NCBI GenBank assembly: GCA_017448975.1
Contig: JAFSKN010000016.1
Location: 1 to 64,000 of the forward strand
DNA: 64,000 bases
Reading direction: 5' to 3'
Origin: Clostridia bacterium
GTDB taxonomy: Bacteria; Bacillota; Clostridia; Christensenellales; Aristaeellaceae
In this document: positions 1 through 64,000 of the stretch, piece by piece
Position numbering within the stretch: position 1 is the stretch's first letter
How the letters are laid out: the number at the start of each line of letters is the position of its first letter
The notes under the pieces: generated by a model
The model's input: only the letters and a program-made list of their open reading frames with translations
Told to the model about the DNA's origin: nothing
Database searches by the model: none
Translations under genes and position numbers: made by a program

Positions 1-134
1 CGTAATTACGAAGCAGCAGGCGGCGTTTGCTTGACAAATCCATACATGCCTCTTCGCCTGGAGCGGGGTCAAGGGGGATCATCCCCCTTGTGGGGTGCGG
101 GGCAAAGCCCCGCCGGTCTCCTTTGTAACTTAAA
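1..134. repeat. Stacked-hairpin intergenic repeat, cut by the window edge
   Basis: Non-coding. Two tight hairpins are visible, AAGGGGGATCATCCCCCTT near 72-90 and GCGGGGCAAAGCCCCGC near 98-114. The first ~60 bases resemble 22802-22870 (CGTAAT, then GCAGCAGGCG, a CATAC core and CTTCGCC-like end), so this is probably a diverged copy of the right half of the element at 22485-22965. No promoter for hisH is evident; the his operon probably begins outside the window. Confidence 0.55.
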
Positions 135-170
135 GTGTTCATTAACTCCAAAAAAGGTTGGTGTTCCTGC

Positions 171-788
171 ATGATTGCAATCATTGACTATGGGGTAGGC
201 AACCTTTATTCTATTAGTCATTCTCTGTCTTATCTGGGCATGGAGAACATTGTTACGCGGGATGAAGATACGATTTTGAACGCGGACAAGCTGATCCTGC
301 CCGGCGTGGGCGCTTTCGGCGACGCCCGGCAAAAGCTGAAAGACACGGCCATGGACGGGCTGGTGCTGCAAAAGGCGGCGGCGGGCACGCCGTTGCTTGG
401 CATTTGCCTCGGCATGCAGCTTTTGTTTGAAAAAAGCCACGAGTACGGGGAGCATGCGGGCCTTGGCCTGATCCCCGGCGAAATCTGTCCCCTGCGGGCG
501 GATATTCCCGCCGATTTGAAAGTGCCGCACATCGGCTGGAACGCCCTGCGGTTTACGGGGGAAAGCCCCTTGCTGAAATACATTCAGGAAGGAGACAGCG
601 TGTATTACGTTCATTCCTTCTACGCCAAATTCGCCGGGGACGCGGTGAAAGCCGTATCGGAATACAGCGTGGACGTGCCGGGGCTGGTGCAGCACGGCAA
701 CGTGTTCGGCGCCCAGTTCCACCCGGAAAAAAGCGGCCCGGTGGGTCTGAACATCCTGCGGGCCTTTGGGGAGGTGGGCGCATGCTGA
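171..788 (+). CDS. hisH: Imidazole glycerol phosphate synthase, glutaminase subunit HisH
   Basis: Class I glutamine amidotransferase that hydrolyses glutamine and passes ammonia to HisF in the fifth step of histidine synthesis. It is 205 residues, normal for the family. The nucleophile is Cys79 in GICLGMQ, and His184 and Glu186 lie in FHPEKSG. I start at ATG 171 (MIAIIDYGVGNL) because this is the family N-terminus; the frame stays open upstream to 135 but adds nothing recognisable, and the ribosome site ahead of 171 is weak (AAGG about 13 bases away). The stop lies inside hisA (7-bp overlap), so the two are translationally coupled. hisG, D, C and B are not seen upstream. Confidence 0.96.
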   Translation: MIAIIDYGVGNLYSISHSLSYLGMENIVTRDEDTILNADKLILPGVGAFGDARQKLKDTAMDGLVLQKAAAGTPLLGICLGMQLLFEKSHEYGEHAGLGLIPGEICPLRADIPADLKVPHIGWNALRFTGESPLLKYIQEGDSVYYVHSFYAKFAGDAVKAVSEYSVDVPGLVQHGNVFGAQFHPEKSGPVGLNILRAFGEVGAC

Positions 789-1513
789 TTTTTCCGGCCA
801 TCGACCTGCGGGACGGCCAGGTGGTGCGCTTGACCGAGGGCGATTACGACCAGATGACCGTGTACGGAACCGACCCCTTAGCCGCTGCGGCTTCCTTCAA
901 AGCGGCTGGCGCGGAATGGCTGCACGTGGTGGATCTGGACGCGGCCAAGGACGGGGGACAGAAGAATTTTTCCATCATTGAAAAGCTGGCGAAGGAAAGC
1001 GGCCTCCGGCTGGAGGTGGGCGGCGGGGCCCGGAGCGAGGAAAGCGCCCGGCGGTACTTGGACGCGGGGGCGTTCCGGGTGATCGTGGGCTCGGCGGCGG
1101 TGGAAAACCCCGCCCTGCTGGAAACGCTGGCGGTCCAATATCCGGGCCGGATCGCCGCCGGGGTGGACGCCAAAAACGGCTTCGTCGCTATCCACGGCTG
1201 GCGCACGGTGACGGATATTCCCGCTTTCGATTTCGTGAGCAGACTGCCTGCCCAGGGCGTGGACACGGTGATTTACACCGACATCAGCCGGGACGGCAAG
1301 CTCATGGGGCCGAATCTGGAAGCCTACGCGGGATTAAGAGCAATCGACGGCCTGCGGGTGGTGGCTTCCGGCGGCGTTTCTTCCATAGGAAATGTGAACG
1401 CCTTAGCGAAGATGGAGCTGTATGCCGCCATCATCGGCAAGGCCCTGTACGCGGGCAAAATCGATTTGAAACAGGCCATCGCCGCCGGCGCCGAAAAGGG
1501 GGAAACCGTATGA
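782..1513 (+). CDS. hisA: ProFAR isomerase HisA
   Basis: Converts ProFAR to PRFAR by an Amadori rearrangement, step four of histidine synthesis. 243 residues, a full (beta/alpha)8 barrel. The N-terminal catalytic Asp8 is in FPAIDLRDGQ and the second catalytic Asp in VIYTDISRDG near residue 165; phosphate-binding glycine loops are VGSAAVENP and VASGGVSS. GGGGAGG sits 5' of ATG 782 within the end of hisH. The last codon overlaps hisF as ATGA. Confidence 0.96.
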   Translation: MLIFPAIDLRDGQVVRLTEGDYDQMTVYGTDPLAAAASFKAAGAEWLHVVDLDAAKDGGQKNFSIIEKLAKESGLRLEVGGGARSEESARRYLDAGAFRVIVGSAAVENPALLETLAVQYPGRIAAGVDAKNGFVAIHGWRTVTDIPAFDFVSRLPAQGVDTVIYTDISRDGKLMGPNLEAYAGLRAIDGLRVVASGGVSSIGNVNALAKMELYAAIIGKALYAGKIDLKQAIAAGAEKGETV

Positions 1514-2298
1514 TTGCCAAAAGAATCATTCCCTGTCTGGACGTGCGGAATGGCCGCGTGGTGAAGGGCACCAATTTCGAGGGCATCCAGGACGTGGCCG
1601 ACCCGGTGGAGATGGCGAAGTATTACAACGACACCGGGGCCGACGAGCTGGTTTTCTACGACATCACCGCGTCCTTTGAGGGCCGGGGCCTGTTCACCGA
1701 TATCCTCAAGCGCACGGCGGCGCAGGTGTTCATCCCCCTCACCGTGGGCGGGGCCATCAACGAGGTTTCGGACTTTGAACGGGTGCTGTCCTGCGGGGCG
1801 GACAAGGTGAGCGTCAATTCCGGGGCCATCAAAAATCCGGACCTGATCGACAATGCCGCCAAGCGCTACGGCGACCAGTGCGTGGTGCTGAGCATGGACG
1901 TAAAAAGGGTGGACGGGTCTTTCCGCATCTTCGCCAAGGGTGGCCGCGTCGACACCGGCATCGACGCCCTGCAATGGGCCCGCGAGGGGCAGGAGCGCGG
2001 GGCCGGGGAGCTGGTGGTGAACAGCATCGACACCGACGGGGTAAAACAAGGCTTTGATTTGGAAATGCTCTCCGCCGTAGGGAAAATGGTCTCCATCCCC
2101 ATCATCGCATCCGGCGGCGCGGGCAGCATGGAGCATTTCAAAACCCTGTTTGAAACCGTGCCCCAGGTGGACGCGGGACTGGCCGCTTCCATTTTCCACC
2201 GGAAGGAAGTGCCGCTTCCCGCGCTGAAAGCGTACTTAGCGGGCGAAGGAATCCCCATGAGAATATTAGTTCCTGCTTCGCCTATGGCTCCGCAGTAA
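1510..2298 (+). CDS. hisF: Imidazole glycerol phosphate synthase, cyclase subunit HisF
   Basis: Partner of HisH; makes imidazole glycerol phosphate and AICAR from PRFAR and ammonia. 262 residues, a (beta/alpha)8 barrel. Catalytic Asp11 is in IPCLDVRNG and the second Asp in NSIDTDG. GGGGGAAACCGT precedes ATG 1510. Family members usually end soon after a G-[IV]-x-[VM]-R motif; here GIPMR is followed by about eight extra residues (ILVPASPMAPQ) that run up to the hairpin-rich repeat after the stop. The tail may have been gained when the repeat arrived (inference). Confidence 0.95.
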   Translation: MIAKRIIPCLDVRNGRVVKGTNFEGIQDVADPVEMAKYYNDTGADELVFYDITASFEGRGLFTDILKRTAAQVFIPLTVGGAINEVSDFERVLSCGADKVSVNSGAIKNPDLIDNAAKRYGDQCVVLSMDVKRVDGSFRIFAKGGRVDTGIDALQWAREGQERGAGELVVNSIDTDGVKQGFDLEMLSAVGKMVSIPIIASGGAGSMEHFKTLFETVPQVDAGLAASIFHRKEVPLPALKAYLAGEGIPMRILVPASPMAPQ

Positions 2299-2510
2299 CT
2301 CGCGGGTGGGTATTGCATACCCCCCGCGTGCCCCCCGCCCGGTTTTTCCTCTCGCTTCGCTCCCGGGCGGAAAAACCGCAAAGTAGGAAAATTTCATCCA
2401 GTCGTCTGCGCTCCTTCCTGAAATTTTCCGTCCTCGCGGCGTACACGCCGCCGCTGCGGATTGAAGTCAAGGGGGAGTTTCCCCTTGGCCATCCTCCCTC
2501 CAATACCGAT
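2299..2510. repeat. Stacked-hairpin intergenic repeat between hisF and hisIE
   Basis: 258 bp of non-coding sequence separate hisF and hisIE, although the other his genes overlap. It holds several inverted repeats in series: a CCCGG-TTTTTC / GAAAAA-CCG pair around 2339-2390, GGAAAATTTCA / TGAAATTTTCC around 2388-2430, CGGCGTACACGCCG near 2438, and TCAAGGGGGAGTTTCCCCTTGG near 2467. Same style as 1-134 and 22530-22930. A TATAAT at 2526-2531 could be a -10 box for hisIE, but no -35 is clear. Confidence 0.5.
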
Positions 2511-2556
2511 ACTTTGTCACTTTTATATAATTGAGTAACAGAGAAAGGAAAATAGA

Positions 2557-3204
2557 ATGATGGATATTAACGAACTGAAATTTGACGAAAAGGGCCTCAT
2601 CCCCGCCGTGGTGCAGGATTATTTTTCCAAGCAGGTTTTGACCGTGGCCTACATGAACCGTCAGTCCTTGGAGATTTCCATGAAGGAGGGCCGCACCTGC
2701 TTCTTCTCCCGCTCCCGCCAGCAGCTTTGGCGCAAGGGAGAAACGTCCGGCAACACCCAGGAGATCGTCACCATCAAAACGGACTGCGATATGGACGCCC
2801 TGGTGGTGGAGGTCATTAAAAAAGGCCCCGCCTGCCATACGGGGGCCGAAAGCTGCTTCTTCAATCCCGTTTACCAGAGTGAGGAACACCAGGATTTCTC
2901 CCTGGAAGCGCTGTATCAATTGTTGGTTGGCCGCAAAACCACCCCCAAGGAGGGCAGCTACACCACCTACCTGTTCCAGAAGGGCATTGATAAGATTTTG
3001 AAAAAAGTCGGCGAGGAATGCACCGAGGTCATCGTGGCCGGAAAGGGCGGCAGCAAAGAGGAAACGATTTTTGAAATCGCTGATCTGGCCTATCACGTCA
3101 TGGTGCTCATGGTGGAAATGGGCATCGAACCCAAGGACATTTTCGCCCAGCTGGAGAGCCGCCATGTGGTGGACCATAAGGTGAAACAGGAAAAGATGCA
3201 ATAA
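2557..3204 (+). CDS. hisIE: Bifunctional phosphoribosyl-AMP cyclohydrolase / phosphoribosyl-ATP diphosphatase
   Basis: Fused HisI-HisE catalysing histidine steps two and three. Residues ~1-105 are the cyclohydrolase (RTCFFSRSRQQLW, zinc/magnesium ligands in DCDMDALVV and the GPACHTGAESCF cysteines). Residues ~115-215 are the alpha-helical pyrophosphohydrolase (YLFQKGIDKILKKVGEECTE and EIADLAYHVMVLM, with the acidic residues typical of the MazG-like fold). AAAGGA lies upstream of ATG 2557. It is separated from hisF by a repeat, so it may depend on read-through or on a weak local promoter. A terminator follows. Confidence 0.95.
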   Translation: MMDINELKFDEKGLIPAVVQDYFSKQVLTVAYMNRQSLEISMKEGRTCFFSRSRQQLWRKGETSGNTQEIVTIKTDCDMDALVVEVIKKGPACHTGAESCFFNPVYQSEEHQDFSLEALYQLLVGRKTTPKEGSYTTYLFQKGIDKILKKVGEECTEVIVAGKGGSKEETIFEIADLAYHVMVLMVEMGIEPKDIFAQLESRHVVDHKVKQEKMQ

Positions 3205-3218
3205 AAAACGAAAAACAT

Positions 3219-3252
3219 GAAAAAAAGCCGGTTTTTTCACGGCTTTTTTCAT
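3219..3252 (+). terminator. Terminator after hisIE
   Basis: GAAAAAAAGCCG (3219-3230) pairs with CGGCTTTTTTC (3240-3250) across a 9-base loop; the right arm supplies the T-run. It lies 15 bp after the hisIE stop and closes the his operon. It could also work in reverse. Confidence 0.75.
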
Positions 3253-3284
3253 TTCCTATGTAACAAAACGCCTTTCCCGTTCGT

Positions 3285-3290
3285 TATAAT
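3285..3290 (+). promoter_or_regulatory. -10 box ahead of the WG-repeat gene
   Basis: TATAAT at 3285-3290, 22 bp before the start codon, directly after the his terminator. No good -35 at the usual distance, so activator help or a weak promoter is possible. Confidence 0.45.
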
Positions 3291-3312
3291 AGATAGAAGG
3301 GAGGCGCTGTCC

Positions 3313-4728
3313 ATGAAAAAGGCGGTTGCATTCTTCGTTTTCATGCTGTGCCTGCTGCCTCTTTGCGCGGCAGGGGCGGAAGAAAACGCGGCCCTGTTCC
3401 CCGAAAAAGGGGAAAACGGCAAAATGGGTTATATCAACCGGGCGGGGGAATGGGTGATCGCCCCGCAATTTGATTCCGCCGGGGACTTCCGGGGGAATTA
3501 TGCTTCTGTCGCTATTTATCCGGCGGACTATGCCCCCGAAACGGACGACCTGTGGGATATGGACTGCGACGGCATCATCGATAGAAACGGCGATTTCGTC
3601 CTGCCGCCCACCTACAGCTTAGCGGCGGGTCAAAGCGGTTCTTATTTCGGCGGCAAAGATACGGGGATTTGGCTGGTGTACCGCCGGGGCGATTACGTGT
3701 GGGGCGAGGATGAAGAAGGGGAAGAAATCCTGCTCCAGTGCCCTTTGTACGGCTTTTTCGACATTCCCTCCGGCTGCTTTTCCGGGCTGAAATGGGGCAA
3801 TGTGTGGCACTGGTGCTCGGACAGCCGTCTCATTCCCGTCATGGATGAGGCTGGGGCTGGCTACGCCGACAGGAGCACCGGGGAACTGGTCATTCCCTGC
3901 CGGTATTTTGCCACAGACCCCGGCAATTTCCATGAGGGCGTAGCGTCCGTGGCTTATATGGACGAAGACTGGAATCCGCTGGACTTTTTCCTCATCGACG
4001 AAACCGGCGCGGAAATCCCCCTGCCGGAGGGCATTCATGCCCAATATGCTTCCTATGCGTCCGAAGGCCGCATCACGGTGGAAAACGAGGAAGAATTGCA
4101 GGGCTACGCCGACCTGCGGGGGAATGTGGTGATCCCGCCCCAATTCCTGCGGGCCTCGGAATTTGAGGATGGGCTTGCGCTGGTACGATTCCGGGAGGGG
4201 GACTGGGGCTTCATCGACCGGGAAGGGAATACCGTCAGCCGGGGTTATCAGGATGATGGGTATTGGGGCCCTGATTATAAAAACGGCGCGCTGGTGGTTC
4301 AAACCGCGCCGCATGCTTTTTCGGTCTATGCCGTTACCGGAGAGGAACTGTTTTCCTTTGCGTTCCCTGAAAACCTGGAAAGATTTGATCTGCGTCCGCC
4401 CATGGAAAACGGCCTGTGCTGGTTCTATGAAAGCGAAAAAGGGGAGGGGTTTCGGTGGGGCTTGGTGAATCTGCGGGGCGAAATCGTCAGCGAAGCCCAA
4501 TGGCTGCTGGGCGATTTTGAACCCATGGATTTCCCGGAAGGCTTGCAGCTTGTGATGCGGGACAGGAAATGGGGCTACATCGACGAAACCGGGCAGGTTG
4601 CCCTTCCTTTGATCTATGACTGGGCGTACAGCTTTGAAAACGGCCTGGCCTGGGTGAAAATCGGCGGTCGCTGCGGTTATATCGATCACGAAGGGAGAGA
4701 GGTTTTCTTCTGGGATACAGAGGAATAA
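3313..4728 (+). CDS. Secreted WG-repeat protein
   Basis: 471 residues. A signal peptide (MKKAVAFFVFMLCLLPLCAAGAEE) precedes about nine WG beta-repeats of the form W/xGYID-x-x-G-x-x-VIPP-x-F, clear in MGYINRAGEWVIAPQF, QGYADLRGNVVIPPQF, WGFIDREGNTV, WGYIDETGQVALP and CGYIDHEGREVFF. WG repeats form extracytoplasmic beta folds; no enzymatic residues are recognised and the ligand is unknown. ATG 3313 is preceded by GGGAGG. An in-frame ATG at 3217 is rejected because it lies inside the his terminator. Single-gene unit. Confidence 0.85.
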   Translation: MKKAVAFFVFMLCLLPLCAAGAEENAALFPEKGENGKMGYINRAGEWVIAPQFDSAGDFRGNYASVAIYPADYAPETDDLWDMDCDGIIDRNGDFVLPPTYSLAAGQSGSYFGGKDTGIWLVYRRGDYVWGEDEEGEEILLQCPLYGFFDIPSGCFSGLKWGNVWHWCSDSRLIPVMDEAGAGYADRSTGELVIPCRYFATDPGNFHEGVASVAYMDEDWNPLDFFLIDETGAEIPLPEGIHAQYASYASEGRITVENEEELQGYADLRGNVVIPPQFLRASEFEDGLALVRFREGDWGFIDREGNTVSRGYQDDGYWGPDYKNGALVVQTAPHAFSVYAVTGEELFSFAFPENLERFDLRPPMENGLCWFYESEKGEGFRWGLVNLRGEIVSEAQWLLGDFEPMDFPEGLQLVMRDRKWGYIDETGQVALPLIYDWAYSFENGLAWVKIGGRCGYIDHEGREVFFWDTEE

Positions 4729-4830
4729 AAGACTGGTGCAGCGTTTTATCAGTTAAGCCGCAGTGAGACTTTCGATCATCCTCTTTCCGCGCCAGTGTTA
4801 TGAAGAAACAGTCAATATTTTCACCCGACT

Positions 4831-4936
4831 CGTAGGGGCGGATATCATCCGCCCGCAATAGCTTGATGTCACGAACGCCAAAAATCATACAAATGCACCA
4901 TGCTGCGAGGGTGGGCGGATAATATCCGCCCCTACG
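4831..4936. repeat. Paired inverted intergenic repeat, GGCGGATATCATCCGCC type
   Basis: A 24-bp arm at 4831-4854 (CGTAGGGGCGGATATC...) matches the reverse complement of 4913-4936 at 23 of 24 positions. Each arm contains a near-palindrome (GGCGGATatcATCCGCC), so two small hairpins or one long one can form. About 58 bp of unrelated sequence separates the arms. A second pair lies at 18415-18553. It fills the gap between convergent genes and might serve as a bidirectional terminator (inference). Confidence 0.8.
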
Positions 4937-5001
4937 ATGTTATCGTTTCGCGGCTTGTCCCTATTCGCAAGACTGGACAGATACAGGATGAGAATAAATA
5001 A

Positions 5002-5586
5002 TCATCCCAGAACCATCCTGCCGAAATCCTGGGGCCGGTGGAAATTGGGGGATTCGGAGGTGACGCGGTTCCAGGAAAGAAAATGGGGCTGGGCGGTTTT
5101 ATCGCCGCACTTATAGCAGTTGGCCCGGATGACCGTGCCGGGGGCGGCATGGAAGGCGGGGAACAGCATTTTCAGCAGATCGAAGGGCACGCGGTAGGCG
5201 ATGCCCCAGCCCTCCTGCGTGGTGAAAACCTTCGGCTCCAGCCAGTTTCGTTCCGGCAGCAGGCGCATGCGCTCTTTGCCGTCGCCCAGTCCCAAACAGC
5301 AGCAGGCGTTGGGGTTGAATTCGATGTTGATGTAGCGCGGGTCACTTTCCACGGGGGAAAGGAAGAATTCCAAGCAGCTGTCTTCCCAGGGGTGCCCCAG
5401 GGGGCCGGTTTCCTCCGCCCGGATCAGGGCTTCCCGCGCTTCCAGGCGCACCAGCAGGGCGTCTTTTGTGTAACCGATCCTGGCGCAGGCGGCAATATCC
5501 ACGGCTGGCGTCCACATGCGTTCAGTGATTTCCAGGTTATCGACGTCCTCCCAGCGGGTAAAGGGACGGATGATATATTCCTTCAT
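5002..5586 (-). CDS. CBM9-like carbohydrate-binding-fold protein
   Basis: 194 residues, no signal peptide or membrane segment. It resembles the family-9-like carbohydrate-binding (DOMON-type beta-sandwich) proteins: LVRLEAREALIRA, WEDSCLEFFLSP, the conserved INIEFNPNACC strand and GWGIAYRVPFDLL are typical. Stand-alone cytoplasmic members have no established substrate. The start at 5586 has GAGGG upstream. A promoter lies at 5635-5663 on the same strand. It is convergent with the WG-repeat gene and divergent from the flavoprotein. Confidence 0.7.
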   Translation of the reverse strand: MKEYIIRPFTRWEDVDNLEITERMWTPAVDIAACARIGYTKDALLVRLEAREALIRAEETGPLGHPWEDSCLEFFLSPVESDPRYINIEFNPNACCCLGLGDGKERMRLLPERNWLEPKVFTTQEGWGIAYRVPFDLLKMLFPAFHAAPGTVIRANCYKCGDKTAQPHFLSWNRVTSESPNFHRPQDFGRMVLG

Positions 5587-5634
5587 TTTCTATTCCCTCG
5601 CTTCATTCGCCCTTCACGGGCGTTTTTCATTTAC

Positions 5635-5663
5635 AGTTTACCATCAAAAGAAAGGAAAAACAA
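5635..5663 (-). promoter_or_regulatory. Promoter of the CBM9-like gene
   Basis: On the minus strand TTGTTT (5658-5663) and TAAACT (5635-5640) are 17 bp apart. The leader contains a CGCCC-GTGAA-GGGCG hairpin at about 5609-5623. Confidence 0.5.
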
Positions 5664-5686
5664 GCGGGAGCGTTCCGAAAATCCTC

Positions 5687-5856
5687 CACGGCTCACGCAT
5701 GAATGAAAAATTGGAATTTGTCGGCAGAGTTGAGAGTTGAGAGCGGAGAGTTGAGATTTATATAGCTGACCAACTATGGTCACCCGTTGATAGACATTAT
5801 AATATCTCAACTCTCAACTCTACAACTCCCTATTCGCAATCCATGCGTAAACCCCG
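5687..5856. mobile_element. Short MITE-like element (170 bp)
   Basis: The left end CACGGCTCACGCATGAAT (5687-5704) is identical to the left terminal repeat of the element at 22485-22965, and the next ~18 bases are also similar. The right end ATCCATGCGTAAACCCCG (5839-5856) is a degenerate inverted copy. Flanks AAAATCCTC (5678-5686) and AAAATCCCC (5857-5865) look like a 9-bp target duplication with one mismatch. Inside is a GAGTTGAGAG hairpin (5727-5830). No coding capacity. Confidence 0.6.
5727..5830. repeat. GAGTTGAGAG-type hairpin repeat, copy 1
   Basis: Left arm GAGAGTTGAGATTTATATA (5746-5764) pairs with TATAATATCTCAACTCTC downstream, with further GAGTTGAGAG units on the outer part of both arms. 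Copy 3 at 41598 shares GCGGAGAGTTGAGATTTATA with it; copy 2 at 19820 is more diverged. Confidence 0.7.
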
Positions 5857-5875
5857 AAAATCCCCAGCGCATCCG

Positions 5876-5904
5876 TTTACAATTTGTTCATTTTATGCTA
5901 TACT
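5876..5904 (+). promoter_or_regulatory. Promoter of the FMN/FAD flavoprotein gene
   Basis: TTTACA (5876-5881), 17-bp spacer, TATACT (5899-5904) with an extended TGC just upstream. It starts 20 bp after the end of the MITE-like element, so the element sits directly against this promoter. Confidence 0.7.
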
Positions 5905-5946
5905 CACACCAGACTGAATACTGGTCAAGCAAGGAGGAGGAACCGT

Positions 5947-8763
5947 ATGAAAAAGTACCTGTCCCTGTTTCTGAGCCTGTGCCTCATTCTGGGCAGCATG
6001 GGCTTTGCGCTTGCGGACGCTGCTTTTACCCCCGGCACCTACACGGGCACCGCGGAAGGCTTTGCGGGCGACGTAAAAGCCACCGTCACCGTGGATGAAA
6101 ATGCCATCACCGCCATCGAGATCGTCGGTGCGGACGAAACCCCCGCCATCGGCGGTGCGGCCATCACCACCATGGCGGAAGCCTATGTGGGCAAGGACGA
6201 CGCGGAAGCGGTGGACGCCGTTGCTGGCGCGACTTTCACCTCTAAGGGCGTGAAGGCCGCCGTGGCCAAGGCGCTGGCCGCCGCCGTGCCTGCCGCTGCC
6301 GCCCCCGCAGCGGAAGCGAAGGGCTTCACCCCCGGCACCTATGAAGCCACCGCTCAGGGCTTCGGCGGCGAGGTGAAGGCAGCCGTCACTGTGGACGAAA
6401 AGGCCATCACCGCCATCGAAATTACCGGTGCGGATGAAACCCCCGCTTTAGGCGGCGCTGCCATGCCCGCCATGGCGGAAGCTTATGTGGGCAAGGCCGA
6501 CGCCGAAGCCGTGGACGGCATGACCGGCGCCACCGTGACCTCCAAGGCCGTGAAGGAAGCCGTTGGCAAGGCGCTGGCCGCCGCCAAGGGCGAAGCCGCC
6601 GAAGCGCCTGCCGACGCGGCGCTGGCTTTCACCGCCGGTGAATACACCGCCACGGCCCAGGGCTACAACGGCCCCACCACCGTGAAGGTGACTTTCAGCG
6701 CGGACAAGCTGGAAAAAATCGAGATCGTATCCACCGTGGAAACCCAGCACGTGGGCGACGTGGCTTTCGACATTATGATCCCTGAAATGATCGAAGCCAA
6801 CGGCTCCGGCGTGGACGGCGTTTCCGGCGCCACCTTCTCCACCCGCGCCCTGCGCACCGCCGTGAACGACGCCGCGGCGCAGGCTGCCTGCACCAACCTG
6901 GATGCCTTCAAGGCCGCCAAGGTGGAGCACAAGGCCAAGGAAACCCAGAACCTGGAATACGACGTGGTCATCGTTGGCGCTGGCGGCGCTGGCATTTCCG
7001 CCGCCGCTCAGGCCGCCCAGGACGGCAACACCGTGCTGGTGATCGAAAAGAACGCCGAGGTCGGCGGCAACACCCTGGTGTCCGGCGGCCAGTATCAGAG
7101 CGTGATGCCTTACCTGGTTTGGGACCCCGCTGATCCCGACGCCACCACCGGCGTGTACGCCTATGACGGCCAAACCTACGACAAGGTCAAGTCCGTTCAG
7201 GGCTGCATCAACGAGCTGAAAATGATCCTCAACTGGAGCGAGGAACCCTTCGACGAAGAATACTATAAGACCCATGAATTCGTGGCGGGCGACGCCGCCG
7301 AGCTTTCCAAGCACGGCGTGCACGCGGAATACCTGCCCACCCTGCAGGCCCTGAAAGCCGAGATCCGCGAATACTTCGTATGGGCCGCGCCCCAGCTGGC
7401 TGCGGGCAAGAGCGAAGGCCAGCTCACCCTGTTCTCCACCCTGAACCTGCATATCTTCCAGACCTACTACGGCGGCCTGCGTCCCAGCGCCGACGGCAGC
7501 GAATGGATGTACGGCAATGTGGACCTGGTCAAGCAGTTCGTGCTGGGCGGCCAGGGCCTGAAGGAATGGCTGGAAGCCCAGGGCTCCACCTTCATCGAGA
7601 ACACTCAGCCCACCCTGATCGGCGCGCTGTGGTATCGTGAAAACGAGTTCATCGGCTCCACCGTGGACCTGGACGGCGACGGCAATCCTGAAATGGGCCG
7701 CTGGGGCAGCTACTTCGCCGCCCCCATGAAGACCCTGTACGAAGCCAACAGCGCCAATCGCATCATGACCCGCACCACCGCCAACGAGCTGATCGTGGAA
7801 GACGGCCGCGTAGTCGGCGTGAAGGCCACCCAGTTTGACGGCACGGTCGTGATCGCCAAGGCCAAGAAGGGCGTTATCCTGGCAACCGGCGGTTATGCCG
7901 CCAACATCAACAAGGTGCTGGACGGCAACGTGTACTGGAGCACCGAATACCTGTCCACCGCTACCAAGACCACCAACCGTTCCTCCCTGCAGGGCGACGG
8001 CATCACCATGGCGGAAGCCGTGGGCGCTGCCACCACCGGCACGGGCTTTACCCAGCTGATGCCCATTTCCTGGGTGGACAACGGCAACCTGGCTTTCGGC
8101 GGCGGCAACTACGCCTGCTGGATCAACCCCACCACCGGCCACCGCTTCGTGGATGAAGGCTCCGAGCGCGACGTGCTGTCTCTGGCCGAATTCCGCAACG
8201 GCATGGAAGTGAACGGCACCAAGGGCGTGTTCCTGGAATTCTACAACAAGGAACAGATGATGCCCGCCCCCATGCAGCTGGCCGAGGGCGACTATGAAGG
8301 CCGCTACTATCGCCGCACCATTGCCGAACTGCCCGAGCTGTTCAAGGAGCTGGGCGTCACCGCCGATCCTGCCGTGGTCATCCAGACCATCCGCGACTAT
8401 GACGCGGCGGTCATGGGCCTGGGCGAATATCCCGACGTGGGCAAGGCCATCGCTTCCCGCACCGTGGGCAACGTGCAGAAGGACGAAAACGGCAAGTATC
8501 TGCCCGACACCTACGATCTGGACAACACCGTGCTGACCATCCGCCTCATGGCGCCCTCCACCCACCACACCATGGGCGGCCTGGTGGTGGATACCAGCCG
8601 TCACGTGCTGAACGCCGAAGGGCAGATCATCCCCGGCCTGTACGCTGCGGGCGAAGTCACCGGCGGCATCCATGGCGGCAACCGTCTGGGTGGCAACGCC
8701 ATCGTGGAAATCTTCGTTTCCGGCCGCACCGCCGCGCAGGCTGTGACCGAGGACAACAAGTAA
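5947..8763 (+). CDS. Secreted flavoprotein: three FMN-binding domains plus fumarate-reductase-type FAD domain
   Basis: 938 residues. After a Sec signal (MKKYLSLFLSLCLILGSMGFALADA) come three ~100-residue FMN-binding domains, each ending in the threonine-flavinylation signature: AVAGATFTS (~92), GMTGATVTS (~191), GVSGATFST (~291). ApbE enzymes attach FMN to this Thr. From ~336 a FAD-binding Rossmann motif (VVIVGAGGAGISAAAQ, then EKNAEVGGNT) starts a fumarate/urocanate-reductase-like domain with STHHTMGGL and GGNRLGGNA near the C-terminus, the usual substrate-binding histidine and arginine regions. By family it reduces an unsaturated or other small acceptor outside the membrane using electrons relayed through the FMNs; the acceptor cannot be read from sequence. 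Most relatives have one FMN domain. AGGAGGAGG precedes ATG 5947. Single-gene unit with a strong promoter and terminator. Confidence 0.9.
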   Translation: MKKYLSLFLSLCLILGSMGFALADAAFTPGTYTGTAEGFAGDVKATVTVDENAITAIEIVGADETPAIGGAAITTMAEAYVGKDDAEAVDAVAGATFTSKGVKAAVAKALAAAVPAAAAPAAEAKGFTPGTYEATAQGFGGEVKAAVTVDEKAITAIEITGADETPALGGAAMPAMAEAYVGKADAEAVDGMTGATVTSKAVKEAVGKALAAAKGEAAEAPADAALAFTAGEYTATAQGYNGPTTVKVTFSADKLEKIEIVSTVETQHVGDVAFDIMIPEMIEANGSGVDGVSGATFSTRALRTAVNDAAAQAACTNLDAFKAAKVEHKAKETQNLEYDVVIVGAGGAGISAAAQAAQDGNTVLVIEKNAEVGGNTLVSGGQYQSVMPYLVWDPADPDATTGVYAYDGQTYDKVKSVQGCINELKMILNWSEEPFDEEYYKTHEFVAGDAAELSKHGVHAEYLPTLQALKAEIREYFVWAAPQLAAGKSEGQLTLFSTLNLHIFQTYYGGLRPSADGSEWMYGNVDLVKQFVLGGQGLKEWLEAQGSTFIENTQPTLIGALWYRENEFIGSTVDLDGDGNPEMGRWGSYFAAPMKTLYEANSANRIMTRTTANELIVEDGRVVGVKATQFDGTVVIAKAKKGVILATGGYAANINKVLDGNVYWSTEYLSTATKTTNRSSLQGDGITMAEAVGAATTGTGFTQLMPISWVDNGNLAFGGGNYACWINPTTGHRFVDEGSERDVLSLAEFRNGMEVNGTKGVFLEFYNKEQMMPAPMQLAEGDYEGRYYRRTIAELPELFKELGVTADPAVVIQTIRDYDAAVMGLGEYPDVGKAIASRTVGNVQKDENGKYLPDTYDLDNTVLTIRLMAPSTHHTMGGLVVDTSRHVLNAEGQIIPGLYAAGEVTGGIHGGNRLGGNAIVEIFVSGRTAAQAVTEDNK

Positions 8764-8780
8764 TCCTCTCTAAAAACCGA

Positions 8781-8813
8781 CCGGGTCAGGCGAAAGCCTG
8801 ACCCGGTTTTTTT
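8781..8813 (+). terminator. Terminator after the flavoprotein gene
   Basis: CCGGGTCAGGC, loop GAAA, GCCTGACCCGG, followed by seven T. A strong intrinsic terminator 17 bp after the stop codon. Confidence 0.92.
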
Positions 8814-8902
8814 GCCGGTATTCCATGGAATCCGCGGGCGATGTTCCATCCTCCGGCCGGGAAGGAGCATCGGTCATGCATGCCGAGGACCGTGGGAAAC
8901 GA

Positions 8903-10096
8903 TCAATTCTCGATGGTGATGATATCCGAAAGGATATAATGGAATAAAGGATAAGACGTGTTTTCGTTCTCCACGTAACCGGTGCGCAGATCGCAGGTGT
9001 CCTTTGGGTCATCGGGATTGACGCCCGTATAATCGCCCTTGAACACAAAATCGCCCTTCCCGCGCTTGAACTGCTCGATGGCGCTGTCCATGGCTTCCTG
9101 GGTGCCGGGGGCGACGGCCTGGAGGTTCAGGTCGATCATCTCCACCCAGCCTTTTTCAAAACCGGCGGAAACGTCCGTCCCGTGAACGCGCCCGGAAACG
9201 GCCGCTTCGATCTTCCTGTTTTTCATGACCGCGTCCACGGCGGTCAGCACATACGGCTCCCAGCAGACGCGCGAAGTGACCAGGGACGCGCCGGGAGCCA
9301 CATCCGACATGCTCTGATTGTTGCCGACGAAATAGACCGGCTTGCTTTGGGACGCTTCCTCGCAGGCGATGGCGGGGCCGATGGTGTCCGTATGCTGGGA
9401 AAGGATCACGCAGCCCTCCCTGATCAGCTGCTGGGCCGCGCTTTTTTCCTGGGCGTAGCTGCTCCAGGATTCCGTGTAGCGCACGCGCATCACAGCCTGC
9501 GGAACGACGGAACGCACGCCCAGCAAAAAGGCGGTATAACCGGAAATGACCTCGGACGTGGGGAAAGCCGCCACAAAGCCCACGACGGCCTGATCTTCCG
9601 AAATGATCCCTTCCGAAATCATCTGCCTGATCTTCATGCCCGCGGCGATGCCACTCACGTAACGCCCCTGATAGGCTTCGCCCTTAAAGGTGTGATAATT
9701 GGCGGGCACAGCCTGATCGCTCATATCCATATAAGAGGTTTGGCAAAACTGGATCTGGGGGTATTCCGCGGCAAGCTCCCGCACCAATTCGCCGTAGCCG
9801 TTGAAAAAGATGATGTCGCAGCCCTTGGCCGCCAGTTCCCGAATGGGCTCCTCGATTTGATCGTCCAGCACGTTGCTGCAGGTGAAGATTTCCACCCGCT
9901 CCCCGTATTTCCTTTCCACCGCGTCTTTCGCCAGGGAAAAGTTGTAGGTATAGGGTGTGCTTTCGTCGTTGTCGTATACGAAGCCGACCTTCACGCCGTC
10001 CCGTCCGCTGGTAAGGTTCAAAAACCGGAAACAGCCGATGACGGCGGCCAGGATCACCAGGCAGGTCAGTGCGGCGGATATATATACTCGCTTCAT
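8903..10096 (-). CDS. BMP-family (PnrA-like) substrate-binding protein
   Basis: 397 residues. The N-terminus (MKRVYISAALTCLVILAAVIGC) could be a lipoprotein signal with the Cys at ~22 or a plain membrane anchor. The rest is a two-lobed BMP-type periplasmic-binding fold: VKVGFVYDNDESTPYTYNF, GCDIIFFNGYGEL, YQGRYVSGIAAGMK, VVGFVAAFPTSEVISGYTAFLLGV and a C-terminal TGVNPDDP. Relatives bind nucleosides. No permease or ATPase gene is nearby; the stop of the HD-GYP gene lies 3 bp upstream, so this may be the sensory binding partner of that protein rather than a transporter part (inference). GGAG precedes the start. Confidence 0.8.
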   Translation of the reverse strand: MKRVYISAALTCLVILAAVIGCFRFLNLTSGRDGVKVGFVYDNDESTPYTYNFSLAKDAVERKYGERVEIFTCSNVLDDQIEEPIRELAAKGCDIIFFNGYGELVRELAAEYPQIQFCQTSYMDMSDQAVPANYHTFKGEAYQGRYVSGIAAGMKIRQMISEGIISEDQAVVGFVAAFPTSEVISGYTAFLLGVRSVVPQAVMRVRYTESWSSYAQEKSAAQQLIREGCVILSQHTDTIGPAIACEEASQSKPVYFVGNNQSMSDVAPGASLVTSRVCWEPYVLTAVDAVMKNRKIEAAVSGRVHGTDVSAGFEKGWVEMIDLNLQAVAPGTQEAMDSAIEQFKRGKGDFVFKGDYTGVNPDDPKDTCDLRTGYVENENTSYPLFHYILSDIITIEN

Positions 10097-10099
10097 CCC

Positions 10100-13000
10100 T
10101 TACGCTCCTTTCCCATTCGCGGAAGCGCTCTTTTCTGCGTTCTCGGCCTTTTCCGCCTTTTTTTCTTCCTTCATTTCGGCGGCCTGGATCCGTTTATCCT
10201 CTTCCACGCGGCGTTTCAGTTCTTCCTGCACCTTCTGGTCCGCGTTCTGAATATCCTCGCGCTTCTGGCTGTAAATCTTGTTCAGGTCGATAGCGCCCTT
10301 TTCCACCAGCCGGAAGAATGCGTCCAGCGCGTCGGGGTCGAACTGCGTGCCCCGGCCCCGGGCCATTTCGGTCATCACGTAATCCGTATCCATATGATTG
10401 CGGTACACCCGGTTGGAGGTCATGGCGTCAAAAGCGTCGGCCACGCCGATGATCCGGGCAAAGAGGGGGATTTCGTCGCCCTTCAATCCGTCCGGATAGC
10501 CGCGCCCGTCGTAACGTTCGTGGTGATACCGCGTGCCCTCCACCACGTGCTCCACCAAAGTAAAGTCTTTCAGGATATCCGCGCCGCGCATCACGTGGGA
10601 TTTCATTTCCGCGTATTCTTCATCCGTCAGCCGCCCCACCTTGTTCAGCACGCTGTCCCGGATGCCGATTTTGCCGATGTCGTGCATCTGCGCCGCCTTC
10701 CGCAGGCTGGAGAGCATTTTGCGGCGCTGCCACCATTTGAAGCAGTTCATTTCCTGGGCGATCAGCACCGAATATTCCGCCACGCGCATGGAATGCTGGT
10801 GGGTGCGCACGTCCTTGGCGTCGACGGCGTTTGCGATGGCCATGACCGTTTCGTTGGCCATATTCAGCTTGATCTGCTGTTTGTTCAGCTGCCGCTGCAC
10901 CACCAGCCAGGTAGACCAGATGATGAACAGGGACAGAAGGATCAGCATGTAGATCCTGAAGCCGGGCTCCTCGTAGATTTCGCCTTCTTTGATCAGCTCA
11001 AATTTGCGTTCCTCCAGCACGCGCTCGCCCGCGCTGTCGAAAATGGCCAGATGGAAGGTATAGTCCCCGGCGGGCAGGTTGGTGTAGATGATGTTGGTCA
11101 GGCTGCTCTGGGGCACGATGGTCCACTGGGTGTCGTAGCCTTCCAAATAGTAGCCCGTATTGGGTTCCTGAATGGTATAGTTCAAAATCTCCGGGCCCAA
11201 TTCCACGCGGCTGACGCCCTGGCCTACCGTGATGGCCGCTGAACGGACGGGCGGCTGCAGCAGGCCGTCCAGCCGGACGGATGCCAGCTGCATGCGGTAA
11301 GAGCGCACGTCGCTGTTGTATTTTTCCACGTCGATGATATAAACGCCCGTGTCGCAGGGCAGGAACAGTTCGCCGTTGCCGTTATAGTAGTTCCAGGAAT
11401 TGGCGGTCAGGGAGGTGCCCAGGCCCCTTCGGGCGTCCAGCAGCTCCCAGGCCATATCGCCGTCCGCCACCAGCTCGTCCCGTTCCACCACATAAATGCC
11501 GGCGCTGGACATGACGAACAGCGTATCCTCGTCCTTGACCCAAATATCGTAATTGTTGAAGTAAGGGAATTTATCCAGCACGCGGATGGAGCCTTCCGGG
11601 TCCAAATAGCACAGGCTGTTGCTGGTCACGATGAATACGCCTTCGGACTTGGGGTCCTTGACGGTGCGCAGGATCACGCCGCTGCTGAGGCCGTCCTCCC
11701 GGGTGAGCATTTTTACCACTTCGCCGTCTTTCAGCACGGCCATGCCGTCGCCGTCCGTACCGGCTAAGATGGTGCCGTCGGCGCGTTCCGTAATGGTCAG
11801 GATCATGGAGTTGATCAGCCCATCCTCATTGCGGATGGTTTTTTTGATTTCATGATCCCGAATGTAGCTGATGCCGGTATCGCCCGCGGCCAGGATCGTC
11901 CCGTCGGTCAGGGCCGTCACGATGCGGGCTCGGTTGCCGAAGCTGCCGCTCTCCGCGTTGTACAGCCAGCTTTCGCCCTCCGGCGAAAATTCCATCAGGC
12001 CGCTGCCGTAGGTGCACACCCACAGATGGCTGTTCTCGTCCACATACAGACAGCGGATGCGCTTGCCCTTAAGCGCCGCGGTCAGCTCGTTTTCTATCTG
12101 GCTGCGGCAGGCTTTGTCCACCACGTCCAGCCCTTTGTCGGTCCCGATATAATAATTGCCCTGCCACATCACGATGGCGTTGACCACCCGGCGTTCCATG
12201 CCGATGGTGCCGTAAACGTCCTTGAAGGCGGATTTGGCCAGCCGCAGGAGGCCCAAACGGGAGGACGTGAACCACAAATTGCCCTGGTAGTCGTAGAGCA
12301 TATTGTCGATGGAATTGTTGAAATCGTTGGTATTCACCCGATGATAGCCGTTCGTGTCCACATAGGATACGCCGCTGTCGGTGGAGATGAACAGCGTGCC
12401 GTCGCTCAAATAGTTCAGGTTGTTGATGCTGGCTACGTCCTCGCAGGTCATCACGTCCAGCGGCGTAAAATCGCCGTCGGAAATATCGTAACGATAGATG
12501 TGATTGGTGGAGGAGCCAACCATCAGCGTGCCATCCGGCGCGAAAGCGCAGCAGTTAAATAATTCCTGCCCGTCCGTCAGCCGCAGCGAGCACAGGATCT
12601 GGCCCTTGTTCATCAGGAAAAGCCGCCCGCTGGAGGCGATGGCCGCCACGTTGCCCCGATCATCGGCGGTGATGCTGTCGGCATAGTTGACTTCCTGCAG
12701 GGTGTTGGCCGCTTTCAGGCCGTTGTTCATCACCAGTATTTGCAGGCTGCCGGTGGTGCCCACATAGTAGTATCCGTCCGAGGCGCGGATGACGCAGCGC
12801 ACGGAATTGGACGGCAGGCCGCTGGACTGATCCAGCACGTTCACCACCTTTTCGCGGATCACGATGGTCAGGCCGTTGTCGTTGGTGCCGATCCACAGGC
12901 GGCCTTCCTCGTCCACATACAGGCAGTTCACGTTGCGGACGGATTCAAAATTGTCCACCCAGCGGAATTCCCGGCCGTTGTAGCGGTACAGCCCGGCGTA

Positions 13001-13774
13001 GGTGCCGATCCAGAGCACGCCGTCGTTGGTCTGGGCGATGTCGTTGGCTTCGCCGCAGGGCAGGCCGTTGTTGCTGCTGTATACGCTCTGCACATAATCG
13101 TTGTAGTCCACCGGCTCCGCCTGGGGGAAAGCGTCCTCCGCCCGGGCAGGGGCGGACAGGCCCAGGGAGAAACACAGGATCAGGGCTGCCGCCGCCGCGC
13201 CGCCGCGCCGCGCCGCCGCGCCGCGCTTGTGGCTTCTTTGCCAGCTCCGGATCACGATCACCAAATACACCGCCGCGATGGTGAGCACCTTATCGGCAAA
13301 TTCGATGGCCAGCTGGCCCAAGATGCTGCAAAGGATGAAAGGCCAGTTTTTATCCAGCAGATAATTGATCACGCCGTTGCCCCAGGCGTTTCCGGTATAC
13401 CCGTCGGCAAGCAGCAAATTCACCGGCACGGACACGGTCAGCGCCACAATCACGGCCAGGGAGGCGGCCTTCATGAAGCCGTAAAAATGATCGAACCATT
13501 TCCGCCGCGCCGCGATGCCCACGATCACGCCCAAGGCGATGCTGGTGATGGAATACATCGCTGAAAGATGGTTGATCACACTGTACGCCAAATTCCCCGT
13601 CAGGCCCACCATGGCGCCGCACACAGGACCCGCGATATAAGCGCACAGCGCCGTGCCGAGGGAATCCGCCCACAGGGGCAGGTTGATCCAGACGGACAGG
13701 AGCCTTCCGCCCACGTTGAGCAGCACGCACGTGGCGATAAACAGAATGATCTTCCAGGTTTTCCATTTCTTCAT
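10100..13774 (-). CDS. Membrane sensor: ECF-S-like domain, beta-propeller, Y_Y_Y domain and HD-GYP phosphodiesterase
   Basis: 1,224 residues. Residues 1-180 are five to six helices resembling an ECF transporter S-component (LWADSLGTALCAYIAGPVCGAM region). After KRGAAARRGG comes a second signal-peptide-like stretch ending APARAED (~185-215). Residues ~230-830 are regulator-propeller blades (DGVLWIGTYAGLYRY, EGRLWIGTNDNGL, NLWFTSSRLGLLRL), then a Y_Y_Y-like domain near 870 and a membrane helix at ~938-960. HD-GYP follows: MHDIGKIG (~1030) and YHHERYDGRGYPDGL (~1090), all metal ligands intact, so it should hydrolyse cyclic di-GMP. The C-terminus is a Lys/Glu-rich coiled coil. Start chosen at ATG 13774 with GGAGGAGG upstream; the frame is open to 13807. 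Confidence 0.88.
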   Translation of the reverse strand: MKKWKTWKIILFIATCVLLNVGGRLLSVWINLPLWADSLGTALCAYIAGPVCGAMVGLTGNLAYSVINHLSAMYSITSIALGVIVGIAARRKWFDHFYGFMKAASLAVIVALTVSVPVNLLLADGYTGNAWGNGVINYLLDKNWPFILCSILGQLAIEFADKVLTIAAVYLVIVIRSWQRSHKRGAAARRGGAAAAALILCFSLGLSAPARAEDAFPQAEPVDYNDYVQSVYSSNNGLPCGEANDIAQTNDGVLWIGTYAGLYRYNGREFRWVDNFESVRNVNCLYVDEEGRLWIGTNDNGLTIVIREKVVNVLDQSSGLPSNSVRCVIRASDGYYYVGTTGSLQILVMNNGLKAANTLQEVNYADSITADDRGNVAAIASSGRLFLMNKGQILCSLRLTDGQELFNCCAFAPDGTLMVGSSTNHIYRYDISDGDFTPLDVMTCEDVASINNLNYLSDGTLFISTDSGVSYVDTNGYHRVNTNDFNNSIDNMLYDYQGNLWFTSSRLGLLRLAKSAFKDVYGTIGMERRVVNAIVMWQGNYYIGTDKGLDVVDKACRSQIENELTAALKGKRIRCLYVDENSHLWVCTYGSGLMEFSPEGESWLYNAESGSFGNRARIVTALTDGTILAAGDTGISYIRDHEIKKTIRNEDGLINSMILTITERADGTILAGTDGDGMAVLKDGEVVKMLTREDGLSSGVILRTVKDPKSEGVFIVTSNSLCYLDPEGSIRVLDKFPYFNNYDIWVKDEDTLFVMSSAGIYVVERDELVADGDMAWELLDARRGLGTSLTANSWNYYNGNGELFLPCDTGVYIIDVEKYNSDVRSYRMQLASVRLDGLLQPPVRSAAITVGQGVSRVELGPEILNYTIQEPNTGYYLEGYDTQWTIVPQSSLTNIIYTNLPAGDYTFHLAIFDSAGERVLEERKFELIKEGEIYEEPGFRIYMLILLSLFIIWSTWLVVQRQLNKQQIKLNMANETVMAIANAVDAKDVRTHQHSMRVAEYSVLIAQEMNCFKWWQRRKMLSSLRKAAQMHDIGKIGIRDSVLNKVGRLTDEEYAEMKSHVMRGADILKDFTLVEHVVEGTRYHHERYDGRGYPDGLKGDEIPLFARIIGVADAFDAMTSNRVYRNHMDTDYVMTEMARGRGTQFDPDALDAFFRLVEKGAIDLNKIYSQKREDIQNADQKVQEELKRRVEEDKRIQAAEMKEEKKAEKAENAEKSASANGKGA
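13188..13228. repeat. GCC/GCG simple repeat inside the sensor gene
   Basis: A run of GCCGCC/GCGCCGC units encoding Ala/Arg/Gly residues at the junction between the ECF-S-like part and the propeller. Likely prone to slippage; the frame is open here. Confidence 0.7.
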
Positions 13775-13810
13775 CCGATCCAACCTCCTCCCCGTTTCGC
13801 GGGGCACGGC

Positions 13811-14746
13811 TCATTGAAGCGCGGCACTTTCGTGGGCGTAGTGCGCGAACCAGGCTTCGTACTGCCCGGACGCCAGCGCTTCGTCAATCACGCCGTTGAC
13901 GAAATAGATCAGTTCGATTTCACCCTTTTTTGCCGCGATCCGATCCCCTGTATACTGGGGCTGCAAAGTAAAGCATACGTCCGGCACGATCATCAGCCCG
14001 CAGCCGGGATGGTTTTCGATATAAACCCGGGCGATGCCGATATCCACCACACCGGCGTCGGCTTTCCCTTCCATAACGGCGTCATACACGTCCCCGGCGG
14101 AAGGAAGCCTGCGGAATTTCCGGTAAAAAGCGATGTTGTCCGCGGCCATGGTTTCCTGCAGGGAGCCGCTTTGCGCCACGATGTCCCGCTGGGCCAGATC
14201 GTCCACCGAACGGATGCTCCCGGCGTCCGCCTCGCGGATGATCAGGCCGCTGGACGCCAGATCGCCGGAGTAATAATAGCCCTTGGACATTTCCAGCACA
14301 GCCGCCCGGCCCGACGTGAACGACAGCGCCGAAACGGCCAGATCGTACGTGCCATCGGCGACGGAGGACAGCACTTCGGTAAATTCCATGGGCACGATTT
14401 CCAATTCCACGCCCATGCGTTCCGCGATCAGCCGCGCCAGCTCCATATCCGCCCCCACGAAGCGATCCATGCCCGTTTTGGATGCGTCGATATATTCCTG
14501 CGGCGGATAATACGGCGACGTGGCTACGGTCAGCTTGCCCAGGCTGCGGATGCGCGCCAGCCTGCCTGTGGCGGTTTCCGGGATGCCGTTCGTCACATCC
14601 ATGGAGCCGTCCACATAATTCCATTCGTTCTCCTTATACTGCGGCTGTTCCGCCCCTGCCGCGCTGGCAGGGAGAAGAACGAGCATCAAGATTGCCGCCG
14701 CCATCAGCGCGGAAACTGTGAAGAAGGAGTGGTGAACCTGCTTCAT
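13811..14746 (-). CDS. Family-3 extracellular solute-binding protein
   Basis: 311 residues. Signal peptide MKQVHHSFF...PASAAGAEQ, then the amino-acid-type SBP fold: GKLTVATSPYYPPQEY, FVGADMELARLIAERMGVELEIVPMEF, LSSVADGTYDLAVSALSFTSGRA and IVAQSGSLQE. Start at ATG 14746 has AGGAGG at about 10 bases. No amino-acid permease or ATPase gene follows; instead the sensor gene begins 36 bp after the stop. Such domains often sense amino acids for signalling proteins, which fits this cassette (inference). Confidence 0.85.
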   Translation of the reverse strand: MKQVHHSFFTVSALMAAAILMLVLLPASAAGAEQPQYKENEWNYVDGSMDVTNGIPETATGRLARIRSLGKLTVATSPYYPPQEYIDASKTGMDRFVGADMELARLIAERMGVELEIVPMEFTEVLSSVADGTYDLAVSALSFTSGRAAVLEMSKGYYYSGDLASSGLIIREADAGSIRSVDDLAQRDIVAQSGSLQETMAADNIAFYRKFRRLPSAGDVYDAVMEGKADAGVVDIGIARVYIENHPGCGLMIVPDVCFTLQPQYTGDRIAAKKGEIELIYFVNGVIDEALASGQYEAWFAHYAHESAALQ

Positions 14747-14935
14747 CTTATACTGCCTCCTGGGATTCAGTGCCTGTTCCACAAACGCGCCAGGCGGAAA
14801 ATATATAAACAGAAACGCTTTTCCCCAATTCACCCAAGGAAATCGGCTCGGAAAAACGGCGCAAACCATCAAAAGATTTCTCTGGCCTGCAATTCACGCA
14901 ATCTTGCCCAAAATCGCCAGCCATTGAGCAACTTG

Positions 14936-14964
14936 ATTATACGACCGAAAAAGGGAATTATCAA
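14936..14964 (-). promoter_or_regulatory. Promoter of the signalling cassette
   Basis: Minus-strand TTGATA (14959-14964), 17-bp spacer, TATAAT (14936-14941), about 190 bp before the binding-protein start. A perfect 9-bp inverted repeat brackets it: CAACTTGAT (14929-14937) and ATCAAGTTG (14960-14968), overlapping both hexamers. This is the placement expected for a repressor operator or a looped element. Confidence 0.7.
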
Positions 14965-15197
14965 GTTGTTATCCCTAAACAACTGCTCCTGTCCGGCTCC
15001 GCCGCGCCGCGGGTGTACCGGGCGTTGAACTCCATGTTGATTTCCCGGAGCTCCTTGCGCCCGTCGATGTAAGCCTGGTACATTTCGATCAGCCCGGGGC
15101 TGCACCCGTCGCACAGGCCGTCGATGTTCCCGATGGAATCGGCCACGATCTGCTCCCGCTCCTCCCGGGTGGTATCTTCAATCAGTATGCTTTTCAT
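14961..15197 (-). CDS. Small protein with a C-x2-C motif, coupled to the SDR gene
   Basis: 78 residues, start MKSILIEDTTREEREQIV; GGAGG lies 5 bases before ATG 15197, and the ATG comes one base after the SDR stop, so translation is coupled. It has a charged helix, an LCDGCSPG motif (C-x2-C) at ~33-38 and an IEMYQAYIDGRKEL helix. Similar short proteins occur widely in gut Clostridia without a demonstrated function. The last codons overlap the promoter at 14936-14964. Confidence 0.7.
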   Translation of the reverse strand: MKSILIEDTTREEREQIVADSIGNIDGLCDGCSPGLIEMYQAYIDGRKELREINMEFNARYTRGAAEPDRSSCLGITT

Positions 15198-15198
15198 T

Positions 15199-15906
15199 TC
15201 AACCTCCATGATACGCCCACCCATGTTCTCCGTGATAGATCATCAGCTTCGTCATGCCGCCGTCGATACAGATGTTTTCGCCGGTGATGAAGCCGGCTTT
15301 TTCCGAGCACAGAAACAGCGCCATTGCCGCGATATCCTCCGGCTTCCCCACCCGGCCTACGGGCTGCTGGGCGGCGTCCGGGCCGGTGATGACGGAGCCC
15401 GCCGAAGTGTCGATCCAGCCGGGAGAAATGCTGTTTACCCGGGCCTTGCCCGCCAGGCTCACGGCCAGGGCGTGGGTCAGGGCGGCAATCCCGCCCTTGG
15501 CGGCGGTGTAGCTCTCGGTTTGGGGCTGGCTCATGCGGTCCCGGGAGGAGGAAATGTTGATCACCGACGCGCCGGGGGCGAAGAACGGCATCAGCAGCTT
15601 GGTCAGGTAAAAGGTTGCCGTGACGCCCACCGCCAGGGCATAGGAGAATTCCTCCCAGGTGCAATCGTCGATGCCTTTCATCAGCGGCAGGGCGTTGTTG
15701 ATGAGATAATCCACGTGCCCACTTTTTTCAATGACGGACGCCGCGAATCGCTCCAAATCTTCCTTCTTGGACACGTCGCCCACGAACCAGTCGCCGGGCT
15801 GAATATCGATAATATGTACCGTTGCCCTTTCCCGGAGAAACGCGTCGGCAATGGCCTTGCCGATGCCGTGGGCACCGCCAGTGATGACCGCGACCTTTCC
15901 CTGCAT
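15199..15906 (-). CDS. Short-chain dehydrogenase/reductase
   Basis: 235 residues, classical SDR. The NAD(P)-binding TGGAHGIG is at the N-terminus, NNA in the fourth strand region (~82), the catalytic Ser in ISSSRDR, Tyr and Lys in YTAAKGG, and NSISPGWIDT after the active site. Asp in HIIDIQPGDW at the end of beta2 favours NAD over NADP. Substrate unknown. Start ATG 15906 with GGGAGG upstream; the frame stays open to 16029 but the family N-terminus is MQGKVAVITGG. It has its own promoter and is divergent from the tetR gene. Confidence 0.88.
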   Translation of the reverse strand: MQGKVAVITGGAHGIGKAIADAFLRERATVHIIDIQPGDWFVGDVSKKEDLERFAASVIEKSGHVDYLINNALPLMKGIDDCTWEEFSYALAVGVTATFYLTKLLMPFFAPGASVINISSSRDRMSQPQTESYTAAKGGIAALTHALAVSLAGKARVNSISPGWIDTSAGSVITGPDAAQQPVGRVGKPEDIAAMALFLCSEKAGFITGENICIDGGMTKLMIYHGEHGWAYHGG

Positions 15907-15955
15907 GTAAATCCCTCCCCAAATTGGACCATCAATCCCTGGAAAACTCATTCTG

Positions 15956-15984
15956 ATTATACCAAAGTTTTTTGAGCAGTACAA
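15956..15984 (-). promoter_or_regulatory. Promoter of the SDR gene
   Basis: Minus-strand TTGTAC (15979-15984), 17-bp spacer, TATAAT (15956-15961), 50 bp before the start codon. Confidence 0.7.
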
Positions 15985-16081
15985 GAAATACGCTTCAATT
16001 TCCAAGCCCATCAATCCAAGGCGCTTCACTTCTTCGGAAGGGAGGCGCTTATTGATGAAATTGTTATTTTTCCTGAAAGTC

Positions 16082-16134
16082 TTGACAAAGTGAGCTATCG
16101 TTCACTATAATAGAAAAGGTGAGCCAAAGGTCAC
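16082..16134 (+). promoter_or_regulatory. tetR-yjdF promoter with twin operators
   Basis: TTGACA (16082-16087), 18-bp spacer, TATAAT (16106-16111). Two 16-bp inverted repeats share the pattern GTGAGC-N4-GNTCAC: GTGAGCTATCGTTCAC (16090-16105) fills the spacer and GTGAGCCAAAGGTCAC (16119-16134) covers the transcript start. They are 29 bp centre to centre, nearly three helical turns, which suits two repressor dimers on one face of the DNA. The obvious binder is the TetR protein encoded just downstream. Confidence 0.85.
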
Positions 16135-16156
16135 TTGACGATTGATGGAGGGAATT

Positions 16157-16780
16157 ATGGCGAAAGATACAAAGGAGAGGATCCTTTCAGCGGCGCTGGA
16201 CCTGTTTTCCCAAAATGGATACGCGGGAGCGAATATCCGGGAACTGTCTTTGTCTCTTGGATTGGTTAAATCCGGCGTGTACAAACATTTTGAGAGCAAG
16301 GAAGAAATCTGGAACACGCTGCTGGACAGAATGATCGCTTATTACGGAGAACGCTTTGGATCGTCCGAGAATCTTCCTCCCGTGCCAGAGTCCTTGGAGA
16401 GCCTGGTGGATATGACGATGCGAATGGTCAATTTTACCGTTCATGATGAAAGGATCATCAAGACCCGCAAGCTGCTTTCCATCGAACAGTTCCGGGACGA
16501 ACGCGCCAGGAATCTTGCCACAAAGCATTTCCTGACGGGATTGGCAGACATGTTCACGCCGCTTTTCGCGGGCATGATGGACAAGGGCCTGCTGCGAAAA
16601 GACGACCCCGCGATGCTGGCCTTTGCATACACCGCGCCGATCTCCGCGCTGATCCACCTGTGTGATCGGGAGCCGGATAAAACGCAGGAGGCGATGGAGC
16701 GGGTCGAAGCGTTCAGCCGGCATTTTATCAGGGTTTACGGAAGGGAGCGGTATGGGAGTAACGCTGACGGTCTTCTTTGA
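16157..16780 (+). CDS. TetR/AcrR-family transcriptional repressor
   Basis: 207 residues. Residues ~1-50 are the TetR helix-turn-helix (KERILSAALDLFSQNGYAGANIRELS...GVYKHFESKEEIW); the C-terminal helices form a ligand pocket without a recognised ligand type. The GGAGGG ahead of ATG 16157 decides the start. Twin operators at its own promoter imply autorepression. yjdF overlaps its 3' end by 29 bp, so the repressor probably controls YjdF too. Confidence 0.88.
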   Translation: MAKDTKERILSAALDLFSQNGYAGANIRELSLSLGLVKSGVYKHFESKEEIWNTLLDRMIAYYGERFGSSENLPPVPESLESLVDMTMRMVNFTVHDERIIKTRKLLSIEQFRDERARNLATKHFLTGLADMFTPLFAGMMDKGLLRKDDPAMLAFAYTAPISALIHLCDREPDKTQEAMERVEAFSRHFIRVYGRERYGSNADGLL

Positions 16781-17159
16781 CGATCCCTTTTGGGTGAGCG
16801 TCTTTGAGCGCATGGACGACGGCAAGCTGTCCGTCTGCCAGGTGACCTTCGGTGCGGAGCCAAAGGATTATGAGGTATGGGAGTTTGTCCTTGGACATTA
16901 TCATGAACTGACATTCAGCCCGGCCGTTGAAGCCGAAACCAGGCAAGCCGCGGATAACCCGAAGCGACGCCAGCGGAACGCGGGCAAGCAGATGGCACGC
17001 AGCGGTATTGGCACAAAGTCGCAGCAGGTGCTGCAAATGCAATTGGAACAGACCAAGCAGGAGCGCAAGGTGAAAAGCCGGGAACAGAAGCTGGAGGAGA
17101 TTGAACGGCAATTCGCGCTGAAGCAGCAAAAGAAAAGAGAAAAGCATAAAGGGCATTAG
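16752..17159 (+). CDS. yjdF: YjdF-family protein (DUF2992)
   Basis: 135 residues, matching the YjdF family: N-terminal MGVTLTVFFDDPFWVSVFER, GAEPKDYEVWEFVLGHY, and a basic C-terminal coiled coil with KQMARSGIGTKSQQVLQMQ and repeated Lys/Glu. Its biochemical role is not established; in other Firmicutes the gene is preceded by the yjdF riboswitch, which binds azaaromatic compounds. Here there is no leader: the gene overlaps tetR by 29 bp and has its ribosome site (AAGGGAG) inside it, so control seems to have moved to the repressor. Confidence 0.88.
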   Translation: MGVTLTVFFDDPFWVSVFERMDDGKLSVCQVTFGAEPKDYEVWEFVLGHYHELTFSPAVEAETRQAADNPKRRQRNAGKQMARSGIGTKSQQVLQMQLEQTKQERKVKSREQKLEEIERQFALKQQKKREKHKGH

Positions 17160-17160
17160 A

Positions 17161-17277
17161 TGGGAGAAAAAGGATCAGCAGAACGGGAAAGAAAGCGAGG
17201 AATCGGGAAATGAGCCGTATTATGCGGACAGGGGCTGTGAGGTCAGGCCCCTGGACGAATACCGGAGCATGGCATGA
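17161..17277 (+). pseudogene. Possible coding remnant
   Basis: An open frame without a good start reads WEKKDQQNGKESEESG and then EPYYADRGCEVRPLDEYRSMA before a stop. The composition is protein-like but I recognise no family, and there is no ribosome site. It may be the end of a deleted gene or chance. Confidence 0.2.
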
Positions 17278-17321
17278 ACCAACCGAGAGATCAAAGATAG
17301 CATGTAAGTAAGGTGCAGTTT

Positions 17322-17897
17322 ATGAGTTTACAGTTATTAAATGCGGACACATCAGGTGCATTGACATTGAACGGAATTTCAAAGCGTGCATTTGACAGTG
17401 ATGTTTCCATGGAGATAGAAAATAATATGGATGAGTTGTTTATTCATTTTTTGCAGGACATCCCGGCAGCGTATCAGCGCTTTGTGCTGGAGCTGGATGA
17501 ATATTTGATTGCCAAGGGAAGCAAGCGGACGATCAAAGCCGCTAAAAGCGGGTTTGTGACCTCATACAGCTCCCCCGCAAGCGGAAGAGCTTTGCTGAAT
17601 TATGTGTTCCGAAAAAGCGGTGTGAAGATGCGTATTTATGCAGAGCACATTGGGGAGCATCCCCAAGTTCTGAACTGCCTTCCGGACAATATGAAAACCG
17701 ACATCAAAAAAGCCGGGGACTGCAAAAAGCTGACCGGATCAGCCTGTACCCCCACATGTCCTGGGGGCTACACCTTTGTAATGGACGGCGAGGAGTATCG
17801 GAAGTGCAAAAATATGGCTTTTTTCCATTCGCTGACCGCCGGGAATATGGAGCATATCCTGAAATTGATCAAGACAGAAGTCGAGCACGAATATTGA
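17322..17897 (+). CDS. Conserved protein of unknown function with a C-terminal cysteine cluster
   Basis: 191 residues, soluble. Recognisable parts: IHFLQDIPAAYQRFVLELDEYL, then TIKAAKSGFVTSYSSPASGRALLNYVFRKSGVKMRIYAEH, and a cysteine-rich end with CKKLTGSACTPTCPGGYTF and YRKCK that could bind a metal. Similar proteins occur in gut Clostridia, some next to regulators; no function is known. ATG 17322 has AAGGTG upstream; GTG 17313 overlaps that ribosome site and is less likely. The gene is visibly more AT-rich than its neighbours, which suggests transfer. Confidence 0.65.
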   Translation: MSLQLLNADTSGALTLNGISKRAFDSDVSMEIENNMDELFIHFLQDIPAAYQRFVLELDEYLIAKGSKRTIKAAKSGFVTSYSSPASGRALLNYVFRKSGVKMRIYAEHIGEHPQVLNCLPDNMKTDIKKAGDCKKLTGSACTPTCPGGYTFVMDGEEYRKCKNMAFFHSLTAGNMEHILKLIKTEVEHEY

Positions 17898-18010
17898 TCT
17901 GACATCATAAAGCAATCGACAAAATGTCAGAGAATGGTGTGAAGCAAATGAATTGGAATACGCAAAATGATCGAGCAGCTTTTATCGTTCATCCATGAAA
18001 AACGAAGAAC

Positions 18011-18035
18011 AGGGGCAGCCCAGCGACTGCCCCCG
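18011..18035 (-). terminator. Terminator of the first SASP gene
   Basis: GGGGCAG (18012-18018) and CTGCCCC (18027-18033) form a hairpin; reading the minus strand it is followed by a T-rich but interrupted tract. It lies 18 bp past the SASP stop. Confidence 0.55.
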
Positions 18036-18052
18036 CAATGCGTATCCGGCAA

Positions 18053-18295
18053 TTACTTGCCGCTCATCTGGCGTTCCTGCTGTTCGATCATGCGCTTGAC
18101 CATGTAGCCGCCGATATAGCCGGCCTGGCGGGAAGGCAGATCACCGTTATAACCCTGCTTCAGGTTGATGCCCAGTTCGCTGGCGATTTCATACTTCATG
18201 TTGTCCAGGGCGGCGCGGGCTTCGGGCACGTTGGCGCGATTGGAGTTGCTGGAATTGCTGGAAGCGGCCATAGAACCGTTGCTGGAATTGAACAT
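18053..18295 (-). CDS. Alpha/beta-type small acid-soluble spore protein
   Basis: 80 residues. The two SASP signatures are intact: PEARAALDNMKYEIASELGI (germination-protease site region) and the DNA-binding GYIGGYMVKRMIEQ. The N-terminus is a Ser/Asn-rich tail. These proteins coat spore DNA and shield it from UV and heat, then supply amino acids at germination. AGGAGG precedes the ATG at 18295. A paralogue lies 307 bp upstream on the same strand. A sigma-G promoter is expected but I could not place one with confidence. Confidence 0.95.
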   Translation of the reverse strand: MFNSSNGSMAASSNSSNSNRANVPEARAALDNMKYEIASELGINLKQGYNGDLPSRQAGYIGGYMVKRMIEQQERQMSGK

Positions 18296-18414
18296 AGTGG
18301 TTTCCTCCTGTTCGATGTTTTATTTTTTTCCAGGTAAATACCCTGCGGACAAACGCCGGATCGTGCGGCTTTTGCCGCTCCCCGGCGGGAATGGGGGAAA
18401 GCGCGCCGGACGGA

Positions 18415-18553
18415 AAGGATGGATATCATCCGCCCGATCCTGTCAGGGGAAATACCCTGCGGCTTCCGGCTTTTTCGCTGGTCAGCACAAGGCGATTCTT
18501 CCTGACGGGAACAGCTCGGCCCTCCTCTGTCCGGGCGGATGATATCCGTCCTT
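18415..18553. repeat. Paired inverted intergenic repeat, GGATATCATCC type, second locus
   Basis: The arm at 18415-18436 matches the reverse complement of 18532-18553 at 21 of 22 positions. It has the same core as the pair at 4831-4936 (GATATCATCCGCCC). About 95 bp lie between the arms. The sequence around 18331 and 18448 also repeats TACCCTGCGG. It separates the two SASP genes. Confidence 0.75.
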
Positions 18554-18602
18554 CCAAAGCAGCGCGTTGCCGACCGTCTGGCGCGCCTTTCCCTCATTTC
18601 CT

Positions 18603-18818
18603 TTACTTGCCCGCCATCTGCTTCTCCGCCTGCTCGATCAGACGCTTGACCATGTATCCGCCCACATAGCCGTTTTCACGGCTGGTGAGGTCGCCGTTGT
18701 AGCCCTGTTTGAAGTTGATGCCCAGTTCGCGGGCGATTTCAAACTTCATGTTGTCCAGGGCGCCCCGGGCTTCGGGCACGTTGACCCGGCTGCCGGAATT
18801 GCTGCCAGACTGGTTCAT
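18603..18818 (-). CDS. Alpha/beta-type small acid-soluble spore protein, second copy
   Basis: 71 residues, with PEARGALDNMKFEIARELGI and GYVGGYMVKRLIEQ. It shares most of its core with the neighbour at 18053-18295 and differs mainly in a shorter N-terminal tail, so the pair is a tandem duplication. AGGAGG lies before ATG 18818. Confidence 0.95.
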   Translation of the reverse strand: MNQSGSNSGSRVNVPEARGALDNMKFEIARELGINFKQGYNGDLTSRENGYVGGYMVKRLIEQAEKQMAGK

Positions 18819-19007
18819 TGCTTTTCACCTCCTTCATTCAGGATCAATGCTATTTTGACCGAACCGGATGAAAATACGCTGGCATTTTGTGCAAATCGAC
18901 ACGTTTCGGAAAAACCAAGGGTCTTTTCTTTTTTGAAGATGATTTTTTGAACCGCGTAAAAAACCCTCCGCCGATGCTGGGCAAAGGGGGAAAAAAGAGG
19001 CAAACAC

Positions 19008-19166
19008 TTCTTTGGTTTCCAGGGCCTTGTAGGTGAAAACGGCCAGGGCAGCGCCCACCAGAGAGCCCACGATGAACACCCACAGGTCGGCCAGAGGCGC
19101 GCTGTTGCCGCGAATGGCGGCTACCAGGGCAGGGCCGGGGGAACGGGCGGGCTTCACGGAGGCAGT
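19008..19166 (-). pseudogene. Aquaporin (MIP family) C-terminal remnant
   Basis: The minus strand reads ASVKPARSPGPALVAAIRG, then LADLWVFIVGSLVGAALAVFTYKALETKE. This matches the second NPA motif and last helix of bacterial aquaporins (SVNPARSxGPAL, LWVFIVxPLxGAALA). The Asn of NPA is Lys, there is no stop at the usual place and no upstream part, because the sequence ends at 19166 against transposase-like sequence. A dead fragment. Confidence 0.7.
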
Positions 19167-19370
19167 GGGTATTATCAGATCGTTTCTTCCGAACTGGAGA
19201 TGAATGACCGGGAGATCATTGACAAGTATCATGGATTGACCCGGATCGAAGAACGGTTCCGGGCAATGAAAGGCACCCTGGAAACCAGAACAATTTAGGT
19301 CAACACGCCGGAGCACATTCAGGCTCTTTGCTGATTTGCTTCATGGCTCCATTTTTGTACTGGCAAAGTC
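19167..19370 (+). pseudogene. IS1634-like transposase C-terminal remnant
   Basis: The plus strand reads GYYQIVSSELEMNDREIIDK, YHGLTRIEERFRAMKGTLET and VNTPEHIQA, the conserved end of IS1634/IS4-type transposases, including the YHGL...IE..FR.MK motif. A TAG interrupts it just before VNTPEH, and a frameshift is needed to reach LLICFMAPF. Neither terminal repeat is recognisable. It begins exactly where the aquaporin remnant ends, so an insertion followed by deletion is the likely history. Confidence 0.7.
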
Positions 19371-19423
19371 GGGGTATAGCACGGTTTACCCGGTTCGTCA
19401 TCAAAAAATTCATAGAATGCTCC

Positions 19424-19474
19424 TTGACATATACCGCCCAGGGGTATATAATCGATATACCCCAATGGGGTATA
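19424..19474 (+). promoter_or_regulatory. csoR-copA promoter with two CsoR operators
   Basis: TTGACA (19424-19429), 17-bp spacer, TATAAT (19447-19452). TATACCGCCCAGGGGTATA (19430-19448) fills the spacer and TATACCCCAATGGGGTATA (19456-19474) is a perfect palindrome just after the -10. Both have the TACC-C-rich / G-rich-GGTA shape of CsoR operators. Copper binding to CsoR should release both. Confidence 0.88.
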
Positions 19475-19495
19475 GATCACGGAGGAATGGACACA

Positions 19496-19804
19496 ATGAG
19501 TCAGGAAGAAAGAGAATGCCCCTGCCATAAGACCAGGGAGAGGACAGAAGAAGAATACACCTGCCTGATCCATCGGCTGAACCGCATCGAAGGGCAGGTG
19601 CGGGGCATCCGGGGCATGGTGGAAAAGAACGCCTACTGTACGGACATTCTGGTGCAGGTAGCGGCGGTGAACGCGGCGCTGGCTGCCTTCAACCGGGAAC
19701 TGCTGGGGCAGCATATCAAAACCTGCGTAAAGCGGGATATTTTGGCGGGGAAGGACGAAACCATCGACGAGCTGCTTACGACATTGCAGAAATTGATGAA
19801 GTAA
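19496..19804 (+). CDS. csoR: Copper-sensing repressor CsoR
   Basis: 102 residues of the CsoR/RcnR all-helical family. The copper ligands Cys48, His77 and Cys81 are all present (YCTDIL; HIKTC), the Cys-His-Cys set of true copper sensors. The N-terminal extension has an extra CPCHK. I take ATG 19496, ten bases from GGAGG; ATG 19487 sits one base after that site and is unlikely. It represses its own promoter and copA; Cu(I) relieves repression. Confidence 0.93.
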   Translation: MSQEERECPCHKTRERTEEEYTCLIHRLNRIEGQVRGIRGMVEKNAYCTDILVQVAAVNAALAAFNRELLGQHIKTCVKRDILAGKDETIDELLTTLQKLMK

Positions 19805-19819
19805 AGCAGCGCTCAAAGA

Positions 19820-19904
19820 TGAGAGTTCAGAGTTCGGATATTATTGAGAATGTGCATGGAAACCAATCTTAGCCAGGTATATTAATCTGAACTCTCAACT
19901 CTGC
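19820..19904. repeat. GAGTTGAGAG-type hairpin repeat, copy 2
   Basis: GAGAGTTCAGAGTTCGGATAT (left) and ATTAATCTGAACTCTCAACTCTGC (right) form an imperfect hairpin between csoR and copA. Being inside the operon, it would lie in the transcript and may affect copA mRNA. Confidence 0.6.
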
Positions 19905-19941
19905 ACGCTAAAAAACCAGACGATATTGAGGAATAAAAGAA

Positions 19942-22434
19942 ATGAAACAGTATACCGTAACGGGCATGAGCTGTGCGGCGTGCAGCGCCCGGGTGGAAAA
20001 GGCGGTCAGTCAGGTGCCCGGGGTACAAAGCTGCGCGGTGAGTTTGCTCACCAACAGTATGGGTGTGGAGGGTACGGCCAGCGAAAGCGACATCATCCGC
20101 GCCGTGGAGGAAGCGGGTTATGGGGCCCGGAGCAAGGACGCCCCCGCCGCCCCGTCCACTGTTCAAGAGGACGCTTTGGCCGACCATGAAACGCCCAGAC
20201 TGAAAAGGCGGCTGTTTACCTCCCTGGGGTTCCTGCTCGTGCTCATGTACATCTCCATGGGACACATGATGTGGAATTGGCCCCTGCCCGCTTTCATGGC
20301 AGACAACCATGTGGGCATGGGGCTGTCCCAGCTGCTGCTGGCCGCCACCGTGATGGTGATCAACCAGAAATTCTTTATCAGCGGCTTCAAAAGCCTGTGG
20401 CACAAAGCCCCCAACATGGACACCCTGGTGGCGCTGGGTTCGGCGGCCAGCTTCTTATGGAGCGTATACGTGCTGTTCGCCATGATCGTTGCCCAGACCT
20501 GCGGCGATGCGGACGCCGTGATGGGGTACATGCACGAATTCTATTTTGAGTCCGCCGCCATGATTTTGACCCTGATCACCGTGGGCAAAATGCTGGAAGC
20601 CCGCTCCAAGGGCAAAACCACCGACGCCCTGAAAAGCCTGATGAAGCTGGCCCCGCAGACGGCCACCCTGCTGCGGAACGGCAAGGAGGTCACCGTGCCC
20701 ATCGATCAGGTGCAGCCCGGCGATATCTTCACCGTGCGGCCCGGCGAAAGCATCCCGGTGGATGGGGTGGTGGTGTCCGGCGGCAGCGCGGTGAACGAAG
20801 CGGCTCTGACCGGAGAAAGCATCCCCGTGGATAAAGCCGAGGGGGACAGCGTGTCCGCCGCGACGGTGAACCAGTCCGGCTTTCTGCAATGCCGGGCCAC
20901 CCGTGTGGGGCAGGACACCACCCTGAGTCAGATCATCAAAATGGTCAGCGACGCGGCGGCCACCAAGGCCCCCATCGCCAAGGTGGCGGACAGGGTTTCC
21001 GGCGTGTTCGTTCCGGTGGTCATTTCCATTGCGGTGATCACCACCGTGATTTGGCTGCTGCTGGGCCAGCCCTTCGGCTACGCCCTGGCAAGGGGCATTT
21101 CCGTGCTGGTGATTTCCTGCCCCTGCGCGTTAGGCCTTGCGACGCCCGTCGCCATCATGGTGGGCAGCGGCTTGGGCGCGCGGCACGGCGTGCTGTTCAA
21201 AACCGCCGTTTCCTTAGAGGAAGCGGGCAAGACCCGGATCGTGGCCCTGGACAAGACCGGCACCATTACCAAAGGCGAACCCCAGGTGACGGACGTGCTG
21301 CCGGTGGACGGCATTTCCGAAAAGGAGCTTTTGACCGCCGCGTTTGCCCTGGAAAAGAAAAGCGAACATCCCCTGGCCCGGGCCGTCGTGGCCCACGGGG
21401 AAAGCAAGGGGCTGACCGCGCCGGATATCGACGGCTTTTCCGCCCTGCCCGGCAACGGCTTATCGGGCACGCTGAACGGCGAAGTGCTGCTGGGCGGCAG
21501 TCAGAAATTCGTTTCTTCAAAAGTCCATGTTCCCGACAGCCTGAATAATCAGGCGGAGCACCTGGCGGGCGAAGGAAAAACGCCCCTGTTCTTCGTCCAA
21601 AACGGCCGGGTCCTGGGCGTTATCGCCGTGGCGGACACCGTGAAGGAAGACAGCCCGGAGGCCATCCGCCAACTGCAAAACATGGGCATCCGGGTGGTGA
21701 TGCTCACCGGCGACAACGAGCGCACCGCCCAGGCCGTAGGCAAGCTGGCGGGGGTGGATGAAGTCATCGCGGGCGTGCTGCCGGAAGGCAAGGAGCAGGT
21801 GATTCAAAAGCTCAAAAAACAGGGCAAGGTGGCCATGGTGGGCGACGGCATCAACGACGCCCCGGCCCTCACCCGTGCGGACATGGGCATCGCCATCGGG
21901 GCGGGGGCCGACGTAGCCATCGACGCGGCGGACGTGGTGCTGATGAACAGCCGTTTGACTGACGTGCCCGCCGCCATCCGCTTGAGCCGCGCCACCCTGC
22001 GCAACATCCACGAAAACCTGTTTTGGGCTTTCATCTATAATATCATCGGCATCCCCTTAGCGGCGGGGGCGTTCATTTCCCTGTTCGGCTGGACCATGAA
22101 CCCCATGTTCGGGGCGGCGGCCATGAGCCTGTCCAGCTTCTGCGTGGTATCCAACGCGCTGCGGCTCAATTTCTTTGACCTGTACAGCGCGAAACGGGAT
22201 AAAAAAATCAAGATCAAGGAGAGAAAAACCATGGAAAAGACGTTGAAAATCGAAGGCATGATGTGCATGCACTGCTCCGGCCGGGTTCAGAAAGCCCTGG
22301 AAGCCATCGACGGCGTAGCCAGCGCCAACGTGAGCCACGAAACCGGCACCGCCGTGGTGACCCTGACCCAGAATGTGGCCGACGACGTGCTGAAAAAGGC
22401 CGTCACCGACGCGGGCTATCAGGTCGTCGGCTGA
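19942..22434 (+). CDS. copA: Copper-exporting P-type ATPase with N- and C-terminal metal-binding domains
   Basis: 830 residues, P1B-type ATPase exporting Cu(I). Order: HMA domain with Cys11 and Cys14 ([10 protein letters not shown]), membrane helices, actuator GEALTGES-type loop, Cys-Pro-Cys 393-395 in the transport helix, phosphorylated Asp437 in [35 protein letters not shown], two last helices, then an unusual second HMA domain at the C-terminus with Cys775 and Cys778 ([12 protein letters not shown]). That domain resembles the free chaperone CopZ. The gene follows csoR in the same operon and a terminator ends it. Confidence 0.95.
22231..22434 (+). CDS. Possible internal start giving a free CopZ-like chaperone
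   Basis: Within the copA frame, AAGGAGAGAAAAACC precedes ATG 22231 at a good distance, and translation from there gives 67 residues ([19 protein letters not shown]...), exactly a complete CopZ-like HMA protein. Ribosomes could thus make both the fused domain and a soluble chaperone. E. coli is known to get a CopZ-like product from copA by frameshifting, so a second product from copA has precedent. Alternatively this is a scar of a recent copA-copZ fusion. Confidence 0.5.
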
Positions 22435-22449
22435 TATTGAGCCGCCTTT

Positions 22450-22482
22450 TCCCCTGCTTTCCTGGAAGGCAGGGGATTTTTT
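22450..22482 (+). terminator. Terminator of the csoR-copA operon
   Basis: TCCCCTGCTTTCC and GGAAGGCAGGGGA pair (one G-T), followed by TTTTTT. The T-tract is also the left copy of the target duplication of the following element. Confidence 0.88.
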
Positions 22483-22484
22483 AT

Positions 22485-22965
22485 CACGGCTCACGCATGA
22501 ATGAGATAATAGGAATTGATGAAAAAGGACCCGGCGGGGCTTTGCCCCGCACCCTACCAGGGGATTGAATCCCCTGGACCCCTCTCCTGCGGATATTACC
22601 TGACGCCGAAAGAAAGCAAGCTACCGCTGTTGCTTGGGAGGAACGGCAAAGCTTGGCGACCTTGTGCTTCTGGCCCGGCGTCCGAAGGACGCCAGCCCGG
22701 ATGCAAAGCATCCGGGGAAAGCCGGGGAATAATCCCCAGGAAAAAGCAAGCTTTTTCCCTGGGATTTTCCCGGCTTTCCTGGGCCAGAAGCCTCAAACTT
22801 TCGTAATCCCCAGCGCAGCAGGCGATGCTTGTTCGGAATACCCATACAAGTTTTTTCGCCAAGTGAGGGTCCAGGGGCGTCACGCCCCTGGCGCAGGTCT
22901 GGGCGCGCGGAGCGCCCAGTGTCTCCCCCAACAACTCCCACTTTGTAATTCATGCGTAAGCCGTG
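22485..22965. mobile_element. MITE-like element with 18-bp terminal inverted repeats
   Basis: 481 bp. The ends CACGGCTCACGCATGAAT (22485-22502) and ATTCATGCGTAAGCCGTG (22948-22965) are inverted repeats matching at 17 of 18 positions. GATTTTTTAT flanks both sides (22475-22484 and 22966-22975), a perfect 10-bp target duplication. The interior is a chain of palindromes: GCGGGGCTTTGCCCCGC, CCAGGGGATTGAATCCCCTG, GGCGTCCGAAGGACGCC, CCCGGATGCAAAGCATCCGG and CCAGGGGCGTCACGCCCCTG; GCTTCTGGCCC near 22668 pairs with GGGCCAGAAGC near 22783. No transposase is encoded, so it would be moved in trans. A shorter relative is at 5687-5856. Confidence 0.75.
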
Positions 22966-23052
22966 GATTTTTTATCAATATCGCTTGTCCTCCATGCGGT
23001 AAAGCGATATAATGAGGCACGTTATGAATTCTCCGCAAAAGAAAGGATGATT

Positions 23053-24390
23053 ATGATGCAGAAAACGCCCATTACCCAGGAACAGCTTACCGCCTGGTCG
23101 GCCCATTACAACGCATCCGAAGCCCGGCAGATCGCCACCCTGGCTTTATCAAAAGCCGGCGTGAACGACGCGGCTTATTCTTCCGCGGGTGCTTTTGCCA
23201 TGCGGCACAAGTTCTCCATCGAAATCCCCACCCTGCCGGTGACCAACCAGAAGCACAGCGGCCGTTGCTGGCTGTTCGCCGCCACCAACGTGCTGCGGGA
23301 GCGTATCGCCAAGCGGCTGAACCTGGAAAACATTGAGCTTTCCCAGAGTTATCTTGCTTTCTGGGATAAATTCGAGCGGGCCAATTATTTCCTGGAAAGC
23401 ATGCTGGAAACGGCCTCCCTGCCCACGGACGACCGCACCGTGGCCTTCATCCTCGCCACCGGCGTGCATGACGGCGGCCAGTGGGATATGTTCGCCAACA
23501 TCGTGCGCAAATACGGCGTGGTGCCCAAGGACGTGTACGACGAAACCTTCCAAAGCTCCAATACCCGCGACATGAATCACATGCTGAACCGCAACCTGAA
23601 AATCTGCGCGGCCAAGCTGCGGAAAATGGTGGCCGCCGGGGCAAAAGAAGCGGACATTCAGGCGGAAAAGGCCGCCATGCTGGATAAGATTTACGGCTTC
23701 CTCTGCTCCTGCTACACCGAGCCGCCCAAGACCTTTGATTTTTCCTATGTGGACAAGGATAAACAGTACCACGTGGAAAAAGGCTTCACGCCTCAGAGCT
23801 TCTATGATAAGTATGTAGGCTCCCTGCTGGACGATACCGTCAGCGTGATCAACGCTCCCACCCGGGACAAGCCCTGGCACAAGACCTTCACCATCAAAAT
23901 GCTGGGCAACGTGGTGGGCGGCGGCATCGTCAAGCACCTGAACATCACCATGGACGAAATGAAGGGCGCCATCATCCGTCAGCTTCAGGCGGGCAAGGTG
24001 GTCTGGTTCGGCAGCGACGTGGGCAAGTTCGGGGATCGGGACAGCGGCATTTGGGACGATCAGAGCTACAACGCCGAATTGCTCACGGGGCTGGACCTGA
24101 CCATTTCCAAGGAGGACAGCTTAGACTACGGCTTCGCCGCCATGGACCACGCCATGGTGATCACCGGCGTGAACATTGAGGACGGCAAGCCCACCCGCTG
24201 GAAGATCGAAAACAGCTGGGGCGACGAGCACGGAAACAAGGGCTATTATATCTGCTCCGATTCCTGGTTTGACGCCTACGTGTTCCAGGCCGCCATCGAA
24301 AAGGAGTATTTAGGCGAGCTGGCGGAATACGTGGGGCAGGAGCCCATTCCCCTGGAGCCCTGGGATCCCATGGGCACCTTAGCGAAGTAA
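23053..24390 (+). CDS. pepC: Aminopeptidase C (bleomycin-hydrolase family, C1B)
   Basis: 445 residues; cytoplasmic cysteine aminopeptidase, usually a hexamer that trims peptides. The papain-type active site is complete: Cys72 in NQKHSGRCWLFAA, His in DHAMVITGVN, Asn in WKIENSWGDE. The C-terminus PWDPMGTLAK is the family's tail, which lies in the active site and enforces aminopeptidase activity. ATG 23053 is taken; ATG 23056 and 23047 are also in reach of AAAGGA at 23042-23047. No signal peptide in this start. Confidence 0.93.
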   Translation: MMQKTPITQEQLTAWSAHYNASEARQIATLALSKAGVNDAAYSSAGAFAMRHKFSIEIPTLPVTNQKHSGRCWLFAATNVLRERIAKRLNLENIELSQSYLAFWDKFERANYFLESMLETASLPTDDRTVAFILATGVHDGGQWDMFANIVRKYGVVPKDVYDETFQSSNTRDMNHMLNRNLKICAAKLRKMVAAGAKEADIQAEKAAMLDKIYGFLCSCYTEPPKTFDFSYVDKDKQYHVEKGFTPQSFYDKYVGSLLDDTVSVINAPTRDKPWHKTFTIKMLGNVVGGGIVKHLNITMDEMKGAIIRQLQAGKVVWFGSDVGKFGDRDSGIWDDQSYNAELLTGLDLTISKEDSLDYGFAAMDHAMVITGVNIEDGKPTRWKIENSWGDEHGNKGYYICSDSWFDAYVFQAAIEKEYLGELAEYVGQEPIPLEPWDPMGTLAK

Positions 24391-24497
24391 GCAAGAAATC
24401 AGTACGGAGCGTTTTTGTTCTCGATTTTCATTTCATGAAATCAGTGAATGCAAAGCGCGCGCCAAATAACACGCCACACACAAGAGGGGAAAAACAA

Positions 24498-25868
24498 ATG
24501 CGAGAAGAACATGATTCCATCGGCACCGTCAGCCTGCCGGAAAACGCCTATTACGGCGTGCAGTCCCTGCGTGCCAAAGAGAACTTTCCCATGACAGGGC
24601 GGCTGATGCACCCTTACATGATCGACGCCCTGGTACTGATCAAGAAAGCCGCCGCCATCGCCAATCAGCGGGCGGGCGCGCTGAAGCCGGAAATCGCTTC
24701 CGCCATCATCCGGGCCTGCGATGAGATCCTGAACGGAAAAATGCGGGATCAGTTCATTGTGGACCCCATTCAGGGCGGCGCGGGCACTTCCGCCAACATG
24801 AACGCCAACGAGGTGGTGGCCAATCGCGCCTGCGAAATCTTGGGCGGCAAAAAGGGCGACGGCACCGTACACCCCAACGACCATGTGAACATGGCCCAAT
24901 CCACCAACGACGTGTTCCCTTCCGCCGGGAAGCTGGCCGCCCTGCGGATGACGGAGGCGCTGCTTTCCGCCCTGGACCGGCTGATCGGCGCTTTCGACCG
25001 CAAAGCCAGGGAAAACGCCCAGGTGCTGAAATTAGGCCGCACCCAGCTGCAGGACGCAGTGCCCATGTACTTGGGCCAGGAATTCAAGGCCCACGCCGAC
25101 GCCCTGCGCCGGTGCGCCAACCGCATCCTGCGCAGCCGGAACGAGCTGTTTGAGCTGAACCTGGGGGCCACCGCCATCGGCACCAGCATCAACGCCAGCG
25201 ACGGATACTTAGACTGCGTGGTGGACATCTTAGCCGACCTGATCAGCCAGCCCGTAAAAGCGGCGGACAATCTGATCGACGCCACACAGAACGCGGACGG
25301 CTTTGCCGCTATTTCCTCCGCGGTGAAAAACTGCGCGCTGGTCATGTCCAAAATCGCAAACGATATGCGCCTTTTGTCCAGCGGCCCCTGCGGCGGCATC
25401 GAAGAACTGCAGCTGCCCGCCCGGCAGCCCGGGTCCTCCATTATGCCGGGCAAAATCAATCCCGTGATCCCCGAAGTGGTCACCCAGGCCGCTTTCCTGG
25501 TGGCTGGCAACGACGTGACCATTTCCATGGCGGTGGAAGCGGGACAGCTGGAGCTGAACGCCTTTGAGCCCGTGATCTTCTACTGCCTGTTTGAGTCGCT
25601 GGAGGTGCTCACCCACGCGGCGGACACCTTCCGGGAGCGCTGTGTGGCGGGCATCCTGGCCGACGAGGAGCATTGCCGCGAAATGCTGATGAAATCCACG
25701 GTGATCGCCACCGCTCTGTGCCCGGAAATCGGCTATGAGCGGGCCACCTCCATTGTAAAAAAAGCCCAGCAGGAGCATCGCACGGTGGTGGAGGTCGCCC
25801 AGGAGGAGCTGTCCATGCCTCCGGAAGCGCTGGAGAAGATCGTAAGCGATTGCCTGAAAGAACGGTAA
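24498..25868 (+). CDS. aspA: Aspartate ammonia-lyase
   Basis: 456 residues of the aspartase/fumarase superfamily, reversibly converting L-aspartate to fumarate and ammonia. Signature loop GSSIMPGKINPVIPE is near residue 312 and holds the catalytic Ser; GTSANMNANEV, HPNDHVNMAQSTND and GRTQLQDAVP are the other conserved blocks. Aspartase is favoured over class II fumarase by overall similarity, e.g. the N-terminal RxExDSIGxxxxPxxAYYGVQSLRAxENF. Its fumarate could feed a fumarate-reductase-type enzyme such as the one at 5947-8763 (inference). AGAGGGGAAAA precedes ATG 24498. Confidence 0.9.
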   Translation: MREEHDSIGTVSLPENAYYGVQSLRAKENFPMTGRLMHPYMIDALVLIKKAAAIANQRAGALKPEIASAIIRACDEILNGKMRDQFIVDPIQGGAGTSANMNANEVVANRACEILGGKKGDGTVHPNDHVNMAQSTNDVFPSAGKLAALRMTEALLSALDRLIGAFDRKARENAQVLKLGRTQLQDAVPMYLGQEFKAHADALRRCANRILRSRNELFELNLGATAIGTSINASDGYLDCVVDILADLISQPVKAADNLIDATQNADGFAAISSAVKNCALVMSKIANDMRLLSSGPCGGIEELQLPARQPGSSIMPGKINPVIPEVVTQAAFLVAGNDVTISMAVEAGQLELNAFEPVIFYCLFESLEVLTHAADTFRERCVAGILADEEHCREMLMKSTVIATALCPEIGYERATSIVKKAQQEHRTVVEVAQEELSMPPEALEKIVSDCLKER

Positions 25869-25883
25869 ACGGGAGGGAGCCTC

Positions 25884-26030
25884 GTGAGCGAAATCAAAAA
25901 AAGGCAGAAGGAAATGGACTGGGGCGACAGCATCCCCGAGGAAGAACCCCAGCCGCAGGACGGGGACACCGCCTACCGGGACGGCAGCGCCGTGAACGAG
26001 TGCTGGGCCCACGAAAAAGACAATGTGTGA
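25884..26030 (+). CDS. 48-residue acidic protein overlapping the sirtuin gene
   Basis: GTG start at 25884 with a strong GGGAGGGAG site. The product begins MSEIKKRQKEMDWGDSIPEE, then QPQDGDTAYRDGSAVNECWAHEKDNV. Its frame ends eight bases into the sirtuin gene, so the two are coupled. Too short and hydrophilic for a domain call; no family recognised. Length, ribosome site and overlap support it as real. Confidence 0.6.
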   Translation: MSEIKKRQKEMDWGDSIPEEEPQPQDGDTAYRDGSAVNECWAHEKDNV

Positions 26031-26766
26031 TCCCGTTTCCGGCGAAGAAGGGATTCGCTTGCTGAAAAAGATCATTGAAAAATCCCGCCGCGTCGTGTTT
26101 TTCGGCGGGGCCGGGGTGTCCACCGAAAGCGGCATCCCGGATTTCCGTTCGCCGGAGGGGCTGTACGCCGGGGATTTTGCGGGCCTAAGCCCCGAAATGA
26201 TTTTGAGCAAATCCTTTTTCTACCTGCATCCGGAACGGTTCTTCGCCTTTTACCGGCAATACATGGTGTATTCCGACGCCCGGCCCAACGCCGCCCACCT
26301 GAAATTATACGAATGGGAACAGCGGGACATCCTGCGGGGCATCGTGACCCAGAACATCGACGGCCTGCATAAAGCAGCCGGGAACCGGCGAGTATACGAG
26401 ATCCACGGCAGCGTCCACGATAACGCCTGCATGGACTGCGGCGCGGCCTATCCCCTGCGGGCCGTCCTGGAAAGGACTGGCATTCCCCGCTGTCCCCAAT
26501 GCGGCGGCGTCATCAAGCCCTCGGTGGTGCTTTACGGCGAAGCGCCGGACAAATACGTGTGCATGGGGGCCTGCCGGGAAATTTCCAATGCCGATACCCT
26601 CATCGTGGCGGGCACTTCCCTTTCCGTGGAGCCCGCCGCGTCTTTCCTGGAATATTTCAGCGGTAAAAACCTGGCGGTCATCAACCGGGAGCCCACCCCC
26701 GCCGACAGCCGCGCTTCCCTGGTGATCCGGGACAGCGTGGCAAAGGTCATGGGGCATTGTAAATGA
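26023..26766 (+). CDS. NAD-dependent protein deacylase (sirtuin)
   Basis: 247 residues. All sirtuin blocks are present: GAGVSTESGIPDFRS, TQNIDGLH with the catalytic His in VYEIHGS, the Cys4 zinc site (CMDCG and CPQCGG), GTSLSVEPAASF and VINREPTP. It removes acyl groups from lysines using NAD. Class U or III type cannot be told with confidence. Follows aspA and the 48-residue protein. Confidence 0.94.
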   Translation: MCDPVSGEEGIRLLKKIIEKSRRVVFFGGAGVSTESGIPDFRSPEGLYAGDFAGLSPEMILSKSFFYLHPERFFAFYRQYMVYSDARPNAAHLKLYEWEQRDILRGIVTQNIDGLHKAAGNRRVYEIHGSVHDNACMDCGAAYPLRAVLERTGIPRCPQCGGVIKPSVVLYGEAPDKYVCMGACREISNADTLIVAGTSLSVEPAASFLEYFSGKNLAVINREPTPADSRASLVIRDSVAKVMGHCK

Positions 26767-26791
26767 TTTGGGCGATGGTTAAAGACCGCTT

Positions 26792-28861
26792 TTATTTCGC
26801 CGGGATCAGCACCGCCGCTGTGCGGGGCGTCAGCCGCAGCAGCAGCCGGCCTTCCCGCACCAGCCCCACGGAAACGGGCTTTTCCCGGTAGCCCTCCTCG
26901 TCGGTCAGCAGACGGCGGCTCATTTCCGTGCCGTCCCGGATGCCGATATCCCGGAGGGGCAGGCTGATCACCTGGGCCGAATCGTCATTGTTGCACGCCA
27001 CCACGGCGCACCCTTCCCCGTCGAACCGGGCATAGGCGATGAACCCGAGGCCCCAGCAAAGGGGCTTCACGCTGCCTGTCCGCAGGAAGGGCAATTCCCT
27101 GCGCAATTGGGCCAGGGCGATATGCAGCTCGATCAGCCCCTGATCCTCATGTCCCCAGGGATAGGGCCGCCGGTTGTCCGGATCGGTCCAGCCCGCCACG
27201 CCCGCTTCGTCGCCGTAATAGATGGTCGGCGCGCCCGGCCAGGTCATCTGGATCACCGCCGCCTCCCGGTACACCGCCGGACGGACGCCCTCGGACGCCG
27301 CCGCGCTGCCCGCGTCCCGGAGCCTGCCCGCCCGGCCGTTGGTGCGGGTCATGAAACGGCTGTGATCGTGATTGCTCAGCTCGTTCATGGCGCACTGGAG
27401 GGAGGGCATCGGCAGGTGGGACATGGTTTCCAGCATGGTATCAAAAAACGCGCCGCCGTTCTGGTACAGATCGTCCCGCCGGTAATCGGAATGCTTTTCC
27501 ATGCCGGTGAGGAAGTAAGTCACGGGCTCCATGAAGGCGTCGTAATTCATGACGCTGTCCCATTCTTCACCCCGCAGCCACTCGGACGGGTTGCCGTAAT
27601 GCTCGGCCACGATCAGGGCGTTTGGGTTCGCCGCTTTCACCCTGCGGCGGAATTCCCGCCAGAACATATGATTGAATTCCCGGCTGTGGCCCAAATCAGC
27701 CGCCACATCCAGCCGCCAGCCGTCGATGGAATAAGGAGGCGACGCCCACTTTTCCGCCGCCCGGAGGATTTCCTCGCACAGCGCCCAGGAGTTTTCGTAA
27801 TTCAGCTTGGGCAGGGTGTCCACGTTCCACCAGCTGTCATAATGCTTCTTGTCCCGGAACTGGAAGTAATTCCGGTAGGGGCTGCCCGGATGGCCGAAAG
27901 CGCCGGGCTCGTAGCCGCCTGCCGTTTCGTACAGCTTTTCCCTGTCCATCCAGCGATGGAAGGAGCCGCAGTGGTTGAACACCCCGTCCAATATGATTTT
28001 CATGCCCCGGCGGTGCAGCTCCTGGCAGAAGGAAGCGAAATACGCGTCGCTGGCTTCCAGGTTTTCAGGCAACGTGGTGCGCTGGATATAGCCCGCCGCG
28101 CGGGCATTTTTCCGCTCGTTCTTTTTCAGCGTTTCTTTGCAGTCATGGGCGATCACAGTGAGATGGGGATCCACGTGGGCGTAATCCTGGGCGTCGTATT
28201 TGTGATTGGAGGGCGAAACGAAAATGGGGTTCAGGTACAGCGCCTCCACGCCCAGGGATTGCAGATAATCCAGCTTTTCCAGCACGCCGGGCAGGTCGCC
28301 GCCGTAAAAGCAGCGAAAATCCCCCTCCTGGGGCAAGGTGTCCCATTCCGCGATACGGCGTACAAGGCCGCCGGTATAGTGGTATTCCCTTTCCAATACG
28401 TCGTTTTCGGGATCGCCGTTGCGGAAGCGGTCGGGGAAAATCTGGTACTGCACCGCGCCTTTTGCCCAGGCGGGCACGTGATAGCCGGGCAGCAGGCGGA
28501 AGGAATGGGCGGGATCGGGAAAAGGTACGGCATCCGTCAGCACCGCGCCGGTTTTGCGGTAGTGAATATATTTCCCCTTCCACGCCACGAGAAACGAATA
28601 AAAAACCGCCGCGCCGTCCCGGCAATGCAGCCGCGTTTCATACCAGTCGAAAGCCCCGTCGGTTTTCGCCTTTTCCATAGGCAGCACCTGGGCTGGAAAC
28701 CCGGAAAGCAGCGTCACCTGCACCTTGGCGCCTTTCCGCAGGCGCAGGCGCACCGTGACCGTTTCCCCGATTTCCGGCTCGGCAGGGGTGCAAAACAAAG
28801 GCGTTTCATCACTGAATATGGACGGGATCAGCGGGTCTTCCCGCTCCGGGGAATCGTTCAT
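26792..28861 (-). CDS. GH13 alpha-glucan hydrolase (neopullulanase/cyclomaltodextrinase type)
   Basis: 689 residues, no signal peptide, so it acts on imported maltodextrins. Residues ~15-115 are an N-terminal beta domain like CBM34; then the (beta/alpha)8 barrel with ILDGVFNHCG, nucleophile Asp385 in GWRLDVAADL, acid Glu420 in IVAEHYG and Asp499 in NHDHSRF, and a C-terminal beta domain. MPKPN-like loop sequence is replaced here by YLNPIFVSPSNHKYD, typical of subfamily 20 enzymes. AGGAG lies 5' of ATG 28861. Convergent with the sirtuin gene. Confidence 0.9.
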   Translation of the reverse strand: MNDSPEREDPLIPSIFSDETPLFCTPAEPEIGETVTVRLRLRKGAKVQVTLLSGFPAQVLPMEKAKTDGAFDWYETRLHCRDGAAVFYSFLVAWKGKYIHYRKTGAVLTDAVPFPDPAHSFRLLPGYHVPAWAKGAVQYQIFPDRFRNGDPENDVLEREYHYTGGLVRRIAEWDTLPQEGDFRCFYGGDLPGVLEKLDYLQSLGVEALYLNPIFVSPSNHKYDAQDYAHVDPHLTVIAHDCKETLKKNERKNARAAGYIQRTTLPENLEASDAYFASFCQELHRRGMKIILDGVFNHCGSFHRWMDREKLYETAGGYEPGAFGHPGSPYRNYFQFRDKKHYDSWWNVDTLPKLNYENSWALCEEILRAAEKWASPPYSIDGWRLDVAADLGHSREFNHMFWREFRRRVKAANPNALIVAEHYGNPSEWLRGEEWDSVMNYDAFMEPVTYFLTGMEKHSDYRRDDLYQNGGAFFDTMLETMSHLPMPSLQCAMNELSNHDHSRFMTRTNGRAGRLRDAGSAAASEGVRPAVYREAAVIQMTWPGAPTIYYGDEAGVAGWTDPDNRRPYPWGHEDQGLIELHIALAQLRRELPFLRTGSVKPLCWGLGFIAYARFDGEGCAVVACNNDDSAQVISLPLRDIGIRDGTEMSRRLLTDEEGYREKPVSVGLVREGRLLLRLTPRTAAVLIPAK

Positions 28862-28896
28862 GGGCTGTCAGTCTCCTTCCTGAACGGCCGCAAAAA

Positions 28897-28939
28897 GGGC
28901 GGGAAAAAGGCACGCCAACAAAAGCCCTTTCTCCCGCCC
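28897..28939 (-). terminator. Terminator between the HTH gene and the GH13 gene
   Basis: GGGCGGGAAAAAGGC (28897-28911) pairs with GCCCTTTCTCCCGCCC (28924-28939). On the minus strand the stem is followed by TTTTT at 28892-28896, only 30 bp before the GH13 start, so it ends the upstream transcript or attenuates the GH13 gene. Confidence 0.65.
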
Positions 28940-29043
28940 ATTCTATGCGGTACTCATTCAAGATATTTCATTGGTCAGCGCCGGGCAGCGTGAAAGGGAT
29001 ACAGCCGCCCCGCGCGCGGTGAACGCCGGAATGGAAGATATGC

Positions 29044-29358
29044 TCAGCGGATCAGCGCTTCGATGATCGCCCGGAAGCGGGAAGCGCGCTCCTCCAAGCC
29101 CTTGATGGTATCGTTCAGGCGGGCGTTTTCCGCCTCCAGCTCCGCGATGCGGCGATCCTTGGCGGCCACATCCTCGGCAAGCAGCGCGTCCATGCCCTCC
29201 AGCGCCGCCTTGGCCTTGGGGGCTGTGCCATTATCTTCCCTGCGCCATTTATACAGGGTCATGATGTTGATGTGCATTTCCTCGCTTACGGCCTTGGCGC
29301 TCTTTTCCGCCATCAGCGCCATGGCGCGTTCCCGTGTTTCCTGATTATACTTCGGCAT
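29044..29358 (-). CDS. Helix-turn-helix plus coiled-coil protein, IS3-OrfA-like
   Basis: 104 residues. MPKYNQETRERAMALMAEKS...VSEEMHINIMTLYKWRRE is a helix-turn-helix like that of IS3-type OrfA or the transposase_8 family. The rest (AEDVAAKDRRIAELEAENARL...) is a leucine-zipper-like coiled coil. There is no OrfB, no inverted repeat and no frameshift site, so it is more likely a domesticated regulator than an active transposase. AGGAGG precedes the start. Confidence 0.65.
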   Translation of the reverse strand: MPKYNQETRERAMALMAEKSAKAVSEEMHINIMTLYKWRREDNGTAPKAKAALEGMDALLAEDVAAKDRRIAELEAENARLNDTIKGLEERASRFRAIIEALIR

Positions 29359-29583
29359 TTGTGGTTTGTCCTCCTTGTATGAGAATGATTTTCTGTTTTA
29401 TTATTCGCCGGAGATTTCATAATTCCTGCTATATTGATTATAAAAAATATAAAATCGTCAAAACCGAGCGGATGCATCAAATCTTTCAGAAATAAGGGAT
29501 TGACGGCGGGCACGCAAAAAACATTCCGCGCATTGCATGCAAAACCGGCGCAAATTTTCTTTTCTTTTTTTACTGCGGTGTGC

Positions 29584-29589
29584 TATAAT
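29584..29589 (+). promoter_or_regulatory. Isolated extended -10 box in a 311-bp gap
   Basis: TGCTATAAT on the plus strand with no clear -35. No plus-strand gene begins within 700 bp, so a transcript would run antisense to the coat genes. Otherwise 29359-29669 is AT-rich and appears empty apart from the terminator at 29617-29656. Confidence 0.3.
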
Positions 29590-29616
29590 CAAGGCGTACA
29601 TGCCGGCAGGCCTTCT

Positions 29617-29656
29617 CAAAAAAACGACGCCCTTCCCGTGTGGGAAAGGCGCCGCG
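29617..29656 (-). terminator. Terminator of the coat-protein pair
   Basis: Minus strand: GGCGCCTTTCCC, short loop, GGGAAGGGCGTC, then a run of seven T (complement of 29617-29624). It lies 14 bp past the CotF stop. Confidence 0.85.
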
Positions 29657-29669
29657 TATGACGCAATGG

Positions 29670-29990
29670 TTAAAGTGTTCCGCGCATCTGCTGATACTTT
29701 TGCTTGGCGGTCTGCACGTCCTGGGGCTGGGCGTTCTTTACGGGGTACCAGCCCTGCTGCTGCATCTGGTTGAAGATTTCCAGCTGATCCTGGCCGATCT
29801 GCATATAGCAGTCGTTCAACACCTGGCGCATGCCGGGCTGGCTGGCCTCCAGCACCTCGGAGGCGATATTGGCCAGCAGGGATTTTTCCTGATAGAGCAG
29901 GTCAAAGGCCAGCTCCTGGTCGCTCAAGGGCTGGTTCTGCCCCGCTTGGGCATTCTGGTTCTGGTTCCAGGTTTGGTTCTGCTGATTCAT
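29670..29990 (-). CDS. CotF-family spore coat protein
   Basis: 106 residues. A Gln/Asn-rich N-terminus (MNQQNQTWNQNQNAQ) leads into the helical CotF domain: LSDQELAFDLLYQEKSLLANIASEVLEA, MRQVLNDCY and QMQQQGWYPVKNA. It forms part of the spore coat or its assembly scaffold. It follows the small gene at 30006-30215 by 15 bp, with one ribosome site (GGAGG) in the gap. Sporulation-specific expression is expected. Confidence 0.85.
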   Translation of the reverse strand: MNQQNQTWNQNQNAQAGQNQPLSDQELAFDLLYQEKSLLANIASEVLEASQPGMRQVLNDCYMQIGQDQLEIFNQMQQQGWYPVKNAQPQDVQTAKQKYQQMRGTL

Positions 29991-30005
29991 GCCGCTTTCC
30001 TCCTT

Positions 30006-30215
30006 TTACTGGCAGCCGTTGAGAAACGCGAAAAGCGCGTCAAAGTGCTGGCGGTGATGCTGGGCAACGGTGGCGGCCAGATTTTTCAGCTCCGGGCTCT
30101 GGAAAGCGTTGGCGTGGTGCATGGCCACGCGGCAGCTCATGGCAATGTGGGTCAGCTGATCCTCCAGCACGCTCAGGTCCTTGCTGGTCAGGGCGCATCC
30201 GCTTTGATTGGGCAT
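30006..30215 (-). CDS. Small helical coat-associated protein
   Basis: 69 residues with LTSKDLSVLEDQLTHIAMSC and AATVAQHHRQHFDALFAFL. The helix pattern with His residues resembles the short companions that often precede CotF genes. It is first in a two-gene unit with the CotF-type gene. GGAGG precedes ATG 30215. Confidence 0.7.
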   Translation of the reverse strand: MPNQSGCALTSKDLSVLEDQLTHIAMSCRVAMHHANAFQSPELKNLAATVAQHHRQHFDALFAFLNGCQ

Positions 30216-30299
30216 GATGTTTCCCTCCTTTTTATTGGTACGGCCTTAGGATGCGCCGGAAAACGGCTGCTTATACTGAAAAAGACAGGAAGATGGTTT

Positions 30300-31445
30300 A
30301 TGAAAAACTGGGGTTTTTATCGGTTTCTGCTTCAATTTCTTCCAGCAAAGGGAAAAATCAACGTTTCCGATTTGTCCGAAGCGGACGCGCGGGCGGTGGA
30401 ATCCGTGCTGAAAGCTTTTTGCTGTGCAGGGGCTTCCCTGTGCCTGTTTGACGAAGCGGGCGTGACCGGCACGCTGAGTTTTGGCATTTCCCACGTACCG
30501 AATACTTTGGTTACACCTGATACGGTATTCCGCGCCGCTTCCGTCAGCAAATTCGTCACCGCTTTGGGGGCCATGAAGCTGAAAGAGCAAGGCAGGATCG
30601 ACTTGGATCGGGACGTAAACACTTACCTTCCCTTTCCCCTGCGACACCCCAAAGCGCCGGTCACGCCCCTCACCCTGCGCATGCTCCTTTCCCACACGGC
30701 GGGCATCCACGACGGCGCGGATTACAACACCGGCATCGCAAAAGGCGTCCCGCTGACCCAATTATTGAAGGGCGACAGCTTCACTGATCATTTGCCCGGC
30801 ACGCGATGGGAATATTCCAACTTCGGCGCGGGCATCGCCGGGGCCGTCATGGAAGCGGCGACTCATACGGATTTTGAAACGCTGATGCAGGAAACGGTGT
30901 TCCGGCCCCTGGGCGTGACGGCCACCTATTACCCGCAAAAGGTACAGAGCGATCTGGCCGACGCCGTCCGCATCCTGCCGAGAAGCAAAACCCCCAATTT
31001 CAACGCCGCGGAGCGCCGTTCCCGGCCCCTGCCGCCGGTGGAAGTGAACCCGGAAAAGCACTATAATCTGGCCCACGGCAATTTATGCATTTCAGCGCCG
31101 GAGTTAGCAAAGTTGGGCATCGCTGGCATGACGCCGGGATTCCTGAACCGGGAAAGTCTGGATGAAATGCGGCGGGTGATCGCGCCATTTGGGGAGCGGG
31201 CTCATAACCTGTCCCAGGGCATTGGCACCTTCATTCTGCAAGACAGGTATTTTACCGCGCCCGTGATTTACGGCCACCAGGGCATGGCCTACGGCGCGGT
31301 GCACGGCCTGTTTTTCGATCCGGAAGCGGGCACAGGCTTCGCCCTGCTCACCACCGGGGCCAGCGAAGCGCGGCGGGGCGTGCTGGCCGATTTGAGCCGT
31401 GAAATGATCTGCGTGCTGATGGGGAGCCATGACGATGACCGATAA
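30300..31445 (+). CDS. Serine hydrolase, class C beta-lactamase fold
   Basis: 381 residues, no convincing signal peptide. Active-site motifs: Ser81-Val-Ser-Lys84 (SxxK), YSNFG (YxN) near residue 175, and HQGMAYG near the C-terminus in place of KTG. Members act as esterases, peptidases or beta-lactamase-like enzymes, so the substrate is open. LLSHTAGIHDG and LPGTRWEYSN are typical. Start at ATG 30300 with AGGAAG. recX overlaps its last 11 bases. Confidence 0.82.
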   Translation: MKNWGFYRFLLQFLPAKGKINVSDLSEADARAVESVLKAFCCAGASLCLFDEAGVTGTLSFGISHVPNTLVTPDTVFRAASVSKFVTALGAMKLKEQGRIDLDRDVNTYLPFPLRHPKAPVTPLTLRMLLSHTAGIHDGADYNTGIAKGVPLTQLLKGDSFTDHLPGTRWEYSNFGAGIAGAVMEAATHTDFETLMQETVFRPLGVTATYYPQKVQSDLADAVRILPRSKTPNFNAAERRSRPLPPVEVNPEKHYNLAHGNLCISAPELAKLGIAGMTPGFLNRESLDEMRRVIAPFGERAHNLSQGIGTFILQDRYFTAPVIYGHQGMAYGAVHGLFFDPEAGTGFALLTTGASEARRGVLADLSREMICVLMGSHDDDR

Positions 31446-32049
31446 AATCACAGAAATCAAGCGCAAGGGCGGCGTCGCCACCATCAAAATGGAAAGCGGC
31501 GAAACCCTGCGCGTGCCCTCCGCCCTGTATCTGGAGAGGCGGCTGCATACGGGCCAGCAGATGGACCCGGACGCTTACCGCATGTATCTTCGGGAACGGG
31601 GCTATCCCCACGCCCTGGAAGCGGCCATGAAATTCCTCGCTCTCCGGGAGCGCAGCGAGCAGGAGGTGCGATCCCGTCTGCGGCGCTCCTGCTACGATGA
31701 GGGGACCATCAATCGGGTGCTGGACACCTTGGGCCTCCATGATTTAGTGTCCGACAGGCGCTTTGCGGAAGCCTGGGTGCACGCCCGTTCCCGGAAATAC
31801 GGAAAGAACCGCATTGCCCAGGAACTGCGCATCAAGGGCATTGACCGGCAGGAAGCGGAAACCGCCCTCGGCACCCTCTCCGAGGAAGACGAATATCGCC
31901 GCGCCGTGGAGCAGGCGAAAAAGCTGTGCCGCAAATTCCAGAACGACCCGAAAAAAATCGCCCAATCGCTGACGCGAAAGGGCTATCATTGGAAGCTGGC
32001 AAAGGACGCGGCGGAGGAAGCAGTAAGATTACAAAAGCAGCGTGAATAA
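31435..32049 (+). CDS. recX: RecX-family regulator of RecA
   Basis: 204 residues. Three-helix repeats: ALEAAMKFLALRERSEQEVRSRL, DLVSDRRFAEAWVHARSRKYGKNRIAQEL and the C-terminal KIAQSLTRKGYHWKLAKDA. RecX binds RecA filaments and tunes their activity. ATG 31435 is eight bases from GGGGAG; ATG 31429 is only two bases away and less likely. Not next to recA. It overlaps the AEC gene tail-to-tail by 21 bp. Confidence 0.88.
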   Translation: MTDKITEIKRKGGVATIKMESGETLRVPSALYLERRLHTGQQMDPDAYRMYLRERGYPHALEAAMKFLALRERSEQEVRSRLRRSCYDEGTINRVLDTLGLHDLVSDRRFAEAWVHARSRKYGKNRIAQELRIKGIDRQEAETALGTLSEEDEYRRAVEQAKKLCRKFQNDPKKIAQSLTRKGYHWKLAKDAAEEAVRLQKQRE

Positions 32050-32955
32050 CGGCATGGTGAGAAAGCACAGCAGCGTGCTCACCAGCAGGCAGTTAGCGGA
32101 AAATTCCGCGCCGCTGCCGTGAAGCTCCGCCAGGCTCAAAATGATGGAAGCACACGGCGCGGCGGACAGGATCACGATGCTGGCCTTCATGGGCATGGCT
32201 AAAGGAAGGAACGACACCACCGCAAAGCAGAACAGGGGGAACGCCGCCAGCTTGGACAGGCTGACCGCGTACACCAACGGCTGGGAAAACAGGCGTTTCA
32301 AGGGGCTTTGAGCCAGGCGGATGCCTAAAATGAACATGCACAGGGGCGTGGACATGCGGCCCAGCAGCTCTACCGCGTCCAGGGCCTGGGCGGGCAGAAA
32401 ATTCTTGGCCCCTAACATATACAGCGGGATCGCCAGAGCAAAGCCGAACATGGTGGGGTTCAGCAGGGCGGAACGGACGCTCATATATTTTTTGTCGTTG
32501 GTCAGGCAATACACGCCCATGGTGAACACCAGCACGTTCATGCTCACGCAGAAGATGGCGGAATAGCAGGCCGCCTCCGGATGATCCGGCAGCAGCGCCT
32601 TCACCACCGGCAGGCCGAAAAAGCCCACGTTGCCCAAAGTGGAAGCGATGTTCCAAATGCGGTAGCGCCCGTCCGCCTGCTTCCGGCGCAGGAGGACGTA
32701 CAAAATCGCCATGAACGCCGCCTGCAAAACGAAGGTCAGCGCGAAAACCAGCCCCATGTCCCGCAGCCCTTCCCAGGAAAAATCCATGGAAATAAAGGCG
32801 GAAATATGCAGGCAGGGGCCGCAGACATAGATCAGCACCGCCGACAGCGTGGGCAAATGCCGGTCCGACGCTTTTTTCATTTTGCTGATCACATAGCCCG
32901 GCAGGATATAAAACAGGGTCAGCAGCACCTGGGTCAGGGCGATTTGGAAGCTCAT
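32029..32955 (-). CDS. AEC-family (auxin-efflux-carrier-like) transporter
   Basis: 308 residues, about ten membrane helices in two inverted halves. FQIALTQVLLTLFYILPGYVISK at the start, GNVGFFGLPVVKALLP at the end of the first half, and PLCMFILGIRLAQSPL and APCASIILSLAELHG in the second are typical. Bacterial members move small organic acids such as malate. Own consensus promoter; divergent from the nitroreductase gene. Confidence 0.85.
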   Translation of the reverse strand: MSFQIALTQVLLTLFYILPGYVISKMKKASDRHLPTLSAVLIYVCGPCLHISAFISMDFSWEGLRDMGLVFALTFVLQAAFMAILYVLLRRKQADGRYRIWNIASTLGNVGFFGLPVVKALLPDHPEAACYSAIFCVSMNVLVFTMGVYCLTNDKKYMSVRSALLNPTMFGFALAIPLYMLGAKNFLPAQALDAVELLGRMSTPLCMFILGIRLAQSPLKRLFSQPLVYAVSLSKLAAFPLFCFAVVSFLPLAMPMKASIVILSAAPCASIILSLAELHGSGAEFSANCLLVSTLLCFLTMPLFTLLL

Positions 32956-33045
32956 GGGGGGGTCCTCCTTTCATTCGGGATGCCTGCCGCTGCTCCATTC
33001 GGAAGCGGCAGGACGCGCCACGGCTGCGCCCGTGCGCTCATCCGG

Positions 33046-33106
33046 ATTATACTGTTCCTGGAAACCTTTGTCAATCATTGACGGAAAAGAACGAACATGC
33101 TACAAT
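33046..33106. promoter_or_regulatory. Back-to-back promoters sharing one palindrome
   Basis: Minus strand: TTGACA (33069-33074), 17 bp, TATAAT (33046-33051) for the AEC gene. Plus strand: TTGACG (33078-33083), 17 bp, TACAAT (33101-33106) for the nitroreductase-rarA pair. The perfect palindrome GTCAATCATTGAC (33070-33082) covers most of both -35 boxes, so one regulator, or RNA polymerase at one side, would affect both directions. Confidence 0.75.
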
Positions 33107-33127
33107 GCCACGGGAAGGTGATGAAAC

Positions 33128-33880
33128 ATGGACGCCTGTGCCGTAAACGGCTTTTTTTCTTCCGCCCAAATCGAGAAATACAGCGCCGCCGTGCCCAAGC
33201 GGCGCAGCGTGCGCGCCTTTAAAGGCGACCCGGATATCGGGCAAATCAGCGCCCTGCATTACGCTGCCGCGCGGGTAGCCCTGCCGGGGGTGCGCATTGC
33301 GCTGGGCGAAGCGCCCCCCGGCGGCCTTTACCGCCGCCTGCCCTTGGTGGAAACCATCCACGGAAGCCAGCGTTACGCCGCCGTTATTGCGGACGAGCGT
33401 ATTCCCCGCGCGGCGATCCATGCCGGAATCAGCGGGGAAGCCTTTATTCTGGAAGCCGTGGCGCTGGGCGTTGGCACCTGCTGGGTGGCCGCCTTTAAGC
33501 GCGGCGGGGTGAATATTCCCCTGAATGAAGGGGAAAAGGTGAAGGCCGTGATCGCCTTGGGCGTGCCTGCCAACGAGGGCGGCCCCCGGAAACGCAAGCG
33601 GCTTTCGGAAATCTGCGCCTCCGATCCTTCTTCCTGGCCATTTTGGGCTTACAACGCGGCGGAATACGTGCGCGTTGCCCCTTCGGCGGTGAATTTGCAG
33701 CCCTGGCGGCTGTCCTTCGCCGGGAACACGCTGACGCTTTCCTCCGCGCGGGCGGGCGCAAACCTGGATATGGGCATCGCCCTGCTGCACATGACTTTGG
33801 GGGCGCGGGATCAGCGCCACATGATGCGCTGGGGCGAAGGAAAGGAAATCGCTTCCCTGATCGCGGAGGACAAGCTATGA
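33128..33880 (+). CDS. Nitroreductase-family flavoprotein (TM1586 type)
   Basis: 250 residues. N-terminal RRSVRAFKGDPD, VETIHGSQRYAAVI, the central GEAFILEAVALGVGTCWVAAF helix and VIALGVPANEGG, then a second half with PSAVNLQPWRLSF and LDMGIALLHMTLG. The duplicated, internally swapped layout matches the TM1586-like subgroup, which binds FMN. Substrate unknown. AAGGTGATG lies upstream. Its stop overlaps rarA as ATGA. Confidence 0.85.
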   Translation: MDACAVNGFFSSAQIEKYSAAVPKRRSVRAFKGDPDIGQISALHYAAARVALPGVRIALGEAPPGGLYRRLPLVETIHGSQRYAAVIADERIPRAAIHAGISGEAFILEAVALGVGTCWVAAFKRGGVNIPLNEGEKVKAVIALGVPANEGGPRKRKRLSEICASDPSSWPFWAYNAAEYVRVAPSAVNLQPWRLSFAGNTLTLSSARAGANLDMGIALLHMTLGARDQRHMMRWGEGKEIASLIAEDKL

Positions 33881-35187
33881 CCCTGTTTTCCCAGAACGAG
33901 CAGGCGGGCGCGCCCCTGGCTGACCGCATGCGGCCCCGGACCCTGGATGAGTTTTACGGTCAGGCGCACATCGTGGGCCCCGGCCGTCTCCTGCGCCGGG
34001 CCATCGAGGCGGACCGTCTCACCTCCAGCATTTTTTACGGCCCGCCGGGCTGCGGCAAAACCACCCTGGCGGGCATCATCGCCCGGCAAACCAACGCCGC
34101 TTTCATCAAGCTGAACGCTGTGACCAGCGGCGTTTCGGACGTGCGGGAGGAACTGAAAAAGGCGGCGGACCGGCGGGCCCTGTATGGCCAGCCCACCTAT
34201 CTTTTGCTGGACGAATGTCACCGCTGGAGCAAGGCCCAGTCCGATTCCATCCTGCCCGCCATGGAAAGCGGCCTGATCCGCTTTATCGGCTCCACCACCG
34301 AAAACCCCATGATCTCCATGACCCCCGCCATCGTGAGCCGGTGCCGGGTGTTCGCCTTTCAGGCCCTGACCCAGGATGACGTGGAAAAGGCCCTGCGCCG
34401 CGCCATCGCGGACGAGGAACGGGGCCTGGGCAAGCTGCACGTGGAGGCGGACGAGGACGCCCTGCGCCATATCGCCCGTATCGCAAACGGCGACGTGCGC
34501 ACCGCCCTGAACGCCATCGAATTGGCGGTGCTCACCACGCCCACGGTGGACGGGCGCATTCATGTCACCCTGTCCATCGCCGAGGACAGCATCCAGCAGC
34601 CCATCATCCGCTGCGGGGATACGGAATTTTACGATATGCTGTCCGCTTTCTGCAAGTCCATGCGGGGCAGCGACCCCGATGCGGCGCTTTTGTGGTTTTC
34701 CCGGCTTCTGTACGCCGGAGCGGACCCCCGCATGCTGGCCCGGCGCATCATCGCCCACGCCAGCGAGGACGTGGGGCTGGCTAATCCCATCGCCATGCTC
34801 CAGGCGGTGGCCGCCGCTCAGGCACTGGAAACGGTGGGCATGCCGGAAGCGCGGCTGAGCCTGACCCAGGCCATTTTGGCCGTGTGCGTCAGCCCCAAAT
34901 CCAATGCCGTAGCCGTCGCCATGAGCGCCGCCCAGCAGGATGCCGAGCAGGGCGGTTTCAGCCCCGTGCCCGCCCACCTGCGGGATTCCCATTACGCGGG
35001 CAACGAGCGTTTGGGCGTGAAAACCGGCCAGGAATACAAATATCCCCACGATTATCCCGGCCATTGGGTGGCCCAGCAGTACATGCCGGACGATAAAACC
35101 GGCACCCGCTACTACTTCCCCAGCGATCAGGGCCACGAAGCAAAGCTCAAACCCCGAGGGCAGGGCGAAGGACCCTGTTCCGGATAA
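33877..35187 (+). CDS. rarA: Replication-associated recombination ATPase RarA
   Basis: 436 residues. Walker A GPPGCGKTT near residue 57, Walker B LLLDECHR, sensor GSTTENP and the arginine finger region SRC, then the MgsA-type C-terminal tetramerisation domain (MRGSDPDAALLWFSRLLYAG, LSLTQAILAVCVSPKSNAV, and YKYPHDYPGHWVAQQYMPD). It acts at stalled forks. Start ATG 33877 overlaps the nitroreductase stop; the pair is one unit. Confidence 0.94.
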   Translation: MTLFSQNEQAGAPLADRMRPRTLDEFYGQAHIVGPGRLLRRAIEADRLTSSIFYGPPGCGKTTLAGIIARQTNAAFIKLNAVTSGVSDVREELKKAADRRALYGQPTYLLLDECHRWSKAQSDSILPAMESGLIRFIGSTTENPMISMTPAIVSRCRVFAFQALTQDDVEKALRRAIADEERGLGKLHVEADEDALRHIARIANGDVRTALNAIELAVLTTPTVDGRIHVTLSIAEDSIQQPIIRCGDTEFYDMLSAFCKSMRGSDPDAALLWFSRLLYAGADPRMLARRIIAHASEDVGLANPIAMLQAVAAAQALETVGMPEARLSLTQAILAVCVSPKSNAVAVAMSAAQQDAEQGGFSPVPAHLRDSHYAGNERLGVKTGQEYKYPHDYPGHWVAQQYMPDDKTGTRYYFPSDQGHEAKLKPRGQGEGPCSG

Positions 35188-35226
35188 AAGACGTTTCTTT
35201 GCAAAAAATCCGTTGAGCGTCTTTTT
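35186..35226 (+). terminator. Terminator after rarA
   Basis: AAAAGACG (35186-35193) and CGTCTTTTT (35218-35226) with a 24-base loop. A second AAAAGCA-TTTC-TGCTTTT hairpin follows at 35238-35255 and may reinforce it. Confidence 0.6.
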
Positions 35227-35293
35227 CAGTTTGTGCTAAAAGCATTTCTGCTTTTCATGCGGAACGAGATATGAATTAAAGGAAGGGATCAAG

Positions 35294-38221
35294 ATGCAGG
35301 GAAACGGCCCTTTGAATCGGAAAAAGAAAGTGACCGGCACGGCGGATGAAAGCGCCATGCAGACCCATGGCCCGGCCCGGACAGACGGTCCGGTGGGCGA
35401 TCCAAACGGGTATGAGGACAGAAAAAACCAGCAGGCGGGGGGAAACCGGCAAGTGAATCCCCAGTCCCGGCCCATGGCGCGGCCACGAAACGCGTCCGGT
35501 CCGGCGGGCGGCAATATGAACACCCACGGCGCGCCTGTGGGCGGCGCGCGGCCCCAGCAAACCCGTCCCGGCGGCACGGCGGCCAATCCCTTCGGAGCGG
35601 GCCGCGCCCAGCAAAGCCCCTTCGGCCAGCAGGGCAATCAGCAAAGCCCCTTCGGCCAGCAGGCCCGGCCCCAGCAATCGGCGCAGCAGCGGCCCTACAC
35701 CCAGCAGCGGCCCCAGCAATCGGCCAGCCGTCCGGCTTCTTCCCAGCGTCCTCCCGTGTCCGGCGGCGTAAAGCAGAACGGCCAGAACACCCAGCGGGCA
35801 GGCGGCGGCAAAAGCCCCCTGCTGATCATCATCGCGGTGGTGGCGGTGCTGCTGTTAGGGGGCGGCGGCGGGCTGTCCGGCCTGTTCGGCGGCGGCTCCG
35901 ACAGTTCTTCCGGCAGCGGCCAGAGCAGCGCTTCTTCGCTGCTTTCCGGTCTGACGGGGGGCCAAAGCAATTCCGGCGACACCGTTTCTTCCCTGCTGGG
36001 CGGCCTGACGGGCAGCCAGAGCAGCAGCGGCGGAGACACCATGTCCGCCCTCCTGTCCGGGCTGATGGGCACATCCTCCAGCCAAACGAGCCAGACGAGC
36101 GCGTCTTCCTCCGATCTGCTTTCCTCCCTCCTGGGCGGAAGCTGGTACAGCGGCCAGACGGGGTACGGCAGCACGTCCACGGCAAGCTCGGCTGTTTCCT
36201 CCGCGGTTTCCGGGCTGCTGAACCGCAACGTGGCGGCGGGCAGCCGGGAGAAGTATACCGCCATTGCGGGCGGCGGCAAGGATAAGGTCACGATCATGGT
36301 GTACATGTGCGGGGCCGATCTGGAAAGCCGCAGCGGCATGGGCACCAAGGATTTGCAGGAAATGCTGAACGCCACCCTGGGCAGCAAGGTCAAGCTGATC
36401 GTGTACACCGGCGGCAGCACCAATTGGCGCAACGATAAGGTGTCCTCCAGGGTGAACCAGATTTGGCAGATCGACAACGGCAAAATGAAGTGCCTGGAGG
36501 AAAACGCGGGCACGGCCTCCATGACCAGCCCGTCCACCCTTACTTCCTTTATTCAGTACTGCGCCAAGAACTTCAAGGCCAACCGCTACGCCCTGATCCT
36601 GTGGGATCACGGCTCCGGCTCGGTCAGCGGCTACGGATACGACGAAAAGAACACCCGCTCCGGCTCCATGACCCTGGCCGGTCTGAGCACCGCCTTTGAA
36701 AACGGCGGGGTAAAGTTTGATTTCATCGGCTTTGACGCCTGCCTGATGGCCACGGTGGAAAACGCTCTCATGTGCAGCAAGCACGCCGATTACCTGATCG
36801 CCTCCGAGGAAACCGAGCCTGGCATCGGCTGGTATTACACCGACTGGCTCACGGCCCTGGGCAAGAACACCTCCATGGACACGCTTGACATCGGCCAGAA
36901 GATCTGCGACGACTTTGTGGGCAAGTGCGCGTCCTCCTGCCGGGGGCAGCAGACCACCCTGTCGGTGATCGATCTGGCGGAATTGGAGCACACCGTGCCC
37001 GATAAGCTCACGGCCTTCTCCAAGTCCGTTTCCGCGCTGATCGCCAACAAGGAATACCAGACTGTGTCCGCCGCCCGCAACGGCTGCCGGGAATTTGCCA
37101 CGTCCAGCCGCATCGACCAGGTGGACCTGACCGACCTGTGCGTCCACCTGAACACCAAGGAGAGCCAGGCCCTGGCAAAGGTGCTGAAAGAGGCGGTGAA
37201 ATACAACCGCACCGGCAACATTTCAAACGCCTACGGCCTGTCCATTTATTTCCCCTACAATAAGATTTCCAACGTGGATAAGGCGGTGAGCACCTACGCC
37301 GCCATCGGCATGGACGAAAGCTATTCCCAGGCCATCCGGGACTTTGCCGGGGTGGAAGCCAGCGGCCAGGCTGTTTCGGTGGGCGGCGGCAGCGTGATCC
37401 CCTCCCTGTTCGGGTCCTCCTATGGCGGCGCGTCTTCTTCCTCTGACGATATGATCAGCGAGCTGCTGTCTGCCTTCTTAGGCGGCGGGTACGGGCGGGT
37501 TTCCGGTCTGGACAGCGGCAACACCGGCTTCCTGTCGGGCCGCAGCCTGAGCGGCAATGATTTGACCGAATACCTGACCGCTCACATTTTGGATGCCAGC
37601 CAGCTTGTGTTCAGGCAAGTGGGCGGAAACTGGGCCCTGGACCTGACGCCCGCGCAGTGGGCGCTGGTCACGGGCGTGGATCAGAATGTGTTCTACGACA
37701 ACGGGGCTGGGTATGTGGACCTGGGCCTGGATAATCTGTTCTCCTTCGACAGCCTGGGCCGCCTCACCGCCGATATGGACGGCACGTGGCTGGCGATCAA
37801 CAGCCAGCCCGTGCCCTATTACCACGAAACCAGCGAGTACCTGGAGAATGGCGGCTGGATCATCACCGGCCGGGTGCCCGCCCTGGTGGACGGCGTGCGG
37901 ATGGATTTGCTGATTGTGTTCGATCACGAGCATGAGGACGGCTACGTGGCCGGGGCCCGGGCCGTGTACGCCGGCGAAACGGAAACCGTCGCCAAAGCCC
38001 TGGACGAACTGCGGCAGGGCGCGGAGATCGTGTTCCTGGCCGACCAGTACGACTATAATCAGAATTACACCGCCAGCTACGCCTTCGGCAAGTCCGTCAC
38101 CGTGGACGGGGAACTCAAGGTGAGCAATGTGTACCTGCCTGACAAGAGCAAGGCCCTGGTCACCTACCGGATCACCGACATTTACCAGCAGGCGTATTGG
38201 ACGCCGGTCGTCGGGAAATAG
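35294..38221 (+). CDS. Membrane-anchored clostripain-family (C11) cysteine protease
   Basis: 975 residues. Residues 1-170 are a cytoplasmic Pro/Gln/Gly-rich tail with repeats such as QQSPFGQQ; a membrane helix follows (PLLIIIAVVAVLLLGGGG, ~173-190). A Ser/Gly linker with repeated SSLLSGLTGGQ-like units (~195-290) leads to the C11 domain: VTIMVYMCGADLES, His439 in LWDHGSG, catalytic Cys483 in GFDACLM, then SEETEPGIGWYY. The last ~280 residues are a beta-rich domain of unknown role. The protease faces outward and cuts after Arg or Lys by family. AGGAAGGG precedes the ATG. A strong hairpin and terminator follow. Confidence 0.85.
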   Translation: MQGNGPLNRKKKVTGTADESAMQTHGPARTDGPVGDPNGYEDRKNQQAGGNRQVNPQSRPMARPRNASGPAGGNMNTHGAPVGGARPQQTRPGGTAANPFGAGRAQQSPFGQQGNQQSPFGQQARPQQSAQQRPYTQQRPQQSASRPASSQRPPVSGGVKQNGQNTQRAGGGKSPLLIIIAVVAVLLLGGGGGLSGLFGGGSDSSSGSGQSSASSLLSGLTGGQSNSGDTVSSLLGGLTGSQSSSGGDTMSALLSGLMGTSSSQTSQTSASSSDLLSSLLGGSWYSGQTGYGSTSTASSAVSSAVSGLLNRNVAAGSREKYTAIAGGGKDKVTIMVYMCGADLESRSGMGTKDLQEMLNATLGSKVKLIVYTGGSTNWRNDKVSSRVNQIWQIDNGKMKCLEENAGTASMTSPSTLTSFIQYCAKNFKANRYALILWDHGSGSVSGYGYDEKNTRSGSMTLAGLSTAFENGGVKFDFIGFDACLMATVENALMCSKHADYLIASEETEPGIGWYYTDWLTALGKNTSMDTLDIGQKICDDFVGKCASSCRGQQTTLSVIDLAELEHTVPDKLTAFSKSVSALIANKEYQTVSAARNGCREFATSSRIDQVDLTDLCVHLNTKESQALAKVLKEAVKYNRTGNISNAYGLSIYFPYNKISNVDKAVSTYAAIGMDESYSQAIRDFAGVEASGQAVSVGGGSVIPSLFGSSYGGASSSSDDMISELLSAFLGGGYGRVSGLDSGNTGFLSGRSLSGNDLTEYLTAHILDASQLVFRQVGGNWALDLTPAQWALVTGVDQNVFYDNGAGYVDLGLDNLFSFDSLGRLTADMDGTWLAINSQPVPYYHETSEYLENGGWIITGRVPALVDGVRMDLLIVFDHEHEDGYVAGARAVYAGETETVAKALDELRQGAEIVFLADQYDYNQNYTASYAFGKSVTVDGELKVSNVYLPDKSKALVTYRITDIYQQAYWTPVVGK

Positions 38222-38261
38222 GAAGAGCTGCTTTCTTAGCGGCTTTCTCGGAAGGGGGTCT

Positions 38262-38302
38262 GGGGGAAACCGCTCTTTGGCCTCCAAAGAGCGGTTTCCC
38301 CC
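38262..38302. repeat. Perfect 19-bp inverted repeat after the C11 protease gene
   Basis: GGGGGAAACCGCTCTTTGG (38262-38280), loop CCT, exact inverse (38284-38302). There is no T-tract, so it is a long RNA-stabilising or REP-like hairpin rather than a terminator. Confidence 0.85.
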
Positions 38303-38314
38303 AGCAACACTAAG

Positions 38315-38338
38315 CAGCGCCGCGCGGCGCTGTTTTTT
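38315..38338 (+). terminator. Terminator of the C11 protease gene
   Basis: Palindrome CAGCGCCGCGCGGCGCTG (38315-38332) followed by TTTTTT. Eight bases before the next promoter. Confidence 0.85.
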
Positions 38339-38340
38339 AC

Positions 38341-38369
38341 TTGCGATTTTTGGGGTTTCGCGGTACAAT
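38341..38369 (+). promoter_or_regulatory. Promoter of the acyltransferase-VanY unit
   Basis: TTGCGA (38341-38346), 17-bp spacer, TACAAT (38364-38369), 30 bp before the TTG start. Confidence 0.7.
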
Positions 38370-38399
38370 GGAAACGTATACAGAGAGGAGGCTGCGATT

Positions 38400-40451
38400 T
38401 TGCGGCAAGAGAAACAAGCGGACAACGCCGTGCGCGGCTTTATGACCATTGGCACCCTGTATTCCTGTCTTTACTGCATGCTGGCGTCCAACGTGATGCT
38501 GAACATGCCCATCATGGGCGGCGCTTTGTATTTGACGGGCCAGTGCGCCCTTTTATTCGGCGACCTGCGGCGGCCCAGCCAGGAAGGCATCGTATCCAAA
38601 ACCATGCGCCGGCTGGGTACGGCGCTTTTGATCGTGCTGGCGGTGCTGCTGCTGGCTTTGATCACGGTATATCCCATTGCTTTGAGCAACCCTGATTTCT
38701 GGCGGCTGGGCGGCATCGTGCTGTGCATGCTGCTGCGGCCGGGCCTCACCCGGTACGTGCTGGAACGCGCCCTGATCGCCAACAAAAAAACCATGAATAT
38801 CCTGCTGCGTGTCGCGGGGGTGCAGGCGCTGTTCCTGCCGCCGCTGCTGCTCATGCTGCTGCTCAGCCCCATGAGCCGGAACGCGGTATGGGCGCTGCTG
38901 GGGGGCTACGCGGTGAGCGGCATTTTGGAATCCTTCCCCCTGGAGCGCATGCGCGGCAGGACGCGCGCCCTGACCGACGAGGACAAGCAGGGAATCGCCG
39001 CCCTGCGCGAGGCACACGCCTACCGCATGTTCCAGAATGTCATGCTGGTGGTGGCCGCGGCGCTGCAGATCACCCAGGTGATGAGCTATACCTATATCGC
39101 CCTGACCGCAAAGGCCCTGATTTTGTGCATGGGCATCGCCCTGCTGTGCACTTACGGCGCAAGCGCGGTGGCGGACAATCTGCTGCGCCGGAGCCTGAAA
39201 AAGAATACGGACCCCAATTTCCTGCTGATGATCGGGCTGGTCCTATGGCTGTACGGGCTGGTGCTGTTTATCAATTCCCTGGACGCGCCGGGGTCGGTGG
39301 ACGCTTATGTTTCCCTGGCGCTGTGCACCGCGGGGGCCACGGCCTGCGTGCGGGTGCTCGCGTGGCTGGAACAGGATATGCGCCGGGTGGCGGCCTTCGC
39401 CACGGGCCATGATCTGGGCGGGGCGGTGGATCTTGCCCAGCAGGCACGGTTTGAATTCGCCGCCCTTTTGGGACAGATGGTGGCCCTGGCGGGGCTGACC
39501 CTCATCAGCATTTTCACCGCTACGGACTTTCCCAACGAATGGGACGCGGCCTTCCGGTCCTTCAGTCCCCTGCTCACCCTGCCCGCCCTGCTCCTGGTGG
39601 GGGCGGCGATCCTGTTTGCCTTGCGCTTTCCTCTCACCCGGCAGCACCTGGAGAAGCTGCGCCGGTATACGGCCTTGCAGCAGGAGGGCCGGGAAAACGC
39701 CCCGCTCCACGACCAGCTGGAAGCCGTGGTGGTAAAAAGAAGCCTGAAGCGCTACGGCATCAAGGCCGTCATCCTCACGCTCTGGCCCCTGTGCTATCAC
39801 AAGATCAGGGGCAAGGAAAAGGTCAGGCTGGACGAGGATACGCCCTGCGTGTTCGTGTGCAACCACGGGGAAATTTACGGCCCGGTGGTGGCTACGCTGT
39901 ACATCCCGTTTTTCTTCCGCACCTGGGTGACGTATGAAATCACCGATGTGAACATCATTGCCGACCGCTCCATGAACGGCGCGTTCCAGAAAGTAAAAGG
40001 CCCCTGGCGGAAGATGCTGGACTGGATCATGCGGAAAATCGGCGCGCCCTTTATTGCCTGGGTGATGAAATCCCTGGACAGCATCCCGGTGTACCACGAT
40101 AACCCCCGGGGATTGATGCAGACCTTCCGGGAAACCGTAACGGCCATGCAGGCGGGGGACAACATCCTGATTTTCCCGGAAAACGCCGATACCTCCGCCG
40201 ATCATAAATACGCCCGGGAGGGCGTGGGCGAGTTTTTCACCGGCTTTACCATGATCGGCCAGTTATATTACAACAAAACGGGCAAATGCCCCCTGTTTGT
40301 GCCCCTGTACGCCGATAAGCACAAACGCACCATTACCTTCGGCACCCCCACCCGCTATAACCCGGACGTTCCCGCCAACGAGGAAAAGGAACGGCTGTGC
40401 GATTACCTGCGGGGGGAAATGCTGAAAATCGCGGGAATGGAAGAAGTATAG
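38400..40451 (+). CDS. Multi-pass membrane protein with a C-terminal PlsC-like acyltransferase domain
   Basis: 683 residues from a TTG start with GAGGAGG seven bases upstream; the frame continues further upstream but through a terminator. About ten helices (residues ~15-440) are followed by a glycerolipid-acyltransferase-like domain: VFVCNHGEIYG with His489, DVNIIADRSMNG, and ILIFPENADTS. The usual catalytic NHx4D is NHx4G here, so either the family uses another residue or the domain is altered. The substrate may be a lipid or a membrane-bound glycan. It ends ten bases before the VanY-type gene. Confidence 0.7.
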   Translation: MRQEKQADNAVRGFMTIGTLYSCLYCMLASNVMLNMPIMGGALYLTGQCALLFGDLRRPSQEGIVSKTMRRLGTALLIVLAVLLLALITVYPIALSNPDFWRLGGIVLCMLLRPGLTRYVLERALIANKKTMNILLRVAGVQALFLPPLLLMLLLSPMSRNAVWALLGGYAVSGILESFPLERMRGRTRALTDEDKQGIAALREAHAYRMFQNVMLVVAAALQITQVMSYTYIALTAKALILCMGIALLCTYGASAVADNLLRRSLKKNTDPNFLLMIGLVLWLYGLVLFINSLDAPGSVDAYVSLALCTAGATACVRVLAWLEQDMRRVAAFATGHDLGGAVDLAQQARFEFAALLGQMVALAGLTLISIFTATDFPNEWDAAFRSFSPLLTLPALLLVGAAILFALRFPLTRQHLEKLRRYTALQQEGRENAPLHDQLEAVVVKRSLKRYGIKAVILTLWPLCYHKIRGKEKVRLDEDTPCVFVCNHGEIYGPVVATLYIPFFFRTWVTYEITDVNIIADRSMNGAFQKVKGPWRKMLDWIMRKIGAPFIAWVMKSLDSIPVYHDNPRGLMQTFRETVTAMQAGDNILIFPENADTSADHKYAREGVGEFFTGFTMIGQLYYNKTGKCPLFVPLYADKHKRTITFGTPTRYNPDVPANEEKERLCDYLRGEMLKIAGMEEV

Positions 40452-40460
40452 GAGGTCCTC

Positions 40461-41558
40461 ATGCAAAATCGCCGTCCACCGAAGAAAAGAAAGAATCGTT
40501 CTCCTTACCTGTTCGCGGTGCTCTGCGGGCTGCTGCTGACTGCCCTGGTGGCCGTGGGAGCCACTGCCATGAACACCTGGAACGTGTATAACGCCGAGGC
40601 GGCGGTCACGCCCACGCCTTCCCCCACAGTGCTGCCCATCAGCGTGACCCCCGATCCCAACCGCGTTACGCCAACGCCTACGCCCGTTCCCACTTTGGCG
40701 CCCACTCCCGCGCCCACGGCTACCCCGGGCGTGCTCAAGTCCGGGACGCAGGGAGAAGCGGTCAAGGGCATTCAGGAACGATTGCAGACCTTGGGCTATT
40801 ATACTGGAAAGATCGACGGGGATTTTGGCAGCGGCACCAAGGCGGCGGTGCAGGCGTTCCAGGAAGTGAACGGCCTGGAGGCGGACGGCGTGGTAGGCGC
40901 GAAAACCCTGAACGTCCTGTATTCTGACAGCGCTGTGGACAAGCCCGCCCCGGTGGACGTCCTGGCGGGGGATATCCCCCTGCTGGTGAACAAATGGAAT
41001 CCCCTGCCCGCCAGCTTTGAGCCCGCCAACCTGGTCACCGTAAAGGATCGGGCGGGCGGCCTGATGACCTATGAAAAGGACAGCATCCAGGCGGTGGGGG
41101 AGGCGGTGGAAGCCCTGATCGCCATGATCCGGGCCGCTGAAAAAGACGGCGTTTCTCCCTGGAAGCTGCGGGAAGCCTACCGCACGGTGGCCGATCAGCA
41201 GAAGATTTTCAACAACCGGGTGAAGTCCTATGAGGAAGCTGGAAACACCCATGCCCAGGCTTTGAGCATCACCCGGCGGGAGGTGGCCGATCCGGGGGCC
41301 AGCGAGCATCATACCGGTCTGGCTTTCGATCTGAATGTGCCTGGCCAGTACTTTTCGGATACCGCCCAGTATGTCTGGCTCAAGCGGCATTGCTGGGATT
41401 ACGGCTTTATCATGCGCTATACCGACGAAAAGGACGAAATCACCGGCATCACCGGCGAGGAATGGCATATCCGCTATGTGGGCGTGGAGCACGCCCAGGC
41501 CATGCGGGATTTGGACTACTGCCTGGAGGAATATGTGGCGTACCTGAAGGGACAGTAA
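40461..41558 (+). CDS. VanY-type D-Ala-D-Ala carboxypeptidase with peptidoglycan-binding domain
   Basis: 365 residues. A membrane anchor (~16-37) and a Thr/Pro linker (PTPTPVPTLAPTPAPTATP) are followed by a PG_binding_1 domain (SGTQGEAVKGIQERLQTLGY, GDFGSGTKAAVQAFQ) and the VanY peptidase with zinc ligands in SEHHTGLAFDL and EEWHIRYVG. It trims the terminal D-Ala of peptidoglycan stem peptides. AGGAGG precedes ATG 40461; it shares a transcript with the acyltransferase gene. Confidence 0.92.
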   Translation: MQNRRPPKKRKNRSPYLFAVLCGLLLTALVAVGATAMNTWNVYNAEAAVTPTPSPTVLPISVTPDPNRVTPTPTPVPTLAPTPAPTATPGVLKSGTQGEAVKGIQERLQTLGYYTGKIDGDFGSGTKAAVQAFQEVNGLEADGVVGAKTLNVLYSDSAVDKPAPVDVLAGDIPLLVNKWNPLPASFEPANLVTVKDRAGGLMTYEKDSIQAVGEAVEALIAMIRAAEKDGVSPWKLREAYRTVADQQKIFNNRVKSYEEAGNTHAQALSITRREVADPGASEHHTGLAFDLNVPGQYFSDTAQYVWLKRHCWDYGFIMRYTDEKDEITGITGEEWHIRYVGVEHAQAMRDLDYCLEEYVAYLKGQ

Positions 41559-41597
41559 CTGTTAAGCTGGATGGATACTATTAATCAGAAAAAGAGT

Positions 41598-41695
41598 GGA
41601 GAGCTGAGAGCGGAGAGTTGAGATTTATATAGTCAGCCAAGAGGAAACGCCGTCGACTATTCATCTCAACTCTCAACTTTTAACTCTCAACTCGC
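41598..41695. repeat. GAGTTGAGAG-type hairpin repeat, copy 3
   Basis: GAGAGCTGAGAGCGGAGAGT (from 41599) and ATCTCAACTCTCAACTTTTA (right, near 41663) form a hairpin; the left arm nearly equals that of copy 1 (5733-5764). Terminal repeats of the MITE type are not evident except a lone GCATGAAT on the right. It lies between convergent genes. Confidence 0.65.
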
Positions 41696-41743
41696 ATGAA
41701 TCAAAAGGGGGAGAGCCGCCCGGCAGCGGCCCTCCCTTTCCGT

Positions 41744-42355
41744 TTAGTCGGGCAGGCGGACTGTAACGCCCGCGGTAAAGTCCTCCGGCGCCAGGCAGGG
41801 GTTGACCCGCAGCAGGGAGGCGATGGGTACGTTGTACTGCGTGGCGATGGTTTCCAGGGTGTCGCTGTCGCCCAGCACCACGCTGGCGGGCAGGGGACAG
41901 GCGATGTTGCTTTCGGGAACGCAAATGACATCGCCGCCGTTCAGGCTGTCCAGATCCTTATCGGCGTTGGCCGTTTTCAGGGTATGGTAGCTTAGATTGT
42001 AGCGCAGTTGCAGATCGCTGGCGGTTTGTCCCTCCTGCACCACGGCGCGGCGGTTGGCGGGGCAGACGTAGCCGCTGCCGCCGTCGGTATGCCCGCCATT
42101 GTCATTTTCGCCGCCGTTGTTTCCGCAGTCGGTATTGCCTCCGCCCTGATCGGGCTGGTCGGCAGCGGGCGTATCGGCGGTGCTGCAATAGGGAATGCAC
42201 AGTACGTCCCCCACGGTCAGACGGGCGGGAGGAATATCGGGATTGGCTTCCAGCAGGTCCCGCAGCTGCACGCCGGTGCGCTGAGCGATGAGATAAAAGC
42301 TGTCTCCCCGACGGACGGTGTAACGATAAGCGCAATTGGTCTGCGTTTCGGACAT
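41744..42355 (-). CDS. Protein with three LysM domains, no signal peptide
   Basis: 203 residues. LysM repeats: YRYTVRRGDSFYLIAQRTGVQL...GDVLCIPY (~10-58), VVQEGQTASDLQLRYNLSYHTLK...GGDVICVPE (~100-150), and a diverged third, VVLGDSDTLETIATQYNVPIASLLRVN (~155-200); a Gly/Asn/Asp linker follows the first. LysM binds N-acetylglucosamine polymers. Without a signal peptide and with a spore-former background, a coat or cortex protein is plausible. ATG 42355 is used, with AAAGGGGTGG before it; GTG 42364 overlaps that site. Confidence 0.8.
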   Translation of the reverse strand: MSETQTNCAYRYTVRRGDSFYLIAQRTGVQLRDLLEANPDIPPARLTVGDVLCIPYCSTADTPAADQPDQGGGNTDCGNNGGENDNGGHTDGGSGYVCPANRRAVVQEGQTASDLQLRYNLSYHTLKTANADKDLDSLNGGDVICVPESNIACPLPASVVLGDSDTLETIATQYNVPIASLLRVNPCLAPEDFTAGVTVRLPD

Positions 42356-42495
42356 ATGATCCACCCCTTTCCTGGTTTACAGTCCTATTTTATGCGGGGG
42401 CGGGGGAAAGGTGACGCTCCACAGCGCCGCAAAAACCGCGGCAAAGACTGAGCATAAAAAAACGAATAAAAAGCGGTTTCATTGCTTTTTCTTGG

Positions 42496-42524
42496 TTGAC
42501 ATCGGCCAATTGTCACAGTATAAT
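42496..42524 (+). promoter_or_regulatory. Promoter of the glycan-uptake locus
   Basis: TTGACA (42496-42501), 17-bp spacer, TATAAT (42519-42524): a full consensus pair. TGACA and TGTCA (42511-42515) form a small inverted repeat across the spacer. The leader to the start codon is about 245 bases. Confidence 0.85.
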
Positions 42525-42530
42525 GGACAG

Positions 42531-42777
42531 GAATATGGCAGAAGGTGTGCAAGAAAGGAGAATTTGCGCATTTCTGTACCGGGTTTGCCCTTTTATCGCG
42601 GGTTTCGGCGGAAGCCCACATGTTTTCTGTATTTCATTCCATATTGAGCAGAATAACCGTCCGCTTCCGGCTTTGCGTCATCCCGGAAGCGCGGCTGACT
42701 ATTGGAAAGAAACAGAGAAAACAGGAAATGGAAGACGGCCATTACAAATGGACGAATCTGACAGGAGAGAGGTGCCT
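42531..42777 (+). promoter_or_regulatory. Long 5' leader with a stem-loop
   Basis: Non-coding leader with a perfect 9-bp stem, CGCTTCCGG (42662-42670) and CCGGAAGCG (42683-42691), about 90 bases before the start codon. No known riboswitch class recognised; there is no T-run, so it is not an obvious terminator. Confidence 0.45.
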
Positions 42778-45675
42778 ATGCGAAAGAAAGGATTTGGCTG
42801 GCTGATCGGGATTCTGTGCCTTGCCGCGGTCATCGCGGCGATCGTTCTGCTCGGCGGCGGAACGCAGGATTTCCACGAGAAGTACGAAGGCGTGGATCTG
42901 ACCGCCGATGTGTCCGGCATGGGGCGGGAGGACACTTACGCCAATTACCTCCAGGCCCACAAGGACGCCGTCAGCGGCAGCGCTGAGGCCGTGATCGATA
43001 TTACGGCCTTTGAAGGCGACGCCGAGCTGCGGGAGGAAAACGGCGTTTCCTGCGTGTACACGCCGGACGGTTCCTACGTTACCTGGAAGGTGAACGTGGA
43101 GCAGGCCGGTATGTACAACATCCAGCTGGATTATTTGACCACCGCCTCCCGCGGGGTGGATATCGAGCGCGAACTGTATATCAACGGCGAGCTTCCTTTC
43201 TCGGGGGCGCGCTCCTTGTGCTTCACCCGTATGTGGCAGGACGGGGCCGCCGTTCGCCAGGACAACCAGGGCAACGACATCCGCCCCACCCAGGTGGAGG
43301 TGTTCGGCTGGCAGCGCGTGCGGTGCAAGGACGATATGGGCTACGCGGCCGAGCCGTACAGGTTCTACTTTGAAGCGGGGGAAAACACCCTGTCCCTCAA
43401 AGCGGTGAACGAACCCATGGTTATCGGCTCCATCACCCTGACGCCCGTGCAGGTGTTCGCCACATACGAGGAGTATGCCGCCGCCCAGCCGGAGGTTTCC
43501 ATGTCAGAAAGCGCGAAAAACTGGCAGGTCACGGTGCAGGGCGAAAGCAGCACCCTGCGCTCCTCGCCTTCCCTGTATGCCCGGTATGACCGGTCCTCCC
43601 CGGCCACCGAGCCGTACAGCGTGAAAAACACCGTGCTCAACTACATCGGCGGCGATCCCTGGAACAACGCGGGCCAGTGGATCGAATGGCAGGTGGACGT
43701 GCCGGAGGACGGCTATTACAACCTGTCCATCAAGGGCCGTCAGGCGTATCAGCGCGGCGCGATTTCCAGCCGCATGGTGTATGTGGACGGCGAGATCCTG
43801 TTCGACGCCATGAGCAACGTGGCTTTCGATTATAATACCGCCTGGAACATGCGCACCCTTTCGGACGATAAGGGAACCCCCTATCGCTTCTACCTGACCA
43901 AGGGCAGCCACACCATCCGCATGGAAGCCACCCTGGGCGATATGGGCAAGGTGCTGCAGGAGATGGAGGACAGCATTTACCGGCTGAACCTGATCTACCG
44001 CAAGATCCTGGTGCTCACCGGCCCCAACCCCGACCGCTTCCGCGATTACAGCCTGGAAAAGGTGTATCCCGAAGTGATCGAGGCCATGAGCCTTGAAAGC
44101 AAGCGCCTGTACAAGCTGGTGGACGACACCGTGGCCATCACCGGCCAGAAGAGCGACCGCGTGGCCGTGGCCCAGACCCTGGCCGTGCAGCTGGAAAACT
44201 TCGTGGCCCACACCGAGCGCATCACCCAGTCCTTCACCAACTTTAAGGACAACATCACCAGCTTAGGCACCGCCATGCAGAATATGGGCGAAACAAAGCT
44301 GGATGTGGATCTGCTGGTGATCAGCGGTGAAAACGCCGCCCTGCCTAAAGTGAAGGAAGGGTTCTTTGAACAGACGGCCCATGAGATCCGCTCCGCCGTG
44401 GCTTCCTACTTTGTGGATTACAACGCGCTGGGCGATACCTACGAAGAAAACGGCGAAAACGCCGACAAACTGATCGAGGTATGGATCACCACCGGCCGCG
44501 ACCAGAGCACGGTGCTCAAAACCATGGTGGATGACAGCTTCACCCCCGCCACCGGCATCCGGGTCAACGTGAAACTGGTGGTGGCCGACACGCTGCTTAC
44601 CGCCGTGGTGGCGGGCAACGGGCCGGACGTGGTGCTTTCCGTGGGCAGCTGGTTCCCGGTCAACTACGCCATGCGCAACGCCGTGGAGGACCTGACCCAG
44701 TTCTCGGACTTCGACCAAGTGGTAAAGCCCTTCTATGAAAGCGCCCTGACCTCCATGCGCTATAACGGCGGCGTGTACGCCCTGCCGGAGACCCAGGACT
44801 TCTCCGTGCTGTTCTACCGCCAGGACGTGCTGGACGAGCTGGGCCTCCAGGTGCCCAAAACCTGGGATGACCTGATCGCCCTGCTGCCCACCATCCAGGG
44901 CAACAACCTGTCCGTGGGCATCCCCTACCCGGACATTACCACTGTGGACATGTCCATCCTCAATTCTCTCATCTATCAGAACGGCGGCACGATTTACGAC
45001 GATCAGGCCATGCGCACCATGATCGACAGCGAAAACGGCGTGACGGCTTTCAAGCTGTACACCTCTCTGTATAACGACTACGGCCTGCCCACGGTGTACG
45101 ACTTCGTCAGCCGCTTCCGTTCCGGCGAAATGCCCATCGGTCTGGCGACCTACAGCCAGTTCAACACCCTGTCGGTGTCCGCGCCGGAAATCCGCAACCT
45201 GTGGGATTTCGCCGCCTTCCCCGGCACCCTGCAGGCGGACGGAACGGTGGACAATTCCGTGCATTGTTCCGGCGTGTGCTGCATGATGATCGCCACGGAT
45301 AATGTGAGCGTGAAGAACAACAGCTGGGAATTCCTCAAATGGTGGGTGAGCACCGAAACCCAGGTGCGCTTCGGCCGGGAAATCGAAAGCGTGCTGGGCT
45401 CCTCCGCCCGCTATACCACCGCCAACACCGAGGCGCTGGAGCAGCTGGCCTGGAGCGCCGACCAGCTGGCCGTGCTCAAGGAGCAGATGTCCCATACGGT
45501 GGGCTTCAGGGAAATCGCCGGCGGCTATTCCACCACCCGCCATATGACCAACGCCATCCGCCGCGTGATCAACAACAAGGAAGACGCCCGTGAAACGCTG
45601 CTGACCTACGCCCGCACCATCAACGAGGAAATCAAGGTCAAGCGCAGGGAATTCAACCTGCCGCTGTACGAATGA
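42778..45675 (+). CDS. Membrane-anchored solute-binding protein with N-terminal carbohydrate-binding-like domains
   Basis: 965 residues. A single anchor helix (WLIGILCLAAVIAAIVLLGG) lacks a lipobox. Two beta-sandwich domains resembling galactose-binding/CBM6-35 folds follow (~60-225 and ~235-400), with YVTWKVNVEQAGMYNIQLDY and GQWIEWQVDVPEDGYYNLSI as matching strands. A helical segment (~400-550) leads to a family-1 sugar-binding domain (~550-950): NGPDVVLSVGSWFPVNYAMR, GGVYALPETQDFSVLFYRQDVLDELGL and VHCSGVCCMMIATDN. Ordinary SBPs have ~420 residues, so this is a fusion in which the receptor can hold a polymer as well as feed the transporter (inference). AGGAGAGAGG precedes ATG 42778. Confidence 0.82.
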   Translation: MRKKGFGWLIGILCLAAVIAAIVLLGGGTQDFHEKYEGVDLTADVSGMGREDTYANYLQAHKDAVSGSAEAVIDITAFEGDAELREENGVSCVYTPDGSYVTWKVNVEQAGMYNIQLDYLTTASRGVDIERELYINGELPFSGARSLCFTRMWQDGAAVRQDNQGNDIRPTQVEVFGWQRVRCKDDMGYAAEPYRFYFEAGENTLSLKAVNEPMVIGSITLTPVQVFATYEEYAAAQPEVSMSESAKNWQVTVQGESSTLRSSPSLYARYDRSSPATEPYSVKNTVLNYIGGDPWNNAGQWIEWQVDVPEDGYYNLSIKGRQAYQRGAISSRMVYVDGEILFDAMSNVAFDYNTAWNMRTLSDDKGTPYRFYLTKGSHTIRMEATLGDMGKVLQEMEDSIYRLNLIYRKILVLTGPNPDRFRDYSLEKVYPEVIEAMSLESKRLYKLVDDTVAITGQKSDRVAVAQTLAVQLENFVAHTERITQSFTNFKDNITSLGTAMQNMGETKLDVDLLVISGENAALPKVKEGFFEQTAHEIRSAVASYFVDYNALGDTYEENGENADKLIEVWITTGRDQSTVLKTMVDDSFTPATGIRVNVKLVVADTLLTAVVAGNGPDVVLSVGSWFPVNYAMRNAVEDLTQFSDFDQVVKPFYESALTSMRYNGGVYALPETQDFSVLFYRQDVLDELGLQVPKTWDDLIALLPTIQGNNLSVGIPYPDITTVDMSILNSLIYQNGGTIYDDQAMRTMIDSENGVTAFKLYTSLYNDYGLPTVYDFVSRFRSGEMPIGLATYSQFNTLSVSAPEIRNLWDFAAFPGTLQADGTVDNSVHCSGVCCMMIATDNVSVKNNSWEFLKWWVSTETQVRFGREIESVLGSSARYTTANTEALEQLAWSADQLAVLKEQMSHTVGFREIAGGYSTTRHMTNAIRRVINNKEDARETLLTYARTINEEIKVKRREFNLPLYE

Positions 45676-45697
45676 GAGGAGAAAGGAGGAAAACCGC

Positions 45698-46636
45698 ATG
45701 CAGTCTGTTTTCGGCAAATACTGGAACATGAAACGGGAAAGCCTGCACTATAACTGGGAAAAGGCCAAGCGGATGAAGGTATGCTATCTGTTCCTGCTGC
45801 CCTACGCGGTGCTGTTCACCACGTTCATCATCCTGCCCATCCTCACTTCCATTTATTACAGCTTTACCTACTACAACATCCTGGAACCCGCCCGCTTCAT
45901 CGGTTTCCAGAACTACATCAACCTGGTCCTGCAGGACGAGGTATTCCTGACGGCGGTAAAGAACACCTTCGTCATCGCCGTGATCATCGGCCCTGTGGGC
46001 TACATCCTTTCCTTCCTGTTCGCCTGGTTCATTAACGAACTGCCCCGCTGGCTGCGCACCATCGCCGTGGTGGTGTTCTACGCCCCGTCCATCGCGGGCG
46101 GCGCTTACGCGGTATTCAGCATCATTTTCCGCGGTGACGCCTACGGCTACCTCAACTCCATCCTGCTGCAGTTCGGCCTGATCGACGCGCCGTATCTGTG
46201 GCTGCTGGACCCGCGGTATATCCTGCCGGTGGTCATCATCGTAAGCCTGTGGATGAGCATGGGTTCCGGCTTCCTGTCCTTCGTGGCCGGCCTTCAGGGC
46301 GTGGACCGCAGCATGTACGAGGCGGGCTATGTGGACGGCATCCGCAACCGCTGGCAGGAGCTGTACTTCATCACCCTGCCCAGCATGAAGCCCATGCTGC
46401 TGTTCGGCGCGGTCATGTCCATCACCGGCGCGTTCAACGTCAGCGACGTGCCCCGGGCCCTGGCGGGCTACCCCAGCACGGACTACGCCGCCCGCACCAT
46501 CGTTACGCACCTGTTCGACTATGGCTTCTCCCGGTTTGAAATGGGTTACGCCTCCGCCATCGCGACGGTGCTGTTCCTGATCATGCTCCTTTGCAACAAA
46601 GCGATCCAGTCTGCGCTGAGGAAGGTGGGCACATGA
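45698..46636 (+). CDS. Carbohydrate ABC transporter permease (first pair, UgpA/MalF-like)
   Basis: 312 residues, six helices. The cytoplasmic EAA loop that docks the ATPase is EAGYVDGIRNRWQELYFITLP-like near residue 208. AGGAGG before the ATG. Stop overlaps the partner permease as ATGA. Partner SBP is the fusion at 42778. No ATPase gene follows. Confidence 0.92.
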   Translation: MQSVFGKYWNMKRESLHYNWEKAKRMKVCYLFLLPYAVLFTTFIILPILTSIYYSFTYYNILEPARFIGFQNYINLVLQDEVFLTAVKNTFVIAVIIGPVGYILSFLFAWFINELPRWLRTIAVVVFYAPSIAGGAYAVFSIIFRGDAYGYLNSILLQFGLIDAPYLWLLDPRYILPVVIIVSLWMSMGSGFLSFVAGLQGVDRSMYEAGYVDGIRNRWQELYFITLPSMKPMLLFGAVMSITGAFNVSDVPRALAGYPSTDYAARTIVTHLFDYGFSRFEMGYASAIATVLFLIMLLCNKAIQSALRKVGT

Positions 46637-47904
46637 GCACGAAGAAGAAACCGATTACAAAAATCGAGCAGCCCAAAACCCAGTCCCGGGCGGCGCAGCT
46701 GCATTATTTGGCGCAGCTCCGCGGCGAGATCGAGGAAGAAAAGCCGAAGCTGAACAAGAAAAAGTTCGCCATCATTTCCCTGATCATCCTGGCGATCCTG
46801 GCGGGTCTGCTGGTTTATTCCAGTTTCCTGTTTAACGCCATTGAAAGCGCCAACGTGGATTTGAAAACCAATTCCCGTTCCCTGATCCTGTTCTTAGGCA
46901 AGGGCACCGACGCCGTGCTGGAGGGCGCGGCCGATGTGACGGCGGACGATCTGACCAAGCTGAACAGCTGGTCGTCCATCATGCTTTTGATCCGGGTCGT
47001 CGCCATCGCGGTCCTGGTGGTCTACGGCTTCTTTGCTTTCATCACCCTGCTCCAGCCCAAACGCCGCAAGCCCAACCGCAGTTTCTGGGGCGATTTGGGC
47101 ATCTACACCCTGCTGTTCATCATCGCCGTGGCCATGGCGTTCCCCATGGTGTTCTCCATCGCCGCGTCCCTGAAACCCCTGGACGAGCTGTTCCGGTTCC
47201 CGCCCAAGGTGTTTCCCGATCATCCCACCTTCGATAACTTCAGCGACCTGATCGTGACCATGGGCCAGAGCTGGGTGCCCTTCTCCCGGTATCTGATCAA
47301 CACCGTGTTCATCACCTTCGTGGGCACCTTCGGCCATGTGCTGATCGCGTCCATGGCGGCGTTCGTGCTGTCGAAGTATGATTTCCCCGGCGGGAAAGGC
47401 TTCTTCAAAATCGTCGTCACCGCCCTGATGTTCACCGGTTACGTAACGGGCATCCCCAACTTCGTCATAATGAGCAAGATGGGCATCATCGATACCTACT
47501 TTGCCGTGATCCTGCCCGCTTTCGCCGCGCCCATCGGCCTGTTCCTGATGAAGCAGTTCATGGAGAGCCTGCCCAATTCCCTGATCGAGGCGGCGCACCT
47601 GGACGGCGCGGGGGAAATGCGCATCTTCTGGTCCATCGTCATGCCCAACGTAAAGCCCGCGTGGCTGACCATCAGCATCTTCTCTGTGCAGAGCCTGTGG
47701 AACACCAACGCGGCCACGGTGATCCGCACCGAATCCAAGAAGACCCTGGTATACGCATTGCAGCAGATTCAGGCCGGCGGCATTGCCCGCACGGGCCAGG
47801 CCGCGGCGGTTACCGTGGTAGTGATGCTCGTGCCAATCACGATTTTCATCCTCTTCCAGGGCCAGATCGTGGAAACCATGTCCAGCTCTGGTCTGAAGGA
47901 TTGA
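46633..47904 (+). CDS. Carbohydrate ABC transporter permease (first pair, MalG-like) with N-terminal extension
   Basis: 423 residues, about 130 longer than usual. Residues 1-140 add a basic tail and two extra helices (FAIISLIILAILAGLLVYSS and IMLLIRVVAIAVLVVYGFFA) around an extracytoplasmic loop; then the normal six-helix permease with the EAAHLDGAGEMRIFWSIVMP motif near 318. The extension could contact one of the partner proteins encoded nearby. Start ATG 46633 overlaps the previous stop. Confidence 0.9.
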   Translation: MSTKKKPITKIEQPKTQSRAAQLHYLAQLRGEIEEEKPKLNKKKFAIISLIILAILAGLLVYSSFLFNAIESANVDLKTNSRSLILFLGKGTDAVLEGAADVTADDLTKLNSWSSIMLLIRVVAIAVLVVYGFFAFITLLQPKRRKPNRSFWGDLGIYTLLFIIAVAMAFPMVFSIAASLKPLDELFRFPPKVFPDHPTFDNFSDLIVTMGQSWVPFSRYLINTVFITFVGTFGHVLIASMAAFVLSKYDFPGGKGFFKIVVTALMFTGYVTGIPNFVIMSKMGIIDTYFAVILPAFAAPIGLFLMKQFMESLPNSLIEAAHLDGAGEMRIFWSIVMPNVKPAWLTISIFSVQSLWNTNAATVIRTESKKTLVYALQQIQAGGIARTGQAAAVTVVVMLVPITIFILFQGQIVETMSSSGLKD

Positions 47905-47942
47905 CGGTGATCCTGAACGATAAGATGGGAGGGAGAAAAACA

Positions 47943-49451
47943 GTGAAAAGAATGATCCGGCTGCTGGCGATGCTTACCGTTTTCACTTTGGCGCTGCCTC
48001 TGGGCTGCGCCCTGGCGGACGACGGCGTTTCCAGCACGTATACCTACAATTACGATTATTGGGGAGGCCTAAGGGAATCCCCGGACGCTTACCGGGTGGA
48101 TCAGGTGATTTACAGCGCCACCTTAGGGCTGGAAACCTTCATGCGCCGCCCCCAGAGCCTGTACGTCAGCGGAAACGACCTGTATGTGTGCGATACGGGC
48201 AACAACCGCGTGTTGCAGCTTCGCCGGGAGGGAAAGAGCTTTGCCCTGGTCCGCGTTATTGACCGCATCACAGGCGCGTCCCCGGAGACCTTCAACACCC
48301 CCAGCGACGTTTCCATCGACAAAGAGGGCAATATCTATGTTGCCGATACCAACAATAACCGGGTGATCAAGGCGGATAAGGACCTGAACTATATCCAGTC
48401 CTTCTTAAAGCCCTCGGATTCCACCTTTGACCAGAAGCTCAGCTTCCTGCCCAGCAAGATCGTGACCGACTCCGTGGGCCGCGTGTTCGTGCTGGCTACC
48501 AACGTGAACAAGGGTCTGGTGAAGTTTGAGGCGAACGGCACCTTCACCGGCTTCATCGGCGCGAACACGGTGACGTACGATATGTGGGAATACATCTGGA
48601 AAACCTTCTTCACCACCAAGGAACAGCGCGCGCAGCAGGCGTCCTTCGTACCCACTGAATACGAGAATATTTACATCGATAAAGACGGCTTCATCTACGC
48701 CACCAACATCGTGTTCAGCGAATACGATCTGCTGTACGACAACGCCAAGCCCATCCGCCGCCTGAACGCCATCGGCAGCGATATTCTGATCAAAAACGAC
48801 CGGTATCCCCCCATCGGCGATCTGATCTGGGCGGAGCAGAGCCAGGATTACGGCCCCTCCAAGTTCAAGGATATCACGGTGCTGGACAACGATATTTATA
48901 TCGCCTTTGACCGCACCAGAGGCCGCCTGTTCGGCTACGATCCCCAGGGCATCATGCTGTGGGCCTTCGGCAACAAGGGCAACAGCGAGGGCGCGTTCCT
49001 TTCCGCCGTTTCCCTGGAGCATATGGGCACCGATCTCATCTGCCTGGACGAAAACGAAGCCAGCATCACCGTGTTCACCCCCACCGAGTACGGAAACCTG
49101 ATCTATCAGGCCAGCAACCAGTACTTGAAGGGCGATTACGACGGCAGCGCCGATACCTGGCGCGAGGTGCTGAAGCTGAACGCCAACTACAACTTAGCCT
49201 TTATCGGCATCGGCCGGGCGCTGATGCGGCAGGAGCAGTACGGCGAGGCCATGGAGTACTTCAAAATGGCCCACGACCGGGAAAACTACGGCCGTGCCTA
49301 CCGCTATTACCGCAAGATCCTGGTGGAACAGAACATCGGCTGGATCGTGGCGGGCGTAGCCTGTCTGCTGATCATCCCCCTGGCCGTCGGCAGCGTGAAG
49401 AAAATGAAATGGGAGGTGGAAGCGTATGAACGCAGCAAAGTCGTTCGATAA
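47943..49451 (+). CDS. Secreted NHL-repeat beta-propeller with TPR and C-terminal membrane anchor
   Basis: 502 residues from GTG 47943, nine bases after GGGAGGGAG. Signal peptide (MIRLLAMLTVFTLALPLGCALA), then NHL blades: PQSLYVSGNDLYVCDTGNNRVLQL, TPSDVSIDKEGNIYVADTNNNRV, PSKIVTDSVGRVFVLA and NIYIDKDGFIYATN. A TPR-like segment (NYNLAFIGIGRALMRQEQYGEAMEYFKMA, ~420-455) and a final helix (WIVAGVACLLIIPLAVG) follow. NHL propellers bind protein or sugar ligands; none is assigned. Its end overlaps the YIP1 gene by 26 bp. Confidence 0.8.
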   Translation: MKRMIRLLAMLTVFTLALPLGCALADDGVSSTYTYNYDYWGGLRESPDAYRVDQVIYSATLGLETFMRRPQSLYVSGNDLYVCDTGNNRVLQLRREGKSFALVRVIDRITGASPETFNTPSDVSIDKEGNIYVADTNNNRVIKADKDLNYIQSFLKPSDSTFDQKLSFLPSKIVTDSVGRVFVLATNVNKGLVKFEANGTFTGFIGANTVTYDMWEYIWKTFFTTKEQRAQQASFVPTEYENIYIDKDGFIYATNIVFSEYDLLYDNAKPIRRLNAIGSDILIKNDRYPPIGDLIWAEQSQDYGPSKFKDITVLDNDIYIAFDRTRGRLFGYDPQGIMLWAFGNKGNSEGAFLSAVSLEHMGTDLICLDENEASITVFTPTEYGNLIYQASNQYLKGDYDGSADTWREVLKLNANYNLAFIGIGRALMRQEQYGEAMEYFKMAHDRENYGRAYRYYRKILVEQNIGWIVAGVACLLIIPLAVGSVKKMKWEVEAYERSKVVR

Positions 49452-50112
49452 CGTGTCCGCCCAGAGCGTAAGGGGAGAGGGCTGGCGCCGGTATCTGGCC
49501 ACCCTCAAATATGGCACCTACGTGATTCTCCATCCCTTCGACGGCTTCTGGGATCTGGTGCATGAAAAGCGGGGCAGCCTGCTGGCCGCCCATACCTGGC
49601 TGTTCCTGTTCCTGCTCACCTACGTGATGCGGCTGATGCTGACCAACTTCCAGTTCATCACCGCGCCCCTGCAGTACATCAACATTTACGAGCAGTGCGG
49701 ATCGCTGCTGCTGCCGTTCCTGATCCTGTGCCTGAGCAACTGGGCCCTGTCCACGCTGTTCGACGGCAAGGGCCGGTTCAAGGATATTTATATGGCCATG
49801 TGCTACGCGCTGGTGCCCTATGTGCTGATCCAGCTGCCCCTGATCCTCATCAGCCATATGATCTCCTTCGACGAGGCGGCGTACTATTCCGTGCTGGCCA
49901 GCGTATCGGTGGTCTGGTGCGTGTTCCTGGCTTTCGTGGGCCTGATGCAGGTGCACGATTATTCCCCGGGCAAGAACCTGATCTTCCTGTTCGCCACCAT
50001 TTTCGGCGCGATGGTGATCCTGTTCCTGATCCTGGTTTTCTTCAGCCTTTTGAGCGACGCGGTGGGCTTCTTCGTGACCCTGTACCGGGAAGTCGCGTTC
50101 AGGCTATACTAA
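49426..50112 (+). CDS. YIP1-family membrane protein
   Basis: 228 residues, about five helices from ~50 on: TWLFLFLLTYVMRLML, LLLPFLILCLSNWALSTLF, ALVPYVLIQLPLILISH and ATIFGAMVILFLILVFFSLL. GKGRFKDIYMAMCYALVPYVL matches the YIP1 core. Bacterial members have no set role. It starts inside the NHL gene and is 15 bp from the DUF5696 gene, so tight coupling suggests one complex. Confidence 0.75.
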   Translation: MNAAKSFDNVSAQSVRGEGWRRYLATLKYGTYVILHPFDGFWDLVHEKRGSLLAAHTWLFLFLLTYVMRLMLTNFQFITAPLQYINIYEQCGSLLLPFLILCLSNWALSTLFDGKGRFKDIYMAMCYALVPYVLIQLPLILISHMISFDEAAYYSVLASVSVVWCVFLAFVGLMQVHDYSPGKNLIFLFATIFGAMVILFLILVFFSLLSDAVGFFVTLYREVAFRLY

Positions 50113-50127
50113 GGAGGGGATGCAGAT

Positions 50128-52743
50128 ATGAAAAAGAAATCCATCCTCCGCCGGCTGATTCCCTGGCTGATCACGGCCGTCCTGCTGTTCTGTCTGGTAT
50201 ACTTCGTGGGCATTCCCCTCTATTCCCAGAAGGAGGAGCAGGTGACCCAGCTGCCCGAGGTATCCTACTATGAAGGCGGAAAGGACGCCGTCGTGCTGGA
50301 AAACGACGCGCTCCGGTTTGAGCTGGATCCCACGACCACCCAATTCAAGCTGACGGAAAAGGCAAATGGCCGCGAATGGCTGTCCAATCCGGAAGGCGCG
50401 GCCAACGACGCCGTAGCCAAGAGCAGCCAGGCCAACCTGTACGCCCTGCAATCTACCCTGCTCATGACCTACACCGATAAGGACAAGGGCACCACCAACA
50501 TCAGCTACAACAACTACCAGCGTTCCATTATGAACGGCAACTACACCATCGAAAACGTCACCGCCGATTCTGTGGACGTGGTGTATTCCATCGGCGATAT
50601 CAGCAAGGTGTACATGATGCCCTACGCCATCACCGACGAAAGGTTCCAGATGTACACCGAGCGGATGAAGGAACAGCTGGGCCTGAGCAAGTCCAAGATC
50701 AACAGCAAGGTGGGCAACTTATACAGCGTATACTCCCCCGAGACGCTGGCCACCAAATCCGACGCCGACAGGGAAGCCATATTGGCCCAGTATCCCATCG
50801 CGGCGGAGCAGACGATCCGAGTGCTGGACACCTCGAAAAAGGCGGATTATCAAAGCGTTTCCGACTATTTCGTGCAGGTGGGCTACAATCAGGAGGAATT
50901 CGATCTGGATCAGCAGTTGATCGCCTCCGCTTCCGCCAGCCAGAAACCGGTGTTCAACGTGACCCTGCGCTACCGGCTGGAGGGCGCCGATTTGGTGGTG
51001 GAAGTGCCCTACGATGAGATCCGCTACCGCAGCAGCTTCCCCATCACCACCCTGACCGTGCTGCCCATGTTCGGCGCGGCGGGCGCAAGCGACGAAGGCT
51101 TCATGTTCGTGCCCGAGGGCGGCGGCGCGCTGATCAACTTCAACAACGGCAAGCTGTCCCAGAACAGCTACTACGCCAATATGTACGGCTGGGACTATGC
51201 CACCTACCGCAGCGAAGTGGTCAACGAAACCAAGAACACCTTCCCCGTCTTCGGCATGGCGAAGAACGGCGGCTCCTTCATCTGCATCATGGAAGGCGCT
51301 TCCTCCTACGGCGGCATCTTAGCCGACATTTCCATGCGCTACAACAGCTTCAACTGGGTCTGCGCCCGCTATACCGTACTCCACGGGGACCAGTACAACG
51401 TATCCGATAAAACGGGCTCCAAGGTGTACATGTTTGAAAAGCAGATTCCTTCCGACACCGTGCGCCAGCGCTACCGCTTCGTTGACAGCGGCAGCTATGC
51501 GGATATGGCCAGCGCCTACGGCGATTATCTGCGGGAAACCTATCCCGAACTGAAAAACGCCGCCCTGGACGCCGATCTGCCCGTGTCCGTGGAGCTGATC
51601 GGGGCCATTGACAAAAAAGTGGTAAAGTTCGGCATGCCGGTGGATTCCGTGGTGTCTACCACCACCTTCGCCCAGGCCACGGACATCATCCGCGAACTGA
51701 AACGGAGCGACGTGAAGAACCTGAGCGTGCGCGTCACCGGCTGGAGCAACGGCGGCGTGAACCAGAAAGTGCTCACCTCCGTGCGTGTGCTCAGCGAGCT
51801 GGGCGGGGACAAGGGCATGGAAACGCTGATCAACGACGCGAAAAATATCGGCGTGAACCTGTACTTCGACGGCATTTCCTGCTTCGCCTATGACAGCGGA
51901 CTGCTGGAGGGCTTCATCCCCTTCCGGGACGCCGCCCGCTATACCACCCGCGAACAGGTGTCCATCATTCCCTATTCCCCCATCATCTACAAGGCGGACG
52001 AGGACCAGGACGCCTTCTATCTGGTGCAGCCCAAGTACGCCCAGAAGTGCACCGATAACCTGATCGCCACCCTGGCGGCCAAGAAGGTCTACGGCGTGGC
52101 TTTCCGGGACATCGGCAACCTGCTCAGCGCCGATTACTACGTCAACGATATGGTCACCCGCGAGCAGGTGAAGCAGATGAACATCGATTCCCTGAAGCAG
52201 GCCCGGGCCGCCGGGGAAGCCGTCATGATCAAGGAGGGCTACGACTACGCCATGCCCTACGCCGACCTGATTACGGACATGGACCTGGACGGCGTGGAAT
52301 ACTCCATCCTGGACGCTTCGGTGCCCTTCTACCAGATCGCCATTCACGGCGCGGTGAACTATACCGGCAAGCCCATCAACCTGGCCAATGACTGGCGCAC
52401 CGATCTGCTGCGCTGCATGGAATACGGCGCTGGCCTGAACTTCACTTTCATGGCGGAAAGCGGCTGGGTGCTGCAGGACAGCTTCTACACCACCTACTAC
52501 GGCGCTTCCTACGACGCCTGGAAGGAAACCGCGGCCGCAATCATCGCCGCCTGTCAGGCCGATCTGAAGGGGCTGAACAGCCTGCGCATCACCGATCACC
52601 AGACGGTGGACACCGATATCAGGCTCACCGTGTATGAAAACGGAACGAAAGTGTACGTCAATTACGGCGCGGAGGATTATCAGGCGGACGGCGTGCTGAT
52701 TCCGGCCCGCGGCTACGTTGTGGAAGGGGGTGAGAGGGAATGA
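50128..52743 (+). CDS. Membrane-anchored DUF5696 protein, probable glycan-active barrel
   Basis: 871 residues. One N-terminal helix (LIPWLITAVLLFCLVYFVGIPL), then an extracytoplasmic beta-rich region (~50-420) and a (beta/alpha)-barrel-like part (~420-800) with alternating strands such as LSVRVTGWSNGG, NLYFDGISCFAYDSG, VYGVAFRDIGNLLSADYY and VEYSILDASVPFYQIAIHG, then LNFTFMAESGW and a closing beta domain. The layout resembles glycoside hydrolase clans, and acidic residues at strand ends (FDG, FRD) could be catalytic, but no family or activity is proven. AGGAGG precedes ATG 50128. Overlaps the next permease by ATGA. Confidence 0.75.
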   Translation: MKKKSILRRLIPWLITAVLLFCLVYFVGIPLYSQKEEQVTQLPEVSYYEGGKDAVVLENDALRFELDPTTTQFKLTEKANGREWLSNPEGAANDAVAKSSQANLYALQSTLLMTYTDKDKGTTNISYNNYQRSIMNGNYTIENVTADSVDVVYSIGDISKVYMMPYAITDERFQMYTERMKEQLGLSKSKINSKVGNLYSVYSPETLATKSDADREAILAQYPIAAEQTIRVLDTSKKADYQSVSDYFVQVGYNQEEFDLDQQLIASASASQKPVFNVTLRYRLEGADLVVEVPYDEIRYRSSFPITTLTVLPMFGAAGASDEGFMFVPEGGGALINFNNGKLSQNSYYANMYGWDYATYRSEVVNETKNTFPVFGMAKNGGSFICIMEGASSYGGILADISMRYNSFNWVCARYTVLHGDQYNVSDKTGSKVYMFEKQIPSDTVRQRYRFVDSGSYADMASAYGDYLRETYPELKNAALDADLPVSVELIGAIDKKVVKFGMPVDSVVSTTTFAQATDIIRELKRSDVKNLSVRVTGWSNGGVNQKVLTSVRVLSELGGDKGMETLINDAKNIGVNLYFDGISCFAYDSGLLEGFIPFRDAARYTTREQVSIIPYSPIIYKADEDQDAFYLVQPKYAQKCTDNLIATLAAKKVYGVAFRDIGNLLSADYYVNDMVTREQVKQMNIDSLKQARAAGEAVMIKEGYDYAMPYADLITDMDLDGVEYSILDASVPFYQIAIHGAVNYTGKPINLANDWRTDLLRCMEYGAGLNFTFMAESGWVLQDSFYTTYYGASYDAWKETAAAIIAACQADLKGLNSLRITDHQTVDTDIRLTVYENGTKVYVNYGAEDYQADGVLIPARGYVVEGGERE

Positions 52744-53723
52744 GCAAAAACAAAAAGAATGATCGGGATCGCTGGAGCTTTTCCGAGTCGGTCCTCACCT
52801 TCATTCCCGGCAGCAAGGTTTACGGAACCATGCGTTCCCGTCAGGCCCGCCAGGGCGTCATGTTCATCCTGCCCTTCATCATCGGCTTCCTGGTGTTCAT
52901 GCTCAAACCCATGGCGGAATCCGTGATTTTCAGCTTCAGCAGCGTGAAGCTGATCCCCGGCCAGGGCTATGAAAAAACCTTCGTCGCTTTCCGGAACTAC
53001 CAGAATGCCATGGGCGTGGACCCCTACTTCAACCAGTATCTGGTGGAGGAAATCAGCCGCATGGGCGTGAACGCGGTGGCCACCATCGTCATGTCCTTCG
53101 TGATCGCCGTGATCCTGAACCAGAATTTCAAGGGCCGCACCCTGGCCCGCGCCATCTTCTTCCTGCCGGTGATCCTGTCCTCCGGCGTGCTGGCCGGCAT
53201 CGAAAGGCAGAATGAGTTCTACGATATGATGGCCGGCATGGCGGAAGCCGTGGGCCAATCCTCAGGCGTGAACATATCCGCCGCCTTGCAGAACCTGCTT
53301 TCCGTGTCCGGCATCGGCAGCGGGGTGTTCGACGTGCTGTTCCAGATGATCGACGCCATTTACGACATCGTGATGGCCAGCGGCATCCAGATCATCGTGT
53401 TCCTTTCCGGCCTGCAGGCCATTTCCCCGTCCCTGTACGAGGCGGCGGACGTGGAGGGCTGCTCCGCCTGGGAAGCTTTCTGGAAAATCACCTTCCCCAT
53501 GGTCAGCCCCCTGCTGCTGGTGAACACCATCTACACCATCATCGACTTCTTTATGAAGAACGACAACCGGGTGATGGAGCGCATCAACACCATCATGTAC
53601 GGCCAGCAAATGGATTTCGGCATGGCCTCGGCTATGAGCTGGATCTACTTCGGGGTGGCCATCCTCTTCATCGGTATCGCCGCCATTATCATCAACAGGG
53701 GGGTGCATTACTATGAAGACTGA
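52740..53723 (+). CDS. Carbohydrate ABC transporter permease (second pair, LplB/UgpA-like)
   Basis: 327 residues, six helices, EAADVEGCSAWEAFWKITFP near 234. An insertion of ~45 residues between helices 3 and 4 (NEFYDMMAGMAEAVGQ region) has no counterpart in the first pair. GGGGGTGAGAGGG upstream. Overlaps the DUF5696 stop and the next start. Confidence 0.9.
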   Translation: MSKNKKNDRDRWSFSESVLTFIPGSKVYGTMRSRQARQGVMFILPFIIGFLVFMLKPMAESVIFSFSSVKLIPGQGYEKTFVAFRNYQNAMGVDPYFNQYLVEEISRMGVNAVATIVMSFVIAVILNQNFKGRTLARAIFFLPVILSSGVLAGIERQNEFYDMMAGMAEAVGQSSGVNISAALQNLLSVSGIGSGVFDVLFQMIDAIYDIVMASGIQIIVFLSGLQAISPSLYEAADVEGCSAWEAFWKITFPMVSPLLLVNTIYTIIDFFMKNDNRVMERINTIMYGQQMDFGMASAMSWIYFGVAILFIGIAAIIINRGVHYYED

Positions 53724-54702
53724 CCCTGCCGCCACCGTGCGCGTGAAAAAGCGCGACACAAAATACGTGATCAAATCCAACATCAAAAAGTACAGCATTT
53801 CCATCGGGCGCGCCCTGCTGCTCTTCGGCCTGTGCTTCATGATCATCCAGCCCCTGCTCATCCGGTTTTCCACCAGCCTCATGGTGGAAAGCGACCTGTA
53901 CGATTCCACCATCGTGCTGCTGCCCCGGAACGTGACGCTGGATAACTACAGGATCGTGGGCGACCTGACCAACCTGCCCAAATCCCTCATCAATACCCTG
54001 TGGACATCCCTGCTGGTGTCCCTGTGTCAGGTGGTGGCCTGCACCCTGGTGGGCTATGGCTTCGCCCGGTACAGCTTCCCGCTGAAAAAGTTCTGGTTCG
54101 CCTGCGTGGTGCTTCTGATCATCGTGCCGCCCCAGACCATCCAGACCTCCCTGTATGTGCAGTTCGCCGCCTTCGATATCTTCGGTATCTTCAAGGCGCT
54201 CACGGGCGCTCCCATCAATCTGCGCACGTCCGCGGTGCCCTATGTGCTCATGAGCCTCACCTGCATGGGTTTGAAGGACGGCCTGTACATCTACATGCTG
54301 CGCCAGTACTTCAAGGGCATTCCCAAGTCCCTGGAGGAAGCGGCCTATGTGGACGGCTGCAACACCATGCACACCTTCGTCAAGATCATGCTGCCCGACG
54401 CCCTGCCCACCATCGCAAGCTGCTTCCTGTTCTCCTTCGTCTGGCAGTGGACCGACCTGTTCTACAGCCGCAACTTCCTGTCCAGCTATTCCATCTATTC
54501 CGTTCAGCTGTCCTCCATCGTGTCCCGCATGAGCCGTTACTTCAATAACGGCTCCGACGCGGCCGTGGTGGTGCCCAACGCCCGCCAGCAGCAGCTGATC
54601 TTCGTGGGCGTGCTCATCTGCAGTGTGCCGCTGATCATCCTGTACATCTTCACCCAGCGCACCTTCGTAGAAAGCATCGCCATGAGCGGTTCCAAGGAGT
54701 AA
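53713..54702 (+). CDS. Carbohydrate ABC transporter permease (second pair, LplC/MalG-like)
   Basis: 329 residues. Basic N-terminus, six helices, EAAYVDGCNTMHTFVKIMLP near 208. It overlaps the previous gene by 11 bp. The 219-bp gap after it contains GC-rich hairpins and a new promoter for the binding protein. Confidence 0.9.
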   Translation: MKTDPAATVRVKKRDTKYVIKSNIKKYSISIGRALLLFGLCFMIIQPLLIRFSTSLMVESDLYDSTIVLLPRNVTLDNYRIVGDLTNLPKSLINTLWTSLLVSLCQVVACTLVGYGFARYSFPLKKFWFACVVLLIIVPPQTIQTSLYVQFAAFDIFGIFKALTGAPINLRTSAVPYVLMSLTCMGLKDGLYIYMLRQYFKGIPKSLEEAAYVDGCNTMHTFVKIMLPDALPTIASCFLFSFVWQWTDLFYSRNFLSSYSIYSVQLSSIVSRMSRYFNNGSDAAVVVPNARQQQLIFVGVLICSVPLIILYIFTQRTFVESIAMSGSKE

Positions 54703-54833
54703 AAAACCGGCCATGGCACACCGGTGGCCGAAGAAAAACCGCCGCGGGCGGCACGCTTCGGCCCCCGGATTTGTTTTCTCAAATTTTGCGCAGGGATTGC
54801 GCAACGGTTCAGAAGAAACCTCTCAAATCTTGC

Positions 54834-54862
54834 TTGCATTTCCGCGCGATTCGGTGTATACT
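54834..54862 (+). promoter_or_regulatory. Extra promoter for the second binding-protein gene
   Basis: TTGCAT (54834-54839), 17-bp spacer, TATACT (54857-54862). It lets the binding protein be made in excess of the permeases, as is usual. Just upstream, GGCCA...TGGCC (54711-54734) may form an intercistronic stem-loop. Confidence 0.7.
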
Positions 54863-54921
54863 GTTTTTGCTGAGAATTGTACGCGTGTCTGCGTACAGGA
54901 ATTTTAAAGGAGGAATAACCC

Positions 54922-56280
54922 ATGAAGAAACTGGTTGCTCTGTTGCTCTCCGCCATGATGCTGTGCGCTTGCTGCGCGGCGCTGGCCGAAGTGCCGGAAG
55001 GCTATCCCGAAGTCGTGCCCGGCATTGATTTCGGCGGCGCGGAAGTGCTGATTCTGGACTATTGGTCTGGCGATTCCTATAAGGTTGCCAACCCTTCCGA
55101 GCAGCAGCTTGCTACTTACGCTTTCCATGATTGGATCAACGCCGCCTATAACGTGAAAGCCGATCAGCTTCAGGGCGGCGACTGGGGTTCCTGCGCCGAA
55201 GAAATGATCAACTTCACCGGCACCCCCGACGGCAGCCTGCGCATGTACATCATCGAGCCCGGCAAGGTGGTTTCCCTGGTGTCCAACGGCATCGCTTCTC
55301 CCATCAGCACCAAGTATATCGACCTGACCGCCGATAAGTGGAACGACGCCGAAATCGATTTCATGACCGTTGGCGGCACCCTGTACGGCCTGTATGCCGG
55401 CAACAGCGAACCCCGCGGCTGCCTGTACTTCAACAAGCGCGTGCTGGAAGAAGCGGGCATCGACTGGAACACCATCTATGATCTCCAGGCGGAACACAAG
55501 TGGACCTGGGCTGTTTTTGAAGAAATGCTGGCTCAGATCACCAAGGACACCGATAACGACGGCATCAACGACATCTGGGGCCTGCTGGGCTCCGGCGACG
55601 ACGCCTATGTGCTGAGCGTGTTCTCCAACAACGGCTGCTTCTTCGACTTCGACGAGAACGGCAAGCTCTATCCCGCCATGAACTCCAACGAGACCCTGGA
55701 AGCCCTGACCTGGTTCAAGGATATCCAGAGCAAGTACTGGGCTCCCCAGCCCGAAGGCTCCAACTGGGATTGGTACAAGAATGCCTGGACGCAGGGCTAC
55801 TGCGGCTTCTATGTATACCAGACCTACGGCGGCTTCAACGACAACTCCGAAATGGCCGATATGGCGGACGACTGGGGCTGCGTTGCCTGGCCCATCCCCG
55901 CTGACAGCGAAGAATACACCTATGTGACCATCGTCAGCGACAACATCACCCTGATCCCCGCCGTCTACGATGAGGAAACCGTGGCCAAGCTGGCCTTCCT
56001 GTATGACCTGTGGACCGAACCTGCCCCCGGCTACGACGATGACGACGCCTGGATCGGCAACAAGTACAACTACACCGACGACCGCGCTGTGGACGAGACC
56101 TACGCCATGCTGCGTGAGCCCGAACATTGCCGCACCAACAAGGTGCTGTACCTGGGCACCCAGAACGACGTGATCGGCTCCAGCCTGCTGTGGAGCCTGT
56201 CCGGGTCCACTCCCGCTGAACTGATCGAAGCGGCTATGCCCACCTGGCAGGCCCTGTGCGATACCTTCAACGCGAAGTAA
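54922..56280 (+). CDS. Extracellular solute-binding protein of the second transporter
   Basis: 452 residues. Signal MKKLVALLLSAMMLCACCAALAE; cleavage at ALA or lipidation at one of three cysteines cannot be decided. SBP family 1 features: LYGLYAGNSEPRGCLYFNKRVLEEAGIDW and TWAVFEEMLAQITKDTDNDGINDIWGLLG. DTDNDGIND resembles a calcium-binding loop of the thrombospondin-3/dockerin sort and may bind calcium. High aromatic content (YWAPQ, NWDWYKN) suits sugar stacking. AAAGGAGG before the ATG; terminator after. Confidence 0.9.
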   Translation: MKKLVALLLSAMMLCACCAALAEVPEGYPEVVPGIDFGGAEVLILDYWSGDSYKVANPSEQQLATYAFHDWINAAYNVKADQLQGGDWGSCAEEMINFTGTPDGSLRMYIIEPGKVVSLVSNGIASPISTKYIDLTADKWNDAEIDFMTVGGTLYGLYAGNSEPRGCLYFNKRVLEEAGIDWNTIYDLQAEHKWTWAVFEEMLAQITKDTDNDGINDIWGLLGSGDDAYVLSVFSNNGCFFDFDENGKLYPAMNSNETLEALTWFKDIQSKYWAPQPEGSNWDWYKNAWTQGYCGFYVYQTYGGFNDNSEMADMADDWGCVAWPIPADSEEYTYVTIVSDNITLIPAVYDEETVAKLAFLYDLWTEPAPGYDDDDAWIGNKYNYTDDRAVDETYAMLREPEHCRTNKVLYLGTQNDVIGSSLLWSLSGSTPAELIEAAMPTWQALCDTFNAK

Positions 56281-56321
56281 TCGCTGAATTCATCACAGGA
56301 TTCCATCAACAATAAAAGTGG

Positions 56322-56358
56322 GGCTGCCGCACTGAAAAGTGCGGCAGCCTTTCTTTTT
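56322..56358 (+). terminator. Terminator of the glycan-uptake locus
   Basis: GGCTGCCGCACT, loop GAAA, AGTGCGGCAGCC, then TTTCTTTTTT. Strong; separates it from the convergent diguanylate cyclase gene. Confidence 0.93.
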
Positions 56359-56389
56359 TCCTCACAGCGACTGAACCGTTGGGGTTCAG

Positions 56390-57640
56390 TCACTCCGCCG
56401 TATAGATTTTATAAGCGCCTTTTCCATTCTTTTTCACATCGTACAGGGCGGTATCCGCCGCCCGGTAGAGGGCGGCGAAGGTAGTTCCGTGCTGGGGATA
56501 CAGGGAAATGCCGATGGACAGGGAAACGCTGCCCTCCAATTCCTGAAACGCGGAATGTACCTGGGCCTGAATCCGCTGGGCGGAAAGGCAGGCGGCGTCC
56601 GCGTCCGCGATGTCCCGCAGGAACACCATAAATTCGTCGCCGCCGATGCGCCCCGTCACGTCCATCACCCGGAAATTGGTGCGCAGGATACGGGCGATTT
56701 CCGCCAGCACCCGGTCGCCCACCGCGTGGCCCAAAGAATCGTTGACGTGCTTGAAGTTGTCCACGTCGATCATCATCATGGCGCCGTACTGCCAATCCTT
56801 TTCCGGAGGCTCCAGCATCATGCGGATGTGGTTTTCCGTGGAACGCTTGTTGAGCAACTCGGTCAGGGTGTCCAGCTGGGTGCGCTTTTCCAGCTCCTGC
56901 TTGAGCAGCTGCTGCTCGGTCACGTTGTTGATCAGGGCGATGATACCGCTGATCTTGCCGTTTTTATCGTATACGGGGCGCTTGATCAGTTCCAGAAATT
57001 CATCCATACCGTCCTGTTTTTCCTCAATGATATAGTTGGTTCCCTTGCCGGTGCGCAGGATCTCCATGTCCGCTTCCATGGCTTTTTTGGCGTTCTGCTT
57101 GTCCTTGCGGATCTCCATATCCGTTTTGCCGCGAATGGACCAATCGGGGTCGTCCGCGTTGGTCAGATGATGCCAGTACTGGGTGGCGAACACATAGCGG
57201 CCCTCCGCGTCCTTTAAAAAAATATTGGAGGGCAATTGCTTAAGCATTTGCTCCATTTCATCAAATCCGATGGAATCCGACCCCCGGATGGCACTGTCGA
57301 TCCGTTTGAGCAGCAGCTCCCGGGGGCAGGGCAGGGAAATGAGATCAAAAAAGCCCTGGGCAACGCAGGCGGCGTCCTCTTCCGTGGGCAGGCCGGGGAT
57401 GAGGCCCAAGATGGGGATCACCGAAAAAGGCGCGTGATCCTTCATCCGCTCCGCCAGGGCCAAGCCCTGCTCCTTTGCGCGCGCTAAATCCACAAGGACC
57501 GCCGCCGCGCTTTGACGGTTCACAGCGTCCCATGCCGCGGAAAGCTCCTCGCAGCAAATCAGCCGATAGGAGGCGGAAAGAAGCGGAAAAATCAAATCCC
57601 GCGTTTCTCCCTGGGGAATCAAAAGCAAAATCGTTTTCAT
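56390..57640 (-). CDS. Diguanylate cyclase with degenerate receiver and PAS domains
   Basis: 416 residues. Residues 1-120 fold like a response-regulator receiver, but the acidic pair is missing (MKTILLLIPQ) and the usual Lys is Leu (ISLPCP); only an Asp in VLVDLA remains. PAS domain ~135-250 (LKQLPSNIFLKDAEGRYVFATQ). GGDEF domain ~260-416: LDTLTELLNKR, MMMIDVDNFKHVNDSLGH and intact GRIGGDEF. It should make cyclic di-GMP. No RxxD inhibitory site at the expected place. Together with the HD-GYP sensor, both directions of the signal are encoded here. Confidence 0.92.
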   Translation of the reverse strand: MKTILLLIPQGETRDLIFPLLSASYRLICCEELSAAWDAVNRQSAAAVLVDLARAKEQGLALAERMKDHAPFSVIPILGLIPGLPTEEDAACVAQGFFDLISLPCPRELLLKRIDSAIRGSDSIGFDEMEQMLKQLPSNIFLKDAEGRYVFATQYWHHLTNADDPDWSIRGKTDMEIRKDKQNAKKAMEADMEILRTGKGTNYIIEEKQDGMDEFLELIKRPVYDKNGKISGIIALINNVTEQQLLKQELEKRTQLDTLTELLNKRSTENHIRMMLEPPEKDWQYGAMMMIDVDNFKHVNDSLGHAVGDRVLAEIARILRTNFRVMDVTGRIGGDEFMVFLRDIADADAACLSAQRIQAQVHSAFQELEGSVSLSIGISLYPQHGTTFAALYRAADTALYDVKKNGKGAYKIYTAE

Positions 57641-57775
57641 AAGGCGATGCTCCGAACGGATTCAATAGTATATTTTATCCGATTGCATTATACAACGGAA
57701 AACCCGGAAGCGTCTATACACTTTTCTAAAAATATAAATATTTGCGCAATTTATGAAGCAAGCGGCGTTAAAAAA

Positions 57776-57810
57776 CGATAAAAAAGGACCGGCCGGGAAA
57801 GCCGATCCTT
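57776..57810 (-). terminator. Terminator of the aminotransferase gene
   Basis: Minus strand AAGGATCGGC, 7-base loop, GCCGGTCCTT followed by TTTTTT; nine of ten stem pairs match. Confidence 0.8.
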
Positions 57811-57824
57811 CAAAGAACGGTTGA

Positions 57825-59123
57825 TCAAGCCGCCGCCTGTTTTTCAGCCAGCAGCTTTTTGGCGCTGACGATGCGCACGCAGAGGGTGAAAATCTCCATG
57901 GCGGTTTTCAGATCCGACAGACAGGGATAGGTGGGGGCGATGCGGATGTTGGAATCGTTGGGGTCCTTGCCGTAGGGCCAGGTGGCACCGGCGGGGGTCA
58001 TGGTAACACCCGCTTTTTTCGCCAGGGCCACGATGTCCTTGGCGCAGCCGGGCAGGGAATCGAACATGATGAAATAGCCGCCCAGGGGGCAGGTCCAGGT
58101 GCCCACGTCCAGGCCCGCCAGATCCTTTTCTAACGTGGCTTCCACCGCCTCGAATTTGGGGCGGATGATGTCGGCGTGCTTGCGCATATGTTCCACCATG
58201 CCGTGGATATCGCTGAAGAAGCGCACATGGCGCAGCTGGTTCACCTTGTCGTGGCCGATGGTCTGATGGCGCAGGTAGGAAACGAAATCCTCCATATTGT
58301 TGGGGCTGGTGGCGATGGCGGCGATACCGCTGCCGGGGAAAGTGATCTTGGAGGTGGAGGCGAATTTATATACCATATCGGGATTGCCAGCTCGCTTGCA
58401 CTCGGCTAAAATTTCGATCAGGTAATCCTGCTTATGGTCGTACAGGTGATGCATGCCGTAGGCGTTGTCCCAGAAAATGCGGAAGTCCGGCGCGGCGGGT
58501 TCCAGCCGGGCAAAGCGGCGCACGGTTTCATCGCTGTAGGAAATGCCCTGGGGGTTGGAATACTTGGGCACGCACCAGATGCCCTTGATGGTTTCATCCT
58601 CCCGCACCAGCTTTTCCACGATGTCCATATTCGGGCCGGTGGGCGTCATGGGCACGGGCACCATTTTGATGCCGAAATACTCGGTGATGGCGAAATGCCG
58701 GTCATAGCCCGGTACGGGGCACAGGAATTTCACTTCCGGCAGGCGGCACCAGGGGGTGTTGCCCATGACGCCGTGGGTCCAAACGCGGCTGATGGTATCG
58801 AACATCACGTTCAGAGAGGAGTTGCCGTAAATGATGATGTCCTTGGGGTTGTTTTCCATCATGTCGCCCAGCAGCTCCCGGGCTTCCTGGATGCCGGTGA
58901 GCTGGCCGTAATTGCGGCAGTCCGTGCCGTCCTCGCAGGTCAAATCGCTGGAAGAATCCAGCACGTCCATCATGCCCATGGACAGATCCAGCTGCTCCTG
59001 GCAGGGCTTGCCCCGGCTCATGTCCAGATGCATGCCCAAAGCCTGCACCCGCTTGTACTGGGCCTTGAGCTGTGATAACTCAATGTTCAGTTCCTCCACT
59101 GTCATCTCCGGATAAGGCTTCAT
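57825..59123 (-). CDS. Subgroup Ic aspartate-type aminotransferase
   Basis: 432 residues, PLP-dependent fold type I. It belongs to the group with GKPCQEQLDLSMGM, GNSSLNVMFDTISRVW and WCVPKYSNPQGISYSDE, set apart from classic AspC. The PLP lysine is in FASTSKITFPGSGIA; the carboxylate Arg is in SNIRIAPTYP. Such enzymes transaminate aspartate with 2-oxoglutarate. Own terminator; a 359-bp gap with an inverted repeat lies upstream. Start at ATG 59123. Confidence 0.9.
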   Translation of the reverse strand: MKPYPEMTVEELNIELSQLKAQYKRVQALGMHLDMSRGKPCQEQLDLSMGMMDVLDSSSDLTCEDGTDCRNYGQLTGIQEARELLGDMMENNPKDIIIYGNSSLNVMFDTISRVWTHGVMGNTPWCRLPEVKFLCPVPGYDRHFAITEYFGIKMVPVPMTPTGPNMDIVEKLVREDETIKGIWCVPKYSNPQGISYSDETVRRFARLEPAAPDFRIFWDNAYGMHHLYDHKQDYLIEILAECKRAGNPDMVYKFASTSKITFPGSGIAAIATSPNNMEDFVSYLRHQTIGHDKVNQLRHVRFFSDIHGMVEHMRKHADIIRPKFEAVEATLEKDLAGLDVGTWTCPLGGYFIMFDSLPGCAKDIVALAKKAGVTMTPAGATWPYGKDPNDSNIRIAPTYPCLSDLKTAMEIFTLCVRIVSAKKLLAEKQAAA

Positions 59124-59171
59124 GGCAACACACCCTCGCTTTGCTGAAAATGAATTTTTGCGTTCATCTAT

Positions 59172-59219
59172 CCTGCAAAAATGACGGAAATTTTCGATAA
59201 ATCAGCTCATTTTTGCAGG
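59172..59219. repeat. Perfect 13-bp inverted repeat upstream of the aminotransferase gene
   Basis: CCTGCAAAAATGA (59172-59184) and TCATTTTTGCAGG (59207-59219), loop 22 bases, in the 5' region of the minus-strand aminotransferase gene. It could be an operator pair or an mRNA leader hairpin. The rest of 59124-59413 is AT-rich and shows no gene. Confidence 0.65.
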
Positions 59220-59413
59220 TTCAGAAATCCTAAAGCGCATCTTTTCGCCGATGCTCGTTCAGATTATCACATTCCCGGCAAAAATGCAAGGGCGGCGCGG
59301 CGATCGGCAAAAAAATAGTTTGTTCTTTCCCTGTTTTTTCCCCGGAGCACGCCCGAACCTGTGAAAATCTGCCGTCTTTCCACCGTTCATTCTATGCGGA
59401 CAAAAGCGCTTTC

Positions 59414-59442
59414 TTGCCTTTCTTCCGCTGTTCGCCTATAAT
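59414..59442 (+). promoter_or_regulatory. Promoter of the YczE-type gene
   Basis: TTGCCT (59414-59419), 17-bp spacer, TATAAT (59437-59442), about 40 bp before the start codon. Confidence 0.7.
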
Positions 59443-59482
59443 GTTTTTGTTCCCAAGATCAAAGCTTATGGATGGAAAAAGT

Positions 59483-60163
59483 ATGAGCAGAAAAACGGTT
59501 TTCCTGCAATGGCTGCAAATTGTGGCCGGGCTGCTGGTGTTTTCCTTCGGGGTGCATTTGACGATTTATGCCAATATCGGCCTGGCCCCCTGGGACTGCT
59601 TAGGCATGGGTATTTCGTACCACACGCCGCTGAATTACGGCCTGTCCATGACGGCGATGGCGGTGATTATTCTGATCATCGATCTGTTCCTGCATGAAAG
59701 GATCGGCTGCGGCACCATCATCGACGCCCTGCTGACGGGCAACCTGGTGCAGATGTTCAACGATCTGAATCCCTTTCCCGAAAACGGGAATCTGTGGCTG
59801 GGCATTATGTTTATGCTGACCGGCTTTGCCTTTATGGCGGTTGGCATGTGGATTTATATGAAAGCCGCCCAGTGCTGCGGCCCACGGGATTCCCTGCTGG
59901 TGGGCATCGGGAAGCGGCTGCCGAAATTGCCCATCGGACTGGTGGAAATCCTGCTGTGGGCCGCCGTTCTGCTGATCGGCTGGCTGCTGGGCGGGCCGGT
60001 GGGCATCGGCACCCTGATCAGCACCTTCGGGGCCGGGGCGGTGATGCAGCTGGTGTACAGTGCCGTTCATTTTGACCCCCGAGACGTAAAGCATCAAAGC
60101 GTGACCGAAGTAACTCGGGTGCTGCTGGGGAAAAACCTGAACGAGAAAAAAGGGACGGCTTGA
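59483..60163 (+). CDS. YczE/YitT-like membrane protein
   Basis: 226 residues, about five helices. The N-terminal QWLQIVAGLLVFSFGVHLTIYANIGLAPWD...GMGIS is the family hallmark; GIGTLISTFGAGAVMQL closes the second half. Function unknown. I use ATG 59483, though ATG 59468 (MDGKSMSRK) is also possible; the ribosome site (GGAAAAAG) is weak. The 3' end overlaps the hairpin that ends the opposing gene. Confidence 0.8.
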   Translation: MSRKTVFLQWLQIVAGLLVFSFGVHLTIYANIGLAPWDCLGMGISYHTPLNYGLSMTAMAVIILIIDLFLHERIGCGTIIDALLTGNLVQMFNDLNPFPENGNLWLGIMFMLTGFAFMAVGMWIYMKAAQCCGPRDSLLVGIGKRLPKLPIGLVEILLWAAVLLIGWLLGGPVGIGTLISTFGAGAVMQLVYSAVHFDPRDVKHQSVTEVTRVLLGKNLNEKKGTA

Positions 60164-60173
60164 CCGCCGTCCC
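60146..60173 (-). terminator. Terminator of the RmlD-like gene
   Basis: GGGACGGC (60152-60159) and GCCGTCCC (60166-60173); on the minus strand followed by TTTTTT (complement of 60146-60151). It lies within the last codons of the YczE-type gene. Confidence 0.85.
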
Positions 60174-60178
60174 TGCGT

Positions 60179-60973
60179 TCACCGTAAATCCAAATCATAA
60201 TCCCGGATGCACTGTTCCAGCCCGTCCGCCGTATGCCTGAATTGAATTCCCTGGGACTTTGCTTTGCCGCAGTTCATCCACAGATGCGGGCGCGGCCCGG
60301 CGTCGCGGAGGGTAATGGGCAGATATAAGCGTTCTTTCAGCCAATGGGCGGTTTCCAGCATGGTCAGACTGTTTTCACTGCCGAAGTTGTAGCTGCCGCC
60401 GGGCAGGGAAAGGGCGCGCTGCGTCCACTGCGCCACCTCCCGCGCGTAGGTGACGGCCCGATGCTGGGCGGCGGAAAACGCCGCTTCCTGTTTCAGCAGC
60501 ATATGCACCAGAAAATTGCCCCGGTTGGCCGTGCCGTACAGGGGCATATCGTACATCCAGGTGGCGCGGAGCAGCACGGCATGGGGGTTGATTTCCAGCA
60601 CGCGCTTTTCCATTTCCAGCTTATGCCGGGCATAGGTGTTCGCCGGAGCCGTTTCGTTTTCGGCATAAGGGCCTTCGCTTTTGCATCCGCCGTACACCTG
60701 ATCCGTACTGAACAGAACGGCCTTGACCCCTGTTTTCGCCAGCCAGACTGGAAGCAGCACATTGGCAAAATACGAAGCGTCAGGGTCTTTTTCACATGTG
60801 GGGATATCGGAGATGGCCGCCGTGTGGATGATGGCTTCCGGCTCCGTTTCGTCCACCAGGCGCTTGACGCCGTCCTCGGTCATATTGCGCAGGGAGGGGG
60901 CGGCGATTACCGGCATTGCGGCGGCGATGCGTGCGCCCACAAAGCCCCGGGCGCCGGTCAGCAGGATGTTCAT
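60179..60973 (-). CDS. RmlD-like NAD(P)-dependent sugar-nucleotide reductase
   Basis: 264 residues, extended SDR. TGARGFVGARI is the nucleotide-binding loop; HTAAISDIPTCE, VLFSTDQVYGG and YARHKLEMEK (Tyr and Lys of the active site) fit dTDP-4-dehydrorhamnose reductase relatives. There are no other rhamnose genes nearby, so the substrate is uncertain. Start at ATG 60973 with AGGAG; the frame is open to 61051. Confidence 0.85.
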   Translation of the reverse strand: MNILLTGARGFVGARIAAAMPVIAAPSLRNMTEDGVKRLVDETEPEAIIHTAAISDIPTCEKDPDASYFANVLLPVWLAKTGVKAVLFSTDQVYGGCKSEGPYAENETAPANTYARHKLEMEKRVLEINPHAVLLRATWMYDMPLYGTANRGNFLVHMLLKQEAAFSAAQHRAVTYAREVAQWTQRALSLPGGSYNFGSENSLTMLETAHWLKERLYLPITLRDAGPRPHLWMNCGKAKSQGIQFRHTADGLEQCIRDYDLDLR

Positions 60974-61061
60974 GAGGATGCTCCTTTCCATGCAAAGGGG
61001 GAAAGATAAAAACTTCCTTTCCAGTATACCTGATGCGGGACAAAAGAGCAATTGGAAAATA

Positions 61062-61090
61062 TTGAAATTTTCACGGGGCTGTGCGATAAT
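61062..61090 (+). promoter_or_regulatory. Promoter of the metallo-hydrolase-flavoprotein pair
   Basis: TTGAAA (61062-61067), 17-bp spacer, GATAAT (61085-61090), 27 bp before the GTG start. Confidence 0.65.
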
Positions 61091-61117
61091 AGATCAAAGA
61101 GAGAGGGGGCGGGCGGC

Positions 61118-61795
61118 GTGGCATTGCAGCGCTTGACCGAACGCGTTTGGTATTATCCTTTTGAACAGGAGAGGGATCGACCGAATTTGGGCTATATCCG
61201 GGGCGATAAGTGGAGCCTGGCGGTGGACGCGGGCCATTCCGACGCCCACGTGGAGGACTTTTACCGGGCGCTGGAACAGGAAAACCTGCCCCTGCCCGCC
61301 CTGACGGTACTCACCCATTGGCATTGGGATCACACCTGCGGGCTGCACAGGATCAAGGGCCTTTCCATCGCCGGCGCGGCCACCAACCGGCATTTGCGGG
61401 ATTTCCGGCAGCGCATTGCCCGGGAGGGCCGGGAAGCGTTCCTGTCCATCCACGAAAGCGTCCGGCTGGAATACGCGGGGGGACGGGCAATCCGCATCCA
61501 GCCCGCCGATATGGAATTTGAAGGCTCTCTGCTGCTGGACGCGGGGAATTGCCCCGTCCGTCTGATTCGGACGGAAGCACCCCACACCGACGATTCCACC
61601 CTGGTGTTCGTGCCGGGGGAAAGCGTGCTCTTTTTGGGGGACGCCGCCGGCGGCGTGTTCCCTACCTGGGAAAAGGACGGGCCGCTTTGTGAAAAACTGG
61701 CGGAAACGATCCAAAACGCCGCCCCGTTTATCTGCCTGGAAGGGCACTGGACGCCCGCTTCCCTGGAGGACACCCTGGAGGACTTGCTGCAATAA
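61118..61795 (+). CDS. Metallo-beta-lactamase-fold hydrolase
   Basis: 225 residues from GTG 61118 with GAGAGGGGG upstream. Metal-binding HxHxDH is THWHWDHTCG; further ligands are in APHTDDS, LFLGDAAGG and C-terminal LEGHW. Soluble, substrate unknown. ATG 61052 in the same frame would place the promoter inside the gene and is rejected. The flavoprotein gene follows by 21 bp. Confidence 0.85.
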   Translation: MALQRLTERVWYYPFEQERDRPNLGYIRGDKWSLAVDAGHSDAHVEDFYRALEQENLPLPALTVLTHWHWDHTCGLHRIKGLSIAGAATNRHLRDFRQRIAREGREAFLSIHESVRLEYAGGRAIRIQPADMEFEGSLLLDAGNCPVRLIRTEAPHTDDSTLVFVPGESVLFLGDAAGGVFPTWEKDGPLCEKLAETIQNAAPFICLEGHWTPASLEDTLEDLLQ

Positions 61796-61816
61796 AACAG
61801 AAGGAGGATCAGGAGT

Positions 61817-62443
61817 ATGGCCAGTATTCTCATCATCAACGGCAGCCCCCACGTAAAGGGCTGCACCGCCACAGCCTTGGAGGAAATGACGCGGGTTTTT
61901 CACCAGGAGGGCATGGAAACCCATCTGCTCCAGGTGGGCAATCAAAGCATCCGGGGCTGCATTTCCTGCGGCACCTGCGGGAAACGGGGAAAATGCGTGT
62001 TTGACGACATGGTGAACGAAGCCGCGCCCCTGTTTGAACAGGCGGACGGCCTGGTGGTGGGCAGCCCCGTTTATTACGCGTCGCCCAACGGCAATTTGAT
62101 TTCCTTCCTGGACCGGCTGTTTTACAGTACCTCTTTTTCCAAACACATGAAGGTGGGCGCTGCGGCGGTGAGCTGCCGCCGGGGCGGGAATACGGCCTCC
62201 TTCGACGTGCTGAACAAGTATTTCACCATCAGCGGCATGCCCGTGGCCTCCTCCACCTACTGGAACCAGGTGCACGGGTTCACCGCCGAGGACGTGAAAA
62301 AGGACTTGGAGGGCCTGCAGACTATGCGCAACCTGGCCCGGAACATGGTGTTTCTGATCAGAGCCATTGGGGACGCGAAGGAAAAGTACGGCCTGCCGCC
62401 GGTGGAACATTCGAGCTTTACCAGCTTCCCGGACGGCAAGTAA
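61817..62443 (+). CDS. Flavodoxin-fold reductase with a four-cysteine motif (iron-sulfur-flavoprotein-like)
   Basis: 208 residues. N-terminal INGSPHVKGCTA binds FMN phosphate; GSPVYYASPNG is the second flavin loop. CISCGTCGKRGKC gives C-x2-C-x2-C-x5-C at about residues 49-61, the compact cluster motif of archaeal-type iron-sulfur flavoproteins. It likely moves electrons between ferredoxin and a small acceptor. AGGAGGATCAGGAG precedes the ATG. Operon with the metallo-hydrolase. Confidence 0.85.
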   Translation: MASILIINGSPHVKGCTATALEEMTRVFHQEGMETHLLQVGNQSIRGCISCGTCGKRGKCVFDDMVNEAAPLFEQADGLVVGSPVYYASPNGNLISFLDRLFYSTSFSKHMKVGAAAVSCRRGGNTASFDVLNKYFTISGMPVASSTYWNQVHGFTAEDVKKDLEGLQTMRNLARNMVFLIRAIGDAKEKYGLPPVEHSSFTSFPDGK

Positions 62444-62512
62444 GCGTCCGCGCCAACTTGCATCAGCCCATAAGCCCGTATGGCGGCGCGCATCACGGCC
62501 GGGGTGATATTC

Positions 62513-62541
62513 AAAAGGGGACGGCTTTTCGGCCGTCCCCC
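62513..62541 (-). terminator. Terminator of the amidase-LRR gene
   Basis: GGGGACGGC, loop TTTTC, GGCCGTCCCC; on the minus strand followed by CCTTTTG. Its arms resemble the 60146-60173 terminator. Confidence 0.7.
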
Positions 62542-62546
62542 CCGCA

Positions 62547-64000
62547 TTATATTTCCGGCTTAAACAGGAAGCCTTCATGATCCTGGCAGAACTGCTCCGC
62601 CGGACTGTCTGGAGCGCCGTAGATCATGACACCGCGGCATCCGTCAAAAGCGGTTTCATCAATATCGCAATTTTGGGGGATGCGGACCCAGCGCAGATTC
62701 AGACAATCCCGGAAAGCGCCCGCGCCGATCATCGCGCATCCGTCCGGAAGGTATGCGCTTTCCGCGGCTGCCCCTTCAAAGGCGCTCGCTTCGATCCGGC
62801 TGACAGACGCGGGCAGCACCAAATCCGCTTCTCCAACGAGCCCGTCGATCCGGTATTCGTAATCATAGATTTCCTCGATCACCATCCGCATGACGGCGTT
62901 GAGATCGGCAATGGACACCCAGCCGTTATCGGACAGGGGATCGTTGGGCCTGGTGGAATGGGCGTAGACATGAATGGTGCCTTCCTCGCGGTTGACTTCC
63001 GAGCAATACATCGTGTGCCCCATATTGTGGCCCCAGGCGATGTCGCCCTCATGAAAATCCTCGATCGTAAAAGTACTCTTGAAATACTCGCTGCCGGTCA
63101 GGGAAACCAGCGTGTGCCGGACAGAGCCGCCGGGACTGGAGGAAGAGTTGGTATAGGGGGCGTAGATGGGGAATCCGCCCGCTGTCAGGATACGGCTTAC
63201 GTAGGTGGCACAGTCATTATTGGTAACCCACTCATAGCCGGTGCCGCCCCCAGCCGGCATCAGGTTCACCGGATCCGAGGCATAGGCCGTAGCCGCGTGG
63301 TAATCATAGCTTCCGAAGGTGTAGGTGGCGGAAACATAGTGATCCTTGCCATCGGCGGCGTGTTTGGCGTCAAAGATCACATGGCCGGTTTCATCCGCCG
63401 TTGCCGTGGTGACGGCTTCCCCGTCCCGGAGCCATAATTCCACGGTTGCCCCGGGAACGCCGGTTTCAAAGGCGACGGTTTCCCCGTGTTCCGTCATATG
63501 ACGCTGGGTGGAGGCGGGAACGATGGCCGGACTGGCCGCGCGATAGGAATTGATCCAGAGGATTTTCTCCTCGTCCGGCCGGGAAGCGGCCCAGGAGGAC
63601 TGGCGGGCCATCACCGTGACTGCCGCGAGATGGGTGGTGCCCAGCCGGATCAGGGCACATATGGAGCCGGTGCCGCTGGTGATCTTCCATGCGGAGAACA
63701 GCGCGCCGTCCCCGGTCCGCACGGTCTCGTATCCGGTTTTCTCTGTGATGGAAATAAGGAGACGCCCTTTCGCGTTGCTGAAGGTGCACAGGCTTTTGAC
63801 ATTGCCGGTTTTTCCGTTCAGCACCACAGCCTCAGCGCTGAGCAGCGTACCGGAGGCTCTCGTGGTCATGCCCTCGGGCACATCGAAGGAGGCCTCTGTT
63901 CCCTCGCATTTGGCGGTCCCCGCGCCGCACAGCGGCAGGATCATCGCCAGAAAAGCGGCGCTTATCCGGAAGATCAGACTTCGCGCACGGTTGTCACGCA
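62547..64000 (-). CDS. Secreted amidase with BspA-type leucine-rich repeat, 5' end outside the window
   Basis: At least 484 residues. The frame stays open to the window edge: an N-terminus RDNRARSLIFRISAAFLAMI...CGAGTAKC reads as a signal peptide, and the two bases at the edge (TG) may be part of the start codon. Residues ~30-235 are beta-rich. The putative amidase (Amidase_6-like) domain has YDYHAATAYASDP, catalytic Cys in NNDCATYVSRILTAGG, His in MGHTMYCSEV and YAHSTRPNDPLS. The end is a BspA-type LRR (LPASVSRIEASAFEGAA, IGAGAFRDCLNLRWVRIP, IDETAFDGC). It likely cleaves wall peptides or glycopeptides and adheres through the LRR. Confidence 0.8.
   Translation of the reverse strand, partial: RDNRARSLIFRISAAFLAMILPLCGAGTAKCEGTEASFDVPEGMTTRASGTLLSAEAVVLNGKTGNVKSLCTFSNAKGRLLISITEKTGYETVRTGDGALFSAWKITSGTGSICALIRLGTTHLAAVTVMARQSSWAASRPDEEKILWINSYRAASPAIVPASTQRHMTEHGETVAFETGVPGATVELWLRDGEAVTTATADETGHVIFDAKHAADGKDHYVSATYTFGSYDYHAATAYASDPVNLMPAGGGTGYEWVTNNDCATYVSRILTAGGFPIYAPYTNSSSSPGGSVRHTLVSLTGSEYFKSTFTIEDFHEGDIAWGHNMGHTMYCSEVNREEGTIHVYAHSTRPNDPLSDNGWVSIADLNAVMRMVIEEIYDYEYRIDGLVGEADLVLPASVSRIEASAFEGAAAESAYLPDGCAMIGAGAFRDCLNLRWVRIPQNCDIDETAFDGCRGVMIYGAPDSPAEQFCQDHEGFLFKPEI

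Follow-up and report, generated by a model that had tools for sequence, protein, structure and literature searches.

Two ABC permease pairs and three recurrent partner proteins in a candidate oligosaccharide-import locus of a Clostridia bacterium

Introduction

What do nine co-oriented genes do together when they encode two permease pairs, two solute-binding proteins and, between the pairs, three proteins of no assigned role? The locus (genes A to I) lies in the window, the 64,000-nucleotide stretch of a Clostridia bacterium contig that was analyzed here. CUT1-type importers, such as those of B. subtilis, work with a shared ATPase of the MsmX/UgpC type, and the SusCD-type glycan utilisome of Bacteroidota combines surface capture proteins with an import channel. 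The literature searched, mostly outside subscription journals, yielded no description of the present system, nothing on DUF5696, and nothing relevant on YIP1 or NHL proteins in such an importer. We consider it probable that A-I form one transcription unit encoding two linked ABC importers for oligosaccharides of plant origin, with membrane-anchored capture proteins and dedicated helpers.

Locus Organization and Transcription Signals

The nine genes occupy positions 42778-56280 (+), each ORF at the place given by the initial annotation, whose inventory (two permease pairs, two binding proteins, and NHL/TPR, YIP1 and DUF5696 proteins) agrees with the ORFs and with Pfam (Table 1). From A to I the junction gaps are 22, −4, 38, −26, 15, −4, −11 and 219 bp; seven of the eight fall within −26 to +38 bp, in keeping with the earlier statement that most genes overlap or lie less than 40 bp apart, and the widest is H-I. 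The cluster is more than a chance arrangement, since the same gene order recurs in relatives.

Table 1. Genes and putative transcription signals of the A-I locus (window coordinates)
Feature	Position	Strand	Description
Sigma-70-type promoter-like site	42496..42524	+	12/12 consensus bases, 17-nt spacer; before A
A	42778..45675	+	N-terminal membrane-anchor-like segment, CBM35-like modules, C-terminal solute-binding domain; 965 residues
B	45698..46636	+	Permease, pair 1; Pfam BPD_transp_1 1.5e-11
C	46633..47904	+	Permease, pair 1; Pfam BPD_transp_1 5.8e-12
D	47943..49451	+	NHL beta-propeller, TPR; signal sequence and C-terminal membrane helix, as read from the sequence
E	49426..50112	+	YIP1-family membrane protein; Pfam Yip1 7e-15
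F	50128..52743	+	DUF5696 protein; N-terminal anchor-like helix and predicted GH129 fold (beta-sandwich, TIM barrel, Ig-like)
G	52740..53723	+	Permease, pair 2; BPD_transp_1 24.3 bits, slightly below the cut-off of 26.4
H	53713..54702	+	Permease, pair 2; Pfam BPD_transp_1 5.8e-12
I	54922..56280	+	Stand-alone solute-binding protein; Pfam SBP_bac_1 1.4e-7
Intrinsic-terminator-like hairpin	56320..56351	+	14 pairs, T-rich tail; strong; after I

Within 42300-56500 the site before A is the sole promoter-like match on the plus strand (2 on both strands, where shuffles averaged 5.5). The same scan returned weaker terminator-like sites besides the strong hairpin after I, with 20 on both strands where shuffles averaged 13.4 (sd 4.5). 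These signals fit a single A-I transcript. The ATG of A is preceded by AGGAGAG. The leader (42531-42777) folds better than 200 shuffles of itself (z −2.67); Rfam gave 0 matches in the window at the gathering threshold.

Binding Proteins, Permeases, and the ATPase

Protein A matches SBP_bac_1 (9e-22) and CBM_35 (2.6e-6) in Pfam. Lin1841 (5ysb, 7e-27) is the closest match to its solute-binding domain. A module in the N-terminal part, which is taken for its CBM35 module, partially matches a cycloisomaltooligosaccharide glucanotransferase (5x7g, 3e-8). The anchor-like N-termini of A proteins mostly have no lipobox, and C carries an extra N-terminal extension in the window's clade.

All four permeases (B, C, G and H) keep an EAA-type loop. 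The strict pattern is present in 127/130 B proteins, the exceptions coming from loci truncated at contig ends, and in 120/123 C proteins; for G and H the counts are 94/114 and 104/113, the remainder differing at the A or the E of the pattern while in the alignments they retain E or D, G, and nearly always P. Since these loops are kept, degeneration of the extra permease pair was rejected as an explanation. Each importer thus has the two EAA-loop permeases of the CUT1 type, and SBP_bac_1 scores above its cut-off in both A and I.

None of the nine genes encodes an ATPase by Pfam, as had been annotated. Two UgpC-type ATPases are encoded elsewhere in the genome (scores 494.7 and 467.4; cut-off 432). 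One, of the UgpC/MsmX type, lies on another contig with no adjacent permease in the 2.9 kb seen, beside genes that we read as acetyltransferase-like and sirtuin-like; the second appears to stand next to permease-like and glucanotransferase-like genes. At about 85% completeness, the assembly may lack further ATPase genes. The earlier proposal that a multitask MsmX-type ATPase could serve both pairs has a candidate gene here, whose sharing by the two pairs remains presumptive.

The Three Partner Proteins

Protein D matches NHL in Pfam (3.6e-15), with TPR matches below cut-off, and its profile matches both NHL propellers and TPR proteins. D and E are fused into one protein in 21/40 F-centered loci and precede F as separate proteins in 19/40.

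Protein F is a full-length DUF5696 protein (PF18952; 4e-189, 630 bits against a curated cut-off of 25.6, model positions 2-612 of 612). A structure model built from 65 input sequences reached pLDDT 91 and predicts the whole GH129 three-domain fold; a single-sequence attempt (pLDDT 32) was discarded. In Pfam at E up to 0.1, F matches DUF5696 alone and not the GH129 model PF11308, and no GH129 sequence match comes from the catalytic, C-terminal half of the DUF5696 barrel. A PF11308 scan of 249 genomes (G000 included) returned no match, as did its control, which makes it uninformative about absence.

The reference catalytic acids for comparison with GH129 are D435 of NagBb or D486 of DagB, together with a second acid. 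Strand ends in F were assigned from strand order and the general layout of GH13-like barrels, and not by superposing residues on coordinates; the acid/base site is presumed to lie at strand 5, by analogy with GH13 barrels. Strand 6 had been the first candidate, and strand 5 was then judged likelier, and counted, because GH101 and GH129 barrels are described as GH13-like (PMC8106489). On this assignment F of the window has acids (D661 and E703) at the presumed catalytic ends of strands 4 and 5. By a lenient count (660/661 and 702/703), acids occupy both ends in 13/41 diverse members, the window copy included, and in 14/65 close members (the window copy and 13 others). At position 661 the D is replaced by Y, T, S, G or N, and the strand-5 and strand-6 candidate sites are both variable among members.

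The initial annotation had proposed partial processing of the glycan; as a family-wide role for DUF5696 this is unsupported, since the presumed catalytic acids vary among members. In most relatives F has probably ceased to be a glycosidase and serves to bind glycan. The window copy may still be active, since it carries acids at both presumed strand ends.

Conservation and Modularity

Conservation was assessed in 398 genomes drawn evenly from the phylum. DUF5696 was detected in 46 at E<=0.001, in 39 above cut-off, and at full length in 37, and the profiles of D and A matched 38 (at 1e-40) and 40 (at 1e-100) genomes, respectively. All 37 genomes with a full-length F, from 20 genera, also carry D and the CBM-SBP fusion A. 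D occurs without F in one genome, as an incomplete copy lying at one end of an 8.5-kb contig, and A without F in three, all on contigs of 3.1-4.3 kb. By Fisher test, F co-occurs with D at 1.9e-51 and with A at 4.9e-49, related genomes not being independent. Copy numbers are lower bounds, because these phylum-wide searches scored 2-3 candidates per genome.

At E<1e-100 there are 58 DUF5696 places, one of them the window's, and 40 of the other 57 were examined, chosen rather than drawn at random. Gene orders were counted over matched genes, ignoring unmatched frames in between. The order NHL-YIP1-DUF5696-permease-permease, fused NHL-YIP1 included, holds in 40/40. Far from occurring mostly without ABC permeases, the trio adjoins a permease pair in every one of these loci. 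F-G-H are contiguous in all 40 and A-B-C in 30; the full A to H order is found in 24, and five more have D to H followed by A-B-C. The largest gap within D to H is 283 bp.

A second set was centered on A. Profile A1 was too diverse to scan the collection, and profile A2 (gene A) was used instead; the best 80 of at least 585 confirmed places, in named genomes, were kept, so this set is the most similar part. Sixty-five of the 80 reach F, and 63 of these have A to H in order, the other two ending inside or just after F. The remaining 15 stretches, without F, each end no more than about 4.5 kb past A, where F would start. The carriers among these best 80 are for the most part metagenome-assembled genomes; they include Butyrivibrio and other Lachnospiraceae, Oscillospiraceae, many rumen or cecum Clostridia, Treponema, and other spirochaetes.

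In families f66 and f51 the modules A-B-C and D-H can lie apart. Twenty A-centered stretches from eight genomes have A-B-C contiguous in 19, and D and F are both absent in five (L162, L164, L165, L169 and L170). Conversely, D-H stands without A-B-C in nine stretches (L043, L045, L046, L047, L051, L052, L064, L181 and L182), L041 and L054 being cut at D by contig ends. In L167, A follows D to H and B-C are absent; L181 has the order F-G-H-DE, the sole rearrangement of the trio seen. Full-length copies of A are present in 8/8 genomes: seven behind loci that have no A-B-C (that of L041 excluded) and one more. The trio D-E-F thus belongs with the G-H permeases, and A-B-C forms an importer of its own that can be separated from them. 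The initial annotation treated the trio between the two pairs as a unit; its placement stands, and its tie is to G-H. Given these separations and the orders in L167 and L181, the system need not be one joint machine with an invariant gene order.

Where the two modules are linked, paralogues stay matched to one another: distance correlations for six gene pairs over 23 loci are 0.85-0.91, compared to means of 0.56-0.63 when paralogues are swapped inside genomes, and the observed value was reached in 0-5 of 2000 swaps. Such correlations are no proof of contact, because linked genes are co-inherited anyway.

Genomic Neighborhood and Ligand

The CAZyme census covered 81 of 652 flanking ORFs, picked for recurrence and therefore favoring common neighbors. 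Matches among them were to GH43 (37), GH10 (20), GH5 (12), GDSL esterase (11), BD-FAE (5) and GH39 (2), which reads mostly as a xylan-type set in the relatives. Two relatives of the window copy (L053 and L088) have GH10 next door; the neighbors of other loci differ, as with an alpha-L-fucosidase near L046. By Pfam, the nearest neighbors in the window include LysM, VanY, a clostripain-family protease, GGDEF, an aminotransferase and others, with no glycoside hydrolase, other CAZyme or regulator beside A-I; the ligand of the window copy is for this reason taken from relatives. Xylo-oligosaccharides are a guess, by association with neighbor genes. The commonest regulator-like neighbor cluster (AraC by one representative) is found in 30/121 loci, and no kinase or regulator is constant. 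Another recurrent neighbor, in 18 loci, is a cluster that reads as an ABC-export-like ATPase.

Comparison with Known Systems

Like CUT1 importers, the locus pairs a binding protein with two EAA-bearing permeases and contains no ATPase gene, a candidate UgpC-type ATPase being encoded elsewhere in the genome. Unlike them, it has two permease pairs, a fusion of a binding protein with CBM35-like modules and an anchor-like N-terminus, and three constant extra proteins. The SusCD utilisome resembles A-I by analogy only, as a pairing of surface capture proteins with an importer: A-I has no TonB-dependent channel, its energy is presumably ATP, and its proteins are unrelated, none matching the SusC or SusD families in Pfam.

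In the sections of PMC6344614 considered here, Butyrivibrio PULs carry GH43 and GH10 genes next to those for an SBP and permeases; expression of such genes rises in B. hungatei MB2003 when it grows on either xylan or pectin, and in B. proteoclasticus B316 when it grows on pectin. Relatives of the window copy show a comparable association. In contrast, those sections name no NHL, YIP1 or DUF5696 partner, and the window copy has no adjacent CAZyme. Where a Gram-positive PUL is defined by a transporter beside a CAZyme and a regulator, the window copy falls outside the definition, and many relatives have GH genes alongside. XynEFG of Paenibacillus LS1, a xylo-oligosaccharide importer, likewise has a binding protein and two permeases; unlike A-I it has one permease pair and a two-component regulator, and the portion of PMC10269863 consulted mentions no helper trio.

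DUF5696 differs from the GH129 enzyme NagBb (5wzn), the GH129-like DagB (5opq, 8rzk) and GH101 EngBF in that its presumed acids are unconserved, its N-terminus is anchor-like, and it is found with an importer. For DagB, the authors propose a new GH family instead of GH129 (PMC5698469).

Proposed Mechanism and Alternatives

In the mechanism proposed here, importer 1 would consist of A with B-C. A would be held in the membrane by its N-terminal helix, and its CBM35-like modules would bind a longer chain and present an end to A's own solute-binding domain. Importer 2 would consist of I with G-H, served by the three dedicated helpers. D-E would form an extracellular beta-propeller/TPR structure on a YIP1 membrane base, and F would be a membrane-anchored GH129-fold protein; most likely these helpers hold or align the glycan, or loaded I, over G-H. 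ATP would come from a shared UgpC/MsmX-type ATPase encoded elsewhere, and in many relatives the ligand would be of the xylan type.

The separability of the modules also suits two independent neighboring importers, A-B-C for one sugar and I-G-H with D-E-F for another, each permease pair having its own binding protein and EAA-type loops, and either module being found without the other (five stretches and nine loci, respectively). This reading is unlikely: A accompanies full-length F in 37/37 genomes, the A to H order recurs in 24/40 F-centered loci and in 63/65 A-centered loci that reach F, and the three genomes with A alone have it on short contigs.

The role of F raises a further alternative, in which F works as an exo-glycosidase and shortens the bound chain ahead of its import. 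The predicted whole GH129 fold, the strand-4/5 acids of the window copy and of 13 others among 65, and the fact that DagB and NagBb, of the same fold, are enzymes (PMC5698469) speak for such activity, which is possible and on balance doubtful, given that fewer than a third of the diverse members have both acids, that D661 varies, and that the catalytic barrel half lacks a GH129 sequence match. A sensor or relay, with the D propeller reading bound ligand and the YIP1 part signaling to the membrane, would agree with the D-E fusion in about half of the F-centered loci, which ties an outside domain to a membrane domain; it is very improbable, the AraC-like cluster being present in a quarter of loci and no kinase or regulator being constant.

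Significance

Beyond the linked double importer that we favor, a bolder and less probable reading is that such loci make up an ABC importer class of their own, spread over Bacillota-type clostridia and spirochaetes, whose one standing surface complex would thread a polysaccharide end to the importers. That complex, a speculative ATP-driven counterpart of the Sus utilisome, would unite both permease pairs with the CBM-SBP fusion, with D-E as an NHL-YIP1 scaffold, and with F as a GH129-fold glycosidase that has been retired. About 1 in 11 genomes drawn from the phylum (37/398) carries the set, some in several copies, and the set occurs in many rumen and gut bacteria. The DUF5696, NHL-TPR and YIP1 proteins likely share a role in sugar import. 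A GH129 fold recruited into an importer, its presumed acids drifting, would illustrate clearly how an enzyme can become a transport subunit.

The permease C gene and the leader of gene A

The permease gene C (46633-47904 in the window), the second of the first permease pair, encodes an N-terminal extension that is clade-specific and apparently contains a coil and additional membrane helices. The protein has 390-424 residues in 16 of the 17 close relatives checked (260 in the exception, L087) and 287-305 residues in four relatives further from the window. In L059 (3662-6521), gene C appears to be split into a pair of frames separated by about 1.6 kb, which looks like the result of an insertion. 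Upstream of gene A, which encodes the CBM35-like/solute-binding fusion, the 247-nt leader between the promoter-like site and the gene (42531-42777) is predicted to fold more strongly than shuffled sequences (z = -2.67); it had no match in Rfam.

Variant and additional loci

The genome of the window carries two more copies of the system, and in one of them (L071) gene C has moved behind permease gene H; genes for a GH43 protein and for a helix-turn-helix regulator come next. The long frame in the slot of F, the DUF5696 gene, in L157 is perhaps a fusion.

Additional system copies and the variant F slot
Feature	Position	Strand	Description
L071	same contig as window, 126.9-146.8 kb		additional system copy, D-E fused
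L073	contig C60		additional system copy, D-E fused
L157 F slot	2-4663	-	frame of at least 1554 residues (stretch ends there); lower DUF5696 score, 420

Among the control genomes, Thermotoga maritima and Lactococcus lactis gave DUF5696 matches below the cut-off, which we take to be probably GH36-like enzymes; GH36 is among the fold matches of the DUF5696 model. Behind H, five to six tandem solute-binding frames are found in L039 and L044, although two of those in L039 may be a single split gene. These arrays look as if several receptors were served by one permease pair.
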